Shown here one piece after another: positions 1 through 64,000 of a DNA stretch of 64,000 nt. The first letter of the stretch is position 1, and every line of letters starts with the position of its first letter. The notes beneath the pieces are model-generated. The model made no database searches, was not told the origin of the DNA, and saw only the letters and a program-made list of their open reading frames with translations. The stretch comes from Moorella sp. Hama-1 (GTDB taxonomy: Bacteria; Bacillota; DSM-521; Neomoorellales; Neomoorellaceae), in contig NZ_AP024620.1 in the NCBI RefSeq assembly GCF_023734095.1, positions 1,484,501-1,548,500 of the forward strand, in the 5' to 3' direction. A program made the translations under genes and the position numbers.

Positions 1-893
1 AGGTGGGCCAGGGTATTCAGCCGGTAGCCGCCGGGCGCCAGCAACCAGTACAGGAAAACCACCGCCGGGAAAATCAGGAAGGCCCCCCGGGAGCCTGTCC
101 CCAGGAAGACCATGAGTAAGAGGTAATTGGCAGCAGCGTAACCATAGCGCCACCGGTTCCCGGCCCGGGCCCAGAGGTAAAAGCCGAGGATGCTCCCGGC
201 GCCGACATAACTGGCCAGGGCGTTGGGATATTGCAGGGTGGAGAAAAAACGACCGCCAACAAAACCGTCTTTAATGTAAACCAGATCGGTAGCCGCAAGG
301 AGCGCGGCCAGGGCCGCTCCCACGGCGGCCAGGTACAGGGCATGGATAATGTAGAGGGTACGACGCTGCCCGGCCAGGCGGGAGGTCAGCCAGAAGGTCA
401 GAAAGTAAAGGGCTATCTTGGCGACCTCAGCTGCAGCCAGGCCTCGGCTGGCGGGTTTAATAGCCGCCAGGATATAGATCACTACCAGGGCTGCCGCTGC
501 GAAATCCAGGGGCCGGGTGAGGAAAAAAGCCTCTCGGCGGGAAAGTTTCCAGAGGTAAGTAAGGAAGAAAAGAATAGCTGCCAGCATCAGGGTCCAGTGC
601 TGCTCTACCGGAAAGAACAACCCCCGGAAGAAGGGCGGGTAAAAGAGGAGCAGCAACAGGCCGGCAAAGGCGATGGCCAGCAGGGTTTGACTGCCCCCCT
701 CCGGCCAGAAGGGTTCCCCTGCCGTGGCTTTTCCTTGCTGGCGACGCCAGGGAGCCACCGGGCTGCCGGTTGCCTTTTCCCTGGACGGCTGGCGTTCGCC
801 CCTGCCTTTTTGGCCTTTATTTATCGCTTTTTGCAGGGGGATAACCTTACCCCGGCGATTATCTTTACTTTTTTTGTTGTGTACCTGTGCCAT
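1..893 (-). CDS. O-antigen ligase/polymerase-like membrane protein (3' end outside window)
   Basis: The minus strand is open from an ATG at 893 to the left edge, giving 297 codons without a stop, so the C-terminus lies outside the window. The start is preceded by AGGAAAGGGG. About 55 polar, Lys/Arg-rich residues are followed by a series of hydrophobic segments, the first being TLLAIAFAGLLLLLF. The motif GTGSRGAFLIF near the left edge is typical of Wzy/WaaL O-antigen ligase and polymerase proteins, which join or extend lipid-linked glycans on the outer face of the membrane. Family assignment rests on this motif and on topology. The acceptor cannot be predicted. Confidence 0.72.
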   Translation of the reverse strand, partial: MAQVHNKKSKDNRRGKVIPLQKAINKGQKGRGERQPSREKATGSPVAPWRRQQGKATAGEPFWPEGGSQTLLAIAFAGLLLLLFYPPFFRGLFFPVEQHWTLMLAAILFFLTYLWKLSRREAFFLTRPLDFAAAALVVIYILAAIKPASRGLAAAEVAKIALYFLTFWLTSRLAGQRRTLYIIHALYLAAVGAALAALLAATDLVYIKDGFVGGRFFSTLQYPNALASYVGAGSILGFYLWARAGNRWRYGYAAANYLLLMVFLGTGSRGAFLIFPAVVFLYWLLAPGGYRLNTLAH

Positions 894-1234
894 ACAGCGG
901 CCCCTTTCCTGCAGCTTCTTTCTAAAGCCTCTATTCATTTCATTCGCCGTGGGAGAGCCCTTTTCCTGCCAGAGGTAAGAATCATGGTCTATACTTTAGT
1001 TTGACCTGATGGATGTTTAACTTGCACCTGTCCCGTCCAGGGCCGCCTGCACCAGATTCCTTTGACGCCGTGGGGCTCTGGTGCTATCCTTATATTATCT
1101 TTTCCATACTCCTGGAATGGACTTTTACTGGAAAGTAAAGTACGCCGCCACAGGGTGGGCATCACAGCCCCCGATAGTGGTTCCCCGGTTAGCAAATTTT
1201 GAGCTCATGTTGATATAATTGCGGAGGAAAAATA
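894..1234. other. 341-bp divergent intergenic region
   Basis: The stretch lies between two divergently transcribed genes. I see no convincing ORF in it. An 8-bp inverted repeat, GCACCAGA at 1049-1056 and TCTGGTGC at 1077-1084, could form a hairpin with a 20-nt loop. Promoters for both flanking genes must lie here, but no clear -35/-10 pair is visible. Confidence 0.5.
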
Positions 1235-2317
1235 ATGGCGACTTTAAGCATCCTGGCCCTGCTGGCGGCCCTGATACTGGTAGTAAATGCCGGTTGGCAC
1301 TTCATCCGCCGCGCCGGGAAAAAAGCCCGGCGCCAGCTCCTGTATGCCGTCTTGGCCTTTATCCTTTCGGCAGCAGCAGCTGCCGCGAACCCCGGGGGAA
1401 CCCGGACCCTTTCCCTACTACATAGTTCACAGCCCCCCAACCAGGTATCTGCCCCCGCTCAGGCGCCTGACGCTGCCCCAGCACCATCCGCCCTTCCGGC
1501 CACTCCGGACACTGCTATCTCACCGGAAACTCCCACTACTCCTACCCCGCCTCTAGGTGCGGCCGGTAAATTGCGCGTCCATTTCCTGGATGTGGGTCAG
1601 GGGGATGCTATTCTGGTACAATTGCCCGACGGGCGAAATATATTAATCGATGCCGGCAGCAACGAAGCCGGTCCTACGGTAATTAAGAACCTGAAGGAAT
1701 ATGGGGTGGCGCAACTGGATTATGTTATCGGTACCCACCCCCATGAAGACCATATCGGCGGCATGGATCAGGTCATTGATGCCTTCCCGGTGGGGAAAGT
1801 CTACCTGCCCCGGGTGACCCATAATACGGATTCCTACCGGGATCTACTACTGGCAATAAAAAACAAGGGCCTCCAGGCTACGGAGGCGAAGGCCGGCGTT
1901 ACCCTACCTTTGGGAGAAGGGGTCCAGGCCACCTTTGTCAGCCCGGCGAAAAGCAACTATGAGGACCTGAACGACTATAGCGCCGTTCTCCACCTGACTT
2001 ACGGTAAGACAGCCTTTCTTTTTACCGGCGATGCCGGGACTACTGCCGAACAGCAGATGCTGGCTGGGCATCAACCCTTAAAAGCCGACGTGCTGAAGAT
2101 TGCCCACCACGGCTCTCGTTCAGCCACAGGTACCGCCTTCCTGAAAGCCGTGGCTCCCACGTATGCTGTGATCTCCGTCGGCAGAGGTAATGACTATGGC
2201 CATCCCCACGCCCAAACCCTGCAGCGCTTGCAAAAAGCCGGGGCGAAGATCTACCGTACCGACCAGGATGGAACCATTACGGCTATTTCTGACGGAGAGA
2301 AGGTTACCATGCCGTGA
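1235..2317 (+). CDS. ComEC-like MBL-fold hydrolase with N-terminal membrane anchor
   Basis: A 360-residue protein starting at an ATG 6 nt after GGAGG. Residues 1-17 and 35-50 are hydrophobic and probably anchor it. Residues 65-108 are a Pro/Ala/Thr linker. The rest is a metallo-beta-lactamase domain with HFLDVGQGDA near 116, the metal-binding HPHEDH at 168-173 and a later AHHGS motif. These features match the C-terminal hydrolase domain of the competence protein ComEC and its free-standing relatives. The ComEC channel domain is absent, so it is probably an extracytoplasmic hydrolase, perhaps a nuclease or phosphodiesterase, not a DNA-uptake pore. The next gene encodes DUF3006, a frequent neighbour of this family. 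Confidence 0.85.
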   Translation: MATLSILALLAALILVVNAGWHFIRRAGKKARRQLLYAVLAFILSAAAAAANPGGTRTLSLLHSSQPPNQVSAPAQAPDAAPAPSALPATPDTAISPETPTTPTPPLGAAGKLRVHFLDVGQGDAILVQLPDGRNILIDAGSNEAGPTVIKNLKEYGVAQLDYVIGTHPHEDHIGGMDQVIDAFPVGKVYLPRVTHNTDSYRDLLLAIKNKGLQATEAKAGVTLPLGEGVQATFVSPAKSNYEDLNDYSAVLHLTYGKTAFLFTGDAGTTAEQQMLAGHQPLKADVLKIAHHGSRSATGTAFLKAVAPTYAVISVGRGNDYGHPHAQTLQRLQKAGAKIYRTDQDGTITAISDGEKVTMP

Positions 2318-2453
2318 TATTACTATTACATGCATGATCATGGCGCCCGGTGCCCTGTCTCTGGGGATGAACCCCCAGGGTGACGGAAAAGTGATGCGGA
2401 CTGGTGTTTTACCCCCCGCTGTGTTCCCGGACCGGCAGCCTGAGATGGAAAAA

Positions 2454-2478
2454 TGGGATAATCAGAGTGATTATCCCA
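2454..2478. promoter_or_regulatory. Perfect 11-bp hairpin in the MBL-DUF3006 spacer
   Basis: TGGGATAATCA, a GAG loop and TGATTATCCCA form a perfect 11-bp stem about 45 nt before the DUF3006 start. No T-run follows, so it is not an ordinary intrinsic terminator. It could be an mRNA-processing or attenuation element, or a protein-binding palindrome. Confidence 0.55.
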
Positions 2479-2521
2479 TCGTGATAATTAATGAAGGATT
2501 GACGAAAGGAGTAATACTACA

Positions 2522-2737
2522 ATGCCCCGCCAGGAACTACTGGTTATTGATCGTTTCGAAGAAGATATGGCCGTCATTGAATACGGCCGCCAAACCTTTA
2601 CCCTGCCCCGCTCCCTCCTACCCCGGGCCGCCAGGGAGGGTGACGTTATAAAGCTGGCTGTCGTCCTGGACCCGGAAGCCACCGCCCGGCGCAAAAAAGA
2701 AGTCCGCTCCCTGGCGGACGAGGTGTTTGCGAAGTAA
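2522..2737 (+). CDS. DUF3006 domain protein
   Basis: A 71-residue protein starting at an ATG after GAAAGGAG. It consists almost wholly of a DUF3006 domain: an N-terminal VIDRFEEDMAVIEY strand pair, a central RSLLP segment and a charged C-terminal helix rich in Lys and Arg. The function of the domain is unknown. Its genes commonly sit beside ComEC-like MBL proteins, as here, which suggests a functional partnership. The two genes are separated by about 200 bp holding a perfect hairpin, so their coupling may be conditional. Confidence 0.8.
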   Translation: MPRQELLVIDRFEEDMAVIEYGRQTFTLPRSLLPRAAREGDVIKLAVVLDPEATARRKKEVRSLADEVFAK

Positions 2738-2741
2738 TAAA

Positions 2742-2778
2742 AATGGCGCCGGGATTATCTCCGGGCGCCATTTGCGTT
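2742..2778. terminator. Convergent intrinsic terminator
   Basis: AATGGCGCC and GGCGCCATT form a long GC-rich stem between the DUF3006 gene and the convergent MBL gene. A-rich and T-rich flanks on either side would let it work in both directions. It marks the 3' end of the catabolic operon on the minus strand. Confidence 0.75.
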
Positions 2779-3538
2779 ATTTTTTAATTGCCGGGAAGTG
2801 TTCCCGCTGGAATTTCTGAACCCCTGGATCATGGCCGGCCAGGATAAAATCGGCGTACTGGCGGATCTTAGCAAAGCTTTCGAAGTTGGCGCCAACGTCA
2901 GTCACTATACCCACCGGCCGGTCTTCATTAATATTTTCTACCAGGTTAACGACATCGCCGGAAACGCAGACCACACCCTCGGCTGTTTTTACCAGCACTG
3001 ACTGGTGGCCGGGCGTATGCCCGGGAGTCGGAATTAGTTTTACTCCCGGTACTACATCCGCGTAGCCGTTGACAAAGCGCCAGGCAAAGAAATCCACGCC
3101 CCGCTGATCGTAAAGGAAGCGGGTGTCATTATAGATCCATTCCTGGCTTTTCAATGGATGGAAGGCATACTCCCATTCCCGTTGTTGGATATAAAAAACG
3201 GCATTTTTAAAGATACGGTTATTTCCAACATGATCATAGTGTAAATGGGTGTTGATAACGATATCTACTTCTTCCGGGTCCCATCCGGTGGCCTTTTTTA
3301 AGGCAGCAACCATTGTTTCATCTTCCTGCTGCTGGCAGGGATCTACGTGCTCATTTACCCAGTCGCGATCATGGATGCCGGTGTCGACCACGATTTTCGC
3401 CTCTGCGCCGACAATGGCCGCCGCCCAGATGGGTATGGTGATCATTTTGCCGAAGTCCTTGGCATAGGTCAGGGTTGATTTGTCGACATAGAGTTCGCCC
3501 ATCTTCAGGGCGACAACTTGTAAAGGCTTGATACTCAT
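2777..3538 (-). CDS. MBL-fold hydrolase, lactonase-like (last gene of the catabolic operon)
   Basis: A 253-residue protein. The zinc-binding HLHYDHVGNN lies near 98, followed by GHTPGHQS, a Cys-Val-Ser-Gly-Asp stretch and a C-terminal AGHDP. These are the ligands of the metallo-beta-lactamase fold as used in AttM/AiiA-type lactonases and related hydrolases. It is clearly paralogous to the MBL protein at 10435-11160, which shares KIVVDTG, HLHYDH, GNN and SVLVKT. Its DNA is richer in GC than most of the operon. It starts 22 bp after the thiolase stop. A lactone or thioester hydrolase role in the pathway is inference. Confidence 0.82.
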   Translation of the reverse strand: MSIKPLQVVALKMGELYVDKSTLTYAKDFGKMITIPIWAAAIVGAEAKIVVDTGIHDRDWVNEHVDPCQQQEDETMVAALKKATGWDPEEVDIVINTHLHYDHVGNNRIFKNAVFYIQQREWEYAFHPLKSQEWIYNDTRFLYDQRGVDFFAWRFVNGYADVVPGVKLIPTPGHTPGHQSVLVKTAEGVVCVSGDVVNLVENINEDRPVGIVTDVGANFESFAKIRQYADFILAGHDPGVQKFQREHFPAIKK

Positions 3539-3560
3539 ATTGATACCCCCATTTAAAACT

Positions 3561-4745
3561 TTACATTAACTCATAAAGAACTGCTAATCCCTGTCCACCG
3601 CCAATACATAATGTCTCTAACCCGTAACGTACTCCTTTACGGACCATATCGTTCATCAATTTTACGGTTAAGATAGCCCCTGTAGCTCCGATGGGATGGC
3701 CAAAGGCAATAGCACCACCGTTAACATTTACTTTACTGATATCTAATTCTAGCTCCCGAATGCAGGCAATTGCTTGGGATGCGAAAGCTTCATTCAATTC
3801 AATAAGACCAATATCATCTAGTTTGATCCCTGTTCTTTTTAGGAGCTTCCGCACTGCCGGAATTGGGCCGATGCCCATAATCTCTGGCGGAACGCCTGCC
3901 ACGGCAGCCGAGACCAACCTAACAATAGGTTTTAAACCTAATTCTTTGGCTTTCTCTTCTGTCATCATGACAACGGCGGCTGCACCATCATTAATGCCAG
4001 AGGCATTACCAGCTGTAACAGTTCCATCTTTTTTAAAGGCTGGTCGTAATTTGGCAAGCTTTTCCAAAGTTGTATCTGGCCTGGGGTGCTCGTCAGTATC
4101 AAATACCCTTTCTTCGTTTTTGCCGCACTTGACTTTTATAGGTATGACCTCATCATTAAAAATACCAGACTTTAAGGCTAACGCAGCTTTTCTCTGACTC
4201 TCAAATGCAAAAGCATCCTGTTCTTCCCTGGTGATACCATGTTTTTCTGCTACATTCTCAGCGGTGATGCCCATATGGTTTCGGGTGAAGGGATCGGAAA
4301 GGGCTGTTATGAGTCCATCTTCTAATTCGCCATGACCCATTACATAGCCAAAACGTGACTTACGTAGATAAAAAGGCAAATTAGTCATGGATTCAGCTCC
4401 ACCGGCAACTACGATATCGGCAAAGCCCATAGCAATCTCCATGGCACCAAGCACAATTGCCTGCACTCCAGAGCTACAAAGCCGATTTATTGTCATTGCC
4501 GGAGACTCTACTGGTAAACCAGCCTTAATGGCCGCTACTCGGGCTAAAAAGGCATCTTCTGCTACTTGACCAACACATCCCATCACTACCTCATCAACTT
4601 GAGCAGGATCTATATTTGCTCTTTTAACCGCTTCTTTAATAACAATAGCACCTAATTCAGCAGCTTTAAAATCCTTCAAGGAGCCGTTAAATCTACCAAC
4701 TGCAGTTCTGGCGCCAGAGACAATAACAACACTTTTGAGATCCAT
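3561..4745 (-). CDS. Acetyl-CoA C-acyltransferase (thiolase)
   Basis: A 394-residue thiolase with an ATG after AAGGAGG. The nucleophilic Cys90 sits in NRLCSSG, the catalytic His in [14 protein letters not shown] and the second Cys in CIGGGQG. These are the three signatures of biosynthetic or degradative thiolases, which split 3-ketoacyl-CoA with CoA or run the reverse condensation. It follows the ABC permease genes and is the second thiolase of the operon; the other is at 14942-16123. Two thiolases suggest two successive cleavages of a longer or branched 3-ketoacyl chain, but that is inference. Confidence 0.93.
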
Positions 4746-4792
4746 ATTAAATTCCTCCTTATTAATTTGGCATCTAGTATCACAGATATTTT

Positions 4793-5803
4793 TTACTGGC
4801 GGATACTAGGTTGCCTAGAATAGGCAAGTAAGATTAGTAATAGTACTATCCCGGTAATAACTTGTCTAACTCCTGGTCCCATTCCAATAGAGATTAAGAC
4901 ATTGGTCAATATCACAATTACGATTGCTCCTAAAACGGTACCAATATATGTTCCTTTACCACCAGATAGTTGTGTACCGCCAATTACCACAGCTGCAACC
5001 GATAACATGGTATAATTATCACCCATTTGCAATTGGGCCGTGCCAATAAAAGATAGAAGTAACAAGCCACTTATCATCCCCAATATACCCGAAAGTATAT
5101 AAGTGATGAAAATAATTGTACCAACCTTAATACCGCATAACCGTGCGGCATTACGATTGTTTCCTGTTAAAAACAGAGATTTGCCGTATTTGGTCCTCGC
5201 TAAAACCAATTCAATTATTATTAATACTATAATAGTAAGGATGAAAAGCCATCTTACTGGGCCTACAACTTTACCTCCCCCCAGGGTTAGAAGAAGAGAG
5301 GGGACGGAGCCTTGGGGCCGACCCTGGGTAATGGCAAGGCTAAATCCTCCGGCCACAGTCCCCATTGCTAATGTCATGACCAAGGGCGGTATCCCTACCC
5401 ACCATATGCCTATGCTATTAATGAGGCCAATGATGGCACCCATGATTATTAAGACTAGGATAGCGACGGGGATGTTGGCATTTAAGCCGTTTAGAATTCC
5501 GCATCCAATTAAGGCCCCAAGAGACATAACCTGGCCAATAGAGAGGTCAATGCCTTCCCCCCCCGAGATAATTACCAATGTTTGACCTGCGGCGGCGATG
5601 GCCAGGATACTTGCTATAGCTAAAATATTACCGACGTTATTAGCGTCAGCAAAACCAGGATTTAAGATTTGTCCTATGAGTAAGAGTATGATACTAATTA
5701 TAACTGGAGGTAAAAACAGCTTATACTCTTCATTAAAGCGAAAGGTATTTTGCTTTACTGCTGCCCCGACTAGAGTCTTGTTTTCAGTATCCAATAATAA
5801 CAC
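4793..5803 (-). CDS. Sugar-type ABC transporter permease (RbsC-like)
   Basis: A 336-residue membrane protein of the BPD_transp_2 family used by ribose, galactose and autoinducer-2 importers. It has eight or more hydrophobic segments, the signature [11 protein letters not shown] near 80, and [15 protein letters not shown] in the C-terminal half. It is the second of two different permease genes and lies 17 bp after the first, so the channel is probably a heterodimer. The ATPase and binding protein are upstream in the same operon. Confidence 0.9.
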
Positions 5804-5820
5804 CCCTTATGAACCAGTTT

Positions 5821-6774
5821 TCAGGCCGATTTTGATTGTCTTTTACGCCCGATTATAACGGCGACAAAGATACCAAGAACTACAATTAATCCCGAGACAA
5901 ATTGCTGGTAATAGGTTGGTATTCCCATGCCAAGGACTGTTGTCAACACTAATCCTAAAAACAGGGTGCCAAAGATTGCGCCCGAAATACTACCAATACC
6001 ACCCATTAGGGAAATCCCGCCAATAACACAAGCCGCTACGGCATTCAAGGTCATTGGTAATCCTACTCTAGCATCCCCGGCACCAATATTACCTGTTAAA
6101 GCAATGGCAGCTATGCTGGCTGCTAATCCGGCAAAAAGATAGGTGGCAAACTGTACTTTTACTACAGAGATGCCGGAGAAATAAGCCTTCCTGATATCAT
6201 TACCAATAGCATACAAATAGGTACCAGATGGAGACAAATCCCAGATTAACCATATCAGGTATATCACTAAAATGAAGAAGATACTATTGGGGATGATACT
6301 CCATGAGCTAGAAAGATAAAAATCAACAAGGCTTTCTGGTGCCGAACCACCAGGTATCGGTAAGATCGTTAGTGCAATCCCTCCAGCAATATAGGAGGTA
6401 GCAAAGGTAACTAGTAACGGACTTATTCTTAAAATAGAGATTAAAAAACCATTTAAAGCACCTATAACTAACCCGCTTAAGATAACTATAGTTAGAATGG
6501 AGATTATAGGAAAATTTTTCAAAGATAAGGTTGCTAAAATAACATTAGCCATTGATAGAGTAGCACCGATAGAGATATCAATACCGCCACCTAGTAAAAC
6601 AACAGCTTCACCAATTGCTAAAATTATTAGTGGTGTAATTGACTGTAAAAACCCGGCAAAAGAGGAAAGCGTTAAAAAGCCTTCAGTAATAAACCCATTT
6701 AGTATGAAGAAGACAATAAATAATATTAAGGACGGTAAAGAACTCCATCGGAGTACTTTTTTAATAAGCGACAT
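5821..6774 (-). CDS. Sugar-type ABC transporter permease (RbsC-like)
   Basis: A 317-residue BPD_transp_2 permease with GGGIDISIGATLS near 62 and CVIGGISLMGGIGS in the C-terminal half. About nine hydrophobic segments are visible and the C-terminus is basic (GRKRQSK). It starts 4 bp after the ATPase stop, which implies translational coupling. It is only moderately similar to the other permease of this operon and pairs with it. Confidence 0.9.
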   Translation of the reverse strand: MSLIKKVLRWSSLPSLILFIVFFILNGFITEGFLTLSSFAGFLQSITPLIILAIGEAVVLLGGGIDISIGATLSMANVILATLSLKNFPIISILTIVILSGLVIGALNGFLISILRISPLLVTFATSYIAGGIALTILPIPGGSAPESLVDFYLSSSWSIIPNSIFFILVIYLIWLIWDLSPSGTYLYAIGNDIRKAYFSGISVVKVQFATYLFAGLAASIAAIALTGNIGAGDARVGLPMTLNAVAACVIGGISLMGGIGSISGAIFGTLFLGLVLTTVLGMGIPTYYQQFVSGLIVVLGIFVAVIIGRKRQSKSA

Positions 6775-6778
6775 GCAG

Positions 6779-8266
6779 TTAGGCTCCTTTCATTAATGAG
6801 GAAGAAATGATATTTTGTACAGTTATATCAGAACCGGTAAGGGTCTTTACAATTGAACCTTCATACATAATGATGATGCGGCAATTAGGTATGATTTTAC
6901 TTATATCAACTAATTCCTCATCATCACTAGAATTCATTATAACCACAGACCCCGATTCTACTAGTTTTTTAAGGATGTGATGGACTTCATGACGGGCATG
7001 GACATCTACCCCTTTATTTGGGTCGTCGGCTAGTAATATCTTTGGTTTGCTACTAATCCATCTTCCAAATACAACCTTTTGCTGGTTCCCGCCACTAAGG
7101 CTTTTGATAGGTTGGTTTATGCTATGAAGTTTAATACTTTGGTTTTTAATAATTTCAGCATAATTAGCAGGACCACCGTTTAGGACTATATTGCATACTG
7201 CATCGAGATTTTCGCGAATTGATCTTTCGGAAAAAGTACCTTCATTTTCCCGATCCCCTGACAAAAAGCCAATGCTTAGTTTTACTGCTTCAGACGGAGA
7301 TTTTATAGATACTTCTTTACCCTCTATTTCAAGCTGGACGTGGCCATTAAGACCAAAAATGCTGCGGATAAATTCACGTTGGCCCTGGCCTTGTAAACCA
7401 GAGACTCCAATAAATTCACCTGCCCGAGCTTCAAAATCGATGGCGCTTCCGAAAGAAGGAAGATGGAAATTCTTAAGAGCAAGGACAGTTTTAGCTTTAT
7501 TAAATTTATCAATCCCTGAGGCTTCAACTTGAGGATTATAATTAAATTCTTTATCACTCATTTTTAGTAATAACTCGTCTTTTTTTATCTCCTTGAGGTT
7601 GTAAGTTCCTACAGTTACCCCGTTTTTCATGACAGTAACAGTTTCACATACTGAATAGATTTCTGATATACGATGCGAGATAAAAATTATGGATGCGCCT
7701 ACTTGGCTTAATTCGAGTAAGATATCCTTTACAAGGGCAAAATCTTGACTGAAAAGGGCCGAGGTTACTTCATCAACAATTAATATTTTAGGCTGCTGGA
7801 TTAAAGCCTTCGCAAATTCAATTAAATATTGTTGATTGGCAGGGAGATCGCCAATCCTTTTTTCCTTGATATCTAAAAGACTTACTTTATTTAATATATC
7901 ATAGGCCTTCGCCTTAATTTCCTTATGATCTTCAAATATCTTGTAACGAGTCGGCAACATGCTCAGCATCAAATTTTTTTCGATAGATAGGTTAGAAGCC
8001 AAGCTTAATTCCTGAGAAGTAACCACAATACCCAGTTTTTTGGAGTAAGAAGGTGAGCTAATTTCAATAGTTTTGCTGTCTAATTTTATCTCGCCATGAT
8101 CTTTTTTAACAATTCCAGCTAAAATCTTCGCCAACGTACTTTTACCAGAACCATTACCACCCAAAAGCGCCCTAATTTCCCCCGGCTTTATGCAAATAGT
8201 AGCATCTTCTAAAGCCTTTACAGCACCAAAGGACTTTTTTATATTATTACACTCTAAAATCGGCAT
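6779..8266 (-). CDS. Sugar-type ABC transporter ATPase, duplicated domain (RbsA-like)
   Basis: A 495-residue ATPase with two nucleotide-binding halves, as in RbsA/MglA. The first half has a normal Walker A, GGNGSGKST, near 36, and a Walker B-like ILIVDEVTSAL. The second half has a degenerate Walker A region (GLQGQGQREF) but a good signature, LSGGNQQKVVFGRW, and LLADDPNKGVD. This asymmetry is normal for the family. It energises the two permeases that follow it. A perfect 15-bp hairpin separates it from the upstream binding-protein gene. Confidence 0.93.
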   Translation of the reverse strand: MPILECNNIKKSFGAVKALEDATICIKPGEIRALLGGNGSGKSTLAKILAGIVKKDHGEIKLDSKTIEISSPSYSKKLGIVVTSQELSLASNLSIEKNLMLSMLPTRYKIFEDHKEIKAKAYDILNKVSLLDIKEKRIGDLPANQQYLIEFAKALIQQPKILIVDEVTSALFSQDFALVKDILLELSQVGASIIFISHRISEIYSVCETVTVMKNGVTVGTYNLKEIKKDELLLKMSDKEFNYNPQVEASGIDKFNKAKTVLALKNFHLPSFGSAIDFEARAGEFIGVSGLQGQGQREFIRSIFGLNGHVQLEIEGKEVSIKSPSEAVKLSIGFLSGDRENEGTFSERSIRENLDAVCNIVLNGGPANYAEIIKNQSIKLHSINQPIKSLSGGNQQKVVFGRWISSKPKILLADDPNKGVDVHARHEVHHILKKLVESGSVVIMNSSDDEELVDISKIIPNCRIIIMYEGSIVKTLTGSDITVQNIISSSLMKGA

Positions 8267-8297
8267 ACATATTTCCCACCTTTTATCCTAACTAGGT

Positions 8298-8330
8298 GAC
8301 TTGTGCTGGTGAAAATCACCAGCACAAGTC
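8298..8330. promoter_or_regulatory. Perfect 15-bp intercistronic hairpin
   Basis: GACTTGTGCTGGTGA at 8298-8312 and its exact complement at 8316-8330 are separated by AAA. In the direction of the operon (minus strand) no T-run follows. It therefore looks like a 3'-stabilising or partial-termination hairpin and not a full terminator. Its position just after the binding-protein gene would give more binding protein than ATPase and permease, as in other binding-protein operons. Confidence 0.7.
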
Positions 8331-8339
8331 TTTTTAATA

Positions 8340-9518
8340 TTACTGTTTAGGCTGGAAAAAGGTCATAACCTGTTCTTCTGTTAACACACTATCAAGATCA
8401 GCAGTATCGGGTTGGCCTTCACCCAATTTTAACGCTTCTTCCAAACTAATAGCCTTAGTAAGTTTCGAAGTGCCTTGCATCCAAGGAGCATCTGGTTGGG
8501 CCTCTTTGGTTACAACATAAGCTGGTGGTACTGTAATAGTATTTTTTAAGTTCGGATCTAGTGGATTAGGTTCAAGGACATCGTCTTTAAATTTATAGCC
8601 TTGGAGTAATTTAACAGTTACTTCTACAGCATCGGCACCAATACCAGGATTATAAGTTACACCTATTGACTGTAGTTCAGGATGTTGAGCCCATTTTCTT
8701 AAGAAGCCAAAGGTATAATCACCGGTAAAAGGTGGCATTTTCTTGCCTGCAATTTCATAAGCACGCATTGTACCCTCAGCCATAACATCTTGCTCTAAAA
8801 CACCATCAATCTGAGGATAGGTCGATAGAAAGTTAGTCATAATCTCTTGTGATTTTGTCTCATTCCATCCTCCTGGTGCAGTACCTAGTATTTCAATACC
8901 AGGATAGTTCTTCAGAATCTTTTGGGCTTCATCAGTTCTAATTTTATCGCAGGAGTTACCAGCTAACCCTGAGATGTATACAATTTTACCTTTTCCTTTT
9001 AAAGTCTCGGCCAGCCATTTAACTTGAATTCCAAAGAAACTTCTGTGGTCACCTACAACTGAATAGGTTCCTTCGTATGCAGCAGGATCATCCACATTGA
9101 CAATTAAAATCCCTTTTTGTTTTGCTCTTTTTACAATCGGAGCCAAGGCTTCAGGAGAAACAGGGTTGATAATTAAGGCATCTACCCCTTTATCAATTAG
9201 ACTATTTAATTGTTGAATCTGTTGGGTAACATCATCATTGACATTCTGAACAATAAATTCAGAGACGATCCCTTGTTTCTTATATTTGTCAGCAACTTTT
9301 TGGGCTTGGTCAATAAACTGAGCGCGCCAGGTATTACCAAAATAACCATTTGCAAATCCGATAACAAACCCTTTATCCTTTTTTGGCTGGAAACCTTCTT
9401 GTTGATTTTGATTGTTGTTGCCCGCTTCTTTTTTACCAGAACCACATCCGACAACTATCGAACTTAACAAAGCGATCATCAGAAAGAACACTACCAGAGC
9501 AATCCTTTTTTGTTTCAT
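8340..9518 (-). CDS. Sugar-type ABC transporter substrate-binding lipoprotein
   Basis: A 392-residue periplasmic-binding-protein-4 type lipoprotein. The lipobox IVVGC puts the lipidated cysteine at residue 25, followed by an Asn/Gln-rich linker and the binding domain (KGFVIGFANGYFGNTWRAQF). Two ATGs lie close together: the one at 9524 directly abuts GGAGG, while the one at 9518 has a 7-nt spacer, so I choose 9518. The protein should capture the operon's substrate outside the membrane. The ligand cannot be read from sequence. Homologues of this family bind sugars, polyols and related ring compounds. Confidence 0.9.
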   Translation of the reverse strand: MKQKRIALVVFFLMIALLSSIVVGCGSGKKEAGNNNQNQQEGFQPKKDKGFVIGFANGYFGNTWRAQFIDQAQKVADKYKKQGIVSEFIVQNVNDDVTQQIQQLNSLIDKGVDALIINPVSPEALAPIVKRAKQKGILIVNVDDPAAYEGTYSVVGDHRSFFGIQVKWLAETLKGKGKIVYISGLAGNSCDKIRTDEAQKILKNYPGIEILGTAPGGWNETKSQEIMTNFLSTYPQIDGVLEQDVMAEGTMRAYEIAGKKMPPFTGDYTFGFLRKWAQHPELQSIGVTYNPGIGADAVEVTVKLLQGYKFKDDVLEPNPLDPNLKNTITVPPAYVVTKEAQPDAPWMQGTSKLTKAISLEEALKLGEGQPDTADLDSVLTEEQVMTFFQPKQ

Positions 9519-9611
9519 AAGCATCCTCCTTTAGTTTTTTGAATTCATTTTTCTATAAAAGTATATTTTCGATAGGACTCCCCTCCTTGAGATTAAATTA
9601 AATTTCAACTA

Positions 9612-9633
9612 ATAAGCAGAAAGACCTGCTTAT
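9612..9633 (-). terminator. Possible weak terminator or attenuator before the ABC genes
   Basis: ATAAGCAG and CTGCTTAT form a perfect 8-bp stem with a 6-nt loop, between the cyclase gene and the binding-protein gene. The downstream minus-strand sequence is AT-rich but lacks a clean T-run. It may set the ratio of enzyme to transporter genes. Confidence 0.4.
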
Positions 9634-9675
9634 GTTGACTAAAAATTAATCGGGATAAACTATATTTGCGATTAT

Positions 9676-10416
9676 TCAATCGTAACTTAGAGCAACCGGT
9701 CTAATTGGGGACCCTGAACCATTCTTAATTTTTAGAGGTAAGGCCATGAAGAATATTTCCGCAGGCAATTGCTCCAAGTTTGCCAGACATTCCAATAAAT
9801 AGATGTCGTTTGATAATAGAAGTTCATGTATCCAGCAGAATTTTGATTCACAGTTAATACTGGCCGTACCACAGGCAATGGTATCAGATCCAAGGGCTTT
9901 AATTTTTTTTGCTAATAGATACTCGGCTACTGATTTATCAAGTCCGGGGGAGTTACCAGCGTATTTTTTCCAATCCCCTTTAGTGGTCCTATATTTCATC
10001 CAACCAAAATTCACCAAGACGATGTCGCCTTCTTTAATTTCTACATTAGTTACTTTTTCTGCTCTTTTTATGTCATCGAGAGTTGCGAACTCGCCTGCAG
10101 CTAAATTTAATTTAGAGAGGTCCAGGACTATACCATGACCGAGTAAAGCATTAAGAGGAAGAGTCTCCACTGTTTTTTCTTTTAGTTTAATATGAACATG
10201 ATAAGGGGCATCAACATGGGCTCCGGTATGTTCGGCCATAAAAACCGTCTGGCAGTAGTAGCCATCATGTTCATGGGTAACGGTAGGATTAACAACGAAT
10301 GGGGGATGGGTTGGAAAACGTGGCATATCGTTTTCTAGTAAAGGACTCAAGTCTATAAATTTAGCCTTGGAAAAGAGTGTATTTAACTCTTGAATATTGA
10401 CGTTCTCGCCAACCAT
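9676..10416 (-). CDS. Cyclase-family metal-dependent hydrolase
   Basis: A 246-residue member of the cyclase/kynurenine-formamidase family. The metal-binding motif HTGAHVDAPYH, near residue 60, matches the family pattern HxGTHxDxPxH except that Ala replaces Thr. An N-terminal DLSPLLENDMPRFP is also typical. Known members hydrolyse amides, lactones or cyclic diketones, some with manganese. In this operon it sits next to an MBL hydrolase, upstream of the transporter genes. Ring opening of a cyclic substrate is a reasonable guess, not a demonstrated role. Confidence 0.82.
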   Translation of the reverse strand: MVGENVNIQELNTLFSKAKFIDLSPLLENDMPRFPTHPPFVVNPTVTHEHDGYYCQTVFMAEHTGAHVDAPYHVHIKLKEKTVETLPLNALLGHGIVLDLSKLNLAAGEFATLDDIKRAEKVTNVEIKEGDIVLVNFGWMKYRTTKGDWKKYAGNSPGLDKSVAEYLLAKKIKALGSDTIACGTASINCESKFCWIHELLLSNDIYLLECLANLEQLPAEIFFMALPLKIKNGSGSPIRPVALSYD

Positions 10417-10434
10417 ATTTTTCTAACCCCCTTT

Positions 10435-11160
10435 TTATACACCATAAGCTCTAGTTAAATCTAAATTAGGCTCATGCCCCGGTAATAAAATCACATCTCT
10501 TATTCTTTTTAACTTAGCCATTGTAGCCCATTGTTGTTGACCGCTATAGCAAATACCTGGTAGAATATCTTGCTCCCAATTTTCAAATGTGTAGACAGCA
10601 TCTCCTGGGTATAATACATTTCCGTCGGTTGTTTTAACTAGAACCGACTGGCTACCGGCGGTATGGCCAGGAGTAGATAGGACATATACTCCATCAACGA
10701 GCTCAAAATCCAACCCGTTGGGTATCAGATCATAGTTAAGAGGACGATCAAAGTCTTCACGGTAGTAGGCTATATCTCCAGGGGTAATTGGGACATAAGC
10801 CTTTTCTAACTCTTCCCTTCTAACGATAATGCGGGCGTTAGGAAACAAGTGGTTGTTACCGGCATGATCATAATGGAGGTGGGTACTGATTACATAATTA
10901 ATGCCTTCTACAGTAACACCGTGGAGTTTAAGCTGTTCAACAACTGTTTGCTTGTCGCTGTGTTTATGTTTCCAGTTCCTAGCACCAGGAGAATTAAGGT
11001 CATTAACGCCGGTGTCGACAACTATTTTGGCTTGAGGATGATCAATAAATATCCCAAAAACTGGTATGTCTATTATTTCCCCCATACCCTTTCCAGCTAA
11101 TAAAACCGACGTATCGGTAATATTGGTACCAAGGTCTAAAATATAAACTTTAGCATACAT
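10435..11160 (-). CDS. MBL-fold hydrolase, lactonase-like
   Basis: A 241-residue metallo-beta-lactamase fold protein with HLHYDHAGNN near residue 94, STPGHTAGSQS, GDAVY and a terminal PGHEP. The ligand set is complete, so it is probably an active two-metal hydrolase of the AttM type. It is paralogous to the MBL protein at 2777-3538. It is encoded 18 bp upstream of the cyclase-family gene, and the two could act in sequence on a ring or lactone. The substrate is unknown. Confidence 0.82.
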   Translation of the reverse strand: MYAKVYILDLGTNITDTSVLLAGKGMGEIIDIPVFGIFIDHPQAKIVVDTGVNDLNSPGARNWKHKHSDKQTVVEQLKLHGVTVEGINYVISTHLHYDHAGNNHLFPNARIIVRREELEKAYVPITPGDIAYYREDFDRPLNYDLIPNGLDFELVDGVYVLSTPGHTAGSQSVLVKTTDGNVLYPGDAVYTFENWEQDILPGICYSGQQQWATMAKLKRIRDVILLPGHEPNLDLTRAYGV

Positions 11161-11235
11161 TTTTATCTCTCCTGAGGAAAAATTATACTAATTATTTCCA
11201 TTTTTATCTTTTCTTCTTTGCTCTTTTTCTTATTA

Positions 11236-11625
11236 TCATTTCGTACTTTGAACTAACTCGACTAAGATACCACCTGTACTACGGGGCCGAATAAAGTTTA
11301 CAATAAAATTACCTGCTCCTTTTACTGGGGTTTCCTCCAAAAACTGGGCCCCACTCTTTTCTAGTTCAGTTTTGGTTTTATGAATATCTTCCACTTTGTA
11401 AGCAATGTGGTGTATTCCTCCCCTTCCCTTATTGTATTCGGAGAGCTTTCCACCACTAGGGATAATAAATTCTAACGGTGGGGAACCATTCCCTTTCATG
11501 AAAATGCATAGAGACTGATACTCAGGGACATAGCCTCGATAGTCTTCCTGGAGGCCAAACATTTTTATAAAATTGGCAGCAATCTCCTCACTGGGTATAA
11601 CTACACCTATATGATGAATTTGCAT
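11236..11625 (-). CDS. VOC-family protein, methylmalonyl-CoA-epimerase-like
   Basis: A 129-residue vicinal-oxygen-chelate protein. The N-terminal IHHIGVVIPSEE, the central GGIHHIAYKVEDI and the C-terminal GILVELVQ provide the His and Glu metal ligands seen in methylmalonyl-CoA epimerase. No mutase or carboxylase genes are nearby, so a methylmalonyl-CoA role is uncertain. An epimerase or isomerase acting on another acyl-CoA or a dicarbonyl is equally possible. Confidence 0.78.
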   Translation of the reverse strand: MQIHHIGVVIPSEEIAANFIKMFGLQEDYRGYVPEYQSLCIFMKGNGSPPLEFIIPSGGKLSEYNKGRGGIHHIAYKVEDIHKTKTELEKSGAQFLEETPVKGAGNFIVNFIRPRSTGGILVELVQSTK

Positions 11626-11667
11626 CTTTTCACATCCTTCGCCGTCACGATCGCTTTTATTATCATT

Positions 11668-12516
11668 TTAATTATACTTATAAAATCCTTGTCCACTTTT
11701 ACGACCCAGTAACTTACCCTCTACCATTTTCCTTAATAATGGACATGGTCGGTATTTGGGATCTCCAAATTTATCATACATCTCTTTCATTACCGATAAG
11801 ACGGTATCCAAGCCGGCAAAATCGGCTAATTCCAAGGGACCCATGGGCAAATTTGCTCCTAGTTTCATGGCTGTATCTATATCTTTCGGTTCATTGCCTT
11901 CCATGACAAGATACATAGCCTCATTCCACATGGGAACTAAAAGTCTGTTCACCAAAAATGCTGGAGTATCGGGTGCTTTTACCGGTACTTTACCGAGGCC
12001 TTTTGATAAGTTCATGGCTTTTTCAAAAGTATCTTCGGAAGTCCTTAATCCGGGTATGACTTCAATTAACTTCATTACTGGTGCAGGAATAAAAAAGTGC
12101 ATACCAATTACTTTTTCAGGACGGTTGGTGGCCCCCCCCAGAAGGGTAATGGAAATCGTAGAAGTATTCGAGGCAAATATCGTTTCCGGCTTACATATTT
12201 TATCTAGTTTGACGAAAGTTTCTATTTTAATGTTGGCATTTTCAGTTACCGCTTCAATAACGACGTCTGCCTCAGCGCCTACTTCGATACTAGGAACGGC
12301 TCTGATACGGCCAATTATTTCCTTTAATTTGCTTTCCTCAAGCTTTCCTTTTTCAACTTTTCGCTTTAAAAAATACTCGATTTTATTTAATCCTCTTTCT
12401 GCCAATTCCAAGTTTACATCTGTTAATAGCGTCTCATAACCAGCCTCAGCACATGTTTGTGCGATTCCAGCTCCCATAAGACCTGCACCAACTACCATAA
12501 TCTTTTCTTTTGGCAT
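11668..12516 (-). CDS. 3-hydroxyacyl-CoA (3-hydroxybutyryl-CoA) dehydrogenase
   Basis: A 282-residue NAD-dependent dehydrogenase. The N-terminal nucleotide fold has GAGLMGAGIA, and the catalytic His is in GMHFFIPAPVMKLIEV. The C-terminal domain includes NRLLVPMWNEA and ends GRKSGQGFYKYN. The frame opens at a GTG at 12525, but AAGGAAAGG is better spaced for the ATG at 12516 (MPKEK), which I use. It oxidises 3-hydroxyacyl-CoA to 3-ketoacyl-CoA, feeding the thiolases. No enoyl-CoA hydratase or acyl-CoA dehydrogenase accompanies it, so the substrate probably enters the pathway already hydroxylated. Confidence 0.92.
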   Translation of the reverse strand: MPKEKIMVVGAGLMGAGIAQTCAEAGYETLLTDVNLELAERGLNKIEYFLKRKVEKGKLEESKLKEIIGRIRAVPSIEVGAEADVVIEAVTENANIKIETFVKLDKICKPETIFASNTSTISITLLGGATNRPEKVIGMHFFIPAPVMKLIEVIPGLRTSEDTFEKAMNLSKGLGKVPVKAPDTPAFLVNRLLVPMWNEAMYLVMEGNEPKDIDTAMKLGANLPMGPLELADFAGLDTVLSVMKEMYDKFGDPKYRPCPLLRKMVEGKLLGRKSGQGFYKYN

Positions 12517-12536
12517 TACTATCACCTTTCCTTTTA

Positions 12537-13277
12537 CTAAAGAATAAATCCTCCTCCGACATTGATAACTTCTCCGGTTATATATCCTGCCTCTTCAGAA
12601 GCAAGAAAGGCGACAAGGTTAGCAACATCTTCCGGTTTTCCGACTCGTCCCATAGGAATTTTGCTAATCATAATATCCCAGACTTTTTCGGGCACACCTC
12701 TCGTCATTTCGGTATCTATAAAGCCAGGACATATAGCATTAACAGTAATACCCTTTTTGGCGAGTTCTTTAGCCGCCGTTTTGGTAAGGCCGACCACGCC
12801 AGCTTTGGAAGCGGCATAATTGGCCTGCCCGATATTGCCCAGCCAGCTTGCCGAGGCGATATTGATAATTCTCCCCCTTTCCCGTTCCCGCATTAATTGA
12901 GCGGCAAGTTGGGTACAATAAAAAGTACCGGTTAAGTTTACTGCAATAACCTGGTCCCATTGCTCCATCGTCATTTTGTGCAGCATAGCATCGCGATTAA
13001 TACCGGCATTGTTCACCAGGCAATAAAGCGGGCCTAAATTATCTTCCACGAATTTAAACATCTCTTCTACTTCACTACGATTAGCAATGTTACATTGATA
13101 GGCTGCCGCCTCCCGGTTTTGCGTCTTAATTTCTGCTACAACTGCATTGGCGTTCTCTATCGCCACATCTGCTACTAGCACCTTGGAACCCTCAGTTGCT
13201 AGCTTTACGGCAATACCCTTTCCAATGCCCCGGCCACCACCGGTTACAATAGTAATTTTACCTGCTAACTTTTTCAT
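12537..13277 (-). CDS. Short-chain dehydrogenase/reductase (FabG-like)
   Basis: A 246-residue SDR with TGGGRGIGKG near residue 11, an NNAG motif, the catalytic Ser in IASASW and YAASKAG, and a C-terminal VINVGGG. It is close to 3-ketoacyl-ACP reductase and acetoacetyl-CoA reductase. In this operon it could reduce a cyclic ketone, an enolic ring or a 3-ketoacyl-CoA, or run as a dehydrogenase. It starts 32 bp downstream of the CoA-transferase stop. Confidence 0.9.
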   Translation of the reverse strand: MKKLAGKITIVTGGGRGIGKGIAVKLATEGSKVLVADVAIENANAVVAEIKTQNREAAAYQCNIANRSEVEEMFKFVEDNLGPLYCLVNNAGINRDAMLHKMTMEQWDQVIAVNLTGTFYCTQLAAQLMRERERGRIINIASASWLGNIGQANYAASKAGVVGLTKTAAKELAKKGITVNAICPGFIDTEMTRGVPEKVWDIMISKIPMGRVGKPEDVANLVAFLASEEAGYITGEVINVGGGFIL

Positions 13278-13309
13278 TAGTATATATGTTCCCTCCTAAA
13301 TCACTCAGA

Positions 13310-14896
13310 TTAAGATTTTTTAGCTAAAATTATCTCCTTCAATCCATATTTACCCTTATTATAAAGAGTTGATTTAGTTACCTGTAAAGGTTCAGCAATA
13401 CGGGGACGGAATTCCATTTGCGCTAATATATCTTTTTCCAGATCAATGCCCGGGGCAATTTCCACCAATACTGGCCCGTCTTCATGCAATTCGAAGATAG
13501 CCCTTTCGGTAACAAAATGTACTTTTTGGTGTCTTTGACGTGCTAAATAGCCACTGAAAGAAATCTGTTGAACCTGATTAACCAGTTTTTTAATTTTCCC
13601 TTCTTGCAGGATTTTCACTTTGCCGTCTGTAAAATCTACCTTTAATCCATCAGCGGTAAAGGTGGAACAGAAAACTACATGTTTAGCACATTGGGTAATG
13701 TCGATAAATCCTCCTGCTCCTGCAGCTCGCGTGCCCATTTTAGTGGCATTAATATTGCCTTCGGCATCCATTTCTCCTGCACCCATAAAGGTGAAGTCCG
13801 CGCCTGCCCCATTATAAAAATCAAATTGATCATCATGCCGGATTAAAGCATCAGTATTTTTGGCAATACCAAAGTCTATGCCTCCAGCAGGAATACCACC
13901 ATAGACCCCAGATTCGACGGTGATTGTAATATCATCAAGGATACCCTCTTCAGCTGCAATGGGACCAACAACATCATTGGGGATGCCAGTACCAAGATTA
14001 ATAATGGCATCTGGTTCGAGTTCCATTAAAGCCCGTCGCCCGATCACTTTTCGGATATTTAGTGGATACGGTTCCATAATAGAAACAGGAACTCGCAAAT
14101 CGCCACTATAGGCGGGGTCAAAAACCCAACTTGACGTCTGGCGGTGATCTTCGTCTGGGTTTTGGCAAACAACGATAGCATCAACAAAAACTCCTGGTAC
14201 AATTACTTTTTTGGGATGAAGAGAATGGGCTTGAGCTACGCGTTTAACCTGACAAATTACTTTACCGCCAAAACGTTTAGTAGCTAATACTGCTGGCAAA
14301 ACCTCGAGTAACATACCTTCTTCTTCGGTAGTAATATTGCCGTTTTCATCAGCTGTGGTACCACGAATGATTACAAAATCAATAGGGGGTATTTTATAAA
14401 GCAAATACTCCTCATTATTAATGGTAATAACTTCAATTAAATCTTTTAGCGGCTTAGTCCTTTCGTTCATTTTACCGCCTTCAATGCGTGGATCAACAAA
14501 AGTACCTAGACCAACTTTTGAAATTTTACCAGGTTGACCACAAGCTAAACTTCGATAAATTTGAGCCAGTTGCCCCTGAGGCATACAATAAGCTTCTACT
14601 TTATTGCTACTAATCATTTCCATCCATCGCGGTTGTAAACCCCAATGAGAACCTATAATTCGCGTTACAAGTCCTTCATGAGCATAGTGCTGGATACCTC
14701 GATCACGATCACTCTGGCCGGCTGAATGAATTAAGGTTAAATTACATGGGTGCCCGGTTTCAAGAAAACTTTTTTCAATAGCCTTAAGAATCTCTTCGCA
14801 GGCGCTAACAAGAGTCATTCCTACCGAAGCGATGGTAGCTCCATCGAAAATTAGTTGGGCTACTTCCTTTCCACTAATAAATTTTGGACACTTCAT
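13310..14896 (-). CDS. Acyl-CoA:carboxylate CoA-transferase (fused alpha-beta)
   Basis: A 528-residue family-I CoA-transferase in which the two subunit domains are fused, as in propionate CoA-transferase. The catalytic glutamate is most likely the one in TVESGVYGGIPAGG near residue 333. A glycine-rich FMGAGEMDAEGN follows in the second domain. It activates a free acid by taking CoA from acetyl-CoA or another acyl-CoA, which saves ATP. The operon also encodes an ATP-dependent ligase, so either two acids or two conditions are served. Confidence 0.9.
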   Translation of the reverse strand: MKCPKFISGKEVAQLIFDGATIASVGMTLVSACEEILKAIEKSFLETGHPCNLTLIHSAGQSDRDRGIQHYAHEGLVTRIIGSHWGLQPRWMEMISSNKVEAYCMPQGQLAQIYRSLACGQPGKISKVGLGTFVDPRIEGGKMNERTKPLKDLIEVITINNEEYLLYKIPPIDFVIIRGTTADENGNITTEEEGMLLEVLPAVLATKRFGGKVICQVKRVAQAHSLHPKKVIVPGVFVDAIVVCQNPDEDHRQTSSWVFDPAYSGDLRVPVSIMEPYPLNIRKVIGRRALMELEPDAIINLGTGIPNDVVGPIAAEEGILDDITITVESGVYGGIPAGGIDFGIAKNTDALIRHDDQFDFYNGAGADFTFMGAGEMDAEGNINATKMGTRAAGAGGFIDITQCAKHVVFCSTFTADGLKVDFTDGKVKILQEGKIKKLVNQVQQISFSGYLARQRHQKVHFVTERAIFELHEDGPVLVEIAPGIDLEKDILAQMEFRPRIAEPLQVTKSTLYNKGKYGLKEIILAKKS

Positions 14897-14941
14897 ATCC
14901 TCACCTTTCCTTTCTCAAAAAATTACTTACGTGGTAATAAA

Positions 14942-16123
14942 TTAAGCTATATTTTCAAAGACGGTAGCAATACCTTGACCGCCACCAATGCACATGGTAA
15001 CGACACCATATTTGGTCTGGCGGCGTACCATTTCTTTTTGCAGCTTAACCGTCAAGATTACTCCGGTGGCACCGATAGGATGACCCAGGGCAATGGCGCC
15101 ACCGTTGACGTTCACCTTTTCTTCGGGAAGCCCTAGGATACGCATAACGGCAATGGATTGCGAGGCAAAGGCTTCATTTAGTTCAAAGAGATCAATGTCG
15201 TCCAGCCTCAAACCTGCCTTCTCTACAGCCTTTTTGGTTGCCGGGGCCGGACCGATACCCATAACATCAGGATCAACGCCGGCTACTGCCTGGCTACGAA
15301 TTAGCAATAAGGGCTTAATACCAAGTTCGTTGGCTTTTTCAGCCGACATTACAACCACGGCTCCGGCGCCATCGTTGATACCAGAGGAATTACCCGCAGT
15401 AACAGTGCCACCTTCTCTGAAGGCAGGTTTTAACTTTGCCAGTTGTTCCATGGTGAGGCCAAATCGGGGATGTTCATCCTGGGCAAACATTTTGGTTTCC
15501 CGTTTGCCGGCAGGGACTTCTATTGGCAGGATTTCCTCAACAAATTTGCCGGCCTTAATGGCGGCTTCAGCCTTGCGCTGGCTATTCAGGGCAAAGGCAT
15601 CCTGCTCTTCCCTGGAAATCCTGTAACGCTCGGCAATATTTTCTGCTGTTACTCCGTTTGGATACGGTCCCAAAGGCCAGGTTAAAATAGTAAGCAGGCC
15701 GTCCTCAAACTGGCCATGACCGAACCCGTAACCATAACGGGCTTTACGTACATAATATGGTAGCTGGTCCATATTCTCGGTACCACAGGCGACGACAATT
15801 TCTGCATTGCCGCTCTGGATTTCCTGGACGGCACTATTGATCGCCTGTAATCCAGAGCCGCATTGGCGATTGACGGAGAAAGCCGTTGTTTCAAGGGGTA
15901 AGCCTGCCTTTAAAGAACACATCCTGGCAATAAAACCGCTTTCGGCAACCTGACCGACGTTACCGACAATAACCTCGTCAATCTGGTTCCCCTCTAAACC
16001 AGCCCGGCGGACGGCTTCCTTAATTACCATGGCGCCCAGGTCGGTCTGATGGATATCCTTTAGACTACCGCCCTTAGTTCCTACTGCTGTGCGAACGCAA
16101 CTGACTATAACTATATCTTGCAT
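14942..16123 (-). CDS. Acetyl-CoA C-acyltransferase (thiolase)
   Basis: A 393-residue thiolase. The frame opens at 16225, but GGAGGG precedes the ATG at 16123 (MQDIVIVS), which matches the family N-terminus. The nucleophilic Cys88 is in NRQCGSG, the His in [14 protein letters not shown] and the second Cys in CIGGGQG. It is clearly different from the thiolase at 3561-4745 and its DNA is richer in GC. Together they can release two C2 units from a longer ketoacyl-CoA. Confidence 0.93.
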   Translation of the reverse strand: MQDIVIVSCVRTAVGTKGGSLKDIHQTDLGAMVIKEAVRRAGLEGNQIDEVIVGNVGQVAESGFIARMCSLKAGLPLETTAFSVNRQCGSGLQAINSAVQEIQSGNAEIVVACGTENMDQLPYYVRKARYGYGFGHGQFEDGLLTILTWPLGPYPNGVTAENIAERYRISREEQDAFALNSQRKAEAAIKAGKFVEEILPIEVPAGKRETKMFAQDEHPRFGLTMEQLAKLKPAFREGGTVTAGNSSGINDGAGAVVVMSAEKANELGIKPLLLIRSQAVAGVDPDVMGIGPAPATKKAVEKAGLRLDDIDLFELNEAFASQSIAVMRILGLPEEKVNVNGGAIALGHPIGATGVILTVKLQKEMVRRQTKYGVVTMCIGGGQGIATVFENIA

Positions 16124-16148
16124 CAACGAACCCTCCTGTTTTTTATAA

Positions 16149-17789
16149 TTATACTGATTGATATTTCTCTCGTAAAAATTTTTTATCGATTTTTCCGTTG
16201 ACATTTTTTGGCAGTTCAGAAACAAAGTTTACGTACTTAGGAACTTTATATTTGGCGAGACGTTGCTTTACCCATTCTTGAATATCCGTTTCGGAAATAT
16301 TGCTCCCATTAGGTATAACTATTGCTCTTGCTACTTCCCCATAAACAGGATCAGCGGCACCAATGACAGCAACTTCTTTTACTTGCGGATGGGAATAAAT
16401 AATGTTTTCTACCTCTAAAGTATATATCTTTTCTCCGCCTCGATTAATCATATCTTTAAGCCTGTCTAATATATAAACATATCCTTCAGCGTCTATTTTA
16501 GCTATATCACCCGTCTTAAACCAACCATCTTTAAAGGCTTGGGCAGTAGCAACCTCGTTATGCCAATATTTTTGAGCTACTACTGGCCCCCGAATACAAA
16601 GTTCCCCAATGCCTTTACCAGTAATATCCATTCCGTTTTCGTCTATAATTTTACAATCAACTACTGGGATTGGTAGACCACAGGAAACCATTTTGGATTT
16701 AATTACAATATCTGTAGGAAATATAGTTGCCGGGGAGCTTGTTTCGGTAAGACCATAAATGGTATGAAATTCTAAATTAGGCATCCATCTTTTTAATTTA
16801 ATTATCGTTTCTTCTGAGATAGGCCCTCCACCACAAGCAGCCTTCCGTAAAAATGGGAGTTTATAATAGTCACGTCCATAATCCATTAACATGATATATA
16901 CTGTAGGGGCAGCATGGAAAAACGTAATAGAATGCTTATCTAAAATGTCTAGGACTTTTTTTTCATTAAAATAGGGTAATAAATGGATAGTACCTCCGAT
17001 ATGCATAAACAATAAAAACAGGGCAGCTAAACCAGTTATATGAAAAATAGGTACAGCTATTAAGGTGCTATCCTCAGAAGATAGCTTTAAAGTTCGTTCA
17101 TAACTAATGATGCTTTGTAAGAGGTTAAAATGAGTGAGATAAGCTCCTTTTGGATGCCCTGTAGTTCCAGAGGTATACATAATAACAGCGCCATCTTCTC
17201 TAGCAATAGGAGGTGGATTGATTTTTGTATTTAAAAAAAGAGCGTGATAAGGTATATGAGAACTGTCGCTAGATTTATAAGAGGAACTATTTCGCGTAGG
17301 CGGGGTTATGACTATTTTTTCTATATAGGTATCTTTTATAATGGGATTAATATTGGGTATCCATTCAGGATTAGTTATTAAGATCTTAGCTTTAGAATCT
17401 GTAAGCATAAAGCTTAATTCAGTGGATTTTAATTTAGTACTTAATGGCAGAGCTATAGCTCCCAAATATATTGTTGCATAAAAACTGATGCAAAACTCGA
17501 TGCTATTTACCATTAGAAGGGCAACTACATCACCTTTTTTGATTTTACATTGGCTTGATAAACCACTAGCAAAATTTATAATCCGTTCTGCAAAGTTATA
17601 ATAACTTACGTATTCATTATTCACATATAAAGCAGGCTTGTTTGGATGTCTCAATACAGTCCGGGAAAAATCCTCCCATAAGTTATCATAGATTAAATTG
17701 TAATACCGATGTTCTATCCCTTCCTGACTTTGAATTATTATATCTTTTTCTGCCTCCTCAAACCATTTTCCCATGCCGCTAACAGCCAT
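16149..17789 (-). CDS. AMP-forming acyl-CoA synthetase
   Basis: A 546-residue member of the adenylate-forming superfamily. The P-loop motif is MYTSGTTGHPKGA, followed by YGLTETSSP, a GWFKTGD segment, DRLKDMINRGGEKIY and the C-terminal catalytic lysine in NVNGKIDKK. It activates a carboxylic acid to acyl-CoA via an acyl-adenylate. The frame begins at a TTG at 17810, but the ATG at 17789 has AGGGGGT at good spacing. It is the first enzyme gene after the regulator. The acid is not predictable. Confidence 0.92.
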   Translation of the reverse strand: MAVSGMGKWFEEAEKDIIIQSQEGIEHRYYNLIYDNLWEDFSRTVLRHPNKPALYVNNEYVSYYNFAERIINFASGLSSQCKIKKGDVVALLMVNSIEFCISFYATIYLGAIALPLSTKLKSTELSFMLTDSKAKILITNPEWIPNINPIIKDTYIEKIVITPPTRNSSSYKSSDSSHIPYHALFLNTKINPPPIAREDGAVIMYTSGTTGHPKGAYLTHFNLLQSIISYERTLKLSSEDSTLIAVPIFHITGLAALFLLFMHIGGTIHLLPYFNEKKVLDILDKHSITFFHAAPTVYIMLMDYGRDYYKLPFLRKAACGGGPISEETIIKLKRWMPNLEFHTIYGLTETSSPATIFPTDIVIKSKMVSCGLPIPVVDCKIIDENGMDITGKGIGELCIRGPVVAQKYWHNEVATAQAFKDGWFKTGDIAKIDAEGYVYILDRLKDMINRGGEKIYTLEVENIIYSHPQVKEVAVIGAADPVYGEVARAIVIPNGSNISETDIQEWVKQRLAKYKVPKYVNFVSELPKNVNGKIDKKFLREKYQSV

Positions 17790-17823
17790 TGCGTTTACCC
17801 CCTGATACAAACCTAAGTTAACT

Positions 17824-18822
17824 TTATATTAAACTTACGGTACTTTTTCTTACAATTAACTTAGGATTAAATATAATACGTTTGTAAGCGCCCTTATACC
17901 CTCTCATTCTTTCTAGCAGAACCTCTGCCGCTGCTTGGCCCAATTCGAGATGAGGTTGATGAATTGTAGTTAGCTTAACTATGGGCGCAATATTATTGTT
18001 ATCATAACCAACGATACTAAAATCTTCGGGAACGCGTTTACCATATTCATTAAGCGCTTCTATTAAACCTATTGCCATGAGATCGTTTCCACAAAAAACT
18101 GCTGTTGCGTCTTTGTATTGGTTTAATAATAACTTTCCAAAATTATATCCTGAATCCCATTGCAAATTACCATATACTATTCTTTCTTTATCAATATTGA
18201 CATTATATTGTTTGAATACATCAAGAAAACCATTTAATCGATCATAGGTGGCAGAAGAGTTTTTATGCCCTGCTAAAATTGCAATGTTACGATGCCCTAA
18301 ATCTAGTAAATGTTTTCCAGCCAAATATCCACCTGTATAGTTATCTACAGATATAAAATCAGTTTCAATTGAAGGCAAATAACGATTTAAAAGCACAACA
18401 GGACAATTTATCGTTTTTAATTGCTTAAGAAGGGTTTCAGTTTCCATTGCAGTAATCATGATGATACCTGCAAAGCCATATACATCTGCTGTCCTGATAT
18501 ATGCCTCTTCTTTATCAGGATCATAGTCACTATCGCAAACTACTACCATATAACCTTCTTTATTCAAGAATTCCTTTATCGTTCTAGTTAACTCTGCGTA
18601 GAAGGGATTTCGGATATCGCCAATTATCAAAGCAACAATATCTATTTTTCCTTTTACTAACCCTCTTGCAATATGGCTAGGCCGATAGCCTAAACGGTCA
18701 ATAACCTTTTGTACTTCTTCCCGGGTTTTAGGATCAACACTTGGATGATTGGTAAGAACACGAGATACAGTTGAAGATGAAACTCCGCTTTTTCGAGCAA
18801 TGTCTTTAATAGTAATTCGCAT
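17824..18822 (-). CDS. LacI-family transcriptional regulator (first gene of the catabolic operon)
   Basis: A 332-residue regulator with an N-terminal helix-turn-helix (TIKDIARKSGVSSSTVSRVL) followed by a sugar-binding-protein-like effector domain. The effector domain resembles the binding proteins of ribose-type importers, which fits the transporter encoded downstream. Its own promoter carries a LacI-type palindrome just after the -10 box, so it probably represses itself and the fourteen genes behind it until an inducer is present. Confidence 0.92.
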   Translation of the reverse strand: MRITIKDIARKSGVSSSTVSRVLTNHPSVDPKTREEVQKVIDRLGYRPSHIARGLVKGKIDIVALIIGDIRNPFYAELTRTIKEFLNKEGYMVVVCDSDYDPDKEEAYIRTADVYGFAGIIMITAMETETLLKQLKTINCPVVLLNRYLPSIETDFISVDNYTGGYLAGKHLLDLGHRNIAILAGHKNSSATYDRLNGFLDVFKQYNVNIDKERIVYGNLQWDSGYNFGKLLLNQYKDATAVFCGNDLMAIGLIEALNEYGKRVPEDFSIVGYDNNNIAPIVKLTTIHQPHLELGQAAAEVLLERMRGYKGAYKRIIFNPKLIVRKSTVSLI

Positions 18823-18841
18823 TTTATTCTTCCCATCGTTG

Positions 18842-18855
18842 TGGTAGCGTTTCCA
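18842..18855. promoter_or_regulatory. Putative LacI-type operator
   Basis: TGGTAGCGTTTCCA is an imperfect palindrome with the central CG typical of LacI/CcpA-family operators. It lies between the -10 box and the start of the regulator gene, where a bound repressor would block transcription. A cre-like role for CcpA cannot be excluded. Confidence 0.65.
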
Positions 18856-18861
18856 AGTATA

Positions 18862-18890
18862 ATTTTAGCTTCATAATCTCTATTTGTCAA
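18862..18890 (-). promoter_or_regulatory. Near-consensus sigma-A promoter of the catabolic operon
   Basis: On the minus strand TTGACA (18890-18885) and TAAAAT (18867-18862) are separated by 17 bp. The -35 box is only 12 bp from the end of the neighbouring insertion sequence. Confidence 0.8.
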
Positions 18891-18901
18891 TAGGATGTTT
18901 C

Positions 18902-18916
18902 ATTGAGCTTTTTGCG
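18902..18916 (+). repeat. Left terminal inverted repeat of the IS
   Basis: ATTGAGCTTTTTGCG, exact complement of 20543-20557. The next bases on the two sides are only loosely similar. Confidence 0.75.
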
Positions 18917-19118
18917 CTGCACCCGTTTATGCCTGTTTAAGGCAGCATTTTAGCTCCAAGAACGCTTATCACTATGATTAATACGCAAGCATCTAAGCCG
19001 TTCCGGAAGCATTTTCTCCATAAATTGCCTGGAATACCACTAACAGGGGGGGTAAAAATGGGTAGACTATCACCCTACTGTTCGTGACCCAATTTAATAT
19101 TTGCGGTTGGTGGCTGCT

Positions 19119-20334
19119 TTACGCCGCCACCAAGCTTCGCATCTTCTCGGCCTGGTTCTCCTTGATGCGCCCCAGCGCCATCGCTAGCATGACGCATAGT
19201 GCCAGCCCGCACCGCAGCTTCATTTTGGCCATGCCGCGAATGGTATGCAGCTCGAAGCCAAAGGACACATCTAAGCGGCTGTTTACTCGTTCCACCGCCG
19301 TCCGCTTGTCGTACTCTCTCTTCCATTTGTAGCTGGTACGGTCAATCGGTGTAAAGACCCGCCGGTCAACCGCCAGTGGAATCCGGACCCCTTGCACTAC
19401 CGGACACTGGGCCTGACCTTTACAGTTAATGCCCATTTGCTTGGCCGGGCAAAGCTTCTTTAATGTGTTACGGTCTTTTTCAAAGCCGCCGTTTATCATC
19501 TCCCGCTGTTTCCCTGTTTGGGGACATACGCAGTAGACGGTTCCTTTATAGTCGTAAACTACATTCTCTCTGCCTTCCAATAATCGCGTTGGGTCGGGAT
19601 CCTTCCACATGTTGCGAATATCGATTACCGGCTTGATATGGTATTTATCCCAGCACCTGATGATGAGCTTCGTATCGTCATAGCCGCGGTCCGCTGTGAG
19701 CGTTTCAGCTACTTCAAGGGTTTCCGGCTGTCTTTCCTGCATCTGATCCAGCAAGGCATGCCCCTGGGTTATATCTGCAGCCGATGCTTTCGTTACCTTA
19801 AACGCTACCGGCAGTTCAGCGGTATTCTTTTTTCCCGTAGTCGGCATCCGTGTCCCGCCGCCCATCCGCAGCCTCGTTCCGATTTTTACCCTTGGCCAAG
19901 GAGGAAATGGCTTTGCTGTCCATGGCCAGGTGTCGACCAAAGTCAGGGAGCTCTTTCCTAATCTGCTGCACCAGGTTATCAAATAGACCATCCACCATGG
20001 AAGCGTAGCCGAATAGCGTTTTCATAAACCGGGTGTAGACCCACGCGGGAGGCACTTCTCCCTCAAACCCACACATCTCCCGTAGTTGAGCGTTACGTTT
20101 GAGTTCTCGGCGCAAGCTCTCGATGGAGGGATGTTGAAAGACGATGCCGGCTAAAAGGGAGTTCCATACGGCTCTGACCGGATAGTCATTACGCCCTTTA
20201 TTACGTTTTCGTTCCAGAGCCTGCATCAGGTCTTCATCCGGCATGTGTTCTAATACCAGCCGGAGTCGCTCCAAGTCCCCTAACTTTTCAATTTCGTTCC
20301 ACCCAAACAGTTTCAGTTGTGGTATAATAGCCAT
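19119..20334 (-). pseudogene. DDE transposase, internally deleted and frameshifted
   Basis: The 5' part reads from an ATG at 20334 (MAIIPQLK, after AAGGAGGAG) to a TGA at 19816. It contains the first catalytic Asp in LAMDSKAI (residue 139) and ends DADYGKKEYR. The rest continues in another frame from AELPVAFKVTKA, with the second Asp in LTADRGYDD and the Glu in KREYDKRTAVERVN. Related IS4/IS5/IS1182-type transposases have about 25-30 residues between these two blocks (a WGVK/LWEKV/WFGYK region), so the defect is a small internal deletion that also shifts the frame. A functional transposase cannot be made unless the shift is bypassed. Confidence 0.85.
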
Positions 20335-20542
20335 GAAGGTGCTCCTCCTTCTTTGTGTGTTTTTTTGCTGGGCTAAGCTAAAGATTCTACACAAAGATGA
20401 GGAGTACCTTTTTTTCGCTGGGGTGAATTTCTTTGGGAGGCTTATTTTTTGTCCCTCAAAACTCCAATCTACCTGTTTATTTTGGGGTAAAGTCTTTTTT
20501 CCCCTCTTTTGCATCCGTTGCCCTACCTGGTTTCGCGGTCAT

Positions 20543-20557
20543 CGCAAAAAGCTCAAT
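20543..20557 (-). repeat. Right terminal inverted repeat of the IS
   Basis: CGCAAAAAGCTCAAT, exact complement of 18902-18916. Confidence 0.75.
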
Positions 20558-20577
20558 AAGAACTTAACATGCATGAA

Positions 20578-20594
20578 GCCCCTTTAACAGGGGC
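20578..20594 (-). terminator. Possible terminator of the DUF302 gene
   Basis: GCCCC and GGGGC pair across a 7-nt loop just beyond the stop codon. The T-tract that follows on the minus strand is poor, so this is a weak call. Confidence 0.4.
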
Positions 20595-20601
20595 CTTATC
20601 T

Positions 20602-20994
20602 TCACCGGGCTGCATCTACGATAGCTCTAATTTTAGCATCTACTTGATTGGCTACTTCCTTCAGATCGGCATGGGGGAAAAACTCGGCCAGCATGGTGGG
20701 TCGCAAGGCGCTGATGTAGGTCTTACCCTCCCTGGTGTAGACGTTCACCTTGCAGGGCATCATCAGGCTGATCATCACGTCCCTGGCCAGGACTTCGTGG
20801 GCGTAGCGGGCATTGCAGATCTCAATGATTTTTAGCGGCTCAGAATCGTAGCCTTTGCTCTTCAGGGTGGCCTGGACGTCATGGACATGCTGGACCTTCA
20901 TGCCCTGGGCGGCAGTGGCCTCTTCGACGGCTCTAACGGCGTCTGCAAAATCCTTATCCGTAGTGACGGTATAGCTGAGGTCTTGCTGTTCCAT
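20602..20994 (-). CDS. DUF302 domain protein
   Basis: A 130-residue protein starting at an ATG after GGAGGGG. It contains a DUF302 domain: an N-terminal YTVTTDKDFADAV, a central PLKIIEICNARYAHEVL and MMPCKVNVYTREGKTYIS. The domain is small, alpha-beta and of unknown function. Its single conserved Cys in MPCK, after the acidic central strand, suggests ligand or metal binding, but this is not established. The gene stands alone. Confidence 0.85.
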   Translation of the reverse strand: MEQQDLSYTVTTDKDFADAVRAVEEATAAQGMKVQHVHDVQATLKSKGYDSEPLKIIEICNARYAHEVLARDVMISLMMPCKVNVYTREGKTYISALRPTMLAEFFPHADLKEVANQVDAKIRAIVDAAR

Positions 20995-21148
20995 GGTAAT
21001 ACCCCTCCATTGAAATGTAAAAAATGCCCTTTAAAGTCTGTCTTTCATGGCTTATTACTATGATACTAATTGTTACATACGCTGTCAATAGGTATGGGCG
21101 GAGCTTGGGGAAAGGCAATACTCTAGAAACGTTAAGAAATTGAGCGCG

Positions 21149-21195
21149 AAAAAAGGATAGGCTTTTTTAGTGTCAGATTACTAACAGGCCTATCC
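21149..21195 (-). terminator. Intrinsic terminator of the SPFH gene
   Basis: GGATAGGC (21155-21162) pairs with GCCTATCC (21188-21195). On the minus strand the second arm is followed by a run of six T. Confidence 0.7.
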
Positions 21196-21271
21196 CCTTC
21201 TTTTTTCTTGCCATAAATGGACTATACGGGAATGATATTGGGTATCGGGAAAGGAAGGGAGCTGTTTTAAC

Positions 21272-22282
21272 CTACCCGGCGAGGCTGTTTTCCTGCCCTT
21301 CCAGGCACTTTCCCTGACTGCCGCCTTTTCCTCCCCCCTGGCCCGGAGCCAGGATTTCTTTAATCGCTCCCAGGGACCCCAGGACATTGGCGGTCTCGTA
21401 GGGGATAAAGACTTTGTTGTGGCTGTCGGCCAGCTTCATCAGGGCTTCAATGGATTTCATGGTGAGCATCTTTTCATCCATGTCGGCTTCTTTCAGGGCC
21501 TTCATGACCAGCTCAATGCGGTTGGCATCGGCAGCGGCCACCAGTTTAATGGCCTGGGCCTCACCTTCGGCCTTTTTAATGTTGGCTATTCTTTCGGCCT
21601 CGGCGCGGAGGATCTGGGCTTCCTTTTCGGCCTCAGCCCGCAGGATCTGGGCCTGCTTGTCGCCCTCGGCCTTTTTGATTTCTGCTTCCCGTTGTCCTTC
21701 AGCCTGGAGGATGGCCGCCCGCTTTTCCCGTTCGGCCCGCATCTGGGCTTCCATGGCCTGGCGGATGTCGGCCGGCGGGTTGATGTTTTTCACTTCAACG
21801 CGCTCCACCCGGACGCCCCACTTGTCGGTAGCTTCATCCAGCACCAACCGCAGGCGGTTGTTAATCTCATCCCGGGAGGATAGGGTCTGGTCCAGTTCCA
21901 TGTTACCGATAATATCGCGCAGGGTGGTCAGGGTCAGGTAGTGCATGGCCCGCACCAGGTCGGCAATCTCGTAGGTGGCTTTAAAGGGGTCGGTGATCTG
22001 GTAGTAAACCACCGTATCGATCTCCATGGTTACGTTATCTTTGGTGATAACTGGCTGGGGCTCGGAATCGAGAACCTGGACTCTAAGGTCCACCACCCGC
22101 CGGACGTTGTCAATAACCGGGATAATAATGTTCAGGCCGGAGTTACAGGTTTTATAATACTTGCCCAGGCGCTCAATAATCAGAACCTGGGACTGGTGGA
22201 CAATACGCACTGTCCGGGCTACCAGGGACAGGGCGAAGATAATCAGGATGAGCAGCAATAAAAAAGTAAAGATATCGCCCAA
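21272..22282 (-). CDS. SPFH/stomatin-like membrane protein
   Basis: About 336 residues, with one N-terminal membrane segment (FTFLLLLILIIFALSLVA) followed by a band-7/SPFH domain (VPVID-like IIPVIDNVRRVVDLR, QVLDSEPQPVITKDNV). A long Ala/Glu/Lys coiled coil with repeated ILRAEAEKEAQ units follows, then a C-terminal tail ending in Gly/Gln-rich sequence. The frame opens at 22363, but GGAGG sits 8 nt before a TTG at 22282 (LGDIF), which starts just before the membrane segment; I prefer this TTG. These proteins form ring-like membrane scaffolds, usually with an NfeD partner, whose gene lies directly upstream. Confidence 0.88.
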   Translation of the reverse strand: MGDIFTFLLLLILIIFALSLVARTVRIVHQSQVLIIERLGKYYKTCNSGLNIIIPVIDNVRRVVDLRVQVLDSEPQPVITKDNVTMEIDTVVYYQITDPFKATYEIADLVRAMHYLTLTTLRDIIGNMELDQTLSSRDEINNRLRLVLDEATDKWGVRVERVEVKNINPPADIRQAMEAQMRAEREKRAAILQAEGQREAEIKKAEGDKQAQILRAEAEKEAQILRAEAERIANIKKAEGEAQAIKLVAAADANRIELVMKALKEADMDEKMLTMKSIEALMKLADSHNKVFIPYETANVLGSLGAIKEILAPGQGGGKGGSQGKCLEGQENSLAG

Positions 22283-22454
22283 AATAACCGCCTCCAAGAA
22301 TAAATAGATTTGATGGCTTTCCCTCTGAAAAAAACTTCGGGAATTTTCCCTGCCAGTAGGCACAAATCTTTACCCGAGCGATACCTGGGGTTGAGGAGCA
22401 GTCCCAGGGTTGACAGGCAGTGCAGAACTAATACATAGAGACTACGGTCTTTGT

Positions 22455-22883
22455 CTATGGGGCTTCTTTCACCAGGAGTTTTGCTCCTTCTACTCGTATC
22501 ACCTCGACCAGCGTGCCGGGAGCCAGGATCTGGCCGTCCAGGCTACGAGCCGACCAGGTTTCCCCGTTAACTTTAACCAGACCGCGATCACCGGTTACCT
22601 CTTCGGCAACATACCCCCTTTGCCCTACCAGGGCATCGGTATTGGACGGGCGTCCCTGGTGATTAACTACAAAGGTGCGTTTGAGAATTGGCTGGACAAA
22701 GACGGCCAGGATAATTGATATAACGACAAAGATGCCCACCTGGTAGCTGAGGGATAAACCTAGGGCCTGGCTCAATGCCGCTCCCAGGGCACCAACGGCA
22801 AAGAGGATGAGATAAAAGGTCAGGGAAAATATCTCGGCTATAACCAGGGCAATGGCGATGGCTACCCAGATTTGCCAGGCCAA
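22455..22883 (-). CDS. NfeD-family membrane protein
   Basis: A 142-residue protein beginning at a TTG 6 nt after GGAAAGGAGG. It has two or three membrane helices (residues 4-22, 26-45 and 50-68) and a C-terminal OB-fold-like NfeD domain containing GQRGYVAEE and GETWSARS. It is the short NfeD form without the serine protease domain. NfeD proteins work with SPFH/stomatin proteins, encoded 170 bp downstream here, in membrane organisation or quality control. Confidence 0.88.
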   Translation of the reverse strand: MAWQIWVAIAIALVIAEIFSLTFYLILFAVGALGAALSQALGLSLSYQVGIFVVISIILAVFVQPILKRTFVVNHQGRPSNTDALVGQRGYVAEEVTGDRGLVKVNGETWSARSLDGQILAPGTLVEVIRVEGAKLLVKEAP

Positions 22884-23205
22884 ATTATTTCCTCCTTTCC
22901 GTTTATAACTCCATTATACCTCCATTATACCTTATTTCCGGTGTTTTGGGTTAGTTTTAACAAAAAATTAAAGATATGCTGCAATACTAAACGGATTCTT
23001 GGTATTTTAGAACCAGAGGCGTGCCCGCAAGATTCAGGCCGCCCTTTCTGGAAAGGGGGCATTCCGGTTGGGGGATCTGCCGCGTCTTTACACGGCGTGC
23101 TAAAATAAAAGTATAACAGTGAGTTAGCGCTACCTGGCGTCCACCCTGAAAAAGAAGGTAGAAGGCTGGTGCCGGGGTTAAAGTCCCGAGAAAGGGGGGC
23201 TATTC
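22884..23205. other. 322-bp divergent intergenic region with hairpins
   Basis: No ORF is evident. The right half is rich in potential secondary structure: a CCCTTT/AAAGGG hairpin around 23045, a GCCG/CGGC pair near 23080-23097, and CGGG/CCCG just before the next start. This could be a structured leader of the plus-strand gene. It does not match any riboswitch class that I can recognise. Confidence 0.4.
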
Positions 23206-23871
23206 TTGCTCTTTACTGGACTGCAAATAAAAAGAAGGCCCGGTCCCATCGTCGTCGCCGCGCCCCACGACGGGGACGATACCGACGGCCTTTCGGATGG
23301 CAACAGTGGCCTGATTGCTGCCCGCCTGGCGGAACACCTGGGAGCGAGCCTGGTCCTGGCCCGTAATTTACGCCGCCTGGTGGATATCAATAAGGACCCA
23401 GAAAGCCTCGCCGATCCCCGGCTGGCGGCCTGGTGCCGCCGCTACCAGCAGCATATCTTTCGCTCTCTTCCCCTCCTGGTGCTGGAGATCCACGGGCATA
23501 TCAGTGGTAATTTCGACCTGGAGATCTCTACGGGTTACCGGTGTATTGACGCTTCCTATCGCCAGCGCCTGGAGCTTTACCGCCGGGACCTCCAGCAGTC
23601 TATCGCTAGACTATGGCGTCCTGAAGGACAGTTAAGGGATATAAAAAAGCCCTCCCTGGGGGTTTTCCCCCTGGACCAGCAGGTGAAGCTCAAGGCTACC
23701 CGGACCTATACCTTTCACCTGGTCCGGGCCCTGCGTTTGCTGGGTTTCCCCTGTTACGGCCTGCATGTGGAGATCCACCGTTACCTGCGTCTTCCCCAGC
23801 CGACGGGGCCGGATATCCATAGCGCCCTGGTCGAGATATTGAGTACTGGCCTGAACCGCTTTTTATCATGA
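23206..23871 (+). CDS. N-formylglutamate-amidohydrolase-like protein
   Basis: A 221-residue protein; the start is a TTG (decoded Met) about 6 nt after AAAGGGGGG. The N-terminal IVVAAPHDGDD, an acidic SDGNSG, the RLVDINKDPES segment and EIHGHISGNFDLEISTG resemble the metal-binding HxG, DVN and H-containing regions of N-formylglutamate amidohydrolase and related zinc amidases. No histidine-utilisation genes are nearby, so hydrolysis of an N-acyl amino acid or peptidoglycan-like amide is possible but unproven. The family call is tentative. Confidence 0.6.
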   Translation: MLFTGLQIKRRPGPIVVAAPHDGDDTDGLSDGNSGLIAARLAEHLGASLVLARNLRRLVDINKDPESLADPRLAAWCRRYQQHIFRSLPLLVLEIHGHISGNFDLEISTGYRCIDASYRQRLELYRRDLQQSIARLWRPEGQLRDIKKPSLGVFPLDQQVKLKATRTYTFHLVRALRLLGFPCYGLHVEIHRYLRLPQPTGPDIHSALVEILSTGLNRFLS

Positions 23872-23917
23872 CGATAAGGGCGATCAGCTTTGTCGCACAC
23901 GCCTGCCACCCGGCACC

Positions 23918-24730
23918 TCAACTGCTTTTGGCCAGGGCGATAAGGCTCCTCATCGCCTGGTAAGCTTCCAGGTAATCATCACCCGTATAGGCAATGGTTA
24001 CAGCATTAAGTCTCCGGCTGCGGGGCAGGATGGCTGCTGCTGCGGCCCGGGCCGGGTCGTTAAATTCTATAGTTACCGTGGCCGGGGCCGGCGCCGACAG
24101 GGGCTTGAGGTTTTTCCTCTCCAGGGCCCGGGCTATTCCCTGAAGGAGTTTCGCTCTGACTTGGCGCGGGGATAACGACCGGGCGGCATGATAGTTAAGG
24201 GCCTCTTTGACGATCACCACTTCTATTTCTCCCAGCAATTTCCGGGCTTCACCTGCTAGGACCTGGTCGCCGCTTACCATAACCACCGGCACGCCGAAAT
24301 AACCGGCCAGCAGGGCGTTCAGGCCCAGTTCGCCCATTTCCTGCCCGTTAACCTGCAGGCAGTGGACCACATCGCTGTAGGTATGGGCCAGGATCCCCGC
24401 ACTGCCGGCCCGGGCGTGGTAACCCAGGAAACAGGCAGCTGTAAAGCCCCGGTCGATACCTTCCATCATACCCAGTTTCTTTGGCGTGCCGGTGATTAAC
24501 TGGGCTCCGGGATGCAGGTTTTCAACCAGGAGGTTACGCATCCCGCCGTGGGCATCATTGATGCAGACGGCCGTGGCCCCGGCCTGCAGGGCCCCATGGA
24601 TGACGGTATTGACTTCCGCCGTCATTAACCTCTGGTAACGGGTATACTCCCCCCCACCGCGGGTTTCGACCTGCTCCCAGGCCCAGACCCCGGCGACTCC
24701 TTCCATATCCGCCGATATGTAGACCCGCAT
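23918..24730 (-). CDS. M55-family D-aminopeptidase (DppA-like)
   Basis: About 270 residues. AAGGGGGG is best spaced for the ATG at 24730 (MRVYISADMEGVAG). The SADMEG motif, CINDAHGGMRN and FLGYHARAG supply the Asp, Glu and His zinc ligands of the DppA family, and VVMVSGDQVLAGEA follows. DppA from Bacillus is a self-compartmentalising D-aminopeptidase that frees D-Ala from short peptides. No dipeptide transporter is adjacent here. Membership of the family is clear and the substrate is inferred. Confidence 0.88.
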   Translation of the reverse strand: MRVYISADMEGVAGVWAWEQVETRGGGEYTRYQRLMTAEVNTVIHGALQAGATAVCINDAHGGMRNLLVENLHPGAQLITGTPKKLGMMEGIDRGFTAACFLGYHARAGSAGILAHTYSDVVHCLQVNGQEMGELGLNALLAGYFGVPVVMVSGDQVLAGEARKLLGEIEVVIVKEALNYHAARSLSPRQVRAKLLQGIARALERKNLKPLSAPAPATVTIEFNDPARAAAAAILPRSRRLNAVTIAYTGDDYLEAYQAMRSLIALAKSS

Positions 24731-24884
24731 CTCCATTACCCCCCTTAGAATCATGTGATAACTTCGCCGGTTAGCCTTGCAGTAAATGTTTGGAAATCCC
24801 TTGCGGTAAGCCTGGCTTTGATGCTAACGGCATACGGCACCGTACGGCTAAAATTGGCGGTGGAGTAATTACATCATATGTAGA

Positions 24885-24900
24885 AGGGCCGACCGGCCCT
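24885..24900. terminator. Possible terminator after the HMA-like gene
   Basis: AGGGCCG and CGGCCCT form a 7-bp palindrome with a 2-nt centre, just downstream of the minus-strand stop at 24914. A second short palindrome, AGGAGCAGCTCCT, follows it. There is no strong T-run. Confidence 0.35.
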
Positions 24901-24913
24901 AGGAGCAGCTCCT

Positions 24914-25216
24914 TCAAGCCTTTTGGATATAGCGGTAACCGAGCTTGGTGATGTGGTAGCCGATGGTTTCCAGGTTTATCTGGGGCAGATTATAGGTCAC
25001 GGTCACCCGCCGGTGCCGGGGGATGATATTTACGCTTACCACCCCTGGCAGGTTCCGCAGGGTGTTGCCGATTTTTTTACAATCCTCTTCGGTTTTCATA
25101 TCAGTGACGATCAGGGTCATGGTGACCTGCCGGATCTGGGGGGAATAACCAGATTGCAGCTCGTGGAATTGTTTGCCGGCCAAAGCCTCCCTAGCCTTCT
25201 GGCTGTACCAGCTCAT
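24914..25216 (-). CDS. HMA-like small protein without the metal-binding cysteines
   Basis: A 100-residue protein beginning MSWYSQKAREAL. Residues from about 28 on have the beta-alpha-beta pattern of heavy-metal-associated domains (TLIVTDMKTEEDCKKIGNTL, then GVVSVNIIPRHRRVTVTY, then INLETIGYHITKLGYRY). The CxxC metal site is missing; only one Cys remains. It is therefore probably a metal-independent HMA-fold protein. The ribosome binding site lies just inside the end of a truncated dispersed repeat, which forms the leader of this gene. Confidence 0.6.
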   Translation of the reverse strand: MSWYSQKAREALAGKQFHELQSGYSPQIRQVTMTLIVTDMKTEEDCKKIGNTLRNLPGVVSVNIIPRHRRVTVTYNLPQINLETIGYHITKLGYRYIQKA

Positions 25217-25230
25217 GATGAACCCCTCCT

Positions 25231-25309
25231 GTTCACCGCCGCCCCTCTACGGCTTGGCGCAAGAATCTTACGCATCGAACCAAGTAGTCCTACGCCTGTA
25301 CCCGCCAGC
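25231..25309 (-). repeat. Truncated third copy of the ~300-bp dispersed repeat
   Basis: Read on the minus strand it starts with GCTGGCGGGTACAGGC and continues through CTTGGTTCGATGCGTAAG to GGCGGCGGTGAAC. This matches the left 80 bp of the copies at 41335 and 55568, in the opposite orientation. It ends at the ribosome binding site of the HMA-like gene. Confidence 0.8.
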
Positions 25310-25450
25310 CCCTTCGAGAGCCTTTTTTGTTGTTCGTGCGGGGGGTGTTGGCTCCATAAGGTGTTTCTCCAAAATAATACTTTGCCATCAACCATCTGCT
25401 ATTAGAACCACGCTCTTGCACAATGAGCCACCGGCTCACTTGCCCCCGCC

Positions 25451-25732
25451 TCAGGGGCTCAGGCGCCGGAATTCCACCCCTTTCTGCTGGAGCAGGTAAT
25501 CGATAAAGGATGGTGTGATCCTCTCCGGGTCATAGACTATTTTGACCAGGCTACCTCCCTGCTGGGGTAACTGGATCTCCCGGACCAGGGCAGCCAGGGT
25601 GTAGTAAACGGTTTCACGGATGATCGGGGTTTCCATATTAGGTATAATGTAGGTAACTTCCTGATATTGATGGGACGGGGATTTTTCCTGGCGGGCATCA
25701 ATCCACATCCTTACCTTTGGTTCCACTTCCAT
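25451..25732 (-). CDS. Small HMA-like/unknown protein
   Basis: A 93-residue protein starting at an ATG 3 nt after GGAGGTGCG (MEVEPKVRMW); the open frame upstream of this start is not needed. The pattern strand (QEVTYIIPNM), helix (RETVYYTLAALVREIQL), strand (GSLVKIVYDPERI), helix (SFIDYLLQQKGV) is the beta-alpha-beta-beta-alpha order of an HMA fold, again without the CxxC metal site. It resembles the neighbouring protein in length and fold, so the two may be diverged partners. I do not recognise a function. Confidence 0.55.
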   Translation of the reverse strand: MEVEPKVRMWIDARQEKSPSHQYQEVTYIIPNMETPIIRETVYYTLAALVREIQLPQQGGSLVKIVYDPERITPSFIDYLLQQKGVEFRRLSP

Positions 25733-26058
25733 CGCACCTCCAGAAACTGTCCTGGTTGAAAAATATATGGGCACCTATCCTTCATGTTTTGTTAGCCTTC
25801 CAGTGGGAGAAACTGGTCAGCCAGCATACCTGTTCCCTGTTTTATATCTTATGCACCCACCGGCCTGTTGCCAGCTGAAAAATTATTAACAAAATAACCC
25901 AGCAAGCAATAATTGCCTTTGTCCCATCCTGCCGATTATTACCCCCCATGTTGACGGTTGGGTTTTTAATCCTGTCTTAAGGAACTAATTTCCCAGGTTC
26001 ATCCCCCCCCTCGCTGACATATGCTGTAATAGTGATTCTATGAAATGAGGGGTGAAAG
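25733..26058. other. 326-bp divergent intergenic region
   Basis: I see no ORF or strong repeat. Close to the plus-strand gene there is CATATGCTGTAAT, which contains both a CATANNNT sporulation-type -10 and a TGnTGTAAT extended -10. No matching -35 is clear. The ribosome binding site is GAGGGGTG just before the ATG at 26059. Confidence 0.4.
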
Positions 26059-27972
26059 ATGGCTAAGGTTTTGCTCGATAGCACCCCCCTGTATTCAGGG
26101 GAACTGGATGATTTCACTAAAGCCCTGTTACCCGGTCTTTGCCGCAGTATGGCCATTAGTTTAATGGAAGACGAAGCTGGAAACCTGATCCTGGAACCGC
26201 CCCTGGGTAACAGGACCATTGTTTTACGCCCCCTGCCCGGACCCAAGCAGGAGTTGAACCTCCTGTTGACCACCCTGAGCAGGGAGTTACAGGGCCAGGG
26301 GGCCAATGTTTTAATCGTACCGGCTGCGGCCAGTGACGGGCAACTCTTCCGTCTCTGGCAGACCCAGGTTCTCTTTGCCTTCTCCCAAAACGAGGCTTCG
26401 GGAACTGCGCCCGGGCTCCGCTTCTTTTACGCCCCCGGGAAAAAGGAGGAGAGCCTGGGCCTGATTGCCGCCCTGGTCCGGGCCATGTTAGGTTCGGCCA
26501 ATCCTCCCGTTTATACCATACCTGGTCCCTGGGAGCACTTTAAAAACTTTCGCTATCGCCGTCTTCTGAACGATACCGGCGTTCCTTCAGTTTTAATAGA
26601 GTTCCGCCGGGTGGAATTCAGTTCCGCTTTTATCCACGACCTGTCAGCCTGGCTGGTCAATGGTCTGGTCCAGTATTTTAAGAAGCCAGTTGATGAAGCG
26701 ACCATGATCAAACTCCAACCTTTACTGCGTTACCTGCAAGATAGCCTTGCTCCGCTTGGTTCGCCGAAAGGAAGCCCTGCCGGGGAGACCAGCCGGGGAG
26801 CCGGGGATCTACCAGTACAGGCCAGCCAGGCCGTGACACCGGTCACCGGCCTAATGGCCTCGAGGGCAACAGGGCCTGCGGATGAGGCGAGGGGAGTTAC
26901 TCCTGCTCCCAGGGAAGCAGGGGTAAATGCCGTGCGAGATGTTACCGCTGCAAACCCGGCCGGTGAATATGTCGCCTTAGAGGAGGTTACAGCCAGGGAC
27001 CGCCACGCCGGGGGCAATGCCCCCGAGGAGGCTACCCCTGGAGACGTCACCATTAAGGATAGTGTCGCTGGGGAGGGCTCCACCGGTGCAATCGCCGCTG
27101 AAGAAAAGGAAGGGACTTCCACAACATTGCCGGAAGCAAGGACCCTAACTGACGCAACGGAAGGCCAGGGAACCGGGCAACAAAGAGAGGAGCTTTCGGG
27201 AAAAGCCATCGCCTCGCTGGCAACTGCCGGCCAGGACGCGGTCACCGGTATATCACCGGCTTCTGTAATTGTCGCCGTTGAAAAGCTGGATCAAAGTGAG
27301 GTCACCGACACCCAGCCGGCTCGGTTACAGGAGTCACCCGGTATCAACCTGCCGGATCAGCGAGATGATAGACCAAGCGCAGCACCGGCCTCGCCGCCAG
27401 ACACACCACCCAAGCCGGCACCCGTCCAAACTACCGCGGCCCCTTCCAGTTCCCAGGCCCAGTCGATAACGACCTCCGGGGGTACAGGTTTATCCCGCCC
27501 GGCCAGGCACCGCCACCGGAGCAATTCCTTTGCCCCTCCCGGTGATGGGCCGGTATTTGTCTTCCAGCGGCCGCCGGAGATCGCCCATTTCCCCTCCTTT
27601 TTCCCTCAGGATGTGCTGGAACGAATGGCACCTGTAGCACTACAGAGTACCTTTTTAACAGGGCAGCAAGTAAAAACGGCAATCCCGCCTGGACCTGCCT
27701 GGCAGTCACCGCTACAGGATCAGCCTGCGCTAACTGCCCAGGAACCAGCCGGCCGTTCCGATACCCTTATATCGCAGGACCCCCCTTCTCTATCGCCAGA
27801 ACCAGCGGAAGGTAACCTGGAGCAGGCTAAAACGGTAACCCAAATTCCCCCCAATGGAGACAATGATACCGCCCTGGCAGAGCTCAAAAGATTAAGCGCC
27901 GCTATCCTGGCCCCGGAGCTAATAGCAAAACCCGCAAGGGAACCGCAAAATGGTGAAGCACCGTCAATTTGA
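26059..27972 (+). CDS. Amidase-like protein with a long disordered tail
   Basis: A 637-residue protein. Residues 1-230 fold-predict by eye as a domain distantly like N-acetylmuramoyl-L-alanine amidase: PVYTIPGPWEHFKNFRYRRLL followed by TGVPSVLIEF corresponds to the family's final strand with its Glu. The N-terminal zinc histidine motif is not evident, so it may be inactive. Residues from about 240 to the end are low-complexity Ala/Pro/Thr/Glu/Gly sequence with many short EEVT, ARD and GDVT units, and probably disordered. No signal peptide is obvious. Sporulation or envelope involvement is a guess from the neighbouring genes. Confidence 0.6.
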   Translation: MAKVLLDSTPLYSGELDDFTKALLPGLCRSMAISLMEDEAGNLILEPPLGNRTIVLRPLPGPKQELNLLLTTLSRELQGQGANVLIVPAAASDGQLFRLWQTQVLFAFSQNEASGTAPGLRFFYAPGKKEESLGLIAALVRAMLGSANPPVYTIPGPWEHFKNFRYRRLLNDTGVPSVLIEFRRVEFSSAFIHDLSAWLVNGLVQYFKKPVDEATMIKLQPLLRYLQDSLAPLGSPKGSPAGETSRGAGDLPVQASQAVTPVTGLMASRATGPADEARGVTPAPREAGVNAVRDVTAANPAGEYVALEEVTARDRHAGGNAPEEATPGDVTIKDSVAGEGSTGAIAAEEKEGTSTTLPEARTLTDATEGQGTGQQREELSGKAIASLATAGQDAVTGISPASVIVAVEKLDQSEVTDTQPARLQESPGINLPDQRDDRPSAAPASPPDTPPKPAPVQTTAAPSSSQAQSITTSGGTGLSRPARHRHRSNSFAPPGDGPVFVFQRPPEIAHFPSFFPQDVLERMAPVALQSTFLTGQQVKTAIPPGPAWQSPLQDQPALTAQEPAGRSDTLISQDPPSLSPEPAEGNLEQAKTVTQIPPNGDNDTALAELKRLSAAILAPELIAKPAREPQNGEAPSI

Positions 27973-27985
27973 CGGTGCTTCTTTC
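27955..27985 (+). terminator. Intrinsic terminator overlapping the stop codon
   Basis: GAAGCACCGTCA and TGACGGTGCTTC form a perfect 12-bp stem with an ATT loop, followed by TTTCT. The TGA stop of the amidase-like gene lies inside the hairpin. Confidence 0.8.
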
Positions 27986-28006
27986 TGGCGGGCCCTATAG
28001 TTGCGC

Positions 28007-28636
28007 TCAGAAACACTGGGCCGGTGGTGCTGGCGGACAGACGCCGGGGGCTACCACGCAGGGAGCCGGGACGCAGAAGCCGTAGCTGGGTACCAGGAGC
28101 TGGACGGTGAGGACGGTCTTGATAACTACGCAGACCTGGAAGTCGCAGGTTACGGTAATGGTACCAACTCCCACGGCCGAGACCACGCAGTTGCAGAACA
28201 ACAGGGTGCTTTCGCTGCAGTCAACGGCAACACCATCGGGGGCGCAGAGGGTGACAACCTTGGTAAAGGTGAAGACGCGGTTGGCAGTTTCTGTGGGGGC
28301 ATTGGGGTTGGTCAGGGTAACCGGTACGGAGACCACCAGGGTTAAGGTGGCGAAATTCCCCGTCGTGGTGACCTTGTTAATAACAGTGCAGGTGATAGGG
28401 CTACCGGTGGTCAGGGCGCAGGGAATAGCCTGCCCGACGGTAAAGGTACCGGTGACAAACTCCCCGGTGAGGCCAGTGGTTACAGTGGTATCCCGGCTGC
28501 GACTTTCAACCTGGAAGCAGCTGTCATAGACTTTGTCGACCATAATGCACTCGATACGGGTCGGGGGCGGGCAGCCCTGGGGCGGGCAGACGCCCGGGCC
28601 AATTACTTGTTGTTGGGTGCTGACTTCATCAGCCAT
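28007..28636 (-). CDS. Cysteine-rich beta-repeat protein, coat-like
   Basis: A 209-residue protein with an ATG after GGGAGG and no signal peptide. It has about fifteen cysteines: clusters at both ends (GVCPPQGCPPP and GVCPPAPPAQCF) and others spread between. The middle is rich in Thr and Val with alternating beta patterns (TVTTGLTGEFVTGTFTV, TLTLVVSVPVTLTN). A KVYDSCFQVES motif near residue 35 resembles motifs in clostridial spore-surface proteins. No family is certain. Cross-linking through disulphides in a spore or cell surface layer would fit. Confidence 0.6.
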   Translation of the reverse strand: MADEVSTQQQVIGPGVCPPQGCPPPTRIECIMVDKVYDSCFQVESRSRDTTVTTGLTGEFVTGTFTVGQAIPCALTTGSPITCTVINKVTTTGNFATLTLVVSVPVTLTNPNAPTETANRVFTFTKVVTLCAPDGVAVDCSESTLLFCNCVVSAVGVGTITVTCDFQVCVVIKTVLTVQLLVPSYGFCVPAPCVVAPGVCPPAPPAQCF

Positions 28637-28863
28637 GCTTTTTTACCTCCCTGGGGCAAAGTTTTACTGGTTATTGCCTGGTATATAATATTGGGCTCAC
28701 CGGGTAAATGTTACCTGGATAGCGTAATTTAAAAACTGCAGTCCAAGGGTAGCCAGGCGGACACTGGAGGGTAAGGCAGGGCTGGAAAAGGGGTTGATAA
28801 TTTTCTGGCTTGGATAGCATATGCATTGGTTAGGTGTATTTGGCCCTCACAGGGGGTGAGCAG

Positions 28864-29853
28864 ATGTTTACATCTCTGGTGACTCTGGAGGACGGCTGGC
28901 AATTGGTTTGCCAACAGGGGATTTTAAGATACAGGTATACGGCCACCGGCCACCCCATGGTCAACTTGCAGTCTTATAAAGCGGCTATTGACCACGCCGG
29001 CCACCTTCATATTGTTGTTACTTTGCTTGAAGGCCGGTTGATTTACGCCCGCTGGCAGGGCCAGCGCTGGGAAAGTAGCGGCCTGCCCGTTGCCGGCACC
29101 CTCCTGGCCCTGGTCCTGGATAGCCTGGGGCAGCCCCACCTGCTGCTGACCGGCCCCACGGGGTCGGCAACACGTCACCTATACCGAGATGATGCTAACC
29201 ACTGGCGGCAGCAGGTTTTACCCTTTCATCTGGATGGCCCGCCTTTATTGCTGAAACCACTTTCCCAGGGTAGAATATTTCTTGCCGGCCAGGAGGTTAA
29301 CAATGGCAGGAGACGCGTCCTGGTTACAGTCTACAACCCAACCACTGCCTGGAAGGTGCCGCGGATTGTCCAGGATACAGAACCGGCGCGCCAAAGATAC
29401 GGCTACTGGTATCAGGGCCATTTGTACCTATTATCCTGGGCGCAGCAGGAATCCGGCTTTAGGCTGCATTTAAGGGTTGTTAATCCTGACGGCGCTATTC
29501 TATCATCCTTATCTCCCGGGGCGATAAACGATCTGCCTGATGATCAACCGGTTCTCGTCGGCCAGGGTAATACCCGCCTTTTTATCTGGACCGCCAGCAA
29601 CCGTATGGCCTATTGCTTCTCCCAGGATAACGGCTATAGCTGGTCATCCCCCCAGAGTGCCTATTTCTTTTTTCCAGCGCGAATTAAACGGGTCGAGGGG
29701 CCGGACGGCCCCTCGACCGAGCAGGTAGCTTTTACTAAGATCAGCGGTCTGGAGCTCGACTGGCCCCTGGTAATCAACTTTGAACCCCTATTTTCTTTAT
29801 GCAAGGCGGTCCTGGTGCAGCGGGCTGATGGGAATTCTCCCTGGAAACAATAG
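28864..29853 (+). CDS. Unrecognised protein with propeller-like repeats
   Basis: A 329-residue protein. The frame opens at a GTG at 28834, but GGGGGTGAG precedes the ATG at 28864 (MFTSLVTLEDGWQLV), which I use. The sequence shows repeated short beta motifs with Asp/Gly turns, for example DHAGHLHIVVTLLEGRLIYA, LDSLGQPHLLLT and FSQDNGYSWSSPQ. The last looks like a sialidase-type Asp box (SxDxGxTW). A beta-propeller is likely. There is no signal peptide or membrane segment. It may bind an exported or surface partner, but no function can be given. Confidence 0.65.
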   Translation: MFTSLVTLEDGWQLVCQQGILRYRYTATGHPMVNLQSYKAAIDHAGHLHIVVTLLEGRLIYARWQGQRWESSGLPVAGTLLALVLDSLGQPHLLLTGPTGSATRHLYRDDANHWRQQVLPFHLDGPPLLLKPLSQGRIFLAGQEVNNGRRRVLVTVYNPTTAWKVPRIVQDTEPARQRYGYWYQGHLYLLSWAQQESGFRLHLRVVNPDGAILSSLSPGAINDLPDDQPVLVGQGNTRLFIWTASNRMAYCFSQDNGYSWSSPQSAYFFFPARIKRVEGPDGPSTEQVAFTKISGLELDWPLVINFEPLFSLCKAVLVQRADGNSPWKQ

Positions 29854-29910
29854 GCCAGCTCACTTAACTTTCTCTACAACCATAATACAGGGTGATTAAA
29901 ACTTACCGTG

Positions 29911-30498
29911 TTAATTAGGGATGCAAATTACCTGGCCGGGATAGATAAGGCTCGGGTCTTTGACCTGGGGGTTGGCTGCCATCAGGGCTGCCAGGCTGAC
30001 ATTAAACTTCTGGGCAATGGTGTACATGGTATCCCCTGGCTGGACGGTATAGTGGAAACCGCCCGGGCAGGGTACAGGGGGAGGTGGGGGAGCTGTTTTG
30101 GGAACACAGAGGACCTGACCGGGATAGATAAGGTTCGGGTTGGTGACCTGGGGATTGGCGGCGATTAAAGCCTCCAGGCTGACGCCAAAGCGCTGGGCAA
30201 TGAAATACATGGTATCACCAGATTGAACGGCATAAAGGAAGCCGCCGGGGCAGGGTCCTGGAGAGGGCTTTACCGGAATGCAAATTACCTGGCCGGGATA
30301 GATAAGGTTGGGATCAGGAATCTGGGGATTGGCAGCAATAAGATCATTCAAGTGGACACCAAATCGCTGGGCTATGAAATACATGGTATCCCCGGACTTG
30401 ACGGTGTACAGGAAACCATTGGGACACGCTGGTTGCATATGCTTGGCTTCCGCCTCACTTACGGATGTCGCTTCGACCTTTTTTTCCACATCGCTCAT
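29911..30498 (-). CDS. Triple-LysM protein
   Basis: About 195 residues, starting at an ATG after AGGAG (MSDVEKK). After roughly 25 polar residues there are three LysM domains, each of the form YTVKSGDTMYFIAQRFGV...LIAANPQI..PNLIYPGQVICIP, separated by short Pro/Gly/Cys linkers (PCPGGF). LysM domains bind N-acetylglucosamine in peptidoglycan or chitin-like glycans. No signal peptide is visible, as in spore-coat LysM proteins such as SafA, which are made in the mother cell. Its upstream region has a sporulation-type promoter shared with the second LysM gene. Confidence 0.9.
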   Translation of the reverse strand: MSDVEKKVEATSVSEAEAKHMQPACPNGFLYTVKSGDTMYFIAQRFGVHLNDLIAANPQIPDPNLIYPGQVICIPVKPSPGPCPGGFLYAVQSGDTMYFIAQRFGVSLEALIAANPQVTNPNLIYPGQVLCVPKTAPPPPPVPCPGGFHYTVQPGDTMYTIAQKFNVSLAALMAANPQVKDPSLIYPGQVICIPN

Positions 30499-30535
30499 AT
30501 GGGTTCTCCTTTCTGGTAGCATAATTTTGCTAGTA

Positions 30536-30564
30536 TAAGGTATGAAACCAGCTGAATATTGGTG
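30536..30564 (-). promoter_or_regulatory. Sporulation-type (sigma-K/E-like) promoter of the triple-LysM gene
   Basis: On the minus strand CACC (30564-30561), a 16-bp spacer and CATACCTTA (30544-30536) fit the CATANNNTA class of mother-cell promoters. The same arrangement precedes the other LysM gene. Confidence 0.6.
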
Positions 30565-30612
30565 CTCCAGTAGGGTTCATTACCCGCACGGCATATTTTG
30601 CCAGGTGGTTAA

Positions 30613-30647
30613 ACCAAAAAATAGAGCCGGTAGGCATAACCGACTCT
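30613..30647 (-). terminator. Intrinsic terminator of the second LysM gene
   Basis: AGAGTCGGT and ACCGGCTCT (minus-strand order) form a stem with one mismatch, followed by six T. Confidence 0.65.
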
Positions 30648-30719
30648 TCTCATTTCCTCGTTCACTGGTAGTGTTATACCAGCATGAGCGGCTCCTTATC
30701 AAAGGTTTAGAGACTTGCT

Positions 30720-31481
30720 TTAAATGATGATTGGAAAGACAGCCCCCAGGAATAGCGGACCAAAGAAGAAAGGGAACCTGCGGGCAGCGCCGATTAGAAA
30801 GACCGGATCTGTACCCATAGCGCCATCCATCATATGATGGCCCATCATCATGCCGTGGGCCATAGGCATCATTTCAACTACCTTGAATTTCTCCGTTTCC
30901 TGGTAACGCACCATGAGGGCTATATGATCCATGCCAAAATGCCGGGGATCAGGTATATCTCTAGCGATGACAAGTAGCTCCCGCTTTTCCATATCGATCA
31001 TCCCCATGCCCATAGCCCCGGGGCAATGGTGGGTAGGATGCATCATAAAGCAGTGGCGCCGGGGGTGCACCGGTGGCATGATGGGGATACAGATACGCTG
31101 GCCGGGATAAATCAAATTAGGATTGGTTATCTGCGGGTTAGCTGCCAGGATCTGCTCTACGGAGGTGCCGAACATACTGGCAATACCGCTGAGGGTATCG
31201 CCGGGCTGGACGATGTAGATAAAGCCGTTGGGACAGGGCGCAGGTGCGGGCTTAGCCGGGACACAGAGTACCTGGCCGGGGTAGATAAGGTTCGGGTCTA
31301 CGACCTGGGGATTGGCTGCTATGAGGGCCTCTAGGCTGACGCCAAACCGCTGGGCAATGAAGTACATGGTATCACCGGGTTGGACGGTATATAGGAAGCC
31401 ATTGGGACACGGGGGTAACACATGCTGGGCTTCCGCTCCGCCCGCGGCTGCTACCTCCAACTTTTTTACTTCCTCACTCAT
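30720..31481 (-). CDS. Double-LysM protein with Met/His-rich tail
   Basis: A 253-residue protein starting at an ATG after GGGAGGAG (MSEEVKKLEV). Two LysM domains lie at roughly 28-75 and 82-130 (YTVQPGDTMYFIAQRFGV and YIVQPGDTLSGIASMFGT). The C-terminal third is unusual: a Met- and His-rich region (HCFMMHPTHHCPGAMGMGM, then MMPMAHGMMMGHHMMDG) and a final hydrophobic stretch RFPFFFGPLFLGAVFPIII. The His/Met clusters could bind copper or another metal. Together with the neighbouring LysM gene, and with a shared promoter pattern, it probably belongs to a spore coat or cortex layer. Confidence 0.85.
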   Translation of the reverse strand: MSEEVKKLEVAAAGGAEAQHVLPPCPNGFLYTVQPGDTMYFIAQRFGVSLEALIAANPQVVDPNLIYPGQVLCVPAKPAPAPCPNGFIYIVQPGDTLSGIASMFGTSVEQILAANPQITNPNLIYPGQRICIPIMPPVHPRRHCFMMHPTHHCPGAMGMGMIDMEKRELLVIARDIPDPRHFGMDHIALMVRYQETEKFKVVEMMPMAHGMMMGHHMMDGAMGTDPVFLIGAARRFPFFFGPLFLGAVFPIII

Positions 31482-31521
31482 GGAGCCGGTCTCCTCCCTT
31501 TATTAGCATAAAATGCTAGTA

Positions 31522-31550
31522 TAAGATATGAAGCCGGCTGGTCAGGGGTG
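31522..31550 (-). promoter_or_regulatory. Sporulation-type (sigma-K/E-like) promoter of the double-LysM gene
   Basis: On the minus strand CACC (31550-31547), 16 bp and CATATCTTA (31530-31522), followed by TACTAGCA. This copies the layout and much of the sequence found upstream of the triple-LysM gene. Confidence 0.6.
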
Positions 31551-31551
31551 A

Positions 31552-31575
31552 CAAAAAGCGCCCATGTTGGGCGCT
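31552..31575 (-). terminator. Intrinsic terminator of the GGDEF gene
   Basis: AGCGCCCA and TGGGCGCT form an 8-bp stem with a 3-nt loop, followed on the minus strand by TTTTT. Confidence 0.8.
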
Positions 31576-31607
31576 GAAATTTTAGACGGCATATAGCTGC
31601 GCAGCGG

Positions 31608-33062
31608 CTAATTACGGCGGTTCAGCGGTGGCTTGGAGTAGCTACACCAAATTGGAGTTTCCCTCTTGCCGAGCATAATACTATTCTTCCCCCGCGCCTT
31701 AGCCCCATAGAGGGCCCGGTCGGCCAGACGCAACATTTCTTCGGTACTGGCAGGCCAGCCATGGTTGTATGTAGCTATACCAATGGAAATAGTTAGTGGT
31801 ATTTCTCCACCTTGGACTTGCCGGCGTAAGTTATCCGCCCAGTTCCTGGCGGCACCGGCATCCCTTCCCGGAAGGACGATTAAAAATTCATCGCCGCCGA
31901 AACGCCCTACTGCTGCCTCATTACCCGCCAGGTCCCTGGCGGTTTTTGCCACGCGTTTCAGGCAACGATCACCTTCCTGATGGCCCAGGGTATCGTTAAT
32001 TATCTTGAAGTCGTCGAGATCCAGAAGCAGGATTGATAAGGGTTTATCCTGCCGGCGGGCTTCGGAAAAGGCATCCTTAAAAAAGGTTTCAATCTGCCGG
32101 CGGTTATAAACGCCGGTCAAAAAATCGGTAGTTGCTGCTTCCTGGAGTTGCCGGGTACGCTCCTTCACCAGTTGTTCCAGGTTATCATAGGCGGCGGCCA
32201 GTTGAGCCCGGGTCAATTCCAGCTGGCGGTAGGGCTGCTGGATAGAAAGGATAAAGGTTGCCCGGTAGAAATAGGCATAGGCGAAAATCTTGTAGATATG
32301 GCCCAGCAGGTTAGTCGCATCGTAGACGCTTTGGTAACGGGTAAAGACCAGGCTGCTCAGCATGGCCATGAATTGGCCATTGATAATAGCCTGCTCTTCC
32401 GGGTAACCCTGCAGGGCTCGTCGCCAGTAAGGCAGGGACGCCAGCAAAAGGATAAAAACCACCAGGTACTCCAGGTTGATTTTTAGGGGTGTCAATCCCT
32501 GGCCCGGTATGTACATCGGGGGTAACATTCCTGGAAAATAGGTAACTACAACCAGGATTGCTCCTGCCAACCCCAGCACCATGGCCGGCAAAATTTGCCG
32601 CGGCCAGTGACAGCGGGGCCGGCAACGATAGACGAAGGAGCTTAAGAGTAATCCCAGGCTGGTAAACAGGCGGGCGGCCATCCAGAACGTGGTAGCTTTC
32701 AAGGCGGAACTGGGAGTGAGAAAAGGCGGCATGCCGGCGTAGCTCAGGGTATGAAAGGTATCGATGAGGCCGCCCAGGAATAAAGCCGAAGCAAAACTCA
32801 AGGCATGATAATCAAGTTTGCGTGGATCGGCGTACCAGACAATACCGGCGCCGGCCATAGCCATAAAGATACTACTGCCCTCGAGAAGAATATGGAGCGA
32901 GAGGTAGTTTTCTGCCGGGAGGATCCATCCTCTGATTTTCGGAATTATACAGAGTAGAAGGTATGTGATTATAGCCAGCGGAAATGGTAAGAACCACCAG
33001 TAAGACTGCCATCTATGCAAAAAATAACCCCCCTGACCAGGATTATTCGACATCCCCGGCAT
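31608..33062 (-). CDS. MASE3-GGDEF diguanylate cyclase
   Basis: About 484 residues. The N-terminal half has around eight membrane helices with a MASE3-like signature (ALFLGGLIDTFHTLSYAGMP). A short coiled linker (LELTRAQLAAAYDNLEQLVKERTRQLQEA) leads to a complete GGDEF domain with DLDDFKIINDTLGH and GRFGGDEF. The inhibitory RxxD site just before GGDEF is replaced by Gly-Asn-Glu-Ala, so product inhibition is probably lost. It makes cyclic di-GMP in response to a membrane or envelope signal. The start could be the ATG at 33062 or 33053; the frame itself opens at a TTG at 33092. Confidence 0.85.
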   Translation of the reverse strand: MPGMSNNPGQGGYFLHRWQSYWWFLPFPLAIITYLLLCIIPKIRGWILPAENYLSLHILLEGSSIFMAMAGAGIVWYADPRKLDYHALSFASALFLGGLIDTFHTLSYAGMPPFLTPSSALKATTFWMAARLFTSLGLLLSSFVYRCRPRCHWPRQILPAMVLGLAGAILVVVTYFPGMLPPMYIPGQGLTPLKINLEYLVVFILLLASLPYWRRALQGYPEEQAIINGQFMAMLSSLVFTRYQSVYDATNLLGHIYKIFAYAYFYRATFILSIQQPYRQLELTRAQLAAAYDNLEQLVKERTRQLQEAATTDFLTGVYNRRQIETFFKDAFSEARRQDKPLSILLLDLDDFKIINDTLGHQEGDRCLKRVAKTARDLAGNEAAVGRFGGDEFLIVLPGRDAGAARNWADNLRRQVQGGEIPLTISIGIATYNHGWPASTEEMLRLADRALYGAKARGKNSIMLGKRETPIWCSYSKPPLNRRN

Positions 33063-33127
33063 GATTCCTACATTACACCCCGCCACCGCCAAATATTGTC
33101 GTCCGAAAAAAATCGGGACTGTTAATT

Positions 33128-33155
33128 AAAAAACCCTGCCTGAAGCAGGGCTTTT
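33128..33155 (-). terminator. Intrinsic terminator for a minus-strand transcript
   Basis: CCCTGC and GCAGGG pair with a 5-nt loop. On the minus strand the second arm is followed by six T. The stop codon of the short open frame at 33166-33303 lies 11 nt upstream of it. Confidence 0.65.
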
Positions 33156-33165
33156 CAGGTATGGG

Positions 33166-33303
33166 CTATAGGTAGTTGTTATCCGACTCCTCTATTATTC
33201 CGGGCAGATAATTTCGCTTAACGGTAGGATGCCAACGGCCAAAATCTTTCTTCCCCGATTGGTTTAATTCACAGTTGCCGAAGGATATTTCTGTATATCC
33301 CAC
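33166..33303 (-). CDS. Candidate small protein (45 residues) or gene remnant
   Basis: A minus-strand frame is open from 33333 to the TAG at 33166. A GTG at 33303 would start a 45-residue protein containing GNCELNQSGKKDFGRWHP. The composition is normal for protein, and an intrinsic terminator follows immediately on the same strand. The only upstream Shine-Dalgarno candidate is a weak GGGA. I do not recognise the sequence. It could be a real small gene or the tail of a decayed one. Confidence 0.3.
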   Translation of the reverse strand: MGYTEISFGNCELNQSGKKDFGRWHPTVKRNYLPGIIEESDNNYL

Positions 33304-33357
33304 CAGTTCCCGGCTAGAATAATAGTTGAAGTTTCAGAAGCAGGGGGCTAAATTATC

Positions 33358-35022
33358 GTGATCTTTGGGCGCATAATCGGCCAGGGTAGAAAACTGTTAA
33401 AAAAGAAGGAACTCGCAGGCTCCAAGGGGAAATCAGGCCCTAAACAGCCCATTAGTACTTCGTTAAAGAAAAACCTGGATGTTATCCGCCAGGAGATGGA
33501 TTCCGCCCCGGATGTGGTTATCCGGCCTTTTATTGCCGGCGGCCGGGAGATGGCCATCGTTTTTATCGACGGTATGATTAATGACGCGATTATCAACCGC
33601 GATCTCCTGCCAGTTCTGATGACCTTCCTCCCGCCCGACCAGGGGAGGGCGATCGAACCGACATTTATCCGGGAGAAGATCCTCAGCATCGACGAGGTCG
33701 ATATAACCTCTGATCTGATGGAGATGCTGTCCACTATCCTGGACGGCAAGGTAGGCCTGCTGGCCGAAGGGTGGAGCCGGGGTTTAACCATCAGCGCCCA
33801 GGGGTTTGAGAAACGCGCCATTGCCGAACCGCAAACCGAGGCGGTGGTTCGCGGTCCACGGGAGGGGTTTACCGAGAACCTCCTCACCAATACCACCCTG
33901 ATTCGCCGTAAGATCCGCAGTACCAAACTGCGGGTGAAGAGCCGGCGCCTGGGCCGGCTGACTAATACCATGGTGAGCGTTATTTATTTAGAAGGTATAG
34001 CGCCCCAGCAGGTGCTGGACGAACTGAAGCGCCGCCTGGACCGTATCGACATCGACGGCGTCCTGGAGAGCGGCTATATCCAGGAATTGACCGAGGACGC
34101 CCCCTTTTCCCCTTTCCCCCAGCATATGATTACGGAAAGACCGGATGTGGCGGCCAGGAAGATCCTGGAGGGGTATGTGGCCATCTTAACCGACGGCACC
34201 CCCTTTGCCCTGATCGTCCCGGGAAATTTTCCCTGCTTTATCCATTCGCCGGAGGATTATTACGAGCGCTGGGGGGTTTCTCTTGGTATCCGCACTTTTC
34301 GGTTAATGGGACTGTTAATCAGCCTTTTGCTGCCCTCCCTTTACGTCGCCCTGACTACCTTTCACCAGGAGATGCTCCCCACTCCCCTGGCGGTCTCCCT
34401 CGCCGCCCAGCGGGCCCGGGTGCCCTACCCGGCCTTTATCGAGGCCCTCTTCATGCAGATCGTCTTTGAGATCCTGGTGGAGGCCGGCCTGCGCCTGCCC
34501 CGGCCCATGGGCCAGGCCATCGGCATCGTCGGCGCCCTGGTAATCGGTGAGGCGGCCGTCCGGGCCGGGCTCATCTCGGCGTCCATGGTAATCGTCATTG
34601 CCTTGACGGCCATCTCCTCCTTTGTCGTGCCGACCTTTTCTTTCTCCATCGCCATCCGCATGCTCCGGCTGCCCATGATCTTCCTGGCCGCCGCCCTGGG
34701 GATCTTCGGTATCTTCACCGGCTTCTTAATGATCCTCATTCACCTGGTAACTCTACGTTCTTTTGGCTTACCATACTTATCCCCTATAACCCCCTTCATC
34801 TGGCCTGATCATAAAGACGTATTGGTGCGCTCCCACTGGTGGGCTCTGGTCACCCGCCCGGTGCTGCCCGGTTTTCGCAACTGGTGGCGAGCCAAACCGG
34901 GAATTAACAGCCCCTTTACCCAGTACAAACGCCGGACGTCTGGAGAACTGGAACAGGTCCTGGGCAACGGCCGCCCCCCTTCCCCGCCGAAAAAGGGCGG
35001 AGGTAGCCGCAAATTAAAATAA
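33358..35022 (+). CDS. gerAA: GerA-family spore germination protein (A subunit)
   Basis: A 554-residue protein that starts at a GTG with AGGGGG upstream. The N-terminal ~280 residues are the GerA cytosolic domain (DVVIRPFIAGGREMAIVFIDGM, RGPREGFTENLLTNTTLIRRK, SVIYLEGIA). A membrane domain of about five or six helices follows (residues ~300-465), with the PFALIVPGNF and SLYVALTTFHQEMLPT motifs. The basic tail is Pro/Gly-rich. GerA-type subunits sense germinants in the spore inner membrane with B and C partners. No B or C gene follows here, so it is a solitary A subunit. Confidence 0.93.
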   Translation: MIFGRIIGQGRKLLKKKELAGSKGKSGPKQPISTSLKKNLDVIRQEMDSAPDVVIRPFIAGGREMAIVFIDGMINDAIINRDLLPVLMTFLPPDQGRAIEPTFIREKILSIDEVDITSDLMEMLSTILDGKVGLLAEGWSRGLTISAQGFEKRAIAEPQTEAVVRGPREGFTENLLTNTTLIRRKIRSTKLRVKSRRLGRLTNTMVSVIYLEGIAPQQVLDELKRRLDRIDIDGVLESGYIQELTEDAPFSPFPQHMITERPDVAARKILEGYVAILTDGTPFALIVPGNFPCFIHSPEDYYERWGVSLGIRTFRLMGLLISLLLPSLYVALTTFHQEMLPTPLAVSLAAQRARVPYPAFIEALFMQIVFEILVEAGLRLPRPMGQAIGIVGALVIGEAAVRAGLISASMVIVIALTAISSFVVPTFSFSIAIRMLRLPMIFLAAALGIFGIFTGFLMILIHLVTLRSFGLPYLSPITPFIWPDHKDVLVRSHWWALVTRPVLPGFRNWWRAKPGINSPFTQYKRRTSGELEQVLGNGRPPSPPKKGGGSRKLK

Positions 35023-35024
35023 AG

Positions 35025-35071
35025 GCCACACCTGCGGTTCCCCGGGCGCAAGTGTGGCTGTGTTGTTTTTA
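35025..35071 (+). terminator. Intrinsic terminator of gerAA
   Basis: GCCACACCTGCG pairs with CGCAAGTGTGGC (one mismatch), followed by a T-rich TGTGTTGTTTTTATTTT. It overlaps the end of the convergent amidase gene. Confidence 0.75.
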
Positions 35072-35785
35072 TTTTAGCCTGGCCAAAATCCGGTCCAGGG
35101 CGGCGGCCAGTTCCGCCCGGGTAGCCGGCTGATCAGGACGGAAGCTGCCGTCCGGGTAGCCGGCCATAATGCCGGCGGCTATAACCCGGCGGATGGCCGC
35201 CTCGGCCCAGTTGCCTTGGATATCAGCGGGCACAACGGGCACGTCCGGCGGTAATCCCAGGTAGGCGGCCAGGCCCTTATATATGGCCCGGCCCAGGGAC
35301 TGGCGGGTTGCCGCCGTAGCCAGGAGGGAGGCTGTGGCCGGGTTGCTGATGAAACCCATTTCCACCAGAACCGCCGGGGCATCGGTTTGGCGCAGGATAA
35401 AAAAGTTCGCCTCCCGGATACCTCCATCCGGCCAGCCGGTGGCGGCTACCAGTTCGGGCTGGATAGCGTGCGCTATCTTTTCCGCCTGCCCCCCGGGAGC
35501 CAGGATAAAGGTGCTGACGTAATTCGCCGTGGTAGTGTCGGCGCTGTTGACGTGCAGGCTCACCACCAGGTCGACCTGCTCCCGGTTAAAGAGCTGTGCC
35601 CGGTCGGACAAGGAGACGTCAGCTTCTCCCGTCCGGGACATGACCACCTCCAGGCCAGCACCCTGTAACCTTGACCGTAAATCCAATCCCACTGCCAGGG
35701 TGACATCCTTCTCCTGCAGCCCACTGGCGGCTACCGCTCCGGGGTCGCTGCCGCCGTGACCAGGATCAATTCCAATTTTCGTCAT
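35069..35785 (-). CDS. N-acetylmuramoyl-L-alanine amidase with an SLH domain
   Basis: A 238-residue protein. Residues 3-175 are an Amidase_3 domain: the zinc ligands are in GIDPGHGGSDPGA, the Glu of LQEKDVTL, SLHVNSA, and the catalytic VEMGF. Residues 185-238 form one S-layer homology domain (GNWAEAAIRRVIAAGIMAGYPDGSFRPDQPATRAELA). It cleaves the amide between muramic acid and L-alanine in peptidoglycan, and the SLH unit would dock it to the wall polymer. No signal peptide is visible at the N-terminus, which begins straight in the catalytic domain, so it may act in the mother cell or be released by lysis. Confidence 0.92.
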   Translation of the reverse strand: MTKIGIDPGHGGSDPGAVAASGLQEKDVTLAVGLDLRSRLQGAGLEVVMSRTGEADVSLSDRAQLFNREQVDLVVSLHVNSADTTTANYVSTFILAPGGQAEKIAHAIQPELVAATGWPDGGIREANFFILRQTDAPAVLVEMGFISNPATASLLATAATRQSLGRAIYKGLAAYLGLPPDVPVVPADIQGNWAEAAIRRVIAAGIMAGYPDGSFRPDQPATRAELAAALDRILARLK

Positions 35786-35799
35786 AAGAACACCCCCAC

Positions 35800-35828
35800 C
35801 CTATGATATGCTTGCTTCCCATCATAGG
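35800..35828. promoter_or_regulatory. Hairpin upstream of the amidase gene
   Basis: CCTATGAT (35800-35807) and ATCATAGG (35821-35828) form an 8-bp stem 15 bp before the start codon at 35785. It would fold in the 5' leader and could affect translation. Confidence 0.4.
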
Positions 35829-36000
35829 CGCCGGGGGTGGCGGGGGCAAAGTTCGTGGCCGGTAGATTACGTTAGTCCCGGCTTCTTTTCCGTTGCCGGG
35901 CGGTGACTGGGGTTGCTACTGCTGACTTAAAACGGTGCTGGTCTTTGGCTTTTCCTTGACCGGGCGGTAACTTTAACTCAATCCGGCGATTAAGGGTACT

Positions 36001-37398
36001 CTATGCCTTGACAGTACCCGGCCTGGTCATGGCCGCCGGGGTTAAGACCCTTTCCAGTTCGTCCGCGGTCAAATACCCTTTTTCTAAAACTATATCCTTT
36101 ATGGACCGGCCGGATACCTCTGCTTCCCGGACGACCTCTGTCGCCCGTTCGTAACCGATATAGGGCAGCAGGGCTGTAGCCAGGGCCGGGCTGCGGGCCA
36201 GGAGTTTCTGACAGCGCTCCGGGTTAGCTGTGATGCCATTTATGCACTCGGTACGGAAGATCCGGGCTGCCGCCGTTAGTATTTCCAGGGAAGTCAGCAG
36301 GGCGTGGGCAATCAGGGGGGCAAAGGGGTTTAATTCCAGCTGGCCCTGGCTGGCGGCCATGGCGATGAGGGTATCGTTAGCCATGACCTGCATGGCTACC
36401 TGGCTGACCATCTCCGGGATGACCGGGTTGACTTTGCCCGGCATAATGGAGGAGCCCGCCTGGCGTTCCGGCAGGTTAATCTCCGCCAGGCCGCCCCGGG
36501 GGCCGGAGGCCAGCAAGCGCAGGTCGCCGGCGATTTTGTGCAGGTTGACCGCCGCAGCCTTGACCAGGCCGGAGACTTCCACAAAGACATCCATATTCTG
36601 GGTGGTGTCGATCATATTCTCCGCCCGGGCCAGGCCCAGGCCCGTCAAGCGGCGCAGGTAGTCGTTGACCAGGTAGATGTACTTCAGGGGGGCGTTAAGG
36701 CCGGTGCCGGTGGCGGTGCCGCCCAGGTTGACCTGGCGCAGGCGCTCTTCCACCTTATACAGGCGCCAGCGGTCGCGGGCAATGGCCTGGGCGTAGGCTC
36801 CGAATTCCTGGCCCAGGGTCACCGGCACGGCGTCCTGAAGCTCGGTGCGGCCGACTTTGACCACCCCGGCCAGGGCGGCCTCCTGCTCCTGGAGGGCCTC
36901 CTGGAGTTTGGCCAGTTCATCCGCCAGGGGCAGCAGCAGGCGGATGGCCGCCACCCGCATGGCCGTGGGATAGACGTCGTTGGTGGACTGGTGCAGGTTA
37001 ACGTGGTCATTGGGATGGATGGTGGTGTAATCGCCTTTTGGGCGACCCAGGATCTCCAGGGCGCGGTTGGCAACGACCTCGTTGACGTTCATATTGGTGG
37101 AGGTACCGGCGCCGCCCTGGTAGGCGTCGAGGAAAAACTGCTCGGCCAGCTCGCCCCGGGCCACTTCCTGGCAGGCGGTGATGATGGCCTGGCCCTTTTC
37201 AGCCGGCAGATAGCCCAGATCCAGATTGGCCCTGGCGGCGGCCTCTTTGACGGTGGCCAGGGCTTTAATTAATTCCGGGTGGACTCGTTCCCGGCTGACC
37301 GGGAAGTTTTCCGCCGCCCGCAAGGTGTGAATACCGTAATAAGCGTCAGCGGGCACCTCCCTGGTGCCCAGCAGGTCGTGTTCCCGGCGGGTAGACAT
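36001..37398 (-). CDS. aspA: Aspartate ammonia-lyase
   Basis: A 465-residue fumarase/aspartase-superfamily enzyme with an ATG after AAGGGA. It has GTSTNMNVNEVVANRA near residue 95, the substrate-binding HPNDHVNLHQSTNDVYPTA and the catalytic-loop signature GSSIMPGKVNP. The last distinguishes this superfamily, and the overall length and the MSTRREHDLLGTREVPADAYYGIHTLRA N-terminus favour aspartase over fumarase. It interconverts aspartate with fumarate and ammonia. It stands alone. Confidence 0.93.
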   Translation of the reverse strand: MSTRREHDLLGTREVPADAYYGIHTLRAAENFPVSRERVHPELIKALATVKEAAARANLDLGYLPAEKGQAIITACQEVARGELAEQFFLDAYQGGAGTSTNMNVNEVVANRALEILGRPKGDYTTIHPNDHVNLHQSTNDVYPTAMRVAAIRLLLPLADELAKLQEALQEQEAALAGVVKVGRTELQDAVPVTLGQEFGAYAQAIARDRWRLYKVEERLRQVNLGGTATGTGLNAPLKYIYLVNDYLRRLTGLGLARAENMIDTTQNMDVFVEVSGLVKAAAVNLHKIAGDLRLLASGPRGGLAEINLPERQAGSSIMPGKVNPVIPEMVSQVAMQVMANDTLIAMAASQGQLELNPFAPLIAHALLTSLEILTAAARIFRTECINGITANPERCQKLLARSPALATALLPYIGYERATEVVREAEVSGRSIKDIVLEKGYLTADELERVLTPAAMTRPGTVKA

Positions 37399-37491
37399 GG
37401 GTAATCCCTTCTTTTTCTTAAGCCCTTCTTTTGGAGTTCCCCGGTTATCAATAACATCATAGTTTTAATGACTTTTTACCACGATACTATA

Positions 37492-37818
37492 CTAAATGAA
37501 CCTATCAAGTAGTATGTCCTCCATATTCCGTCTGCCATCGATTACTGCGAGCACCCATACTTTATTTTCTTCAGTCTTATAAATGATCCGCCAAGGTGGG
37601 CTAATTAATTCCCGGTAGGTTAAAATATGATAATATCTTAATTCAGGAACAATTCTTCCTTGAAAAGGGAATTGCCGTAGGTTATCCGCTTGTTGTTTAA
37701 TGGCAAGATAAATTCTTCTGGCTTGAATTTCACTGTCAGCCACGATGTATTCAATTATCCTTTTTAAATCTTGCTGAGCAGTTTGTGTCCAGAAAACTTG
37801 ATAAGTCCCTGTTGTCAT
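37492..37818 (-). CDS. ParE/RelE-family toxin
   Basis: A 108-residue protein of the RelE/ParE fold: FWTQTAQQDLKRIIEYIV at the N-terminus, then IKQQADNLRQFPFQGRIVPEL, then YRELISPPWRIIYKTEENKVWVLAVIDGRR. Its start overlaps the antitoxin stop by 4 bp (ATGA), implying coupled translation. RelE members cleave mRNA on the ribosome and ParE members poison gyrase; the sequence does not decide between them. Confidence 0.88.
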   Translation of the reverse strand: MTTGTYQVFWTQTAQQDLKRIIEYIVADSEIQARRIYLAIKQQADNLRQFPFQGRIVPELRYYHILTYRELISPPWRIIYKTEENKVWVLAVIDGRRNMEDILLDRFI

Positions 37819-38096
37819 AATCCCACATCATCAAGGCCACGATCCATAGCCTTAAAAAAGTCTTCCTGCGCTAAAACTTTTCCCGCGACTATATCACGTT
37901 CGCCCTGGGCCAGTAGTTTTAGCAAACCGATAGCTTTCTTCATTTTCTCGTAGGATTTAGCATCTAACAAAACCGCCTTAGCCTCTCCGTTTTGCGTAAC
38001 ATATACAGGTCGACGCGTCTCGTTTACTTGGGCCAGAATTTCAGCTGCATTGGCCTTAATATAGGAAATCGGCCTAATATCTTCTTTGATATTCAT
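37815..38096 (-). CDS. Phd/YefM-family antitoxin
   Basis: A 93-residue antitoxin. The frame opens at a GTG at 38108, but GAGGTGA is spaced for the ATG at 38096 (MNIKEDIRPISYIKANAAEIL). The Phd/YefM signature is EDIRPISYIKANAAEILAQV followed by RRPVYVTQNGEAKAVLLDAKSY. The C-terminal acidic helix (EDFFKAMDRGLDDVGL) would bind and block the toxin. Such antitoxins usually bind their own promoter. Confidence 0.9.
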   Translation of the reverse strand: MNIKEDIRPISYIKANAAEILAQVNETRRPVYVTQNGEAKAVLLDAKSYEKMKKAIGLLKLLAQGERDIVAGKVLAQEDFFKAMDRGLDDVGL

Positions 38097-38269
38097 TGGT
38101 GTTATCACCTCGGTATAAATATGGTACCATATTAAGACCTGCTTTTCAAGGTTCTTTTGCCTGCTTAAGAAAAGCTGTGAGTATCGTTAATACCAGCCAG
38201 CTAGACGCATAAGCAATCGCTACCAGGCTAACCATCAGGCGGGCAAAGTAGTTACAATTACCGCAGATC

Positions 38270-38299
38270 AAAAACAGAGCCAGATAGACTCCGGCTCTG
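38270..38299 (-). terminator. Intrinsic terminator of the 103-residue protein gene
   Basis: CAGAGCC and GGCTCTG form a perfect 7-bp stem, followed on the minus strand by five T and an AT-rich stretch. It lies 40 bp downstream of the stop at 38339. Confidence 0.65.
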
Positions 38300-38338
38300 C
38301 AATAGTTGATCTTAATGCTTTGTTTTATTTGCGCCAAC

Positions 38339-38650
38339 TTATTTTTCCACGTAGATATGGGCGTCCTGGGGCAGGGCAAGGCTGGCGGCCACTTCTACGG
38401 CCTTGACCATACCCGGTAGCACCGGGCAGGCGGCGTGGGGACAGTGCTGGAAAAATAGTTCCCGCAGGCGGCTGTTGCCTTTAAAGCTAATCTCGTCCAG
38501 GGGATTTACGGTATCCAGGTTGGCAGCTATCTTCTGGATGTTAGGACAGGTGGTATTGATGGTAAGATTGCAGGAAAACATATCCGGGGCTTCGGCCAGG
38601 ATTTCGGTTTTGAAACCACAGATACCAGCTTCGACTGTTACTCTGGCCAT
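38339..38650 (-). CDS. Conserved cysteine-containing protein (DUF6951-like)
   Basis: A 103-residue protein. The cysteines form a pattern: AGICGF near the N-terminus, FSCNLTINTTCPNIQ in the middle and QHCPHAACPVLPG in the C-terminal half, five or six in all. This suggests a metal or Fe-S site. The sequence resembles a family of small anaerobe proteins listed as DUF6951, but I am not certain of that name. The function is unknown. Confidence 0.6.
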   Translation of the reverse strand: MARVTVEAGICGFKTEILAEAPDMFSCNLTINTTCPNIQKIAANLDTVNPLDEISFKGNSRLRELFFQHCPHAACPVLPGMVKAVEVAASLALPQDAHIYVEK

Positions 38651-38761
38651 AATAGGGCTCCTTTCCTGGTAATAGCTTAAGAGCGAGTCGGCAATAGTTA
38701 AATGTTATTTAACTGCTCGCTCCTACTCCGATTTTTGGACAATAGTAAAATAAAGTTATGG

Positions 38762-39136
38762 TTAAGAAAGTCTAGTCTTCAAGTATTGCAGGAAAATAGA
38801 TGCGGTGGCCAGGTTGGTGGCCGCCGGGACATTATGCACGTCACAGATGCGTAAGAGGGCGTTGATGTCCGGCTCGTGGGGCTGGGGGGTCAAGGGATCG
38901 CGCAGGAAAATGACCAGGTCCAGCCGGCCCTTAGCCACCAGGGAACCCATCTGCTGGTCACCGCCCAGGGGACCGGACATTAAACGGTGGACCTTGAGCC
39001 CTGTACGCTCCATTATCCTCTTTCCGGTGGTACCGGTGGCGATTAAACGGTGGCCGGCGAAGAGCTTCTTATGTTCATCAACGAAATTCACCAGGTCGTC
39101 TTTTTTACGATCATGGGCAATGAGGGCAATGTGCAT
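38762..39136 (-). CDS. mgsA: Methylglyoxal synthase
   Basis: A 124-residue protein. The N-terminal [17 protein letters not shown] carries the catalytic-region Asp and Lys. [13 protein letters not shown] binds phosphate, and [16 protein letters not shown] is the family signature; the [36 protein letters not shown] stretch completes the fold. It converts dihydroxyacetone phosphate to methylglyoxal and phosphate, relieving phosphate-limited glycolysis. It stands alone. Confidence 0.95.
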
Positions 39137-39213
39137 TTTTGGTCCTCCGCCTTCAGCATAGATTACTTATTCGGCAGGAATTCGCTTTTTCCTCTTGCTA
39201 TAGAAAAATTTTT

Positions 39214-39882
39214 CTATAGCTGTTTGCAGAGCCCTTGCCAGAGTCCCGCCGGGCAGAGGGCTTTCAGGGTAATATCTTTATAACTGCGGCCGCCGGCAAA
39301 GGGGGTCGGCGGCCAGTCAGAGGGGCGAATACTCGGTGGCAACTCTCCCTGCTGCGCCAACCAGTAGCGCACCAACTCGTCCTCGCCTACATTGACGATC
39401 CTCTCCCGCAGCAGCCGGGCCGGCCAGGTGAGCGGAGCGCAGAAATAGGTACGACAGATCAGGGGCCGGTGGCTGTAGATACGGCAGCGGCGCTGTTGGG
39501 GGTCCAGCAGGAGGCAGTAACCCTCGGCATCAGTACGCAGGGTAATGTCCACCACCCGGCCCGCCACTTCTATCTGGCAGTAACTTTTTAGGACTTCAGG
39601 TAAAGGGAGAGCCCGGCCAGTGAGTTCCTTTAAACCTTGCTGCAATTCGAAGAGATCAATCATAGTCAGGGGCAGGCGGCCGCCGCAGCAGTGGTCGCAA
39701 CCGAGGCAACTGCCCTCCGGGTTGTAGGGCCGGTAAAGGCGTACTGGCTCCAGGCCTTCGATAGCAGTAATATAATCGGCTACGGTAGCCCCGGGACTTA
39801 AAATGCGGAGATCATAACCATATTTATCATTAACACGCCAGGAACGAACCTGGACGGGGTTTTTACCAGGAATTTGCGTCAA
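39214..39882 (-). CDS. YkgJ-family cysteine-cluster protein
   Basis: A 222-residue protein. The cysteine cluster GSCLGCDHCCGG near residue 58, with a later CLLLDPQQRRCRIYSHRPLICRTYFCAP, is the zinc or iron-sulfur binding pattern of the YkgJ/UPF0153 family. N-terminal residues form a small domain of unknown role. It is convergent-adjacent to mgsA and downstream of hydF on the same strand, but there is no known link to hydrogenase maturation. Confidence 0.82.
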   Translation of the reverse strand: MTQIPGKNPVQVRSWRVNDKYGYDLRILSPGATVADYITAIEGLEPVRLYRPYNPEGSCLGCDHCCGGRLPLTMIDLFELQQGLKELTGRALPLPEVLKSYCQIEVAGRVVDITLRTDAEGYCLLLDPQQRRCRIYSHRPLICRTYFCAPLTWPARLLRERIVNVGEDELVRYWLAQQGELPPSIRPSDWPPTPFAGGRSYKDITLKALCPAGLWQGLCKQL

Positions 39883-39950
39883 GATAAAACCTCACCCGGT
39901 TCATAGTTTATCATACTTGTGCGGTTTCCGCATGGAGAATTGTGTAGTCA

Positions 39951-41171
39951 TCATTCTTCCTCCAGCCACTCCATCCGGGCCAGGGGGAAGGGTTCCAGGG
40001 CCCGTTCCAGGACGCCGTGGACGAAGGCCAGAAGGACGCCGTAGTTGACAATGGGAACCCCGGCTTCTTTCGCCAGCTGGATGCGGTAGAGCATCTCCCG
40101 CCGGTTGATCATGCAGCCGCCGCAGTGGATAATGACCTTATAGCTGGCCACGTCTTCCGGAAAGCCGCTGCCGGAGTACCAGCTGAATTGCAAATCGCCG
40201 CCGACATACTGGCGCAGCCAGCGGGGGATTTGCACTTTGCCGATGTCATCAGCTTGGCGGTGGTGGGTACAGGCCTCGGCAATCAGCACCCTATCCCCCG
40301 GTTGCAGGTTTTTAACGGCCCTCGCGCCCCGCACCAGTTCCACCAGGTCACCTTTATAGCGGGCAAAGAGAATAGAAAAGGAAGTCATGAGCACGCCGGG
40401 GGGCGTATCGGCAGCTACTTTCAAAAAAGCCTGGGAATCGGTAATCACGATCTTCGGGGGTGGGATTTTTTCCAGGGCGAGCTTCAGCTCTCGCTCTTTG
40501 ACTACCAGGCCCATAGCGTCGTGATCCAGGAGGTCTCGCAGGGTCTGGACCTGGGGCAGGATCAGGCGACCCTTGGGCGCCGCCAGGTCGATGGGCACCA
40601 CCAGGACGGCCATTTCCCCCGGGCCGACCAGGTCGGCGACAATGTAGGGCTCTTCAAAGTCGTTAGGGGCCGCCTTAATCAACTCGCCCTTTAATTCCTC
40701 TATACCCTGGCGGGTGAGGGCGCTGACGGGCAGGACCCGCTGTCCCAGAGTCTTCTCCAGGCCGGCCAGGAGCTCCCGTCCCCCCTGATCGATTTTATTC
40801 AAAATGATTACTATCGGGAGTTTCTCTTCCCTTAACCGCTGCAACAGTTCCCGTTCGTAGGGTCCCACCCCGGCGGCCGGGTCCAGGACCAGGACGGCCA
40901 GGTCGGTACGGCGCATGACCTCCAGGGTTTTTTTGATCCTCAAGGCGCCCAGCTCACCCACGTCATCAATTCCGGCCGTATCAATGAGGACCACCGGCCC
41001 CAGGGGCAGGATCTCCATGGACTTCAGGACCGGATCGGTAGTCGTCCCGGGTACGCTGGAGACTACGGCCAGATCCTGGTTGGTCAGGGCGTTGATCAGG
41101 CTGGATTTACCGGCATTGCGACGGCCAAAGATGGCGATGTGCAGGCGGTTGCCCCGCGGCGTGGTGTCCAT
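39951..41171 (-). CDS. hydF: [FeFe]-hydrogenase maturation GTPase HydF
   Basis: About 406 residues; AGGAGGTGAGA precedes an ATG at 41171 (MDTTPRGNRLHIAIFGRRNAGKSSL). The GTPase domain has G1 GRRNAGKSSL, G3 DTAGIDD and G4 NKID. The C-terminal domain has CTHHRQ and HCGGCM, the Cys ligands of the 4Fe-4S site that carries the 2Fe precursor. HydF is the scaffold that delivers the precursor to the [FeFe] hydrogenase. HydE and HydG are not in the window. It lies downstream of the dispersed repeat. Confidence 0.95.
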   Translation of the reverse strand: MDTTPRGNRLHIAIFGRRNAGKSSLINALTNQDLAVVSSVPGTTTDPVLKSMEILPLGPVVLIDTAGIDDVGELGALRIKKTLEVMRRTDLAVLVLDPAAGVGPYERELLQRLREEKLPIVIILNKIDQGGRELLAGLEKTLGQRVLPVSALTRQGIEELKGELIKAAPNDFEEPYIVADLVGPGEMAVLVVPIDLAAPKGRLILPQVQTLRDLLDHDAMGLVVKERELKLALEKIPPPKIVITDSQAFLKVAADTPPGVLMTSFSILFARYKGDLVELVRGARAVKNLQPGDRVLIAEACTHHRQADDIGKVQIPRWLRQYVGGDLQFSWYSGSGFPEDVASYKVIIHCGGCMINRREMLYRIQLAKEAGVPIVNYGVLLAFVHGVLERALEPFPLARMEWLEEE

Positions 41172-41334
41172 TAGACAGAATCTCACCTCCTGGTGAAAGT
41201 CGCGCAAAAGCAAGGTAGCTCCCCGCTGGCCCTTGTCAGGATGGTATTGGTAAGAAGTAGCGGTTTAGTGAGGAGCCCCTCATGGGGGCTGACGCTCCCA
41301 CCACGAAGATATGAAAATATTGGTTGAGTAGAGG

Positions 41335-41634
41335 GCTGGCGGGTACAGGCGGAAGGCGACTTGGTTCGAGGCGTAAGCAAACTCAGCGAAGCCGCAGTGA
41401 GGCGGCGGTGAACGGGATGGGGATCGTAACGTAAATTGAGGAACGAAGAGTTCCGCTCCCCGCTGCGTTTATTCAAAGAGATACAGCCGAGCCACCCCCG
41501 ACGCCGAGGAAGGCTGAGCGCCAAGTTTGCTCGCCGAGAACCACGGAGCCTGGAGACCTGTACCGCCAGCCCCCTAGCCAAATGCTTACCACAAGAATCC
41601 ATTTTTGCCAGAACCCTATTTTCGGAGGAGCCCT
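41335..41634 (+). repeat. ~300-bp dispersed repeat, copy A, with inverted-repeat ends
   Basis: It begins GCTGGCGGGTACAGGC (41335-41350), and CCTGTACCGCCAGC at 41557-41570 is nearly its exact inverse. The homology with copy B continues past this to a TTTTTGCCAGAACC and TTTTCGGAGGAGCCC tail at about 41634. A conserved central block includes GGGATGGGGATCGTAACG and GAACGAAGAGTTCCGCTCC. It is not coding: frames across it are interrupted or shadow-like. Confidence 0.85.
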
Positions 41635-41670
41635 CCCCGGGCTATGGGCAGACAAAGAATTCCCGATCAG

Positions 41671-41696
41671 AAAAAAACGGGAGCCTGAACTCCCGC
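41671..41696 (-). terminator. Intrinsic terminator of the tat operon
   Basis: CGGGAG and CTCCCG form a 6-bp stem with a 6-nt loop followed on the minus strand by seven T. It is at the stop of tatA. Confidence 0.8.
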
Positions 41697-41930
41697 TTAA
41701 CTGACCTGTTTCGTAGCTTTCTCTTTATTAACATCAGCATTGCTGCCATCATCGATTTTAGCGGCTTCTTTAATCTCATCCGTAACGGAATTGGTGGCAT
41801 TCTTAAACTCTTTGATGCCCTTGCCCAGGGCCCGGCCCACTTCCGGCAACTTGCCGGGGCCAAAGATAATCAAGGCCAGAACTAAAATCAGAATTAACTC
41901 AGGAGCGCCTAAACCAAACATCTTCTTCAC
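41697..41930 (-). CDS. tatA: Twin-arginine translocase TatA/E-family subunit
   Basis: A 77-residue protein. It has one membrane helix (residues 10-24, [15 protein letters not shown]), then the conserved [21 protein letters not shown] amphipathic helix, and a charged tail. TatA oligomers form the pore for folded proteins with a twin-arginine signal. It is downstream of tatC in the same operon; no tatB is present, which is usual in Gram-positives. Confidence 0.93.
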
Positions 41931-41968
41931 CTCCTGTTTAAGATATTGTACACCTTTCTGGACAAGAT

Positions 41969-42712
41969 TTAAATACCTTCTTCCCTGGCCTTTGCATCCT
42001 TCTTGCGCCGTACTAGATAGGACAGCCAGATGCTGGCTTCATAAAGCACCACCATAGGCAAAGCCATTAAGGTCTGGGAAACCATATCCGGCGTCGGCGT
42101 CACAATGGCCGCCACAATAAAGATAATGAGAATGGCGTACTTACGGTTTTTAGCCAGGAACCTGGGGGTGACCAGACCTAGATAGGTCAAGAGGATCATC
42201 ACCAGGGGCAGCTGAAAGACGGCCCCAAAGGGCAGTACAAACAGGCTTAAGAAACTAAAGTATTTGGAAATGGTGATAAAGGGTGTAAAGCCCTCGCTGG
42301 CCGTAACCAGCAGGAAACGGATGGCCGCCGGGAAAACCACCAGGTAACCAAAGACTATCCCGCCGAAAAATAATACTATCGAGGCCGGCATGAGCATAAA
42401 TACCAGGCGCCTTTCGTGGCTATGCAGGGCCGGCAGGACGAACCCCCAGACTTCCCAGAGGATAACCGGCAGGGCCAGAAAGACGGCGGCAACGATACAG
42501 ATCTTGATAGTCGTAAAGAAGGCTTCCCAGGGGGTTATAAAGACTGGCTTGATCCCCAGTTCGTTCATGGGCCGCAGGATTAAAGCCAGTAACTGCTCCC
42601 GGAAACCGAAATAGACGGCGATAGTGGCTATGGTCAGGGCAATAATCGAAACCAGCAGCACCCGGCGTAAGGCTTCCAGGTGTTCTGTCAGGGTCATGGA
42701 TTTATCGTCCAT
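41969..42712 (-). CDS. tatC: Twin-arginine translocase TatC
   Basis: A 247-residue protein. GGGAGGTGG is spaced for the ATG at 42712 ([19 protein letters not shown]), so the longer frame is not used. The signatures are [16 protein letters not shown], and six membrane helices including [19 protein letters not shown] and [16 protein letters not shown]. It binds the twin-arginine signal peptide. It is followed by tatA after a 38-bp gap. Which window protein is its cargo is not evident. Confidence 0.93.
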
Positions 42713-42789
42713 TTCCGCCACCTCCCTTCTGGAGCTGATCCCATTATAACGCCGGCCTAAGATTAAAGCAATGTTAATTATTGCGGGCA

Positions 42790-43494
42790 TTACCCCGCTT
42801 TAATGCCCACGTGGACGGCGACGATACCCCCTGTCAGTTCATAATAACGGGCCTCAACCAGGCCCAGGTCTTTAAAATACTGCAGTATCTCTTCCTGGTG
42901 AGGATAACCCTTGAGGGAACGCGGTAAATAACTGTAAGGCCCGTCCCGGCCGATACCCAGGCGGCCCAGGAGGGGTACCAGGTAGTCGAAATAAAAGTAG
43001 TAAACCTGTTTGAAAAAGGGCCAGGAGGGTTTAGCCAGTTCCAGGGAAACCACTCTACCTCCAGGGCGGACCACCCGCTGCATCTCCGCCAGGCCGCGCT
43101 TAACGTCCGGCAGGTTGCGTAAGCCAAAGGCGATGGTGGCACAGTCGAAGGTATTATCGGCAAAGGGCAGTTCCAGGGCATTACCCTCCACCAGTTCTAC
43201 GGACCGGTCGTAGTGACTGTCCGCCAGGCGCTGTCTGGCCACCTGCAGCATGGCCGGGGAAAAATCCAGTCCTACTACCCGCCCACCCGGAGCGACTTTC
43301 CGGGCTAATTCCAGGGAGAGCATGCCCGTACCGCAGCAGACATCCAGGGCCTGGTCACCCGGGCCCAGGCCTGTCCTGGCGACGGTGAAACGTCGCCAGC
43401 CCCGGTCGCAGTTAAAGCTAAGGAGGGTATTTAACAGGTCATAGCGGGGGGCAATGGTATTGAATATCCCGCGCACATAATCTTCTTTGGTCAT
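42790..43494 (-). CDS. menG: Demethylmenaquinone methyltransferase
   Basis: About 234 residues. The ATG at 43494 overlaps the stop of the preceding gene (ATGA), so the 56-residue upstream extension is not used. SAM-binding motif I is ALDVCCGTGMLSLEL, then VVGLDFSPAMLQVA and VRPGGRVVSLEL; the UbiE/MenG family signature (YDLLNTLLSFNCDRGWR, and ATIAFGLRN) is present. It methylates demethylmenaquinone in the last step of menaquinone biosynthesis. The coupling to a HepS-like gene matches the hepS-menG order seen in Bacillus. Confidence 0.93.
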   Translation of the reverse strand: MTKEDYVRGIFNTIAPRYDLLNTLLSFNCDRGWRRFTVARTGLGPGDQALDVCCGTGMLSLELARKVAPGGRVVGLDFSPAMLQVARQRLADSHYDRSVELVEGNALELPFADNTFDCATIAFGLRNLPDVKRGLAEMQRVVRPGGRVVSLELAKPSWPFFKQVYYFYFDYLVPLLGRLGIGRDGPYSYLPRSLKGYPHQEEILQYFKDLGLVEARYYELTGGIVAVHVGIKAG

Positions 43495-44198
43495 AGAGCC
43501 ATCACTTTTTTGGCCGGTTGCTGGCCGGTCAGAAATAAAAATAATTCCCCCAGGCCGTCGCGTGCCGGTCCCGGTGGCAGGCCGGCAAGGACCTGATAGG
43601 ATTGCGGCGTTACTGGTTTCCCGCTCCACAGGTGGCCGCATAGCTGGCCGATTTCCTGCCACATCCGGGTTTCCCAGGGCGCGGTCTTACCGAGCTGACT
43701 ACCCAAGCGTGTAGCCACAAGGGCCAGGCTGGCACGGTCGGGGCCTTTTTCCGGATCTCCGCTCCCCCCGGTAACCCTACCGGTAAGCGCTTTCTCCTGC
43801 TCCCGAGCGCCCTCCAGGTGCAGATGGCAAATCAGCTGTGATAATGTTTCCAGGAACTCCAGGTTGCCATCCCGGCAGAGGAGATCAAAAAAACGGGTAT
43901 AAAAATAATCGCCTATAAGGGTTTGCAGGGCTACACCCTGTTTCCCCTTCTGGCTGTGGATCAGGGAAGCCAGGAAAATAAGTTGCAGGACAACCGCCAG
44001 GGACAGGGCCCGGGGGCCGAAGTAACCCTGGCCGTGGGAGCTTAAAAGCACCAGGGCGGGTAAGAGGTCGTTGTCAATCTCATTTAATGCCGGCCAGGTA
44101 AATCCCGATACCAGCCCCCGGGGTAAACTGGTCTCTTTAACCAGGCGCCGGTGGATAATTTCCAGCTCCGGACGTAAGGAATTAAACAGGGCCACCAA
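43491..44198 (-). CDS. Heptaprenyl diphosphate synthase component I-like (HepS) protein
   Basis: A 235-residue protein. The pattern RPELEIIHRRLVKE...LPALVLLSSHGQGYFG...LQLIFLASLIHSQ...LIGDYFYTRFFDLLC echoes a polyprenyl synthase, but the first aspartate-rich motif (DDxxD) is absent: HSQKGKQG stands in its place. It is therefore not a full catalytic chain. HepS, the small non-catalytic subunit of heptaprenyl diphosphate synthase, is the natural match, and in Bacillus its gene precedes menG, as here. The catalytic partner is not in the window. Confidence 0.72.
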   Translation of the reverse strand: MVALFNSLRPELEIIHRRLVKETSLPRGLVSGFTWPALNEIDNDLLPALVLLSSHGQGYFGPRALSLAVVLQLIFLASLIHSQKGKQGVALQTLIGDYFYTRFFDLLCRDGNLEFLETLSQLICHLHLEGAREQEKALTGRVTGGSGDPEKGPDRASLALVATRLGSQLGKTAPWETRMWQEIGQLCGHLWSGKPVTPQSYQVLAGLPPGPARDGLGELFLFLTGQQPAKKVMAL

Positions 44199-44691
44199 TA
44201 CGCAATCCTCCCCTGTAGGGTGAAAGAACTCTCCCTAAACTCACAGCAATCTTCTATCCCTTTGAGCTACTGCCTATTCGACTGACGGCATGGATATCTA
44301 TAAGGCCAGACGTCCGTTTATTCGTACTGGACTGGTGATCGGGATCACGGCCTTCCCACTCCTTATGGGGTATTATCCGAACTAGGATATAATCCCCCTC
44401 CCCTATCATCCATGTCCCCCGGCCCGGTCGCAACAGCCATCTGGCATAGGCAAACTTTGAATGCTCGCGGTCTGTCTTAAATTGCTCGCCTGGTTGCCAC
44501 CGCGGGGGCTTAGTAAGGGACTGGATACAAATGCAGCTATATCCTATTTGATATTCTAGCTGAAAAGGTTTATTCCTGCTAGATCAGGGGCTAAAAATGC
44601 TACAGGCCCTGCAAGTTTTCCTCCTGCAAGGCCTGTCAGTACCTACTCGCACTAAAATCTTCGGTTGTAGGTAATAAAATAAATATCCCTC
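44199..44691. other. 493-bp gap between speD and hepS-like
   Basis: No ORF with convincing coding character is visible. It contains the speD terminator near 44602-44636 and an imperfect hairpin TACCTAC/GTAGGTA (44640-44673). The left part is AT/GC-mixed with no repeats I recognise. It likely contains the promoter of the minus-strand hepS-menG-tat operon. Confidence 0.4.
44602..44636 (-). terminator. Intrinsic terminator of speD
   Basis: ACAGGCCCTGCA pairs with TGCAAGGCCTGT (one wobble). On the minus strand TTTTT follows within 5 nt. A second weaker hairpin lies between it and the stop codon of speD. Confidence 0.7.
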
Positions 44692-45069
44692 CTACAGATT
44701 TACCGCTGCCGCCCGAGGAGGTTCCATGACGCCCCGTTCAATCTCGGTGGCGTGGACTTCGCCGGCCCGGAACTGCTCGGTTAAGTACCGGCAGGCATCC
44801 CACGGATTAACCCTTTCCCCGCAGGTAAAAACATCTACGGCAGCATACCCTAACTCCGGCCACGTATGGATTGCCAGGTGCGATTCGGAGATGACCACCA
44901 CGCCGCTGACACCCTGAGGGCTGAATTTATGGAAGCAGACTTCGCGGATTTCGGCCCCTGCTTCTAGAGCAGCTTTGACCATGATTTCCTCGACTTTTTT
45001 AATATCGTTCAGGACTTCGAAGCTGCACCCATAAACCTCAGCTAAAACATGACGGCCCAATGCGCGCAA
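44692..45069 (-). CDS. speD: S-adenosylmethionine decarboxylase proenzyme (prokaryotic type)
   Basis: A 125-residue proenzyme that starts at a TTG about 8 nt after GGAGGAA. The sequence VISESHLAIHTWPELGY holds the self-cleavage site: Glu62-Ser63, with Ser63 becoming the pyruvoyl cofactor, as in the Thermotoga enzyme. YAAVDVFTCGERVNPW supplies the catalytic Cys. It decarboxylates SAM to the aminopropyl donor of spermidine synthesis. No speE is in the window. It stands alone with its own terminator. Confidence 0.93.
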   Translation of the reverse strand: MRALGRHVLAEVYGCSFEVLNDIKKVEEIMVKAALEAGAEIREVCFHKFSPQGVSGVVVISESHLAIHTWPELGYAAVDVFTCGERVNPWDACRYLTEQFRAGEVHATEIERGVMEPPRAAAVNL

Positions 45070-45257
45070 TTATCATTCCTCCTCCAGGATAAAAGTGGGG
45101 CATGACATCAATCAAATCCAATTGTAAACGCCGCACCCCTTAATGTCAACTAAAATTCGCGGTCGATGTCGGATAAAGTTGAGGGTTTGTCCGGCTCCCT
45201 ACATCCCATTGACCCATTTAGGGAAACGAGCTGGCTATAACAAAGCATCCGTAAATT

Positions 45258-45290
45258 AACAAGCGGCCTGGAGGTACCAGGTCGCTTGTT
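45258..45290 (-). terminator. Possible terminator downstream of gnd
   Basis: AACAAGCGGCCTGG pairs with CCAGGTCGCTTGTT (one mismatch) across AGGTA. It is a 14-bp stem. The minus-strand T-run after it is poor. Confidence 0.55.
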
Positions 45291-45306
45291 TGCCTGAGCG
45301 TCCATT

Positions 45307-46203
45307 CTATTTCTGGGCTACATCGTGGCCGCCGAATTCGTGGCGCAGGGCGGCCACCACCTTGGTGGCGAAGCTCTCCTCCTCCTCGGAACGATAGCGC
45401 ATCAACAGGGCGGCCGTGATGACCGGCGCCGGCACTTTAAGGCGCAGGGATTCCTCCACTGTCCAGAGGCCCTCGCCGGAGGAATAGGCGATATCTTTGA
45501 TACCCTCCAGGGTGTTATCTTTGGCCAGGGCATTCTCCATCAAATCCATCAGCCAGCCACGGATGACCGAACCATGGCGCCAGACCCGGGCTACTTCCCT
45601 CAAGTCCAGCTCGAAGGGCCCTTTGGCCAGGACTTCCATGCCCTCGCCGATGGCCTGCATCATGCCGTACTCGATGCCGTTATGGACCATTTTAACGTAA
45701 TGGCCGCTGCCGGTCGGGCCGGTGTGCAGGTAGCCGCCGGGGACAGTAATGTCTTTAAATAAAGGCTCCAGGTAGGCGAAGAGTTCATCCTCGGCACCGA
45801 CCATACAACAGGCGCCGTAGCGCGCCCCCTCGATGCCGCCGCTGGTGCCGGAATCGGCGAAACGGATGCCCTTAGCCTTGAGGTACTCATAACGCCGCAG
45901 GGTATCCTGGTACTGGGAATTGCCACCGTCGACGATAATGTCGCCAGGCGCCAGCAGGGGGATCAGTTGTTCTAAAACATCGTCAACAGCTTTCCCTGCC
46001 GGGATCATCAGCCATACCAGGCGTGGGACCGTGAGCTTTCCGACCAGTTCCTCCAAACTGTAAGCCCCTTTGACCCCCTGGGTGACTGCTTTATCTACCG
46101 TAACCCGGGTGCGGGCGTTACCCACCACTTCGTGTCCATGTTCCATCATGTTGAGGGCCAGGTTGAGGCCCATTCTACCGAGACCGATTAAGCCTATTTG
46201 CAA
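45307..46203 (-). CDS. gnd: 6-phosphogluconate dehydrogenase (decarboxylating), short form
   Basis: A 298-residue enzyme. The nucleotide fold starts MQIGLIGLGRMGLNLALNM, and the 6PGDH active-site signature is VDGGNSQYQDTLRRYEYLKAKGIRFADSGTSGG, followed by GSGHYVKMVHNGIEYGMMQ. Its length matches the short, usually NAD-linked type. It converts 6-phosphogluconate to ribulose 5-phosphate and CO2. It is close to a gluconokinase locus of the same strand (46818-53327), which would supply 6-phosphogluconate; a remnant gene separates them. Confidence 0.92.
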   Translation of the reverse strand: MQIGLIGLGRMGLNLALNMMEHGHEVVGNARTRVTVDKAVTQGVKGAYSLEELVGKLTVPRLVWLMIPAGKAVDDVLEQLIPLLAPGDIIVDGGNSQYQDTLRRYEYLKAKGIRFADSGTSGGIEGARYGACCMVGAEDELFAYLEPLFKDITVPGGYLHTGPTGSGHYVKMVHNGIEYGMMQAIGEGMEVLAKGPFELDLREVARVWRHGSVIRGWLMDLMENALAKDNTLEGIKDIAYSSGEGLWTVEESLRLKVPAPVITAALLMRYRSEEEESFATKVVAALRHEFGGHDVAQK

Positions 46204-46479
46204 GATATATCTCCCCTTGGCATGTGAAATTATTCTTAAGCCTAGCGTGAACTTCGCTTTTACTCCTTATTATCTCCGGTATAAAGCATTACGCTTTTTC
46301 TTTTAAGATGGCCCATGACGCCAGATAAAACCCGCAAAGAATAAATGGCATCGCATTTTTGGGGAACTAGTATGGTGCGGGATACCGGCTTGGACATTTC
46401 ACTGGCAGAACCCTTAAGGGGGTAAAAAGAATAGCTGCTGGGATATTTTCTTGTTTTATAAAGCCAGGGTAATGAGAAT

Positions 46480-46714
46480 TTATAACGGGTAATGATTTTG
46501 CCGGGCCACCCGGATCATGGCTTTCACATTCTCCTGCGGGGTATAGTAAGCCAGCTCGTAACCGGAGCCCAGGGAGTAAGGGTAAGCCGGCCTGGAACCA
46601 CTCCGCCGGAAAATAGCTATTGATAATGCGGAAACCTACCAGGGGCCTGTCGGTCTCTTCCTGCTCCCAGAAATGTTTATGTCGTTCCAGGCGTTCCTCT
46701 ACGTTACGGGCCAT
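46480..46714 (-). pseudogene. Remnant of a uroporphyrinogen-decarboxylase-family gene
   Basis: An intact-looking N-terminus (MARNVEERLERHKHFWEQEE, then RPLVGFRIINSYFPAEWF) is followed by a frame change; another frame continues as GYELAYYTPQENVKAMIRVARQNHYPL and a stop at 46480. This second piece resembles the C-terminus of URO-D/cobamide-methyltransferase-type proteins (PPENVxAMxxAAR). About 200 or more residues between the two ends are missing. I read it as a decayed gene with a large internal deletion. The family assignment is from the two end fragments only. Confidence 0.6.
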
Positions 46715-46817
46715 TAGGCGTAATCCTCTCCTATCGCAGTCTTTACTTCTTAATTTAAACCAGCATTAAAGGCCCGGCGGCCTTGAAGTTTTGAAGGAGT
46801 CTTTAATAAAAAAGCAT

Positions 46818-48113
46818 TTAAACAGTCAGTTCCGGTATGGTATAGGGCGCGTCGGGCAGCACCAGGATGCGGGCCTGCCGGCCTTTGGCCGTCAGGGCCG
46901 CCTTTAAAGCTGCTTCTACCGAGGTGTAGAGGGCAGCCTTCATATTCCGGGCCTGTTCCGGGGTAATCCCCTCCGCCACCAGGTAAACGTCACTGTGGAT
47001 CAGGGAAGTAGCCCACAGCTGGGCCGCCCACTGATCGTGGAGGAAGAAGCCAGGTTGGGCAATTTTATCTACTACTTCCTGGGGCGTGGCAGCCTCGCTC
47101 ATCAGCTGGTAGAGGGGACCGCCACCGACACCCTCGGGGCAGGGGGCGGCCAGGATGATGATCCCGCCTTTTTTCACGATGGGGTGGACCAGCCGGGTGC
47201 AGGCCAGGGCGGCGTTGGCGGCCTGGTAGAGGCTGACGCTGGTAGGGTAACTGCAACCGGCGATAACGATGTCGGCCACCTCCGGCACCGCTACCCGGAC
47301 CAGCCGGTCGAGCTTTTGGGTGCCAACCCGGTGGGCTTTAATCATCTCCCCGGCCACGGCGTCGACGATGCGTTTCTCTTTATCCAGGATGACGTTTAAG
47401 ATAAAGCAGGGTTCGACTAAATGGGCCGCGTCTTCGATGTCGCTGCGGATGGGGTTGCCGTCAATGACGCCGAAGACGGCGTTTGGGTTGGCGTTGGCTT
47501 CGTAGTTGTGATCGGAGATTATGGTCTCGATGCTGCTGACCCCAGGGAGGATGGCCTTGCCGCCGCCGCTGTAACCGGCCTCGCAGTGGGGTTTGATTAA
47601 ACCGGTCAGGATCCGTAAATCGGCCTCTGCCACGTAGTGGTTGATGTGCACCGGGGTGCCTCGGGAGGTTTGGCCTAAATAGGTCAGGGTCGATTTGTCG
47701 TGGGGGTTGTGGTCGGTGACCCGGTAGTTGGCCATAACCTCCTCCCCCACCAGCCGCGCCTGTTCCTCCCGGGTCTGCAAGCGGTGGGAGCCGTTGGCGA
47801 AGACGATGGTGATATCCTCTTTCTGAACCCCGGCGGTTTCTAACTCGGCAAGGATTAAGGGTAGCATCTTCCAGGTGGGGGTGGGCCGGGTGTTGTCGTC
47901 GACGACAATGGCCACCTTCTGGCCAGGCTGAGCCAGTTCCTTTAGGGGCGGCAGGGCGATGGGGTTTTGCAAGGCCTGCCGTAAAATGGTGAACTCGTCT
48001 TCCTGGATTTTGGCTTCCCGGGGGTCGATGATGCCGATGAGGTTCGCCGTCGGTACTTCTACCGAAATTCTCGCTTTACCGTAATAGAGCGGGCAGGTGG
48101 TAGTTGTGAGCAT
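46818..48113 (-). CDS. larA: LarA-family nickel-dependent racemase/epimerase
   Basis: A 431-residue protein. GGGGATTAGGA precedes the ATG at 48113 (MLTTTTCPLYYG). It has IVVDDNTRPTP, FANGSHRLQTREEQ and the family core ITGLIKPHCEAGYSGGGKAILPGVSSIETI, with the Lys that binds the pincer cofactor and the His of the active site. LarA interconverts lactate enantiomers with a nickel pincer nucleotide cofactor; homologues epimerise other 2-hydroxy acids, including gluconate at C2. Here it sits among sugar-acid genes, so a hexonate C2-epimerase role fits better than lactate racemase. No larB, larC or larE is in the window. The gene symbol refers to the family. Confidence 0.85.
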   Translation of the reverse strand: MLTTTTCPLYYGKARISVEVPTANLIGIIDPREAKIQEDEFTILRQALQNPIALPPLKELAQPGQKVAIVVDDNTRPTPTWKMLPLILAELETAGVQKEDITIVFANGSHRLQTREEQARLVGEEVMANYRVTDHNPHDKSTLTYLGQTSRGTPVHINHYVAEADLRILTGLIKPHCEAGYSGGGKAILPGVSSIETIISDHNYEANANPNAVFGVIDGNPIRSDIEDAAHLVEPCFILNVILDKEKRIVDAVAGEMIKAHRVGTQKLDRLVRVAVPEVADIVIAGCSYPTSVSLYQAANAALACTRLVHPIVKKGGIIILAAPCPEGVGGGPLYQLMSEAATPQEVVDKIAQPGFFLHDQWAAQLWATSLIHSDVYLVAEGITPEQARNMKAALYTSVEAALKAALTAKGRQARILVLPDAPYTIPELTV

Positions 48114-48172
48114 TCCTAATCCCCTTTTCCTTTCAGCCTGATAACTTGCTGTGTTTTTGCTCCTCCCGTACC

Positions 48173-49258
48173 TCACACAATAGTTAGGCCGCTCTCCTGG
48201 TCAAAGAGGTGGGCTTTCTGCATGTCGAGGTACAAGATGACCTCACTTCCTGCCGCCGGGCGGGTGTCAGGGCTGACCCGGGCAATCAGGTTTTGCTCCC
48301 CGGCTTTAAGGTAGAGGTAGGTCTCGGAACCCAGGGGTTCAATGACTTCCGCCGTGGCTACTACCTTATCCCGGGCCGGGTCGCCTTTATGGATGTTCTC
48401 CGGCCGGATCCCCAGGGTTACCTCCCGGCCTTCGTACTGCTGGATCTTGGCCAGCCAGGCGTCGGGTACGAGGACGTCGATATTGTGACTGGCCAGGTGC
48501 CAGCCTTCCGGTTGCTTCTGCAGCTGACAGGTTAAGAAGTTCATGGGCGGCGTGCCGATAAAGCCGGCGACAAACCGGTTGACTGGTTGATCATAAAGGG
48601 TCTGGGGATCGGCTATTTGCTGGATGACCCCGTCCTTCATGACGACGATGCGGTCGGCCATGGTCATGGCTTCGGTCTGGTCGTGGGTGACGTAGATCAT
48701 GGTGGTGGCCAGGCGGCGGTGGAGTTTGGCGATCTCGGTGCGCATCTGCACCCTTAGTTTGGCGTCCAGGTTGGACAGGGGTTCGTCCATAAGGAAGACG
48801 TCAGGTTCCCGGACAATAGCCCGGCCCAGAGCCACTCGCTGGCGCTGGCCGCCGGAGAGTTCTTTGGGTTTGCGTTTGAGGAGCTGGCTGATCCCCAGGA
48901 TCGCCGCTGCTTCCTGCACTCGCCGCTCGATTTCCTTCCTGGGTACGTGGTGGAGTTTGAGGCCGAAGGCCATGTTCTCGTAGACGTTCATGTGGGGGTA
49001 GAGGGCGTAGTTCTGGAAGACCATGGCAATGTTGCGCTCCCGGGGTGGTCTGTCGTTGACCAGTTGGTTGCCGATATAGATGTTGCCGGCACTCTGCTGT
49101 TCCAGCCCGGCGATCATCCGTAAGGTGGTGGATTTACCGCACCCGGAGGGGCCGACAAAGACGATGAATTCGTTATGCTGGATCTCCAGGTTGAAATCGG
49201 CGACGGCCGTGACCTGGTCGAACTTTTTGGTAACGTGCTCGAGGATTACCTTGGCCAT
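48173..49258 (-). CDS. Carbohydrate ABC transporter ATP-binding protein (UgpC/MsmX-like)
   Basis: A 361-residue ATPase starting at an ATG after GAGGT (MAKVILEHVTKKF). It has Walker A GPSGCGKST, the signature LSGGQRQRVALGRA, Walker B DVFLMDEPLSNLD and the H-loop THD. The C-terminal third is the TOBE/OB regulatory domain (NIHKGDPARDKVVATAE, GSETYLYLKAG). This class energises MalFG-type importers, encoded just upstream. It is followed by larA after 59 bp. Confidence 0.92.
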   Translation of the reverse strand: MAKVILEHVTKKFDQVTAVADFNLEIQHNEFIVFVGPSGCGKSTTLRMIAGLEQQSAGNIYIGNQLVNDRPPRERNIAMVFQNYALYPHMNVYENMAFGLKLHHVPRKEIERRVQEAAAILGISQLLKRKPKELSGGQRQRVALGRAIVREPDVFLMDEPLSNLDAKLRVQMRTEIAKLHRRLATTMIYVTHDQTEAMTMADRIVVMKDGVIQQIADPQTLYDQPVNRFVAGFIGTPPMNFLTCQLQKQPEGWHLASHNIDVLVPDAWLAKIQQYEGREVTLGIRPENIHKGDPARDKVVATAEVIEPLGSETYLYLKAGEQNLIARVSPDTRPAAGSEVILYLDMQKAHLFDQESGLTIV

Positions 49259-49336
49259 ATGCACTACCTCGCTTGGGTGAAATGGGTCAAGTCTTGGTTA
49301 ATAAGTGGGGTCGGGTTGGGAAATAGATGTTCAACT

Positions 49337-50155
49337 CTACCCCTTCACGGCCCCCATGGTCAGGCCTTTGACAACGTATTTCTGGAAGAGCATGGTCAGG
49401 ATAATGGCCGGGGCGATGATGACTACGGCGGCGGCCATGACGCTGCCCCAGTTGATCTCGGCGTAGGAGACGAAGTTGTAGATGGCGATGGGCAGGGTCT
49501 TGGTCCGGTCGGCGCTCAAGACCAGGGAGAACATGAAGTTGTTCCAGGAGAAGATGAAGGACAGGGTGGTGGCGGTTAGAATCCCCGGTCCGGATAAGGG
49601 CAGCACCACCCGTAAGAAGGCGTGCTGCAGGGTACAGCCGTCCACCTGGGCCGCTTCTTCTAATTCCCGTGGCAAACCGTCGAAGTAGTTGATCATGATC
49701 CAGACGATTAAGGGCAACCCCACCAGCATGTGGCTGGCGATGAGGGCGGTATAGGTGTCGACCAATTTTAGCCGGGAGAAGAGGATGAACCAGGGGATCA
49801 GGTAGGAGATGCCGGGCATGAGCCGGGCAATGAGGATGAAGACCCCCAGGGTTTTTTGTTTGTACCGGGAGATGGTGTAGGCTGCCGGTAAGCCGATAAT
49901 CAAGGACAGCAGGGTGGAACCGACGGCGATGATGGCGCTGTTTAGGAGAAAGCGGCCGAAGTCCTGTTCCACGAAGACCCGCTGGTAGTTTTCTAAGGTC
50001 GGTTTAAATATCCAGAGCGGTGGCATGGAGATGATCTGGGCCTGGGTTTTGAAGGAGGCGGAGATGATCCAGACCAGGGGAAAGAGAAAGGGTATGATTA
50101 CCAGGATGATCAGGAGGTACCAGCCGATGGTGGCCAGGGTGTTCTTTTTCTGCAT
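49337..50155 (-). CDS. Carbohydrate ABC transporter permease (MalG-like)
   Basis: A 272-residue permease. The frame opens at a GTG, but TTAGGAGTGAGC suits the ATG at 50155 (MQKKNTLATIG). Six membrane helices are visible, and the EAA motif is EEAAQVDGCTLQHAFLRVVLPLSGPG. It pairs with the MalF-like permease next upstream and the UgpC-like ATPase downstream. Confidence 0.92.
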   Translation of the reverse strand: MQKKNTLATIGWYLLIILVIIPFLFPLVWIISASFKTQAQIISMPPLWIFKPTLENYQRVFVEQDFGRFLLNSAIIAVGSTLLSLIIGLPAAYTISRYKQKTLGVFILIARLMPGISYLIPWFILFSRLKLVDTYTALIASHMLVGLPLIVWIMINYFDGLPRELEEAAQVDGCTLQHAFLRVVLPLSGPGILTATTLSFIFSWNNFMFSLVLSADRTKTLPIAIYNFVSYAEINWGSVMAAAVVIIAPAIILTMLFQKYVVKGLTMGAVKG

Positions 50156-50188
50156 GTTGCTCACTCCTAAGGTATCCGCGTGGGTTGC

Positions 50189-51061
50189 TTAAACCTCCCA
50201 GGATTTGCGCATCCAGAGCATGAGGACGCTGCAGCCCAGGACGATGGCGAAGAGGGCGACCAGGGCCGAAGAGGCGATGCCGAAGCGGAAGTAGCCGAAG
50301 CCCAGGTTGTAGGCGAAGATGTTTAAAGTCTCGGAGGCGAAGCCCGGCCCCCCGGCGGTCATGGTGTAGATGATGTCGAAGGTCTTGAAGGCGTCAATAC
50401 TACGTAAGACTACGGCGATTAAGATGGTCGGGCTCAATAAGGGCAGGGTGACGTAGCGCAGTACCTGGGCCGGGGTGGCCCCGTCCACCTGGGCGGCTTC
50501 GAAGGGGTCGCTGGGTAAACCCGCCAGCCCGGCCAGACAGATTAAAACGATCATGGGTGTCCACTCCCAGATGTCTACCAGGGCCAGGGAGGGAATGACG
50601 GCTACATTGGAGGCCAGCCATTTGGAACCGGGTAGTCCCAACAGGTGCAGGGCGTAGTTGCCCAACCCGATGGTGGGTTCGTAGAACAGGGTCCAGGCCA
50701 GGCCAATGGCTACCGGGGTGGCCACCATGGGCAGTAACAGGATGGTCTTGACGGCGTTTTTGCCGGGAAAGTCCCGGTTTAAGATTAAGGCGATGGCTAC
50801 ACCCAGGAATGTTTCGACCCCTACCGCCAGGATGGTGAAGTAGAAGGTCAGGCGGATGGCGTTAAAGAAGCGGGGTTCTTTTAATAAGTCGACGTAATTC
50901 TTGAGGCCGATAAAGTGGGCCGCGCCTCCGGAGCTCATGGACCAGTCCGTCAGACTCACCCAGAAGGTGTAAAGGACGGGAAAGGCCATCATGATGATGA
51001 CGAACAATGCCGCTGGTAAGGGAAATAGCCAGCTGATGTTGCGCTCGATAAAGCGGTTCAT
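50189..51061 (-). CDS. Carbohydrate ABC transporter permease (MalF-like)
   Basis: A 290-residue permease with six membrane helices. The EAA motif is EAAQVDGATPAQVLRYVTLPLLSPT. N-terminal FIERNISWLFPLPAALFVIIMMAFPV is typical of the UgpA/MalF group. It follows the truncated substrate-binding-protein gene and precedes the second permease by 33 bp. Confidence 0.92.
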   Translation of the reverse strand: MNRFIERNISWLFPLPAALFVIIMMAFPVLYTFWVSLTDWSMSSGGAAHFIGLKNYVDLLKEPRFFNAIRLTFYFTILAVGVETFLGVAIALILNRDFPGKNAVKTILLLPMVATPVAIGLAWTLFYEPTIGLGNYALHLLGLPGSKWLASNVAVIPSLALVDIWEWTPMIVLICLAGLAGLPSDPFEAAQVDGATPAQVLRYVTLPLLSPTILIAVVLRSIDAFKTFDIIYTMTAGGPGFASETLNIFAYNLGFGYFRFGIASSALVALFAIVLGCSVLMLWMRKSWEV

Positions 51062-51166
51062 TCCTTGACCCCCACTTGGTGCTTTTTTTGGGGAGGGGTG
51101 CGGCCGTGGGGCCGCACCTTGTTACTTATTTCTTTCGCTTCATGTTCTCTTTACTGCTGGCGCCTA

Positions 51167-51700
51167 CTATTCGCCTCCATTTTTAGTTAGTAGATCATTT
51201 ACCTTTTGCGTAGCATCTTTAGCTAACGAGGCAATATCTCCTTGCCCACCATTTTCAATGGACTTCACGATGACGTCACCAATGGCATCCCGGGCTTCGA
51301 CGACTGCCGTCATCAAGGGACGATCATAGGGGACACCAATCTCACTTGTCTTCTGGGCTACCACGGCAAATCCTTCCGGCAGTTTACTCAGGACCTCCGG
51401 GTCTTTCCACAGGGAGTTCCGGGTCATGGTATTGCCGGCTAGCTGGGCCTTTTTCATAATTTCTTTACTGGAGAGCCACTTGATAAATTCCCAGGCGGCT
51501 TCCTTGTGCTTGGACTGGGCCGAGATGGCCAGGGACCAGGGTACTACCGAGTAGGGATGGGCTCCTTTAGGCCCGGCCGGGAATACGGCAAAACCAAGTT
51601 TGTCGGCCACCTTTGATTTTTGGGGATCCAATAGACCTGGCAACATACTGCTAGCGTCTGTCATCATCGCGGCCTTGCCACTGGCAAAGAGAGCTAGAAG
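51167..51700 (-). pseudogene. Extracellular solute-binding protein, N-terminus deleted
   Basis: Only the C-terminal ~175 residues survive: LFASGKAAMMTDASSMLPGLLDPQKS, AVFPAGPKGAHPYS, VVPWSLAISAQSKHKEAAWEFIKWLSSKEI and a final DLLTKN. These are typical of carbohydrate-binding proteins of the MalE/UgpB class, which are about 420-450 residues long. The frame is interrupted just upstream by a TGA near 51715, in an AT-rich stretch that joins the gluconokinase end. The signal peptide and ligand-binding N-lobe are gone, so the importer encoded next has lost its cognate binding protein unless another supplies it. Confidence 0.85.
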
Positions 51701-51747
51701 TACTAAGTTCGTTATATATCATTCAGATTTTATTAGGTATTTTTCTG

Positions 51748-51775
51748 TTGACATAATGCACTTAATCTATATTAT
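51748..51775 (+). promoter_or_regulatory. Near-consensus sigma-A promoter in the deletion scar
   Basis: TTGACA (51748-51753), 16 bp and TATTAT (51770-51775) point into the 3' end of the gluconokinase gene from the antisense side. It may be a genuine transplanted promoter or a chance match in AT-rich DNA. Confidence 0.35.
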
Positions 51776-51791
51776 TTTTAGTACCACCTTT

Positions 51792-53327
51792 TCAATCTTC
51801 CAGCCATCTAGCATGAAGGTTTATGTCTTTATTCAGGTTTTTATATACCTCCATAAAGGTTTGGTAAAATCGGTGATAATTTTTTGCCGCTCCGGCTTGC
51901 GGTTTAAAAACTTCCCCCTGCGGTAGAATCTGGTGCACAATTTCTAAATCCCCAATCTCCCCCACCGCCTTCATCCCCAGCACCGCTGCGCCCAGGCAGG
52001 CACCTTCGATACCGGAGGCGGCGCTGACTTCCTGCCCAAAAATATCGGCTAAAATCTGGAGCCATAAGGGTGAACGGGTGAAGCCGCCGGTGACACGGAT
52101 CTCTTTAAAGGGCCCGCTCAAGTCCTGCAGGGCCAGGGCGACACTGTAAAGGCTGAAACAAACTCCTTCCATGGTAGCCCGGGCCAGGTGTTCCCGGCCA
52201 TGGTGCAGGTCCAGCCCGAAGATAATGCCCCGGGCGTTATCATTCCATCCCGGTGCCCTTTCCCCGGTAAGAAAAGGGAGAAAGATAAGGCCGTCGCTAC
52301 CCGGCGGTACTTTGGCGGCATAAGCGTTGATTAAGTCATAGACATCCTCGCCCCTTTCCCGGGCTGCTTTGGCTTCAGCTTGAAAAAACTTGTCCCGTAG
52401 CCAGCGATAGGCCAGGCCGCCGTTATTGATGGGTCCGCCGATGATCCAGTCCTTCTCCGTCAGGGCATAACAGAAGGTACGCATTTGCGGATCCGTCCGC
52501 GGTTGCTCAACATGAACCCTCACGGCACCGCTGGTGCCAATGGAGATGGCCGCTAGCCCCGGTTCAATGGCGCCGACGCCCAGGTTGGCCAGGGTGCCGT
52601 CGCTGGCACCGATAATAAAGGGTGTTTCGGGTTCTAGACCCATGGCAGCCGCATCTTCAGCCTTAAGGCCTTGGAGGATGTAGGTCGTAGGTACGGGTTG
52701 GGAAAGCTGTTCCGAACTAATTCCTGCCAGCCTCAGGGCCTCTGGCTCCCAGTTGAGGTTATATAAATTGAAAAGGCCGGTAGCCGAGGCTAAGGAGTAA
52801 TCGATAACATAGCTCCCGAAAAGCCGGAAAAAGATGTATTCTTTAATAGATATAAACCGGCTGCTTTTCTGGAAAATTTCGGGCATATTTTGTCGCAACC
52901 AGATTACCTTGCACAGGGGAACCATGGCGTGATGGGGAACACCGCAACGCTGGTAGAGTTCTTTACCCATTGGATCACGGCGTAAGCGCTGGGCAATGGC
53001 GGCACTGCGGTTATCCGTCCAGATCAGGCAGCGGCTCAGAGGATGCCCCCCGGCATCTACGGGCATCATGCCATGCATGGCCGCACTGAAGGCCACCCCG
53101 GCTATTTCCTTGGGTCCGGCCCCTGCCCTTTTGACGGCGGCCCCGATTACCTCCCGGGTATCCTGGAAAATTCTTTCGGCATCCTGTTCCGCCCAGCCGG
53201 GCTGAGGTTGGTCAAATCCGCTTTCTTTGGCGGCCTGTCCCTGTACCCGCCCCCGAGCATCGAAGACTACCGCTTTGGTGGTGGTTGTTCCCAGATCGAC
53301 ACCGATAAACAGCCTGGTTGCTTCCAT
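51792..53327 (-). CDS. gntK: Gluconokinase (FGGY family)
   Basis: A 511-residue FGGY carbohydrate kinase starting at an ATG after AGAGGAGAG. The phosphate motif is FIGVDLGTTTTKAVVFD, then GVAFSAAMHGMMPVDAGGHPLSRCLIWTDNRS, VSIKEYIFFRLFG-like SIKEYIFFRL, SLASATGLFNL, IGASDGTLANLGVGAI, INNGGLAYRWLRD and the FGGY-type C-terminal signature. These blocks are the ones shared by Firmicute gluconokinases (GntK), which separates it from xylulokinase and glycerol kinase. It phosphorylates gluconate to 6-phosphogluconate. A candidate RpiR operator lies 64 bp upstream of the start. Confidence 0.85.
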   Translation of the reverse strand: MEATRLFIGVDLGTTTTKAVVFDARGRVQGQAAKESGFDQPQPGWAEQDAERIFQDTREVIGAAVKRAGAGPKEIAGVAFSAAMHGMMPVDAGGHPLSRCLIWTDNRSAAIAQRLRRDPMGKELYQRCGVPHHAMVPLCKVIWLRQNMPEIFQKSSRFISIKEYIFFRLFGSYVIDYSLASATGLFNLYNLNWEPEALRLAGISSEQLSQPVPTTYILQGLKAEDAAAMGLEPETPFIIGASDGTLANLGVGAIEPGLAAISIGTSGAVRVHVEQPRTDPQMRTFCYALTEKDWIIGGPINNGGLAYRWLRDKFFQAEAKAARERGEDVYDLINAYAAKVPPGSDGLIFLPFLTGERAPGWNDNARGIIFGLDLHHGREHLARATMEGVCFSLYSVALALQDLSGPFKEIRVTGGFTRSPLWLQILADIFGQEVSAASGIEGACLGAAVLGMKAVGEIGDLEIVHQILPQGEVFKPQAGAAKNYHRFYQTFMEVYKNLNKDINLHARWLED

Positions 53328-53583
53328 GTTGCTCTCCTCTTAACTTTCAGGTAATGTATTCTACATATTTTCTCGAATTCCTGCTTGTTAGAAAAAAATT
53401 TTCTCGGCAATAAACTAAAAGTTTATTGGTAGTAGCCGGTTTACTAAAAATACGCCGAAAGCCGTGGGGAGGCTCAGCTTAAGCTTGGCTAGGTCCCGCG
53501 GTCGCGGGCTTTAAGCAGGATTAAAAGTCTATTGGTAATGCCCCATTGGTACTTAAGTCCGGTTAGTAATCTCCCCGCGTTGA
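53328..53583. other. 256-bp region between gntK and the RpiR gene
   Basis: This region holds the leader and promoter of the gnt operon. It contains the 15-bp RpiR-type site at 53391-53405 and imperfect GC-rich repeats further right (for example GTCCCGCGGTCGCGGGC near 53491). The start of the minus-strand operon transcript must lie near its left part. Confidence 0.45.
53391..53405. promoter_or_regulatory. Candidate RpiR operator upstream of gntK
   Basis: GAAAAAAATTTTCTC contains the palindrome GAAAA-3-TTTTC. The same 15 bases occur in inverse orientation upstream of the regulator at 54471-54485. AT-rich palindromes of this kind bind RpiR-family regulators. Confidence 0.6.
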
Positions 53584-54456
53584 TTAAAAACGCTTATTAG
53601 CAATGGCCCGGCGTATTTGTTGCAGGCTTGTCAGGGCTTCTTCCTGCCGCCGCAGGGATACGCCGACGACCAGGGCGTCGATAATAGCCAGCTGGCTGAT
53701 ACGCGAGGACATGGCCTCCGAACGGAAACGAGTTTCCCGGGCCGAAGTAAATAGGCATATGTCGGCAACAGTAGTCAGAGGGGATTTCATAAAATTGGTG
53801 ATACCGATAGTTTTAGCACCACTCTTCCGGGCAATCTTTAAAGCTTCATAAACATCCTTGTTGGCACCGGTATGGCTGATGCCTACAGCGACATCCTGAG
53901 GTTCTAGTAAGGCGGCGGCCATGACCTGCAGGTGGGCGTCGTTGTAGGCCTGGCACCAGATGCCGGTACGCATGAATTTATGGTAGGCGTCCAGGGCGAC
54001 GGCACCGGAACCGCCGGAGCCGTAAAATTCCACCCGCCGGGCCGTTGCCAGCTGTTCCACTGCCTGTTCCAGGGCGTCCTTTTCCTGGATTTTCAAGGTT
54101 TCCTGGAGGCATTGGACGTTAGACTGGAAGACCTTTTGGGCAATGGTCAACATATCATCGTCTGGTTGGACGTCTTCGTGGATATTCTGGACGGGATCGA
54201 CCAGGTCGCTGGCCAGAGCGATTTTAAAGGCTTGAAATCCCCGGTAACCCAGGCGCTTGCACAGGCGAAAGATCGTCGCTTCGGCTGTTTGCGCCAGTTC
54301 GGCCAGTTCGGTGATGGAGAGATGGATTATTTCCCCGGGGTTCTCCAGAATATAACCGGCGGCTCGTTGTTCGGCGGCGGTCAGGCTGGGGTAGATGCTC
54401 CTTAAACGTAAAAGGCCCCCCTGGCCGGGGATATCATTATTATTGGCGGCCATCAT
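53584..54456 (-). CDS. RpiR/MurR-family transcriptional regulator
   Basis: About 290 residues; AAAGGGG is spaced for the ATG at 54456 (MMAANNNDIPGQGG). The N-terminal HTH_6 domain reads PSLTAAEQRAAGYILENPGEIIHLSITELAELAQTAEATIFRLCKRLGYRGFQAFK. The C-terminal SIS domain has RRVEFYGSGGSGAVALDAYHKFMRTG and VGISHTGANKDVYEALK, which bind phosphosugars. It is a likely sensor of 6-phosphogluconate or a related phosphosugar acid and regulator of the adjacent gntK operon. Confidence 0.9.
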   Translation of the reverse strand: MMAANNNDIPGQGGLLRLRSIYPSLTAAEQRAAGYILENPGEIIHLSITELAELAQTAEATIFRLCKRLGYRGFQAFKIALASDLVDPVQNIHEDVQPDDDMLTIAQKVFQSNVQCLQETLKIQEKDALEQAVEQLATARRVEFYGSGGSGAVALDAYHKFMRTGIWCQAYNDAHLQVMAAALLEPQDVAVGISHTGANKDVYEALKIARKSGAKTIGITNFMKSPLTTVADICLFTSARETRFRSEAMSSRISQLAIIDALVVGVSLRRQEEALTSLQQIRRAIANKRF

Positions 54457-54470
54457 CGAACCCCTTTCTG

Positions 54471-54485
54471 GAGAAAATTTTTTTC
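54471..54485. promoter_or_regulatory. Candidate RpiR operator upstream of the regulator
   Basis: GAGAAAATTTTTTTC, the exact inverse of the 15 bases at 53391-53405. It sits 15 bp before the regulator start, so it would act in autoregulation. Confidence 0.6.
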
Positions 54486-54529
54486 GTGGGAATAGCATAA
54501 CATAATATTTTATTTTTGGGAAGGAAAAA

Positions 54530-54554
54530 TTTAAGCCCCGGATGAACCGGGGCT
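54530..54554 (-). terminator. Intrinsic terminator of the HepT-like gene
   Basis: AGCCCCGG and CCGGGGCT form an 8-bp stem with an ATGAA loop. On the minus strand TTAAATTTTTCC follows. Confidence 0.75.
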
Positions 54555-54584
54555 GACGGCAGGCTGGTGGCCAGAATGATGATG

Positions 54585-55094
54585 CTATTTACCGGCTATA
54601 ACTTCACGCATACGCCCCAGGAATAATTGTAAATCCTGACGGAAGGCTGCTAGCGTTTCCGGTGATTTCTGGACCAGCCTTGCCAGGCGGTCGGCTGCCA
54701 GGTTAAAACCATAAACATTACGGAAAACATGGCGGAAACCTCGATACTCGTCCAGAAGAATCGCTGTTTCTTTCCGGATTACATGAGGGCGTAATTCCGG
54801 CAAGTCAAGGGTCATCTGCACCAACAGCTGGCGGTGCCATTCGGGATCGTTCGGCAGGCTCTGATCTATTTCCCGGGCAATGGTTTTAAAGATGTTCTCT
54901 ACGGCTACATAGAAGTCGTGAAGTACGGAACCTGTCGCTCGTAAGAAAAAGGAATCGCCGTTAGGGAAAGGTACAGCCGTGTTTTTATTTTTGGCGATTA
55001 ATCCCTTTGATGCAAGTTCGGCCTCCAGACAGGCCATATTCTCCAGTTCCTGGCGGATACGACCCTCCAGTATTAGAAATTGTTCCTGGGTCAT
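54585..55094 (-). CDS. HepT-like HEPN protein (partner of a minimal nucleotidyltransferase)
   Basis: A 169-residue, all-helical protein whose start overlaps the nucleotidyltransferase stop by 4 bp (ATGA). The central GSVLHDFYVAVENIFKTIA and EYRGFRHVFRNVYGF segments fit the HepT-like HEPN group that pairs with MntA-type nucleotidyltransferases. The classical RX4-6H RNase motif is not clean, but RGFRH and RN are close. In known MntA-HepT pairs HepT is an RNase toxin that MntA inactivates by AMPylation. That function here is inferred. Confidence 0.78.
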   Translation of the reverse strand: MTQEQFLILEGRIRQELENMACLEAELASKGLIAKNKNTAVPFPNGDSFFLRATGSVLHDFYVAVENIFKTIAREIDQSLPNDPEWHRQLLVQMTLDLPELRPHVIRKETAILLDEYRGFRHVFRNVYGFNLAADRLARLVQKSPETLAAFRQDLQLFLGRMREVIAGK

Positions 55095-55450
55095 AGCTCT
55101 ATCCCCTTCCGGTGGACTTCAGCCAGCAGTCCGGGCATGGCGTCTTCAGCGAGTACTATACTGGGCGGGAAGGGTGCGGTGATGGCCTCCACCTCGGACC
55201 ACATACGCCAGTATAAATCTTTGGCAGTAAAACCTTCTACGAGCAAATCAATATCCGAATGAGGGGTGAAATATTCGCTCCAGGCCAGGGAACCGTATAG
55301 GTAGACCCGTTTAACCCGGTATTTATCTTGCAAAAGACGGGCAGCCAGGCGAGCTTTTGCAAGTGCATCCCGGCGGCGGCCGAGTTGTGCCTCTTTTTCT
55401 TTTGCCGCCCTTTTCTGCCAGATCTGGCGCAGGGTGCTCAGGTCTTCCAT
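55091..55450 (-). CDS. MntA-like minimal nucleotidyltransferase
   Basis: A 119-residue protein of the nucleotidyltransferase fold. The active site is YLYGSLAWSEYFTPHSDIDLLV, with the GS motif and the DxD pair. N-terminal helices carry basic repeats (KRAAKEKEAQLGRRRDALAKARLAARLL). Such proteins act as antitoxins that AMPylate their HepT partner. It is the first gene of the pair and is translationally coupled to it. Confidence 0.85.
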   Translation of the reverse strand: MEDLSTLRQIWQKRAAKEKEAQLGRRRDALAKARLAARLLQDKYRVKRVYLYGSLAWSEYFTPHSDIDLLVEGFTAKDLYWRMWSEVEAITAPFPPSIVLAEDAMPGLLAEVHRKGIEL

Positions 55451-55567
55451 ATCATGGTTCCATCCTTATTAAGCGTGTTTTCGTATTCTCTCTGCTTGTT
55501 TACGGAGAAGCCACTCATGGCTGCACACCGCCGCCAGCGAATCATGAAAATGCGGGTAGAGGAAGGG

Positions 55568-55863
55568 GCTGGCGGCTACAGGCGGAAGGCGACTTGGTTC
55601 GAGACGTAAGCAAACTCAGCGAAGCCGCACCGAGGCGGCGGTGAAGGGATGGGGATCGTAACGTAAATTGAGGAACGAAGAGTTCCGCTCCCCGCTGCGC
55701 TTATTCAAAGGGATACAGCCGAGCCACCCCCGCCGCCGCGGAAGGCTGAGCGCCAAGTTTGCTCGCTTAAGCACCTGAAGCCCGGAGCCTGTACCGCCAG
55801 CTGCTGCAGCGGTTACTGTAAGTTGCCACATTTTTGGCAGAACCTTATTTTCGGAGGAGCCCC
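55568..55863 (+). repeat. ~300-bp dispersed repeat, copy B, with inverted-repeat ends
   Basis: It starts GCTGGCGGCTACAGGC (55568-55583) and the inverse GCCTGTACCGCCAGC is at 55787-55801. It then shares a TTTTTGGCAGAACC and TTTTCGGAGGAGCCC tail with copy A. By eye the two copies are nearly identical over long central stretches, with differences concentrated near the right inverted repeat. Confidence 0.85.
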
Positions 55864-55879
55864 TCATGGGGGCAAACTC

Positions 55880-55985
55880 CACCAGCGAACGGGAGAAATG
55901 AGAGGCAAGGCTTTAATCTGAAACTGGCGCAGCCAGTTTCGACAATCCTCCCACCTCTCACCTCCCACATCTCATATCTCATTTC
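55880..55985 (-). repeat. ~105-bp hairpin repeat, copy 1
   Basis: A perfect stem GAAACTGGC/GCCAGTTTC with a GCA loop (55920-55940) is flanked by GAGAGGTGGGAGG-type purine-rich sequence on the minus strand. The other copy is at 63671-63778 in the opposite orientation. Confidence 0.75.
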
Positions 55986-56106
55986 GGAGGAGAAACAAGT
56001 TCACTCACCCTCATATTAAATTTTAGCTGTCACGCTATAAGGAGTCAACAGGTAGCTACCAGAAAGATAAACAAACAGGACGCCTGCTTAAGACGTCCTG
56101 AAAAAC

Positions 56107-56184
56107 TGGTCGGAGCGACTGGACTTGAACCAGCGGCCTCTACCACCCCAAGGTAGCGCTCTAGCCAAACTGAGCTACGCCCCG
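56107..56184 (-). tRNA. tRNA-Pro(GGG)
   Basis: Minus strand. The acceptor stem CGGGGCG pairs with CGCTCCG, followed by A and an encoded CCA. The D-arm is GCTC/GAGC, the anticodon stem CTACC/GGTAG encloses TTGGGGT, and the T-arm contains GCTGG-TTCAAGT-CCAGT. The anticodon is GGG, reading proline CCC/CCU codons. Confidence 0.95.
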
Positions 56185-56565
56185 TTGTTCTTCTATGCTT
56201 TGCTTTTTGCAAAGAAAAGTATAGCACCTGACAACAGGTCTTGTCAAGTAAAAGAAACTTGTGGTAACAGTAACTAATTACGATAGTTATTGAGCGCTAA
56301 TCCTGGTTATCTTATAGTATACACAGGTGCATGAAGGAATCTGTCTCACCGAGATATAATAGCAGCTATTCCTCATCTTGATTTCCTAACTTTGGCAGGG
56401 TAAAATAGTGTCGAAAGGCAGCCATCCGACCTAGGAAGGTGCCTGGTACCAGGTGCAAGAGTCCAGGGAGTTCAGCTTAACCCGTTAACCCGGCAGAGCC
56501 GGAACATACTGGGCTGCTTTAGTTCCTTGCCACTTAGTGAAAAATTAAACCGAGGAGTGAGTTTA
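56185..56565. other. 381-bp leader/promoter region of fprA
   Basis: Apart from the promoter at 56290-56318 it contains a 12-bp palindrome CCTGGTACCAGG (56443-56454) and short direct repeats TTAACCCGTTAACCCG near 56476. No ORF is convincing. The transcribed leader is about 240 nt. Confidence 0.55.
56290..56318 (+). promoter_or_regulatory. Sigma-A promoter of fprA-hrb
   Basis: TTGAGC (56290-56295), 17 bp and TATAGT (56313-56318) form a good vegetative promoter, about 250 bp before the fprA start. It implies a long 5' untranslated leader. Confidence 0.7.
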
Positions 56566-57777
56566 ATGGCCACCAATTTTAACCAGCCAGTGAGTATTTC
56601 CGACGGGGTTTACTGGGTGGGGGCCATCGACTGGAACATTCGCTACTTCCACGGGCCGGCCTTTTCCACCCACCGGGGCACTACATACAACGCCTATTTT
56701 ATCGTTGATGAAAAGACGGCCCTGGTGGATACCGTCTACGAACCATTTAAAGAGGAATTGATCGCCAGGTTAAAGCAGATCCAGGATCCGGTGCAGATCG
56801 ATTACCTGGTTATTAATCATACGGAGAGCGACCACGCCGGCGCCTTTCCGGCCATTATGGAACTCTGCCCTGGTGCGCACGTCCTTTGTACCCAGCGAGC
56901 CTTTGAAAGTCTAAAGGCGCATTACCCCAACCTGGACTTCAATTATACCATTGTCAAAACCGGCACCAGCGTCAGCTTGGGTAAGCGCTCCCTGAATTTC
57001 ATCGAGGCGCCCATGCTCCACTGGCCGGACAGCATGTTTACTTATATCCCCGAAGAGGCCCTGCTCCTGCCCAACGATGCCTTCGGCCAGCATATCGCCA
57101 CTACTACCCGCTTCGATGATGAAGTTGACGTCGACTTAATCATGGACGAGGCGGCCAAGTATTACGCCAATATCCTCATGCCCTTCAACAATTTGATCAG
57201 CAAAAAACTGGAAGAGATCCAGAAAATGAACCTGGCCATCAAAACCATCGCCCCCAGCCACGGTATTATCTGGCGTAAGGATCCCGGCCGGATCGTTGAA
57301 GCATATGCCCGTTGGGCGGAAGGTAAGGGCATAGCGAAGGCTATCATTGCCTATGATACCATGTGGCTGGCTACGGAAAAGATGGCCCACGCCCTCATGG
57401 ACGGACTGGTGGCCGGCGGTTGCGAGGTCAAGCTCTTCAAGCTCTCTGTTTCCGACCGTAACGACGTGATCAAAGAGATCCTCGACGCCCGGGCCGTCCT
57501 GGTAGGCTCGCCGACCATCAACAACGACATCCTGCCGGTAGTTTCCCCCTTGCTGGACGACCTGGTGGGCTTAAGGCCGAAGAATAAGATCGGCCTGGCC
57601 TTCGGCGCCTACGGCTGGGGCGGCGGCGCCCAGAAGGTCCTGGAGGAACGCTTGAAGGCAGCTAAAATCGAACTCTTGGCCGAGCCCGGCCCAACGGTGC
57701 AGTGGGTGCCCGGGGCTGAGGATCTGCAACGCTGCTATAAACTGGGCCAGGAAATGGCCCTGAGGATAAGGGGATAA
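56566..57777 (+). CDS. fprA: Flavodiiron protein (A-type flavoprotein)
   Basis: A 403-residue protein with an ATG after GAGGAGTGAG. Residues 30-245 form the MBL-like diiron domain with the ligand motif HTESDH (85-90). The C-terminal 150 residues are a flavodoxin domain ([37 protein letters not shown]). It reduces oxygen or nitric oxide to water or nitrous oxide and protects anaerobes. In acetogens it is encoded with hrb, which donates electrons, as here; both follow one promoter. Confidence 0.95.
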
Positions 57778-57794
57778 TAAAAGGAGGATTTATC

Positions 57795-58487
57795 ATGGAC
57801 ACGAAAGCCCTGCACACTATCTCCTACGGGCTGTATGTGATTACCGCCAAAATGGGCGGGCGGTTAAACGGCCAGATCGCCAACACAGTGTTCCAGATTA
57901 CTTCCGAACCACCGACCATTGCCGTCAGCCTCAACAAGCAGAATTTGACCCATGAATTCATCCAGGACGGAGGGAGCTTCGCCGTTTCGGTCTTGAGTAA
58001 GGAGGCTCCCCTCTCCCTGATCGGCCAGTTCGGCTTCAAATCCGGCCGCGAGATAGACAAGTTCGCCGGGGTGAACTATAAGCTGACGACGCCTGGCGGC
58101 CTGCCCTACCTCAGCGAGCATACCCTGGCTTACCTGGAGGCGCAGGTCAAACAAATAGTTGACGCCGGTACCCACAGCATCTTTATCGGTACCCTGACGG
58201 ACGCCGCCGTCCTCCTCCAGGGCGAACCCATGACCTACGCTTACTACCACCAGGTCAAGCGCGGTACGACGCCGAAGACGGCCCCCACCTTTACCGCCGT
58301 CCGGGCTGAAGCCCAACCGGCCCCTACTGTTCCTAAATACCAGTGCTCCATCTGCAACTATATCTACGACCCGGCCCAGGGCGACCCGGAACACGGCATT
58401 GCCCCGGGGACACCCTTTGCCGACTTGCCGGACGACTGGACCTGCCCCATCTGCGGCGCCGGCAAAGACGCCTTTGAGAAGATATGA
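57795..58487 (+). CDS. hrb: High-molecular-weight rubredoxin (flavin reductase-rubredoxin fusion)
   Basis: A 230-residue protein starting at an ATG after AAAGGAGG. Residues 1-155 are a FMN-binding flavin-reductase-like domain ([25 protein letters not shown]). Residues 178-230 are a rubredoxin domain with two CxxC pairs, [12 protein letters not shown] and [12 protein letters not shown]. It passes electrons from NADH to FprA for oxygen and NO reduction. The fprA-hrb pair is characteristic of Moorella. Confidence 0.94.
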
Positions 58488-58566
58488 GCGAAGTTTAGAC
58501 GCCGCAAGCCCTGCCCTGTATAGTGGCCGTTAGAGGGGCCTCAAAAACATCTTACGTGATCGACAG

Positions 58567-58597
58567 CAAAAGCCATCTGCGTGAAGCAGATGGCTTT
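58567..58597. terminator. Bidirectional intrinsic terminator
   Basis: AAAAGCCATCTGC and GCAGATGGCTTTT form a perfect 13-bp stem with a GTGAA loop. Both arms end in A/T runs, so it serves hrb and the convergent glutamate synthase operon. Confidence 0.85.
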
Positions 58598-58607
58598 TTG
58601 ACAAGTT

Positions 58608-59354
58608 TCAATAGGCATACATGGTCCCGTAGGGCCGCTTATTAGAGGGGATCAGCTTGGTAAAGGGCCGGGCCAGGATCTTTTCGGCTTCCAGATCAAA
58701 GTAGCGGGCGAAGTCGCCGATAATCTCCCGCAGGCGTTGCTGATCGGCGGCTGATGGCTTGACGGCCTTGACCTCTTTCCCCAGGTAAAAGGGGTCCACC
58801 TGGCCGCGGATGAAGATCTCACCGCCGTGCATACCGGTGGCCACGAAATTGCCGACCAGGGGTTCACCGGGCTGCAGGTCCAGACCAAGGAGGATCAAGG
58901 TGCCGCCGGCCATATACTCGCCAAAGAAATCCCCGGCTTTACCGCCGATGACAATCAGCGGGTTCTTCTCCCGGAAGGCCTTCATGTGGATGCCCACCCG
59001 GTAGCCGACGTTCCCACGGATAAAGATCCGGCCGCCCCGCATAGAGTAGCCGGTAATATCGGTGGCGTTGCCGTGGATAATAACCGTACCGTCATTCATG
59101 GTATTGCCTACGCCGTCCTGGGCGTTGCCGAAGACTTCGATCTCCAGACCGTCCATCAGGGCGGCCAGGTTGTTACCCGGCACGCCGAAGATCTCCAGGC
59201 GTCCCCGGCCCTTGACCCCCGCGCCGATATAGCGCTGGCCGTTAACGTCCTTTAAAACCAGTTCCTGCTGGCCGCTATCCAGGAGGGAGCGGATAGTAGC
59301 GTTCAGGTCCTGGTAGGACAGGCCCCTGGCATTCAAGATTTCCATAACCTGCAC
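58608..59354 (-). CDS. Glutamate synthase GXGXG (alpha-subunit C-terminal) subunit
   Basis: A 248-residue protein formed by the right-handed beta-helix of glutamate synthase. Gly/Ile-rich coils repeat as in IIHGNATDITGYSMRGGRIFIRGNVGYRVGIHMKAF and GDFFGEYMAGGTLILLG. It corresponds to the GltB3 chain of archaeal-type split enzymes. It is the last gene of the operon, 1 bp after the FAD subunit. Confidence 0.93.
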   Translation of the reverse strand: MQVMEILNARGLSYQDLNATIRSLLDSGQQELVLKDVNGQRYIGAGVKGRGRLEIFGVPGNNLAALMDGLEIEVFGNAQDGVGNTMNDGTVIIHGNATDITGYSMRGGRIFIRGNVGYRVGIHMKAFREKNPLIVIGGKAGDFFGEYMAGGTLILLGLDLQPGEPLVGNFVATGMHGGEIFIRGQVDPFYLGKEVKAVKPSAADQQRLREIIGDFARYFDLEAEKILARPFTKLIPSNKRPYGTMYAY

Positions 59355-59355
59355 C

Positions 59356-60588
59356 TCACTTGGCCAGCTGCTGCTGCCAGATGGTTTCGGGGAAGCTCAA
59401 CAAACCGAAATCCGACTGCAGCAGTTGTTCTTTAAAGGGCGTTACCGCAATGCCTTCATCAATCAGGTAGCGGTAGAGGCCGGCCCGGTCGATTTTGTTG
59501 ATTAGCAGCCCGCCTACCAGGCGGTTGTCCTGGAGGACCAGCTTGCGGTAGACTGAGGCGGCGGGATCTACCTCTTTTAAGATTTCATAACTATCGCCGG
59601 TGGCGGCGCTGTTGCCCAGGCTGATAATATGCAACCCCAGGAAGCCCAGGGCGTTATAAGGCGCCAGGGGCCGGTAAGTCTCCCGGGCTCCGGCCATATT
59701 GCGGCCGGCGATCTTTCCCTGGAGGGCGGCATGGGGCAATAGGGGCGGGTTGCCGGCTACCACATCCCCGGCGGCATAAACACCAGGGAGGCCGACATTC
59801 AAGTCCGGTCCTACTACCACCCCGCGGTTCAGGGTTACGCCGGGAAGGTCCTGGAGCAGTTCGACGTTGGGCCGGACGCCGATGGCCACCACCAGGATGT
59901 TGGCTGCCAGCTGCCGGCTTGATTTGAGGGATAGGTTAAGGCGGTCGTTATCCCCCTGAGCGACGCTCGTTAAGGTATCATGCAAATAAATATTAATCCC
60001 TTTAGCTTCCAGGAAACTGGCGACCAGGTCTGCAGCTTCAGGGTCCAGGGCTGGGGCCCAGATGCGGTCGGCCAGTTCTACCAGGGTTACGTGGACATCC
60101 CGCCGGGCCAGGCTCTCCATGGCCTTCAGACCCGTTGGCCCGGCCCCCAGGATAACCGCCTCCCGCCCCGGTTGGGCTACAGCCTCCAGGCGGCGGGCAT
60201 CGTCGTAGTTAATAAAGGTAAAGTAGTTATCCGGTGTTAAGCCGTTAATCGGCGGTACGAAGGGCCGGCCGCCGGTGGCGATGAGCAGGCGGTCGTAGGG
60301 CAGGCTGGTGCCGTCATCCAGGTATACTTCCGCGGCCCGGGGATCCACTTTTACGGCCCGGCGTCCCAGGAGAACGTGGACTTTATAACGGTCATAAAAG
60401 CTTGCCGGCCGGTAGGGCATCTCCTCGTCCTGGACCCGTCCCTCCAGCCAGTAGGAAATGAGGGGCCGGCCGTAGGCGTAGTAATTCTCGGCCGAGACGA
60501 TGGTGATGTTCCCTTCCCGGTCGCATTCCCGGATGCCGGTTACGGCGTTAACGGCGGCTACCGAATTGCCGATCAGGACGTAATTCAT
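59356..60588 (-). CDS. FAD-dependent oxidoreductase of the glutamate synthase operon
   Basis: A 410-residue flavoprotein. The ATG at 60588 (MNYVLIGNSVAAVNAVTGIR) overlaps the ferredoxin gene's stop, and the 80-residue upstream frame is not used. It has ATGGRPFVPP, the NAD-binding AVILGAGPTGLKAMESLA and GVYAAGDV. This is the pyridine-nucleotide:disulphide-oxidoreductase fold that brings NAD(P)H electrons to the Fe-S subunits. In this arrangement it takes the place of the classical beta subunit GltD. Confidence 0.9.
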   Translation of the reverse strand: MNYVLIGNSVAAVNAVTGIRECDREGNITIVSAENYYAYGRPLISYWLEGRVQDEEMPYRPASFYDRYKVHVLLGRRAVKVDPRAAEVYLDDGTSLPYDRLLIATGGRPFVPPINGLTPDNYFTFINYDDARRLEAVAQPGREAVILGAGPTGLKAMESLARRDVHVTLVELADRIWAPALDPEAADLVASFLEAKGINIYLHDTLTSVAQGDNDRLNLSLKSSRQLAANILVVAIGVRPNVELLQDLPGVTLNRGVVVGPDLNVGLPGVYAAGDVVAGNPPLLPHAALQGKIAGRNMAGARETYRPLAPYNALGFLGLHIISLGNSAATGDSYEILKEVDPAASVYRKLVLQDNRLVGGLLINKIDRAGLYRYLIDEGIAVTPFKEQLLQSDFGLLSFPETIWQQQLAK

Positions 60589-61040
60589 GCTCCCACTCCC
60601 CTCTCCGCGAAAACCAGGGCCCGGTTGGGGCAGCTGGCCACGCAAGCCGGTTCGTCTTCCTCCCGGCAGAGGTCGCACTTGTAGGGTACCGGACGGCCGT
60701 TTTTCTCGCCGGGCCGGATGGCCCCGAAGGGACAGCTGGCGATGCACGTCCAGCAGCCCACACACTTCTCCTCCTGGCAGTAGACAATCCCTGTGGCCGG
60801 GTCTTTGATCATAGCTCCGGCGATGCAACCGGCCACACAGGCGGGGTCGTCACAGTGGCGGCACTGGACGGCCACCGAGAGGGGCAGGCGCTCTTCCACC
60901 AGCACCCGGTTGGTATCCCTTAAATTCTCGCGTTTATAAGCCCGGAAGAGATCATGGCTCTGGGAATGGGCGACAATGCAGTTGACTTCGCACAGGTGGC
61001 AGTTCATACAGTAGGCCGGCCGGGCATAGACTTTCTTCAC
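60585..61040 (-). CDS. 4Fe-4S ferredoxin-type electron-transfer protein
   Basis: A 151-residue protein with several cysteine clusters: CMNCHLCEVNC, CRHCDDPACVAGC, EKCVGCWTCIASCPFG and CDLCREEDEPACVASCPNRA. This matches four 4Fe-4S clusters of the DMSO-reductase/FdhB-type ferredoxin arrangement. It is placed between the FMN and FAD subunits of the split glutamate synthase and presumably wires them together. It may also feed ferredoxin-linked reactions. Confidence 0.92.
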   Translation of the reverse strand: MKKVYARPAYCMNCHLCEVNCIVAHSQSHDLFRAYKRENLRDTNRVLVEERLPLSVAVQCRHCDDPACVAGCIAGAMIKDPATGIVYCQEEKCVGCWTCIASCPFGAIRPGEKNGRPVPYKCDLCREEDEPACVASCPNRALVFAERGVGA

Positions 61041-61057
61041 AGGTTCTCCCTCCCCCG

Positions 61058-62566
61058 TTAGATGGCTTCGCCGGCGTGCTTGACACCCAGGAGCCGCAGT
61101 TCGACTTCGTTCAAACCTACGCCCCGCAGGTGCAAACGATTGCCGCGCAGGCTCTCGATGGAGTTGATACCCATGCCGCCCAGCATTTCCTTAATCTCGT
61201 GGGACCATCCCCGCAGCAGGTTATAGAGGCGTTCGGCGCCGATCTCCGGGTTGATCCGCCGGGTTTTATAGGGGTCCTGGGTAGCGATACCCCAGCTGCA
61301 CTTGCCGGTGTAGCACTTCTGGCAGAGGTGGCAGCCCAGGGCAATAAGGGCCGCCGTGGCGATATAAACGGCGTCGGCCCCCAGGGCGATGGCTTTAACG
61401 ATATCGGCGCTGCTGCGGAAACCGCCGGCCGCCACCAGGGAGACATGATTGCGGATACCCTCGTCCCGGAGCCGCTGGTCGACGGCGGCAATGGCCAGCT
61501 CAATAGGGATGCCGACATGGTCGCGGATCATGGTCGGGGCGGCGCCGGTGCCGCCGCGGAAGCCGTCGACGGTGATAATATCCGCCCCGGCCCGGGCGAT
61601 GCCGCTGGCGATGGCGGCCACGTTGTGGACAGCCGATACCTTGACGGAGACCGGCTTCTGATAGCGGGTGGTTTCTTTTAACGTATAGATTAACTGTTTC
61701 AGGTCCTCAATGGAATAGATATCATGATGGGGCGCCGGCGACAGGGCGTCGGTGCCCTCGGGGATCATCCTTGTCGCCGATACGGCGGCGGTGATCTTTT
61801 CTCCGGGCAGGTGACCGCCGATACCGGGCTTGGCGCCCTGGCCAATTTTAATCTCCACCACCCTGCCGGCATTCAGGTAGTCGGCATGGACACCGAAACG
61901 ACCGGAGGCTACCTGGACCACGGCATGGTCGGCATACTGGTAGAGATCCTCGGGGAGGCCCCCCTCGCCGGTGTTGAATAGAGTGCCGAATTCCTTAGCC
62001 GCCCGGGCCAGGGATTCGAAGGCCGTATGGCTGATGGACCCGTAGGACATGGCCGAGAACATGATGGGTGTCTCCAGGGGGACCAGGGGGGTCCGGGTTT
62101 TGTCCTGGCGCTCCTTCAGGGACACTGGTTCGGTACGGCTGCCCAGGTAGGTCCGCAGTTCCATGGGTTCCCGCAAGGGGTCAATGGAGGGGTTGGTCAC
62201 CTGGCTGGCATTTAATAATAACCGGTCAAAATAGGTGGGATAGGGCTGGTCGTTGCCCATCCCCGTCAGCAGCACCCCGCCGGTTTCCGCCTGCTTCATA
62301 ATGTTGCGCAGGTGTCCCTCGCTCCAATAGGCATTGGGCCGCATGGGCGGCGGGTTTTTATAGATTGTCAGGGCCCCGGCCGGGCAGATGCTGACGCAGC
62401 GCTGGCAATTGACGCAATTGGCGTCTATGGTGTACAGGCGGTCATCGGCAGCGTCATACTGCTGGGCGTCGAAGCCGCACTGGCGCACGCAGGCCAGGCA
62501 CTTGACGCACTTATTCTCATCGCGAACGACGCTGAACTCGGGGGACATCAGGCTGAGAGTCGGCAT
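61058..62566 (-). CDS. Glutamate synthase FMN/Fe-S subunit
   Basis: A 502-residue protein. The N-terminal 80 residues hold two 4Fe-4S clusters (NKCVKCLACVRQCGFDAQQY and NCVNCQRCVSICPAGA). The remainder is the glutamate-synthase FMN domain with PISVKVSAVHNVAAIASG-like KPVSVKVSAVHNVAAIAS, GADIITVDGFRGGTGAAPT and CHLCQKCYTGKCSWGIATQ for the Fe-S cluster. It corresponds to GltB2 of the split enzyme. It overlaps the end of the glutaminase gene by 19 bp. Confidence 0.94.
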   Translation of the reverse strand: MPTLSLMSPEFSVVRDENKCVKCLACVRQCGFDAQQYDAADDRLYTIDANCVNCQRCVSICPAGALTIYKNPPPMRPNAYWSEGHLRNIMKQAETGGVLLTGMGNDQPYPTYFDRLLLNASQVTNPSIDPLREPMELRTYLGSRTEPVSLKERQDKTRTPLVPLETPIMFSAMSYGSISHTAFESLARAAKEFGTLFNTGEGGLPEDLYQYADHAVVQVASGRFGVHADYLNAGRVVEIKIGQGAKPGIGGHLPGEKITAAVSATRMIPEGTDALSPAPHHDIYSIEDLKQLIYTLKETTRYQKPVSVKVSAVHNVAAIASGIARAGADIITVDGFRGGTGAAPTMIRDHVGIPIELAIAAVDQRLRDEGIRNHVSLVAAGGFRSSADIVKAIALGADAVYIATAALIALGCHLCQKCYTGKCSWGIATQDPYKTRRINPEIGAERLYNLLRGWSHEIKEMLGGMGINSIESLRGNRLHLRGVGLNEVELRLLGVKHAGEAI

Positions 62567-63654
62567 TGGGCTTCCTCCTCCAGGCGACCGACAACCGGCT
62601 CGCCGCCCCGCGGGTACCAGACCTGTTCCACGTCAGGGCAAATCTCCCGGATGGCCGCTTCTTCACTGGCCACATAAAGGGTATTGGCTTGAGCACCGGC
62701 CACCAGGGGCCGCAGTTTCAGGCGGTCATTCAAAGCCATGATGCCCCCGCTAAAGCCGACAATGATGGAAAAGGGGCCATTCAGCAGGAGACTGCCGTAG
62801 ACCACCCGCAGGCGGGTGTAGAGGTCGCGCTCCCCGGCCGGCAAGCGGTCGATTTCCTGCCAGAAGGGGGCCGCCAGCACCCGGGCTGCCAGCTCCAGGG
62901 GGAGTTTATGGCGGCGGACCAGCAGGTCAATGGCGTAGGCGATGACCTCCGTATCCGTCTGCAGGGTGATTTTATAGTCGTACATCTCCAGGAAACGGCG
63001 GTTGGCGCCGTAAGACGAGACCTCGCCGTTGTGAACGACGGACCAGTCCAGCAGGGTGAAGGGATGGGCCCCGCCCCACCACCCGGGGGTATTGGTGGGA
63101 AAACGGCCGTGGGCGATCCAGCTGTAGGCCTGATATTCATCCAGGCGGAAGAACTCACCGATGTCCTCCGGGTAACCGACCCCTTTAAAGGCGCCCATGT
63201 TTTTCCCGCTGGAGACTACATAGGCACCGCTGACCTGGGCGTTGATGCGCATGACCAGCCGGGTCATGAAGTTCTCTTCCGTCTCCTGGGATTCATCAAT
63301 TTTCGACACCCTGGGGGTGACAAAATAGCGCCAGAGCAGGGGCGCCTTGCCGATGGATTTGACGTGCCGGGTGGGGATACGGTCCTCGGCTTCAATATAA
63401 AAATTGTCTTTAATGAGATCCTCGACCTGGTTGCGGCTTAATTTGTCTTCAAAGAGCAGATGCAGGGCGTAATAATCCTTGTATTCCGGGTAAATGCCGT
63501 AGGCGGCGAAACCGCCTCCCAGGCCGTTGGAGCGCTCTTGCATCAGGGCGATGGATTTGATGATGGCCTGGCCGTCGACCCGGCGGCCGTCTTTATTAAT
63601 GAAACCGCTGATGGCGCATCCCGATGGTATCCGGTAATCTCCCTCCCTGAGCAT
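62548..63654 (-). CDS. Glutamate synthase glutaminase (class II amidotransferase) subunit
   Basis: A 368-residue protein starting at an ATG after GGAGGTGAG. The class II amidotransferase Cys is Cys13, in SGCAISGF, not at position 2, so a 12-residue propeptide must be cleaved if the enzyme follows the Ntn mechanism. HGRFPTNTPGWWGGAHPF and LLDWSVVHNGEVSSYGANRRFLE are the substrate-binding blocks. It releases ammonia from glutamine for the FMN subunit. Corresponds to GltB1 of split enzymes. Confidence 0.92.
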   Translation of the reverse strand: MLREGDYRIPSGCAISGFINKDGRRVDGQAIIKSIALMQERSNGLGGGFAAYGIYPEYKDYYALHLLFEDKLSRNQVEDLIKDNFYIEAEDRIPTRHVKSIGKAPLLWRYFVTPRVSKIDESQETEENFMTRLVMRINAQVSGAYVVSSGKNMGAFKGVGYPEDIGEFFRLDEYQAYSWIAHGRFPTNTPGWWGGAHPFTLLDWSVVHNGEVSSYGANRRFLEMYDYKITLQTDTEVIAYAIDLLVRRHKLPLELAARVLAAPFWQEIDRLPAGERDLYTRLRVVYGSLLLNGPFSIIVGFSGGIMALNDRLKLRPLVAGAQANTLYVASEEAAIREICPDVEQVWYPRGGEPVVGRLEEEAQCRLSA

Positions 63655-63670
63655 CGTTGCTCACCTCCGT

Positions 63671-63778
63671 ATATGGGATGTGAGAGGTGAGAAGGGGGAA
63701 GTGAGATCTGAGGTGGAAACTGGCTACGCCAGTTTCAAATTAGAGCCTCTCAACCTCTCGTTGATTGCTGTTCGCTGT
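63671..63778 (+). repeat. ~105-bp hairpin repeat, copy 2
   Basis: A perfect GAAACTGGC/GCCAGTTTC stem with a TAC loop (63716-63736) preceded by purine-rich GAGAGGTGAGAAGGGGGAAG. It is the inverse-oriented partner of 55880-55985 and lies between the glutamine synthetase and glutamate synthase genes. Confidence 0.75.
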
Positions 63779-63893
63779 CGGCGACGTGCCGATATAAGTG
63801 AGTTCTTGTGGTTAATTACGTCAGCCCGCTGGTGTAGTTTGGCCTTTTCCCTTGCCCGAACGTTAGCCTATATGGAGGTTCTCCTAAAACTTG

Positions 63894-64000
63894 GTGAGGT
63901 ACTGGTCGATCTCCCACTGGTGGACCCGGGTGCGGTATTCATCGCACTCCAGTTTCTGGGCCAGGGTCAGGCGTTCGTAGATATGGGGTCCCAGGGCGGC
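63894..64000 (-). CDS. glnA: Glutamine synthetase, C-terminal end (5' part outside window)
   Basis: The minus strand is open from the right edge to a TAG at 63894 and ends with HIYERLTLAQKLECDEYRTRVHQWEIDQYLTKF. This is the C-terminus of type I glutamine synthetase (the final RxxVHxWEIDxYL). It converts glutamate and ammonia to glutamine. It stands upstream of the glutamate synthase genes on the same strand, so the whole GS/GOGAT cycle may be one transcript or a linked pair. Only the last 35 residues are in the window. Confidence 0.9.

Follow-up and report, generated by a model that had tools for sequence, protein, structure and literature searches.

The fifteen minus-strand genes that begin with a gene for a LacI-family regulator are very probably headed by an autoregulated promoter, in which the regulator acts on an operator at the expected transcription start (Table 1). 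We hypothesize that this autoregulatory promoter-operator, release by a ligand, readthrough of most or all of the fifteen genes and roadblocks inside the genes form one system, and as a whole we consider this explanation likely. We infer that a repressor dimer at about +1 to +14 would block open-complex formation or promoter escape, that a ligand linked to the encoded acyl-CoA pathway would release the repressor, and that transcription would then continue past the regulator gene and cover the operon wholly or for the most part, up to the terminator-like site. Further, mostly weaker operators inside the first genes would probably bind the same repressor, thereby roadblocking leaked transcription. 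The window referred to below is the whole 64-kb stretch of DNA that was analysed.

Table 1. Positions of the promoter elements, operator-like sites, genes and neighbouring features in the window
Feature	Position	Strand	Remarks
-35 hexamer TTGACA	18885..18890	-	Identical in congener G005
-10 hexamer TAAAAT	18862..18867	-	TAATAT in G005, spacing unchanged
Main operator TGGAAACGCTACCA	18842..18855	-	About +1 to +14; TGGAACCGTTACCA in G005, TGGGACCGGTTTCA in G017
Operator-like site TGGAAACGATCTCA, regulator +731	18078..18091	-	Intragenic; identical in G005, third codon positions all kept
Operator-like site TGGGACCGTATCCA, thiolase +451	15659..15672	-	Intragenic; identical in G005
Weak operator-like site TGGTGTCGTTACCA, thiolase +1115	14995..15008	-	Intragenic; TGGTATCGTTACCA in G005
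Operator-like site TGGAACCGTATCCA, CoA-transferase +820	14063..14076	-	Intragenic; not conserved in G005
LacI-family regulator, 332 aa, first gene	17824..18822	-	Pfam LacI and Peripla_BP_3; nearest solved relatives CcpA, PurR
AMP-forming acyl-CoA ligase	16149..17789	-	
Acetyl-CoA acyltransferase (BktB-like thiolase)	14942..16123	-	
CoA-transferase (FadX-like)	13310..14896	-	
Short-chain dehydrogenase (SDR, FabG-like)	12537..13277	-	
3-Hydroxybutyryl-CoA dehydrogenase-like	11668..12525	-	
VOC/epimerase-like protein	11236..11625	-	
Metallo-beta-lactamase-fold (MBL), lactonase-like hydrolase	10435..11160	-	
Cyclase/arylformamidase-like hydrolase	9676..10416	-	
Ribose-type (CUT2) ABC substrate-binding protein	8340..9518	-	
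CUT2 ABC ATPase and two permeases	4793..8266	-	
Second thiolase	3561..4745	-	
Second lactonase-like MBL hydrolase, last gene	2777..3538	-	95% identical in G005
Intrinsic-terminator-like site past the last gene	2702..2719	-	
Strong 15-bp perfect hairpin between binding-protein and ATPase genes	8298..8330	-	No T-run on operon strand
Defective IS1182-family element, transposase split into two ORFs	18905..20554	-	Right end 14 bp upstream of the -35 box

Promoter and operator of the regulator gene

The -35 and -10 hexamers together match the sigma-70-type consensus at 11 of 12 bases across a 17-nt spacer (18884-18868, minus strand), and six matches of this quality occur in the 64 kb, the operon promoter among them. 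Six nucleotides, TATACT, separate the -10 box from the main operator, which is followed after 19 nt by the ATG (18822) of the regulator gene. Transcription is expected to start about 7 nt past the -10 box, and the placing of the operator at about +1 to +14 is based on this. The first-pass annotation had described the promoter with a palindrome just past the -10 box, and this was exact in sequence and coordinates, its TGGTAGCGTTTCCA being TGGAAACGCTACCA on the opposite strand. The operator is an imperfect palindrome with a CG centre, in which five of seven pairs match. Because the window contains 189 CG-centred 14-mers with at least 5/7 pairs, the palindrome by itself proves nothing, and its rarity was dropped as proof. 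The stricter LacI-type pattern TGGNANCGNTNCCA has a single match in the window and three in the 3.32-Mb genome as a whole; one of the other two lies in a trpF-like gene and one within open frames resembling coding DNA. A scan of the genome for further copies of the palindrome, proposed earlier as a check, found the exact operator to be unique, with no second copy at one mismatch or fewer, as would suit a site restricted to its own operon. The looser matches inspected, at 1607238 (a trpF-like gene), 633038 (an unnamed conserved region) and 2243223 (a cbiM-like gene), lie within coding-like open frames and not at promoters, and on these a regulon outside the operon was rejected.

The promoter-operator is lifted above chance by its architecture being conserved in the congener G005. 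Searches of the phylum, the class and relatives found close orthologs of the regulator in two other genomes only: G005, from the same genus, at 72% identity, and G017, from the same family, at 57%. The promoter region of G005 reads TTGACA-17-TAATAT-TATCA-TGGAACCGTTACCA. Of the 26 positions in the -35 box (6/6), the -10 box (5/6) and the operator (12/14), 23 are the same as in the window, against 3 of 17 in the spacer, which on sequence grounds is a clean footprint. Upstream of the ortholog in G017, the operator-like site TGGGACCGGTTTCA is present, a TTGACA box is absent, and a sigma-H-like AGGA...GAATA sequence seems to replace the promoter. Sigma-H-like boxes of the AGGAATT...TCGAATA type were also observed upstream of several LacI-family genes (loci L014 and L022 of G017, L015 of G002, and L004, L005 and L008). 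The strict form of this pattern has seven matches in the genome of the window and none with the reversed control, and five of the seven precede identical transposase-like ORFs.

The regulator belongs to the LacI/GalR family, with PF00356 (64.0 bits) and PF13377 (114.9 bits) both above the Pfam cut-offs, and falls below the NCBIfam cut-offs of the RbsR, PurR, GalR and CytR equivalogs, the best being RbsR (NF047341, 267.6 of 382 bits). Its DNA-binding domain is CcpA/PurR-like and its hinge ends in R-G-L; in PurR, the leucine of the hinge enters the central CG step. The candidate operator has the form known from LacI/GalR regulators, a CG-centred even palindrome near a promoter, conserved in G005 and weaker in G017. 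The earlier claim that the first gene encodes a LacI-family protein with a LacI-type operator just past the -10 box of its own promoter is borne out by the Pfam domains and by conservation at the orthologous locus of the congener. One study of 1303 LacI regulators counted 72% as autoregulated and 1173 as having a CG-centred motif (PMC4052901). The conserved operator, the LacI-family protein of the CcpA/PurR-like kind, the lack of a CcpA above the cut-off and this frequency of autoregulation make control of its own promoter the best reading, which we hold with high confidence.

Operator-like sites inside the first genes

A weight matrix built from the three promoter operators only (window, G005 and G017) gave four matches above 13.4 bits in the window, where chance predicts 0.6 over the full 64 kb, and all four lie within 14063-18855. 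They are the main operator and one site each in the genes for the regulator, the thiolase and the CoA-transferase. A Poisson estimate made separately used a pattern partly picked after the sites were seen and is not relied on. All seven matches above the same threshold in the 20-kb locus of G005 fall in the corresponding stretch of the operon. Strong intragenic sites number three in the window and five in G005, and none equally strong occurs in the other ten operon genes. Their over-representation is a statistical observation: by summed score, the first five genes exceed all 1500 synonymous-codon shuffles, which preserve protein and codon usage, in the window and in G005 alike, and the true matrix ranks above all 720 half-site rearrangements. 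With leave-one-out matrices the result was P = 0.001 for the window and 0 of 2000 shuffles for G005. No excess of sites was found in the last ten operon genes, 12 other genes of the window or the coding genes of G017. The third codon positions of the regulator +731 and thiolase +451 sites are unchanged between the window and G005, compared with gene-wide agreement of 43% and 58%, respectively. The statistics are good and rest on two related genomes, for which the tests are not independent because G005 has two of the three window sites as well.

With the same matrix, a second strong site was also found in G005 and in G017. In G005, TGGTAACGCTTCCA lies just before the thiolase gene in the ligase-thiolase gap, and in G017 the perfect palindrome TGGTACCGGTACCA occupies the lacI-thiolase gap, likewise just before the thiolase gene. 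In a more distant relative in G002, two identical perfect palindromes flank the regulator gene, one before and one after it. No operator site is present in the ligase-thiolase gap of the window.

From the sequence we lean slightly towards regarding the intragenic sites as genuine binding sites. By analogy with related repressors it is quite possible, if less probable than binding itself, that they act as roadblocks. We put forward equally tentatively a system in which a dimeric repressor would use the promoter operator together with a conserved array of operators in the coding sequence of the first 5 kb as serial roadblocks, the operator codons being selected on top of the protein code. The regulator aligns to residues 4-330 of the 360 of LacI and then ends, so that the C-terminal tetramerisation helix found past residue 330 is missing. 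Long-range loops are less likely than roadblocks or simple titration because the regulator ends where the tetramer tail of LacI begins; DNA looping, which would be unlikely without another contact, was set aside as the main mechanism.

The strongest competing explanation, doubtful though far from negligible, is that a single operator exists and that the intragenic sites arise merely from protein sequence and codon usage. Some of the sites coincide with conserved protein motifs (GND in the regulator, GPYPNG in the thiolase), and such sites are missing from the coding genes of G017. However, shuffles that keep both protein and codon usage fail to reproduce them, and in G005 a site of the identical class is also found in the non-coding ligase-thiolase gap.

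Extent and content of the transcription unit

The fifteen genes end at the terminator-like hairpin 2719-2702, before which no recognisable minus-strand terminator was found within them. Intergenic gaps do not exceed 75 nt, save for 157 nt ahead of the ABC binding-protein gene. The hairpin 8298-8330 cannot be recognised as a terminator of the operon, its T-run being on the opposite strand, and it possibly protects the mRNA end of the binding-protein gene. Neither a riboswitch nor another known RNA was detected in the operon at gathering scores, and a literature search on the operon found no relevant paper. The idea that a single operator could switch all fifteen genes holds in so far as no terminator precedes the final hairpin, but the second operators of the relatives and the intragenic operator-like sites modify it: the main operator at the shared promoter is probably helped by further sites in the first genes. 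The accompanying statement of the first-pass annotation that there is no other obvious promoter is fair because internal promoter matches are at chance level. However, given a 10/12 match (16176-16148) just before the thiolase gene and the 157-nt gap, internal starts may occur.

These two places are where a division into several transcription units would put its internal, operator-independent promoters, an arrangement that we regard as rather unlikely. The 10/12 match lies exactly where G005 and G017 hold their second operator, the gap before the binding-protein gene is the largest of the operon, and the HBDH-to-second-thiolase cassette is missing from the G005 operon. Against such a division, promoter-like matches number 41 where 44.0 are expected, the remaining gaps are short, and the genes are not broken up by any hairpin with a T-run on the operon strand.

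The operon of G005 consists of lacI, ligase, thiolase, CoA-transferase and SDR genes followed by an MFS transporter and the last MBL gene, and that of G017 of lacI, thiolase, CoA-transferase and SDR genes, with aconitase X next in order and a Liv-type ABC transporter at some distance beyond. The transporters and accessory enzymes downstream of this common core vary (window 2777-12525; L021:9156-11325; L022:6638-13941), comprising a CUT2 ABC transporter, an MFS transporter, or a Liv-type ABC transporter with aconitase X. The last MBL is 95% identical to its G005 counterpart, compared with about 72% for the neighbouring comEC-like and regulator genes, which suggests exchange or strong constraint. 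The shared core suggests a beta-oxidation-like breakdown of a short hydroxy- or oxo-acid. In G010, a transporter 38-40% identical to the ABC cassette stands beside oxidoreductase genes and a ROK-like regulator, a context that leaves the substrate of the operon unfixed.

Other sources of control and known systems

It is very improbable that CcpA or another LacI paralog uses the operator as a catabolite-responsive element, with global instead of local control. The 14-mer of the main operator does fit the loose cre pattern TGNAANCGNTNNCA, eight further LacI-type regulators are encoded in the genome, and the main operator is fairly similar to the paralog site TGGAAACGTTTACA, so that cross-talk is possible. 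However, the nine LacI-type proteins all score below the CcpA cut-off of 442.35 bits (264.6 at best; 194 for the operon regulator against the ccpA equivalog), which makes a CcpA site unlikely, and CcpA control was rejected on this ground. Moreover, the candidate operators of the paralogs differ (TGGAAACGTTTACA, TACAAACGATTGCA and GGAAAACGTTTTCC), and the site, singular in its genome, accompanies the regulator gene in three genomes. Two LacI-family copies in genome G000 (2403093-2404028 and 2927703-2928638) score identically in the search and have operators (TACAAACGATTGCA) and upstream regions that are nearly the same, and the LacI-family gene match at 1441703-1442713 of the same genome contains an in-frame TAG, perhaps merely a natural stop.

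An IS1182-family element stands between the regulator promoter and a DUF302 gene; in another copy, at genome positions 397915-399643, the frame spans about 500 codons, and a solo end fragment lies at 1704559. The joined flanks of the element (...TTAAGTTCTTATT and AATGAAACATCCTATTGACA) align with the uninterrupted site of G005 (...TTAAGTTTTTATTAAAAAACATCTTGACA), and therefore the promoter hexamers and the operator are native, only the upstream sequence having been displaced. That the element provides an outward or hybrid promoter bypassing LacI control is hardly credible, for although it ends so near the -35 box and its transposase frames point toward the operon, both hexamers lie outside it and match the element-free promoter of G005, and the operator would still block at +1.

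Autoregulation with intragenic operators would have relatives among well-studied repressors. The lac operon of E. coli has O1 at the transcription start and O2 inside lacZ, and it resembles the present operon in having a main operator at the start and an operator inside a structural gene; here, in contrast, the regulator is in the operon and is without the tetramer tail needed for LacI looping, and the sites are up to 4.8 kb off. E. coli PurR acts as an intragenic roadblock at purB, a likeness that extends to a dimeric, sequence-related LacI-family repressor and an operator inside a coding gene, whereas here several sites are spread across several genes of one operon. In Bacillus, CcpA sites downstream of the transcription start block elongation (PMC3463425), and the family, the CG-centred operators and the sites within genes are common to both systems, elongation block having been shown for CcpA. 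Unlike in that case, no protein here is above the CcpA cut-off, the sites are confined to one operon, and control by a co-repressor or HPr is not suggested. With the autoregulated local LacI regulators of the RegPrecise type, the system shares a regulator-first operon and a CG-centred even palindrome near the start codon (Ravcheev 2014, PMC4052901). Autoregulation is typical of local regulators, nearly all of which in that study serve sugar or nucleoside use, whereas the operon described here is of the acyl-CoA ligase/thiolase/CoA-transferase/lactonase-like kind, and its site lies just 20-33 nt ahead of the start codon.

The promoter part of the system is of an ordinary, well-known kind, and the sites buried in the genes are its less usual feature and a modest surprise. 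The operon adds a LacI-type regulator that apparently governs an acyl-CoA/lactone-type catabolic operon instead of sugar use. It also offers a testable case of several operators within coding sequence, a layout that is omitted by promoter-only regulon predictions.
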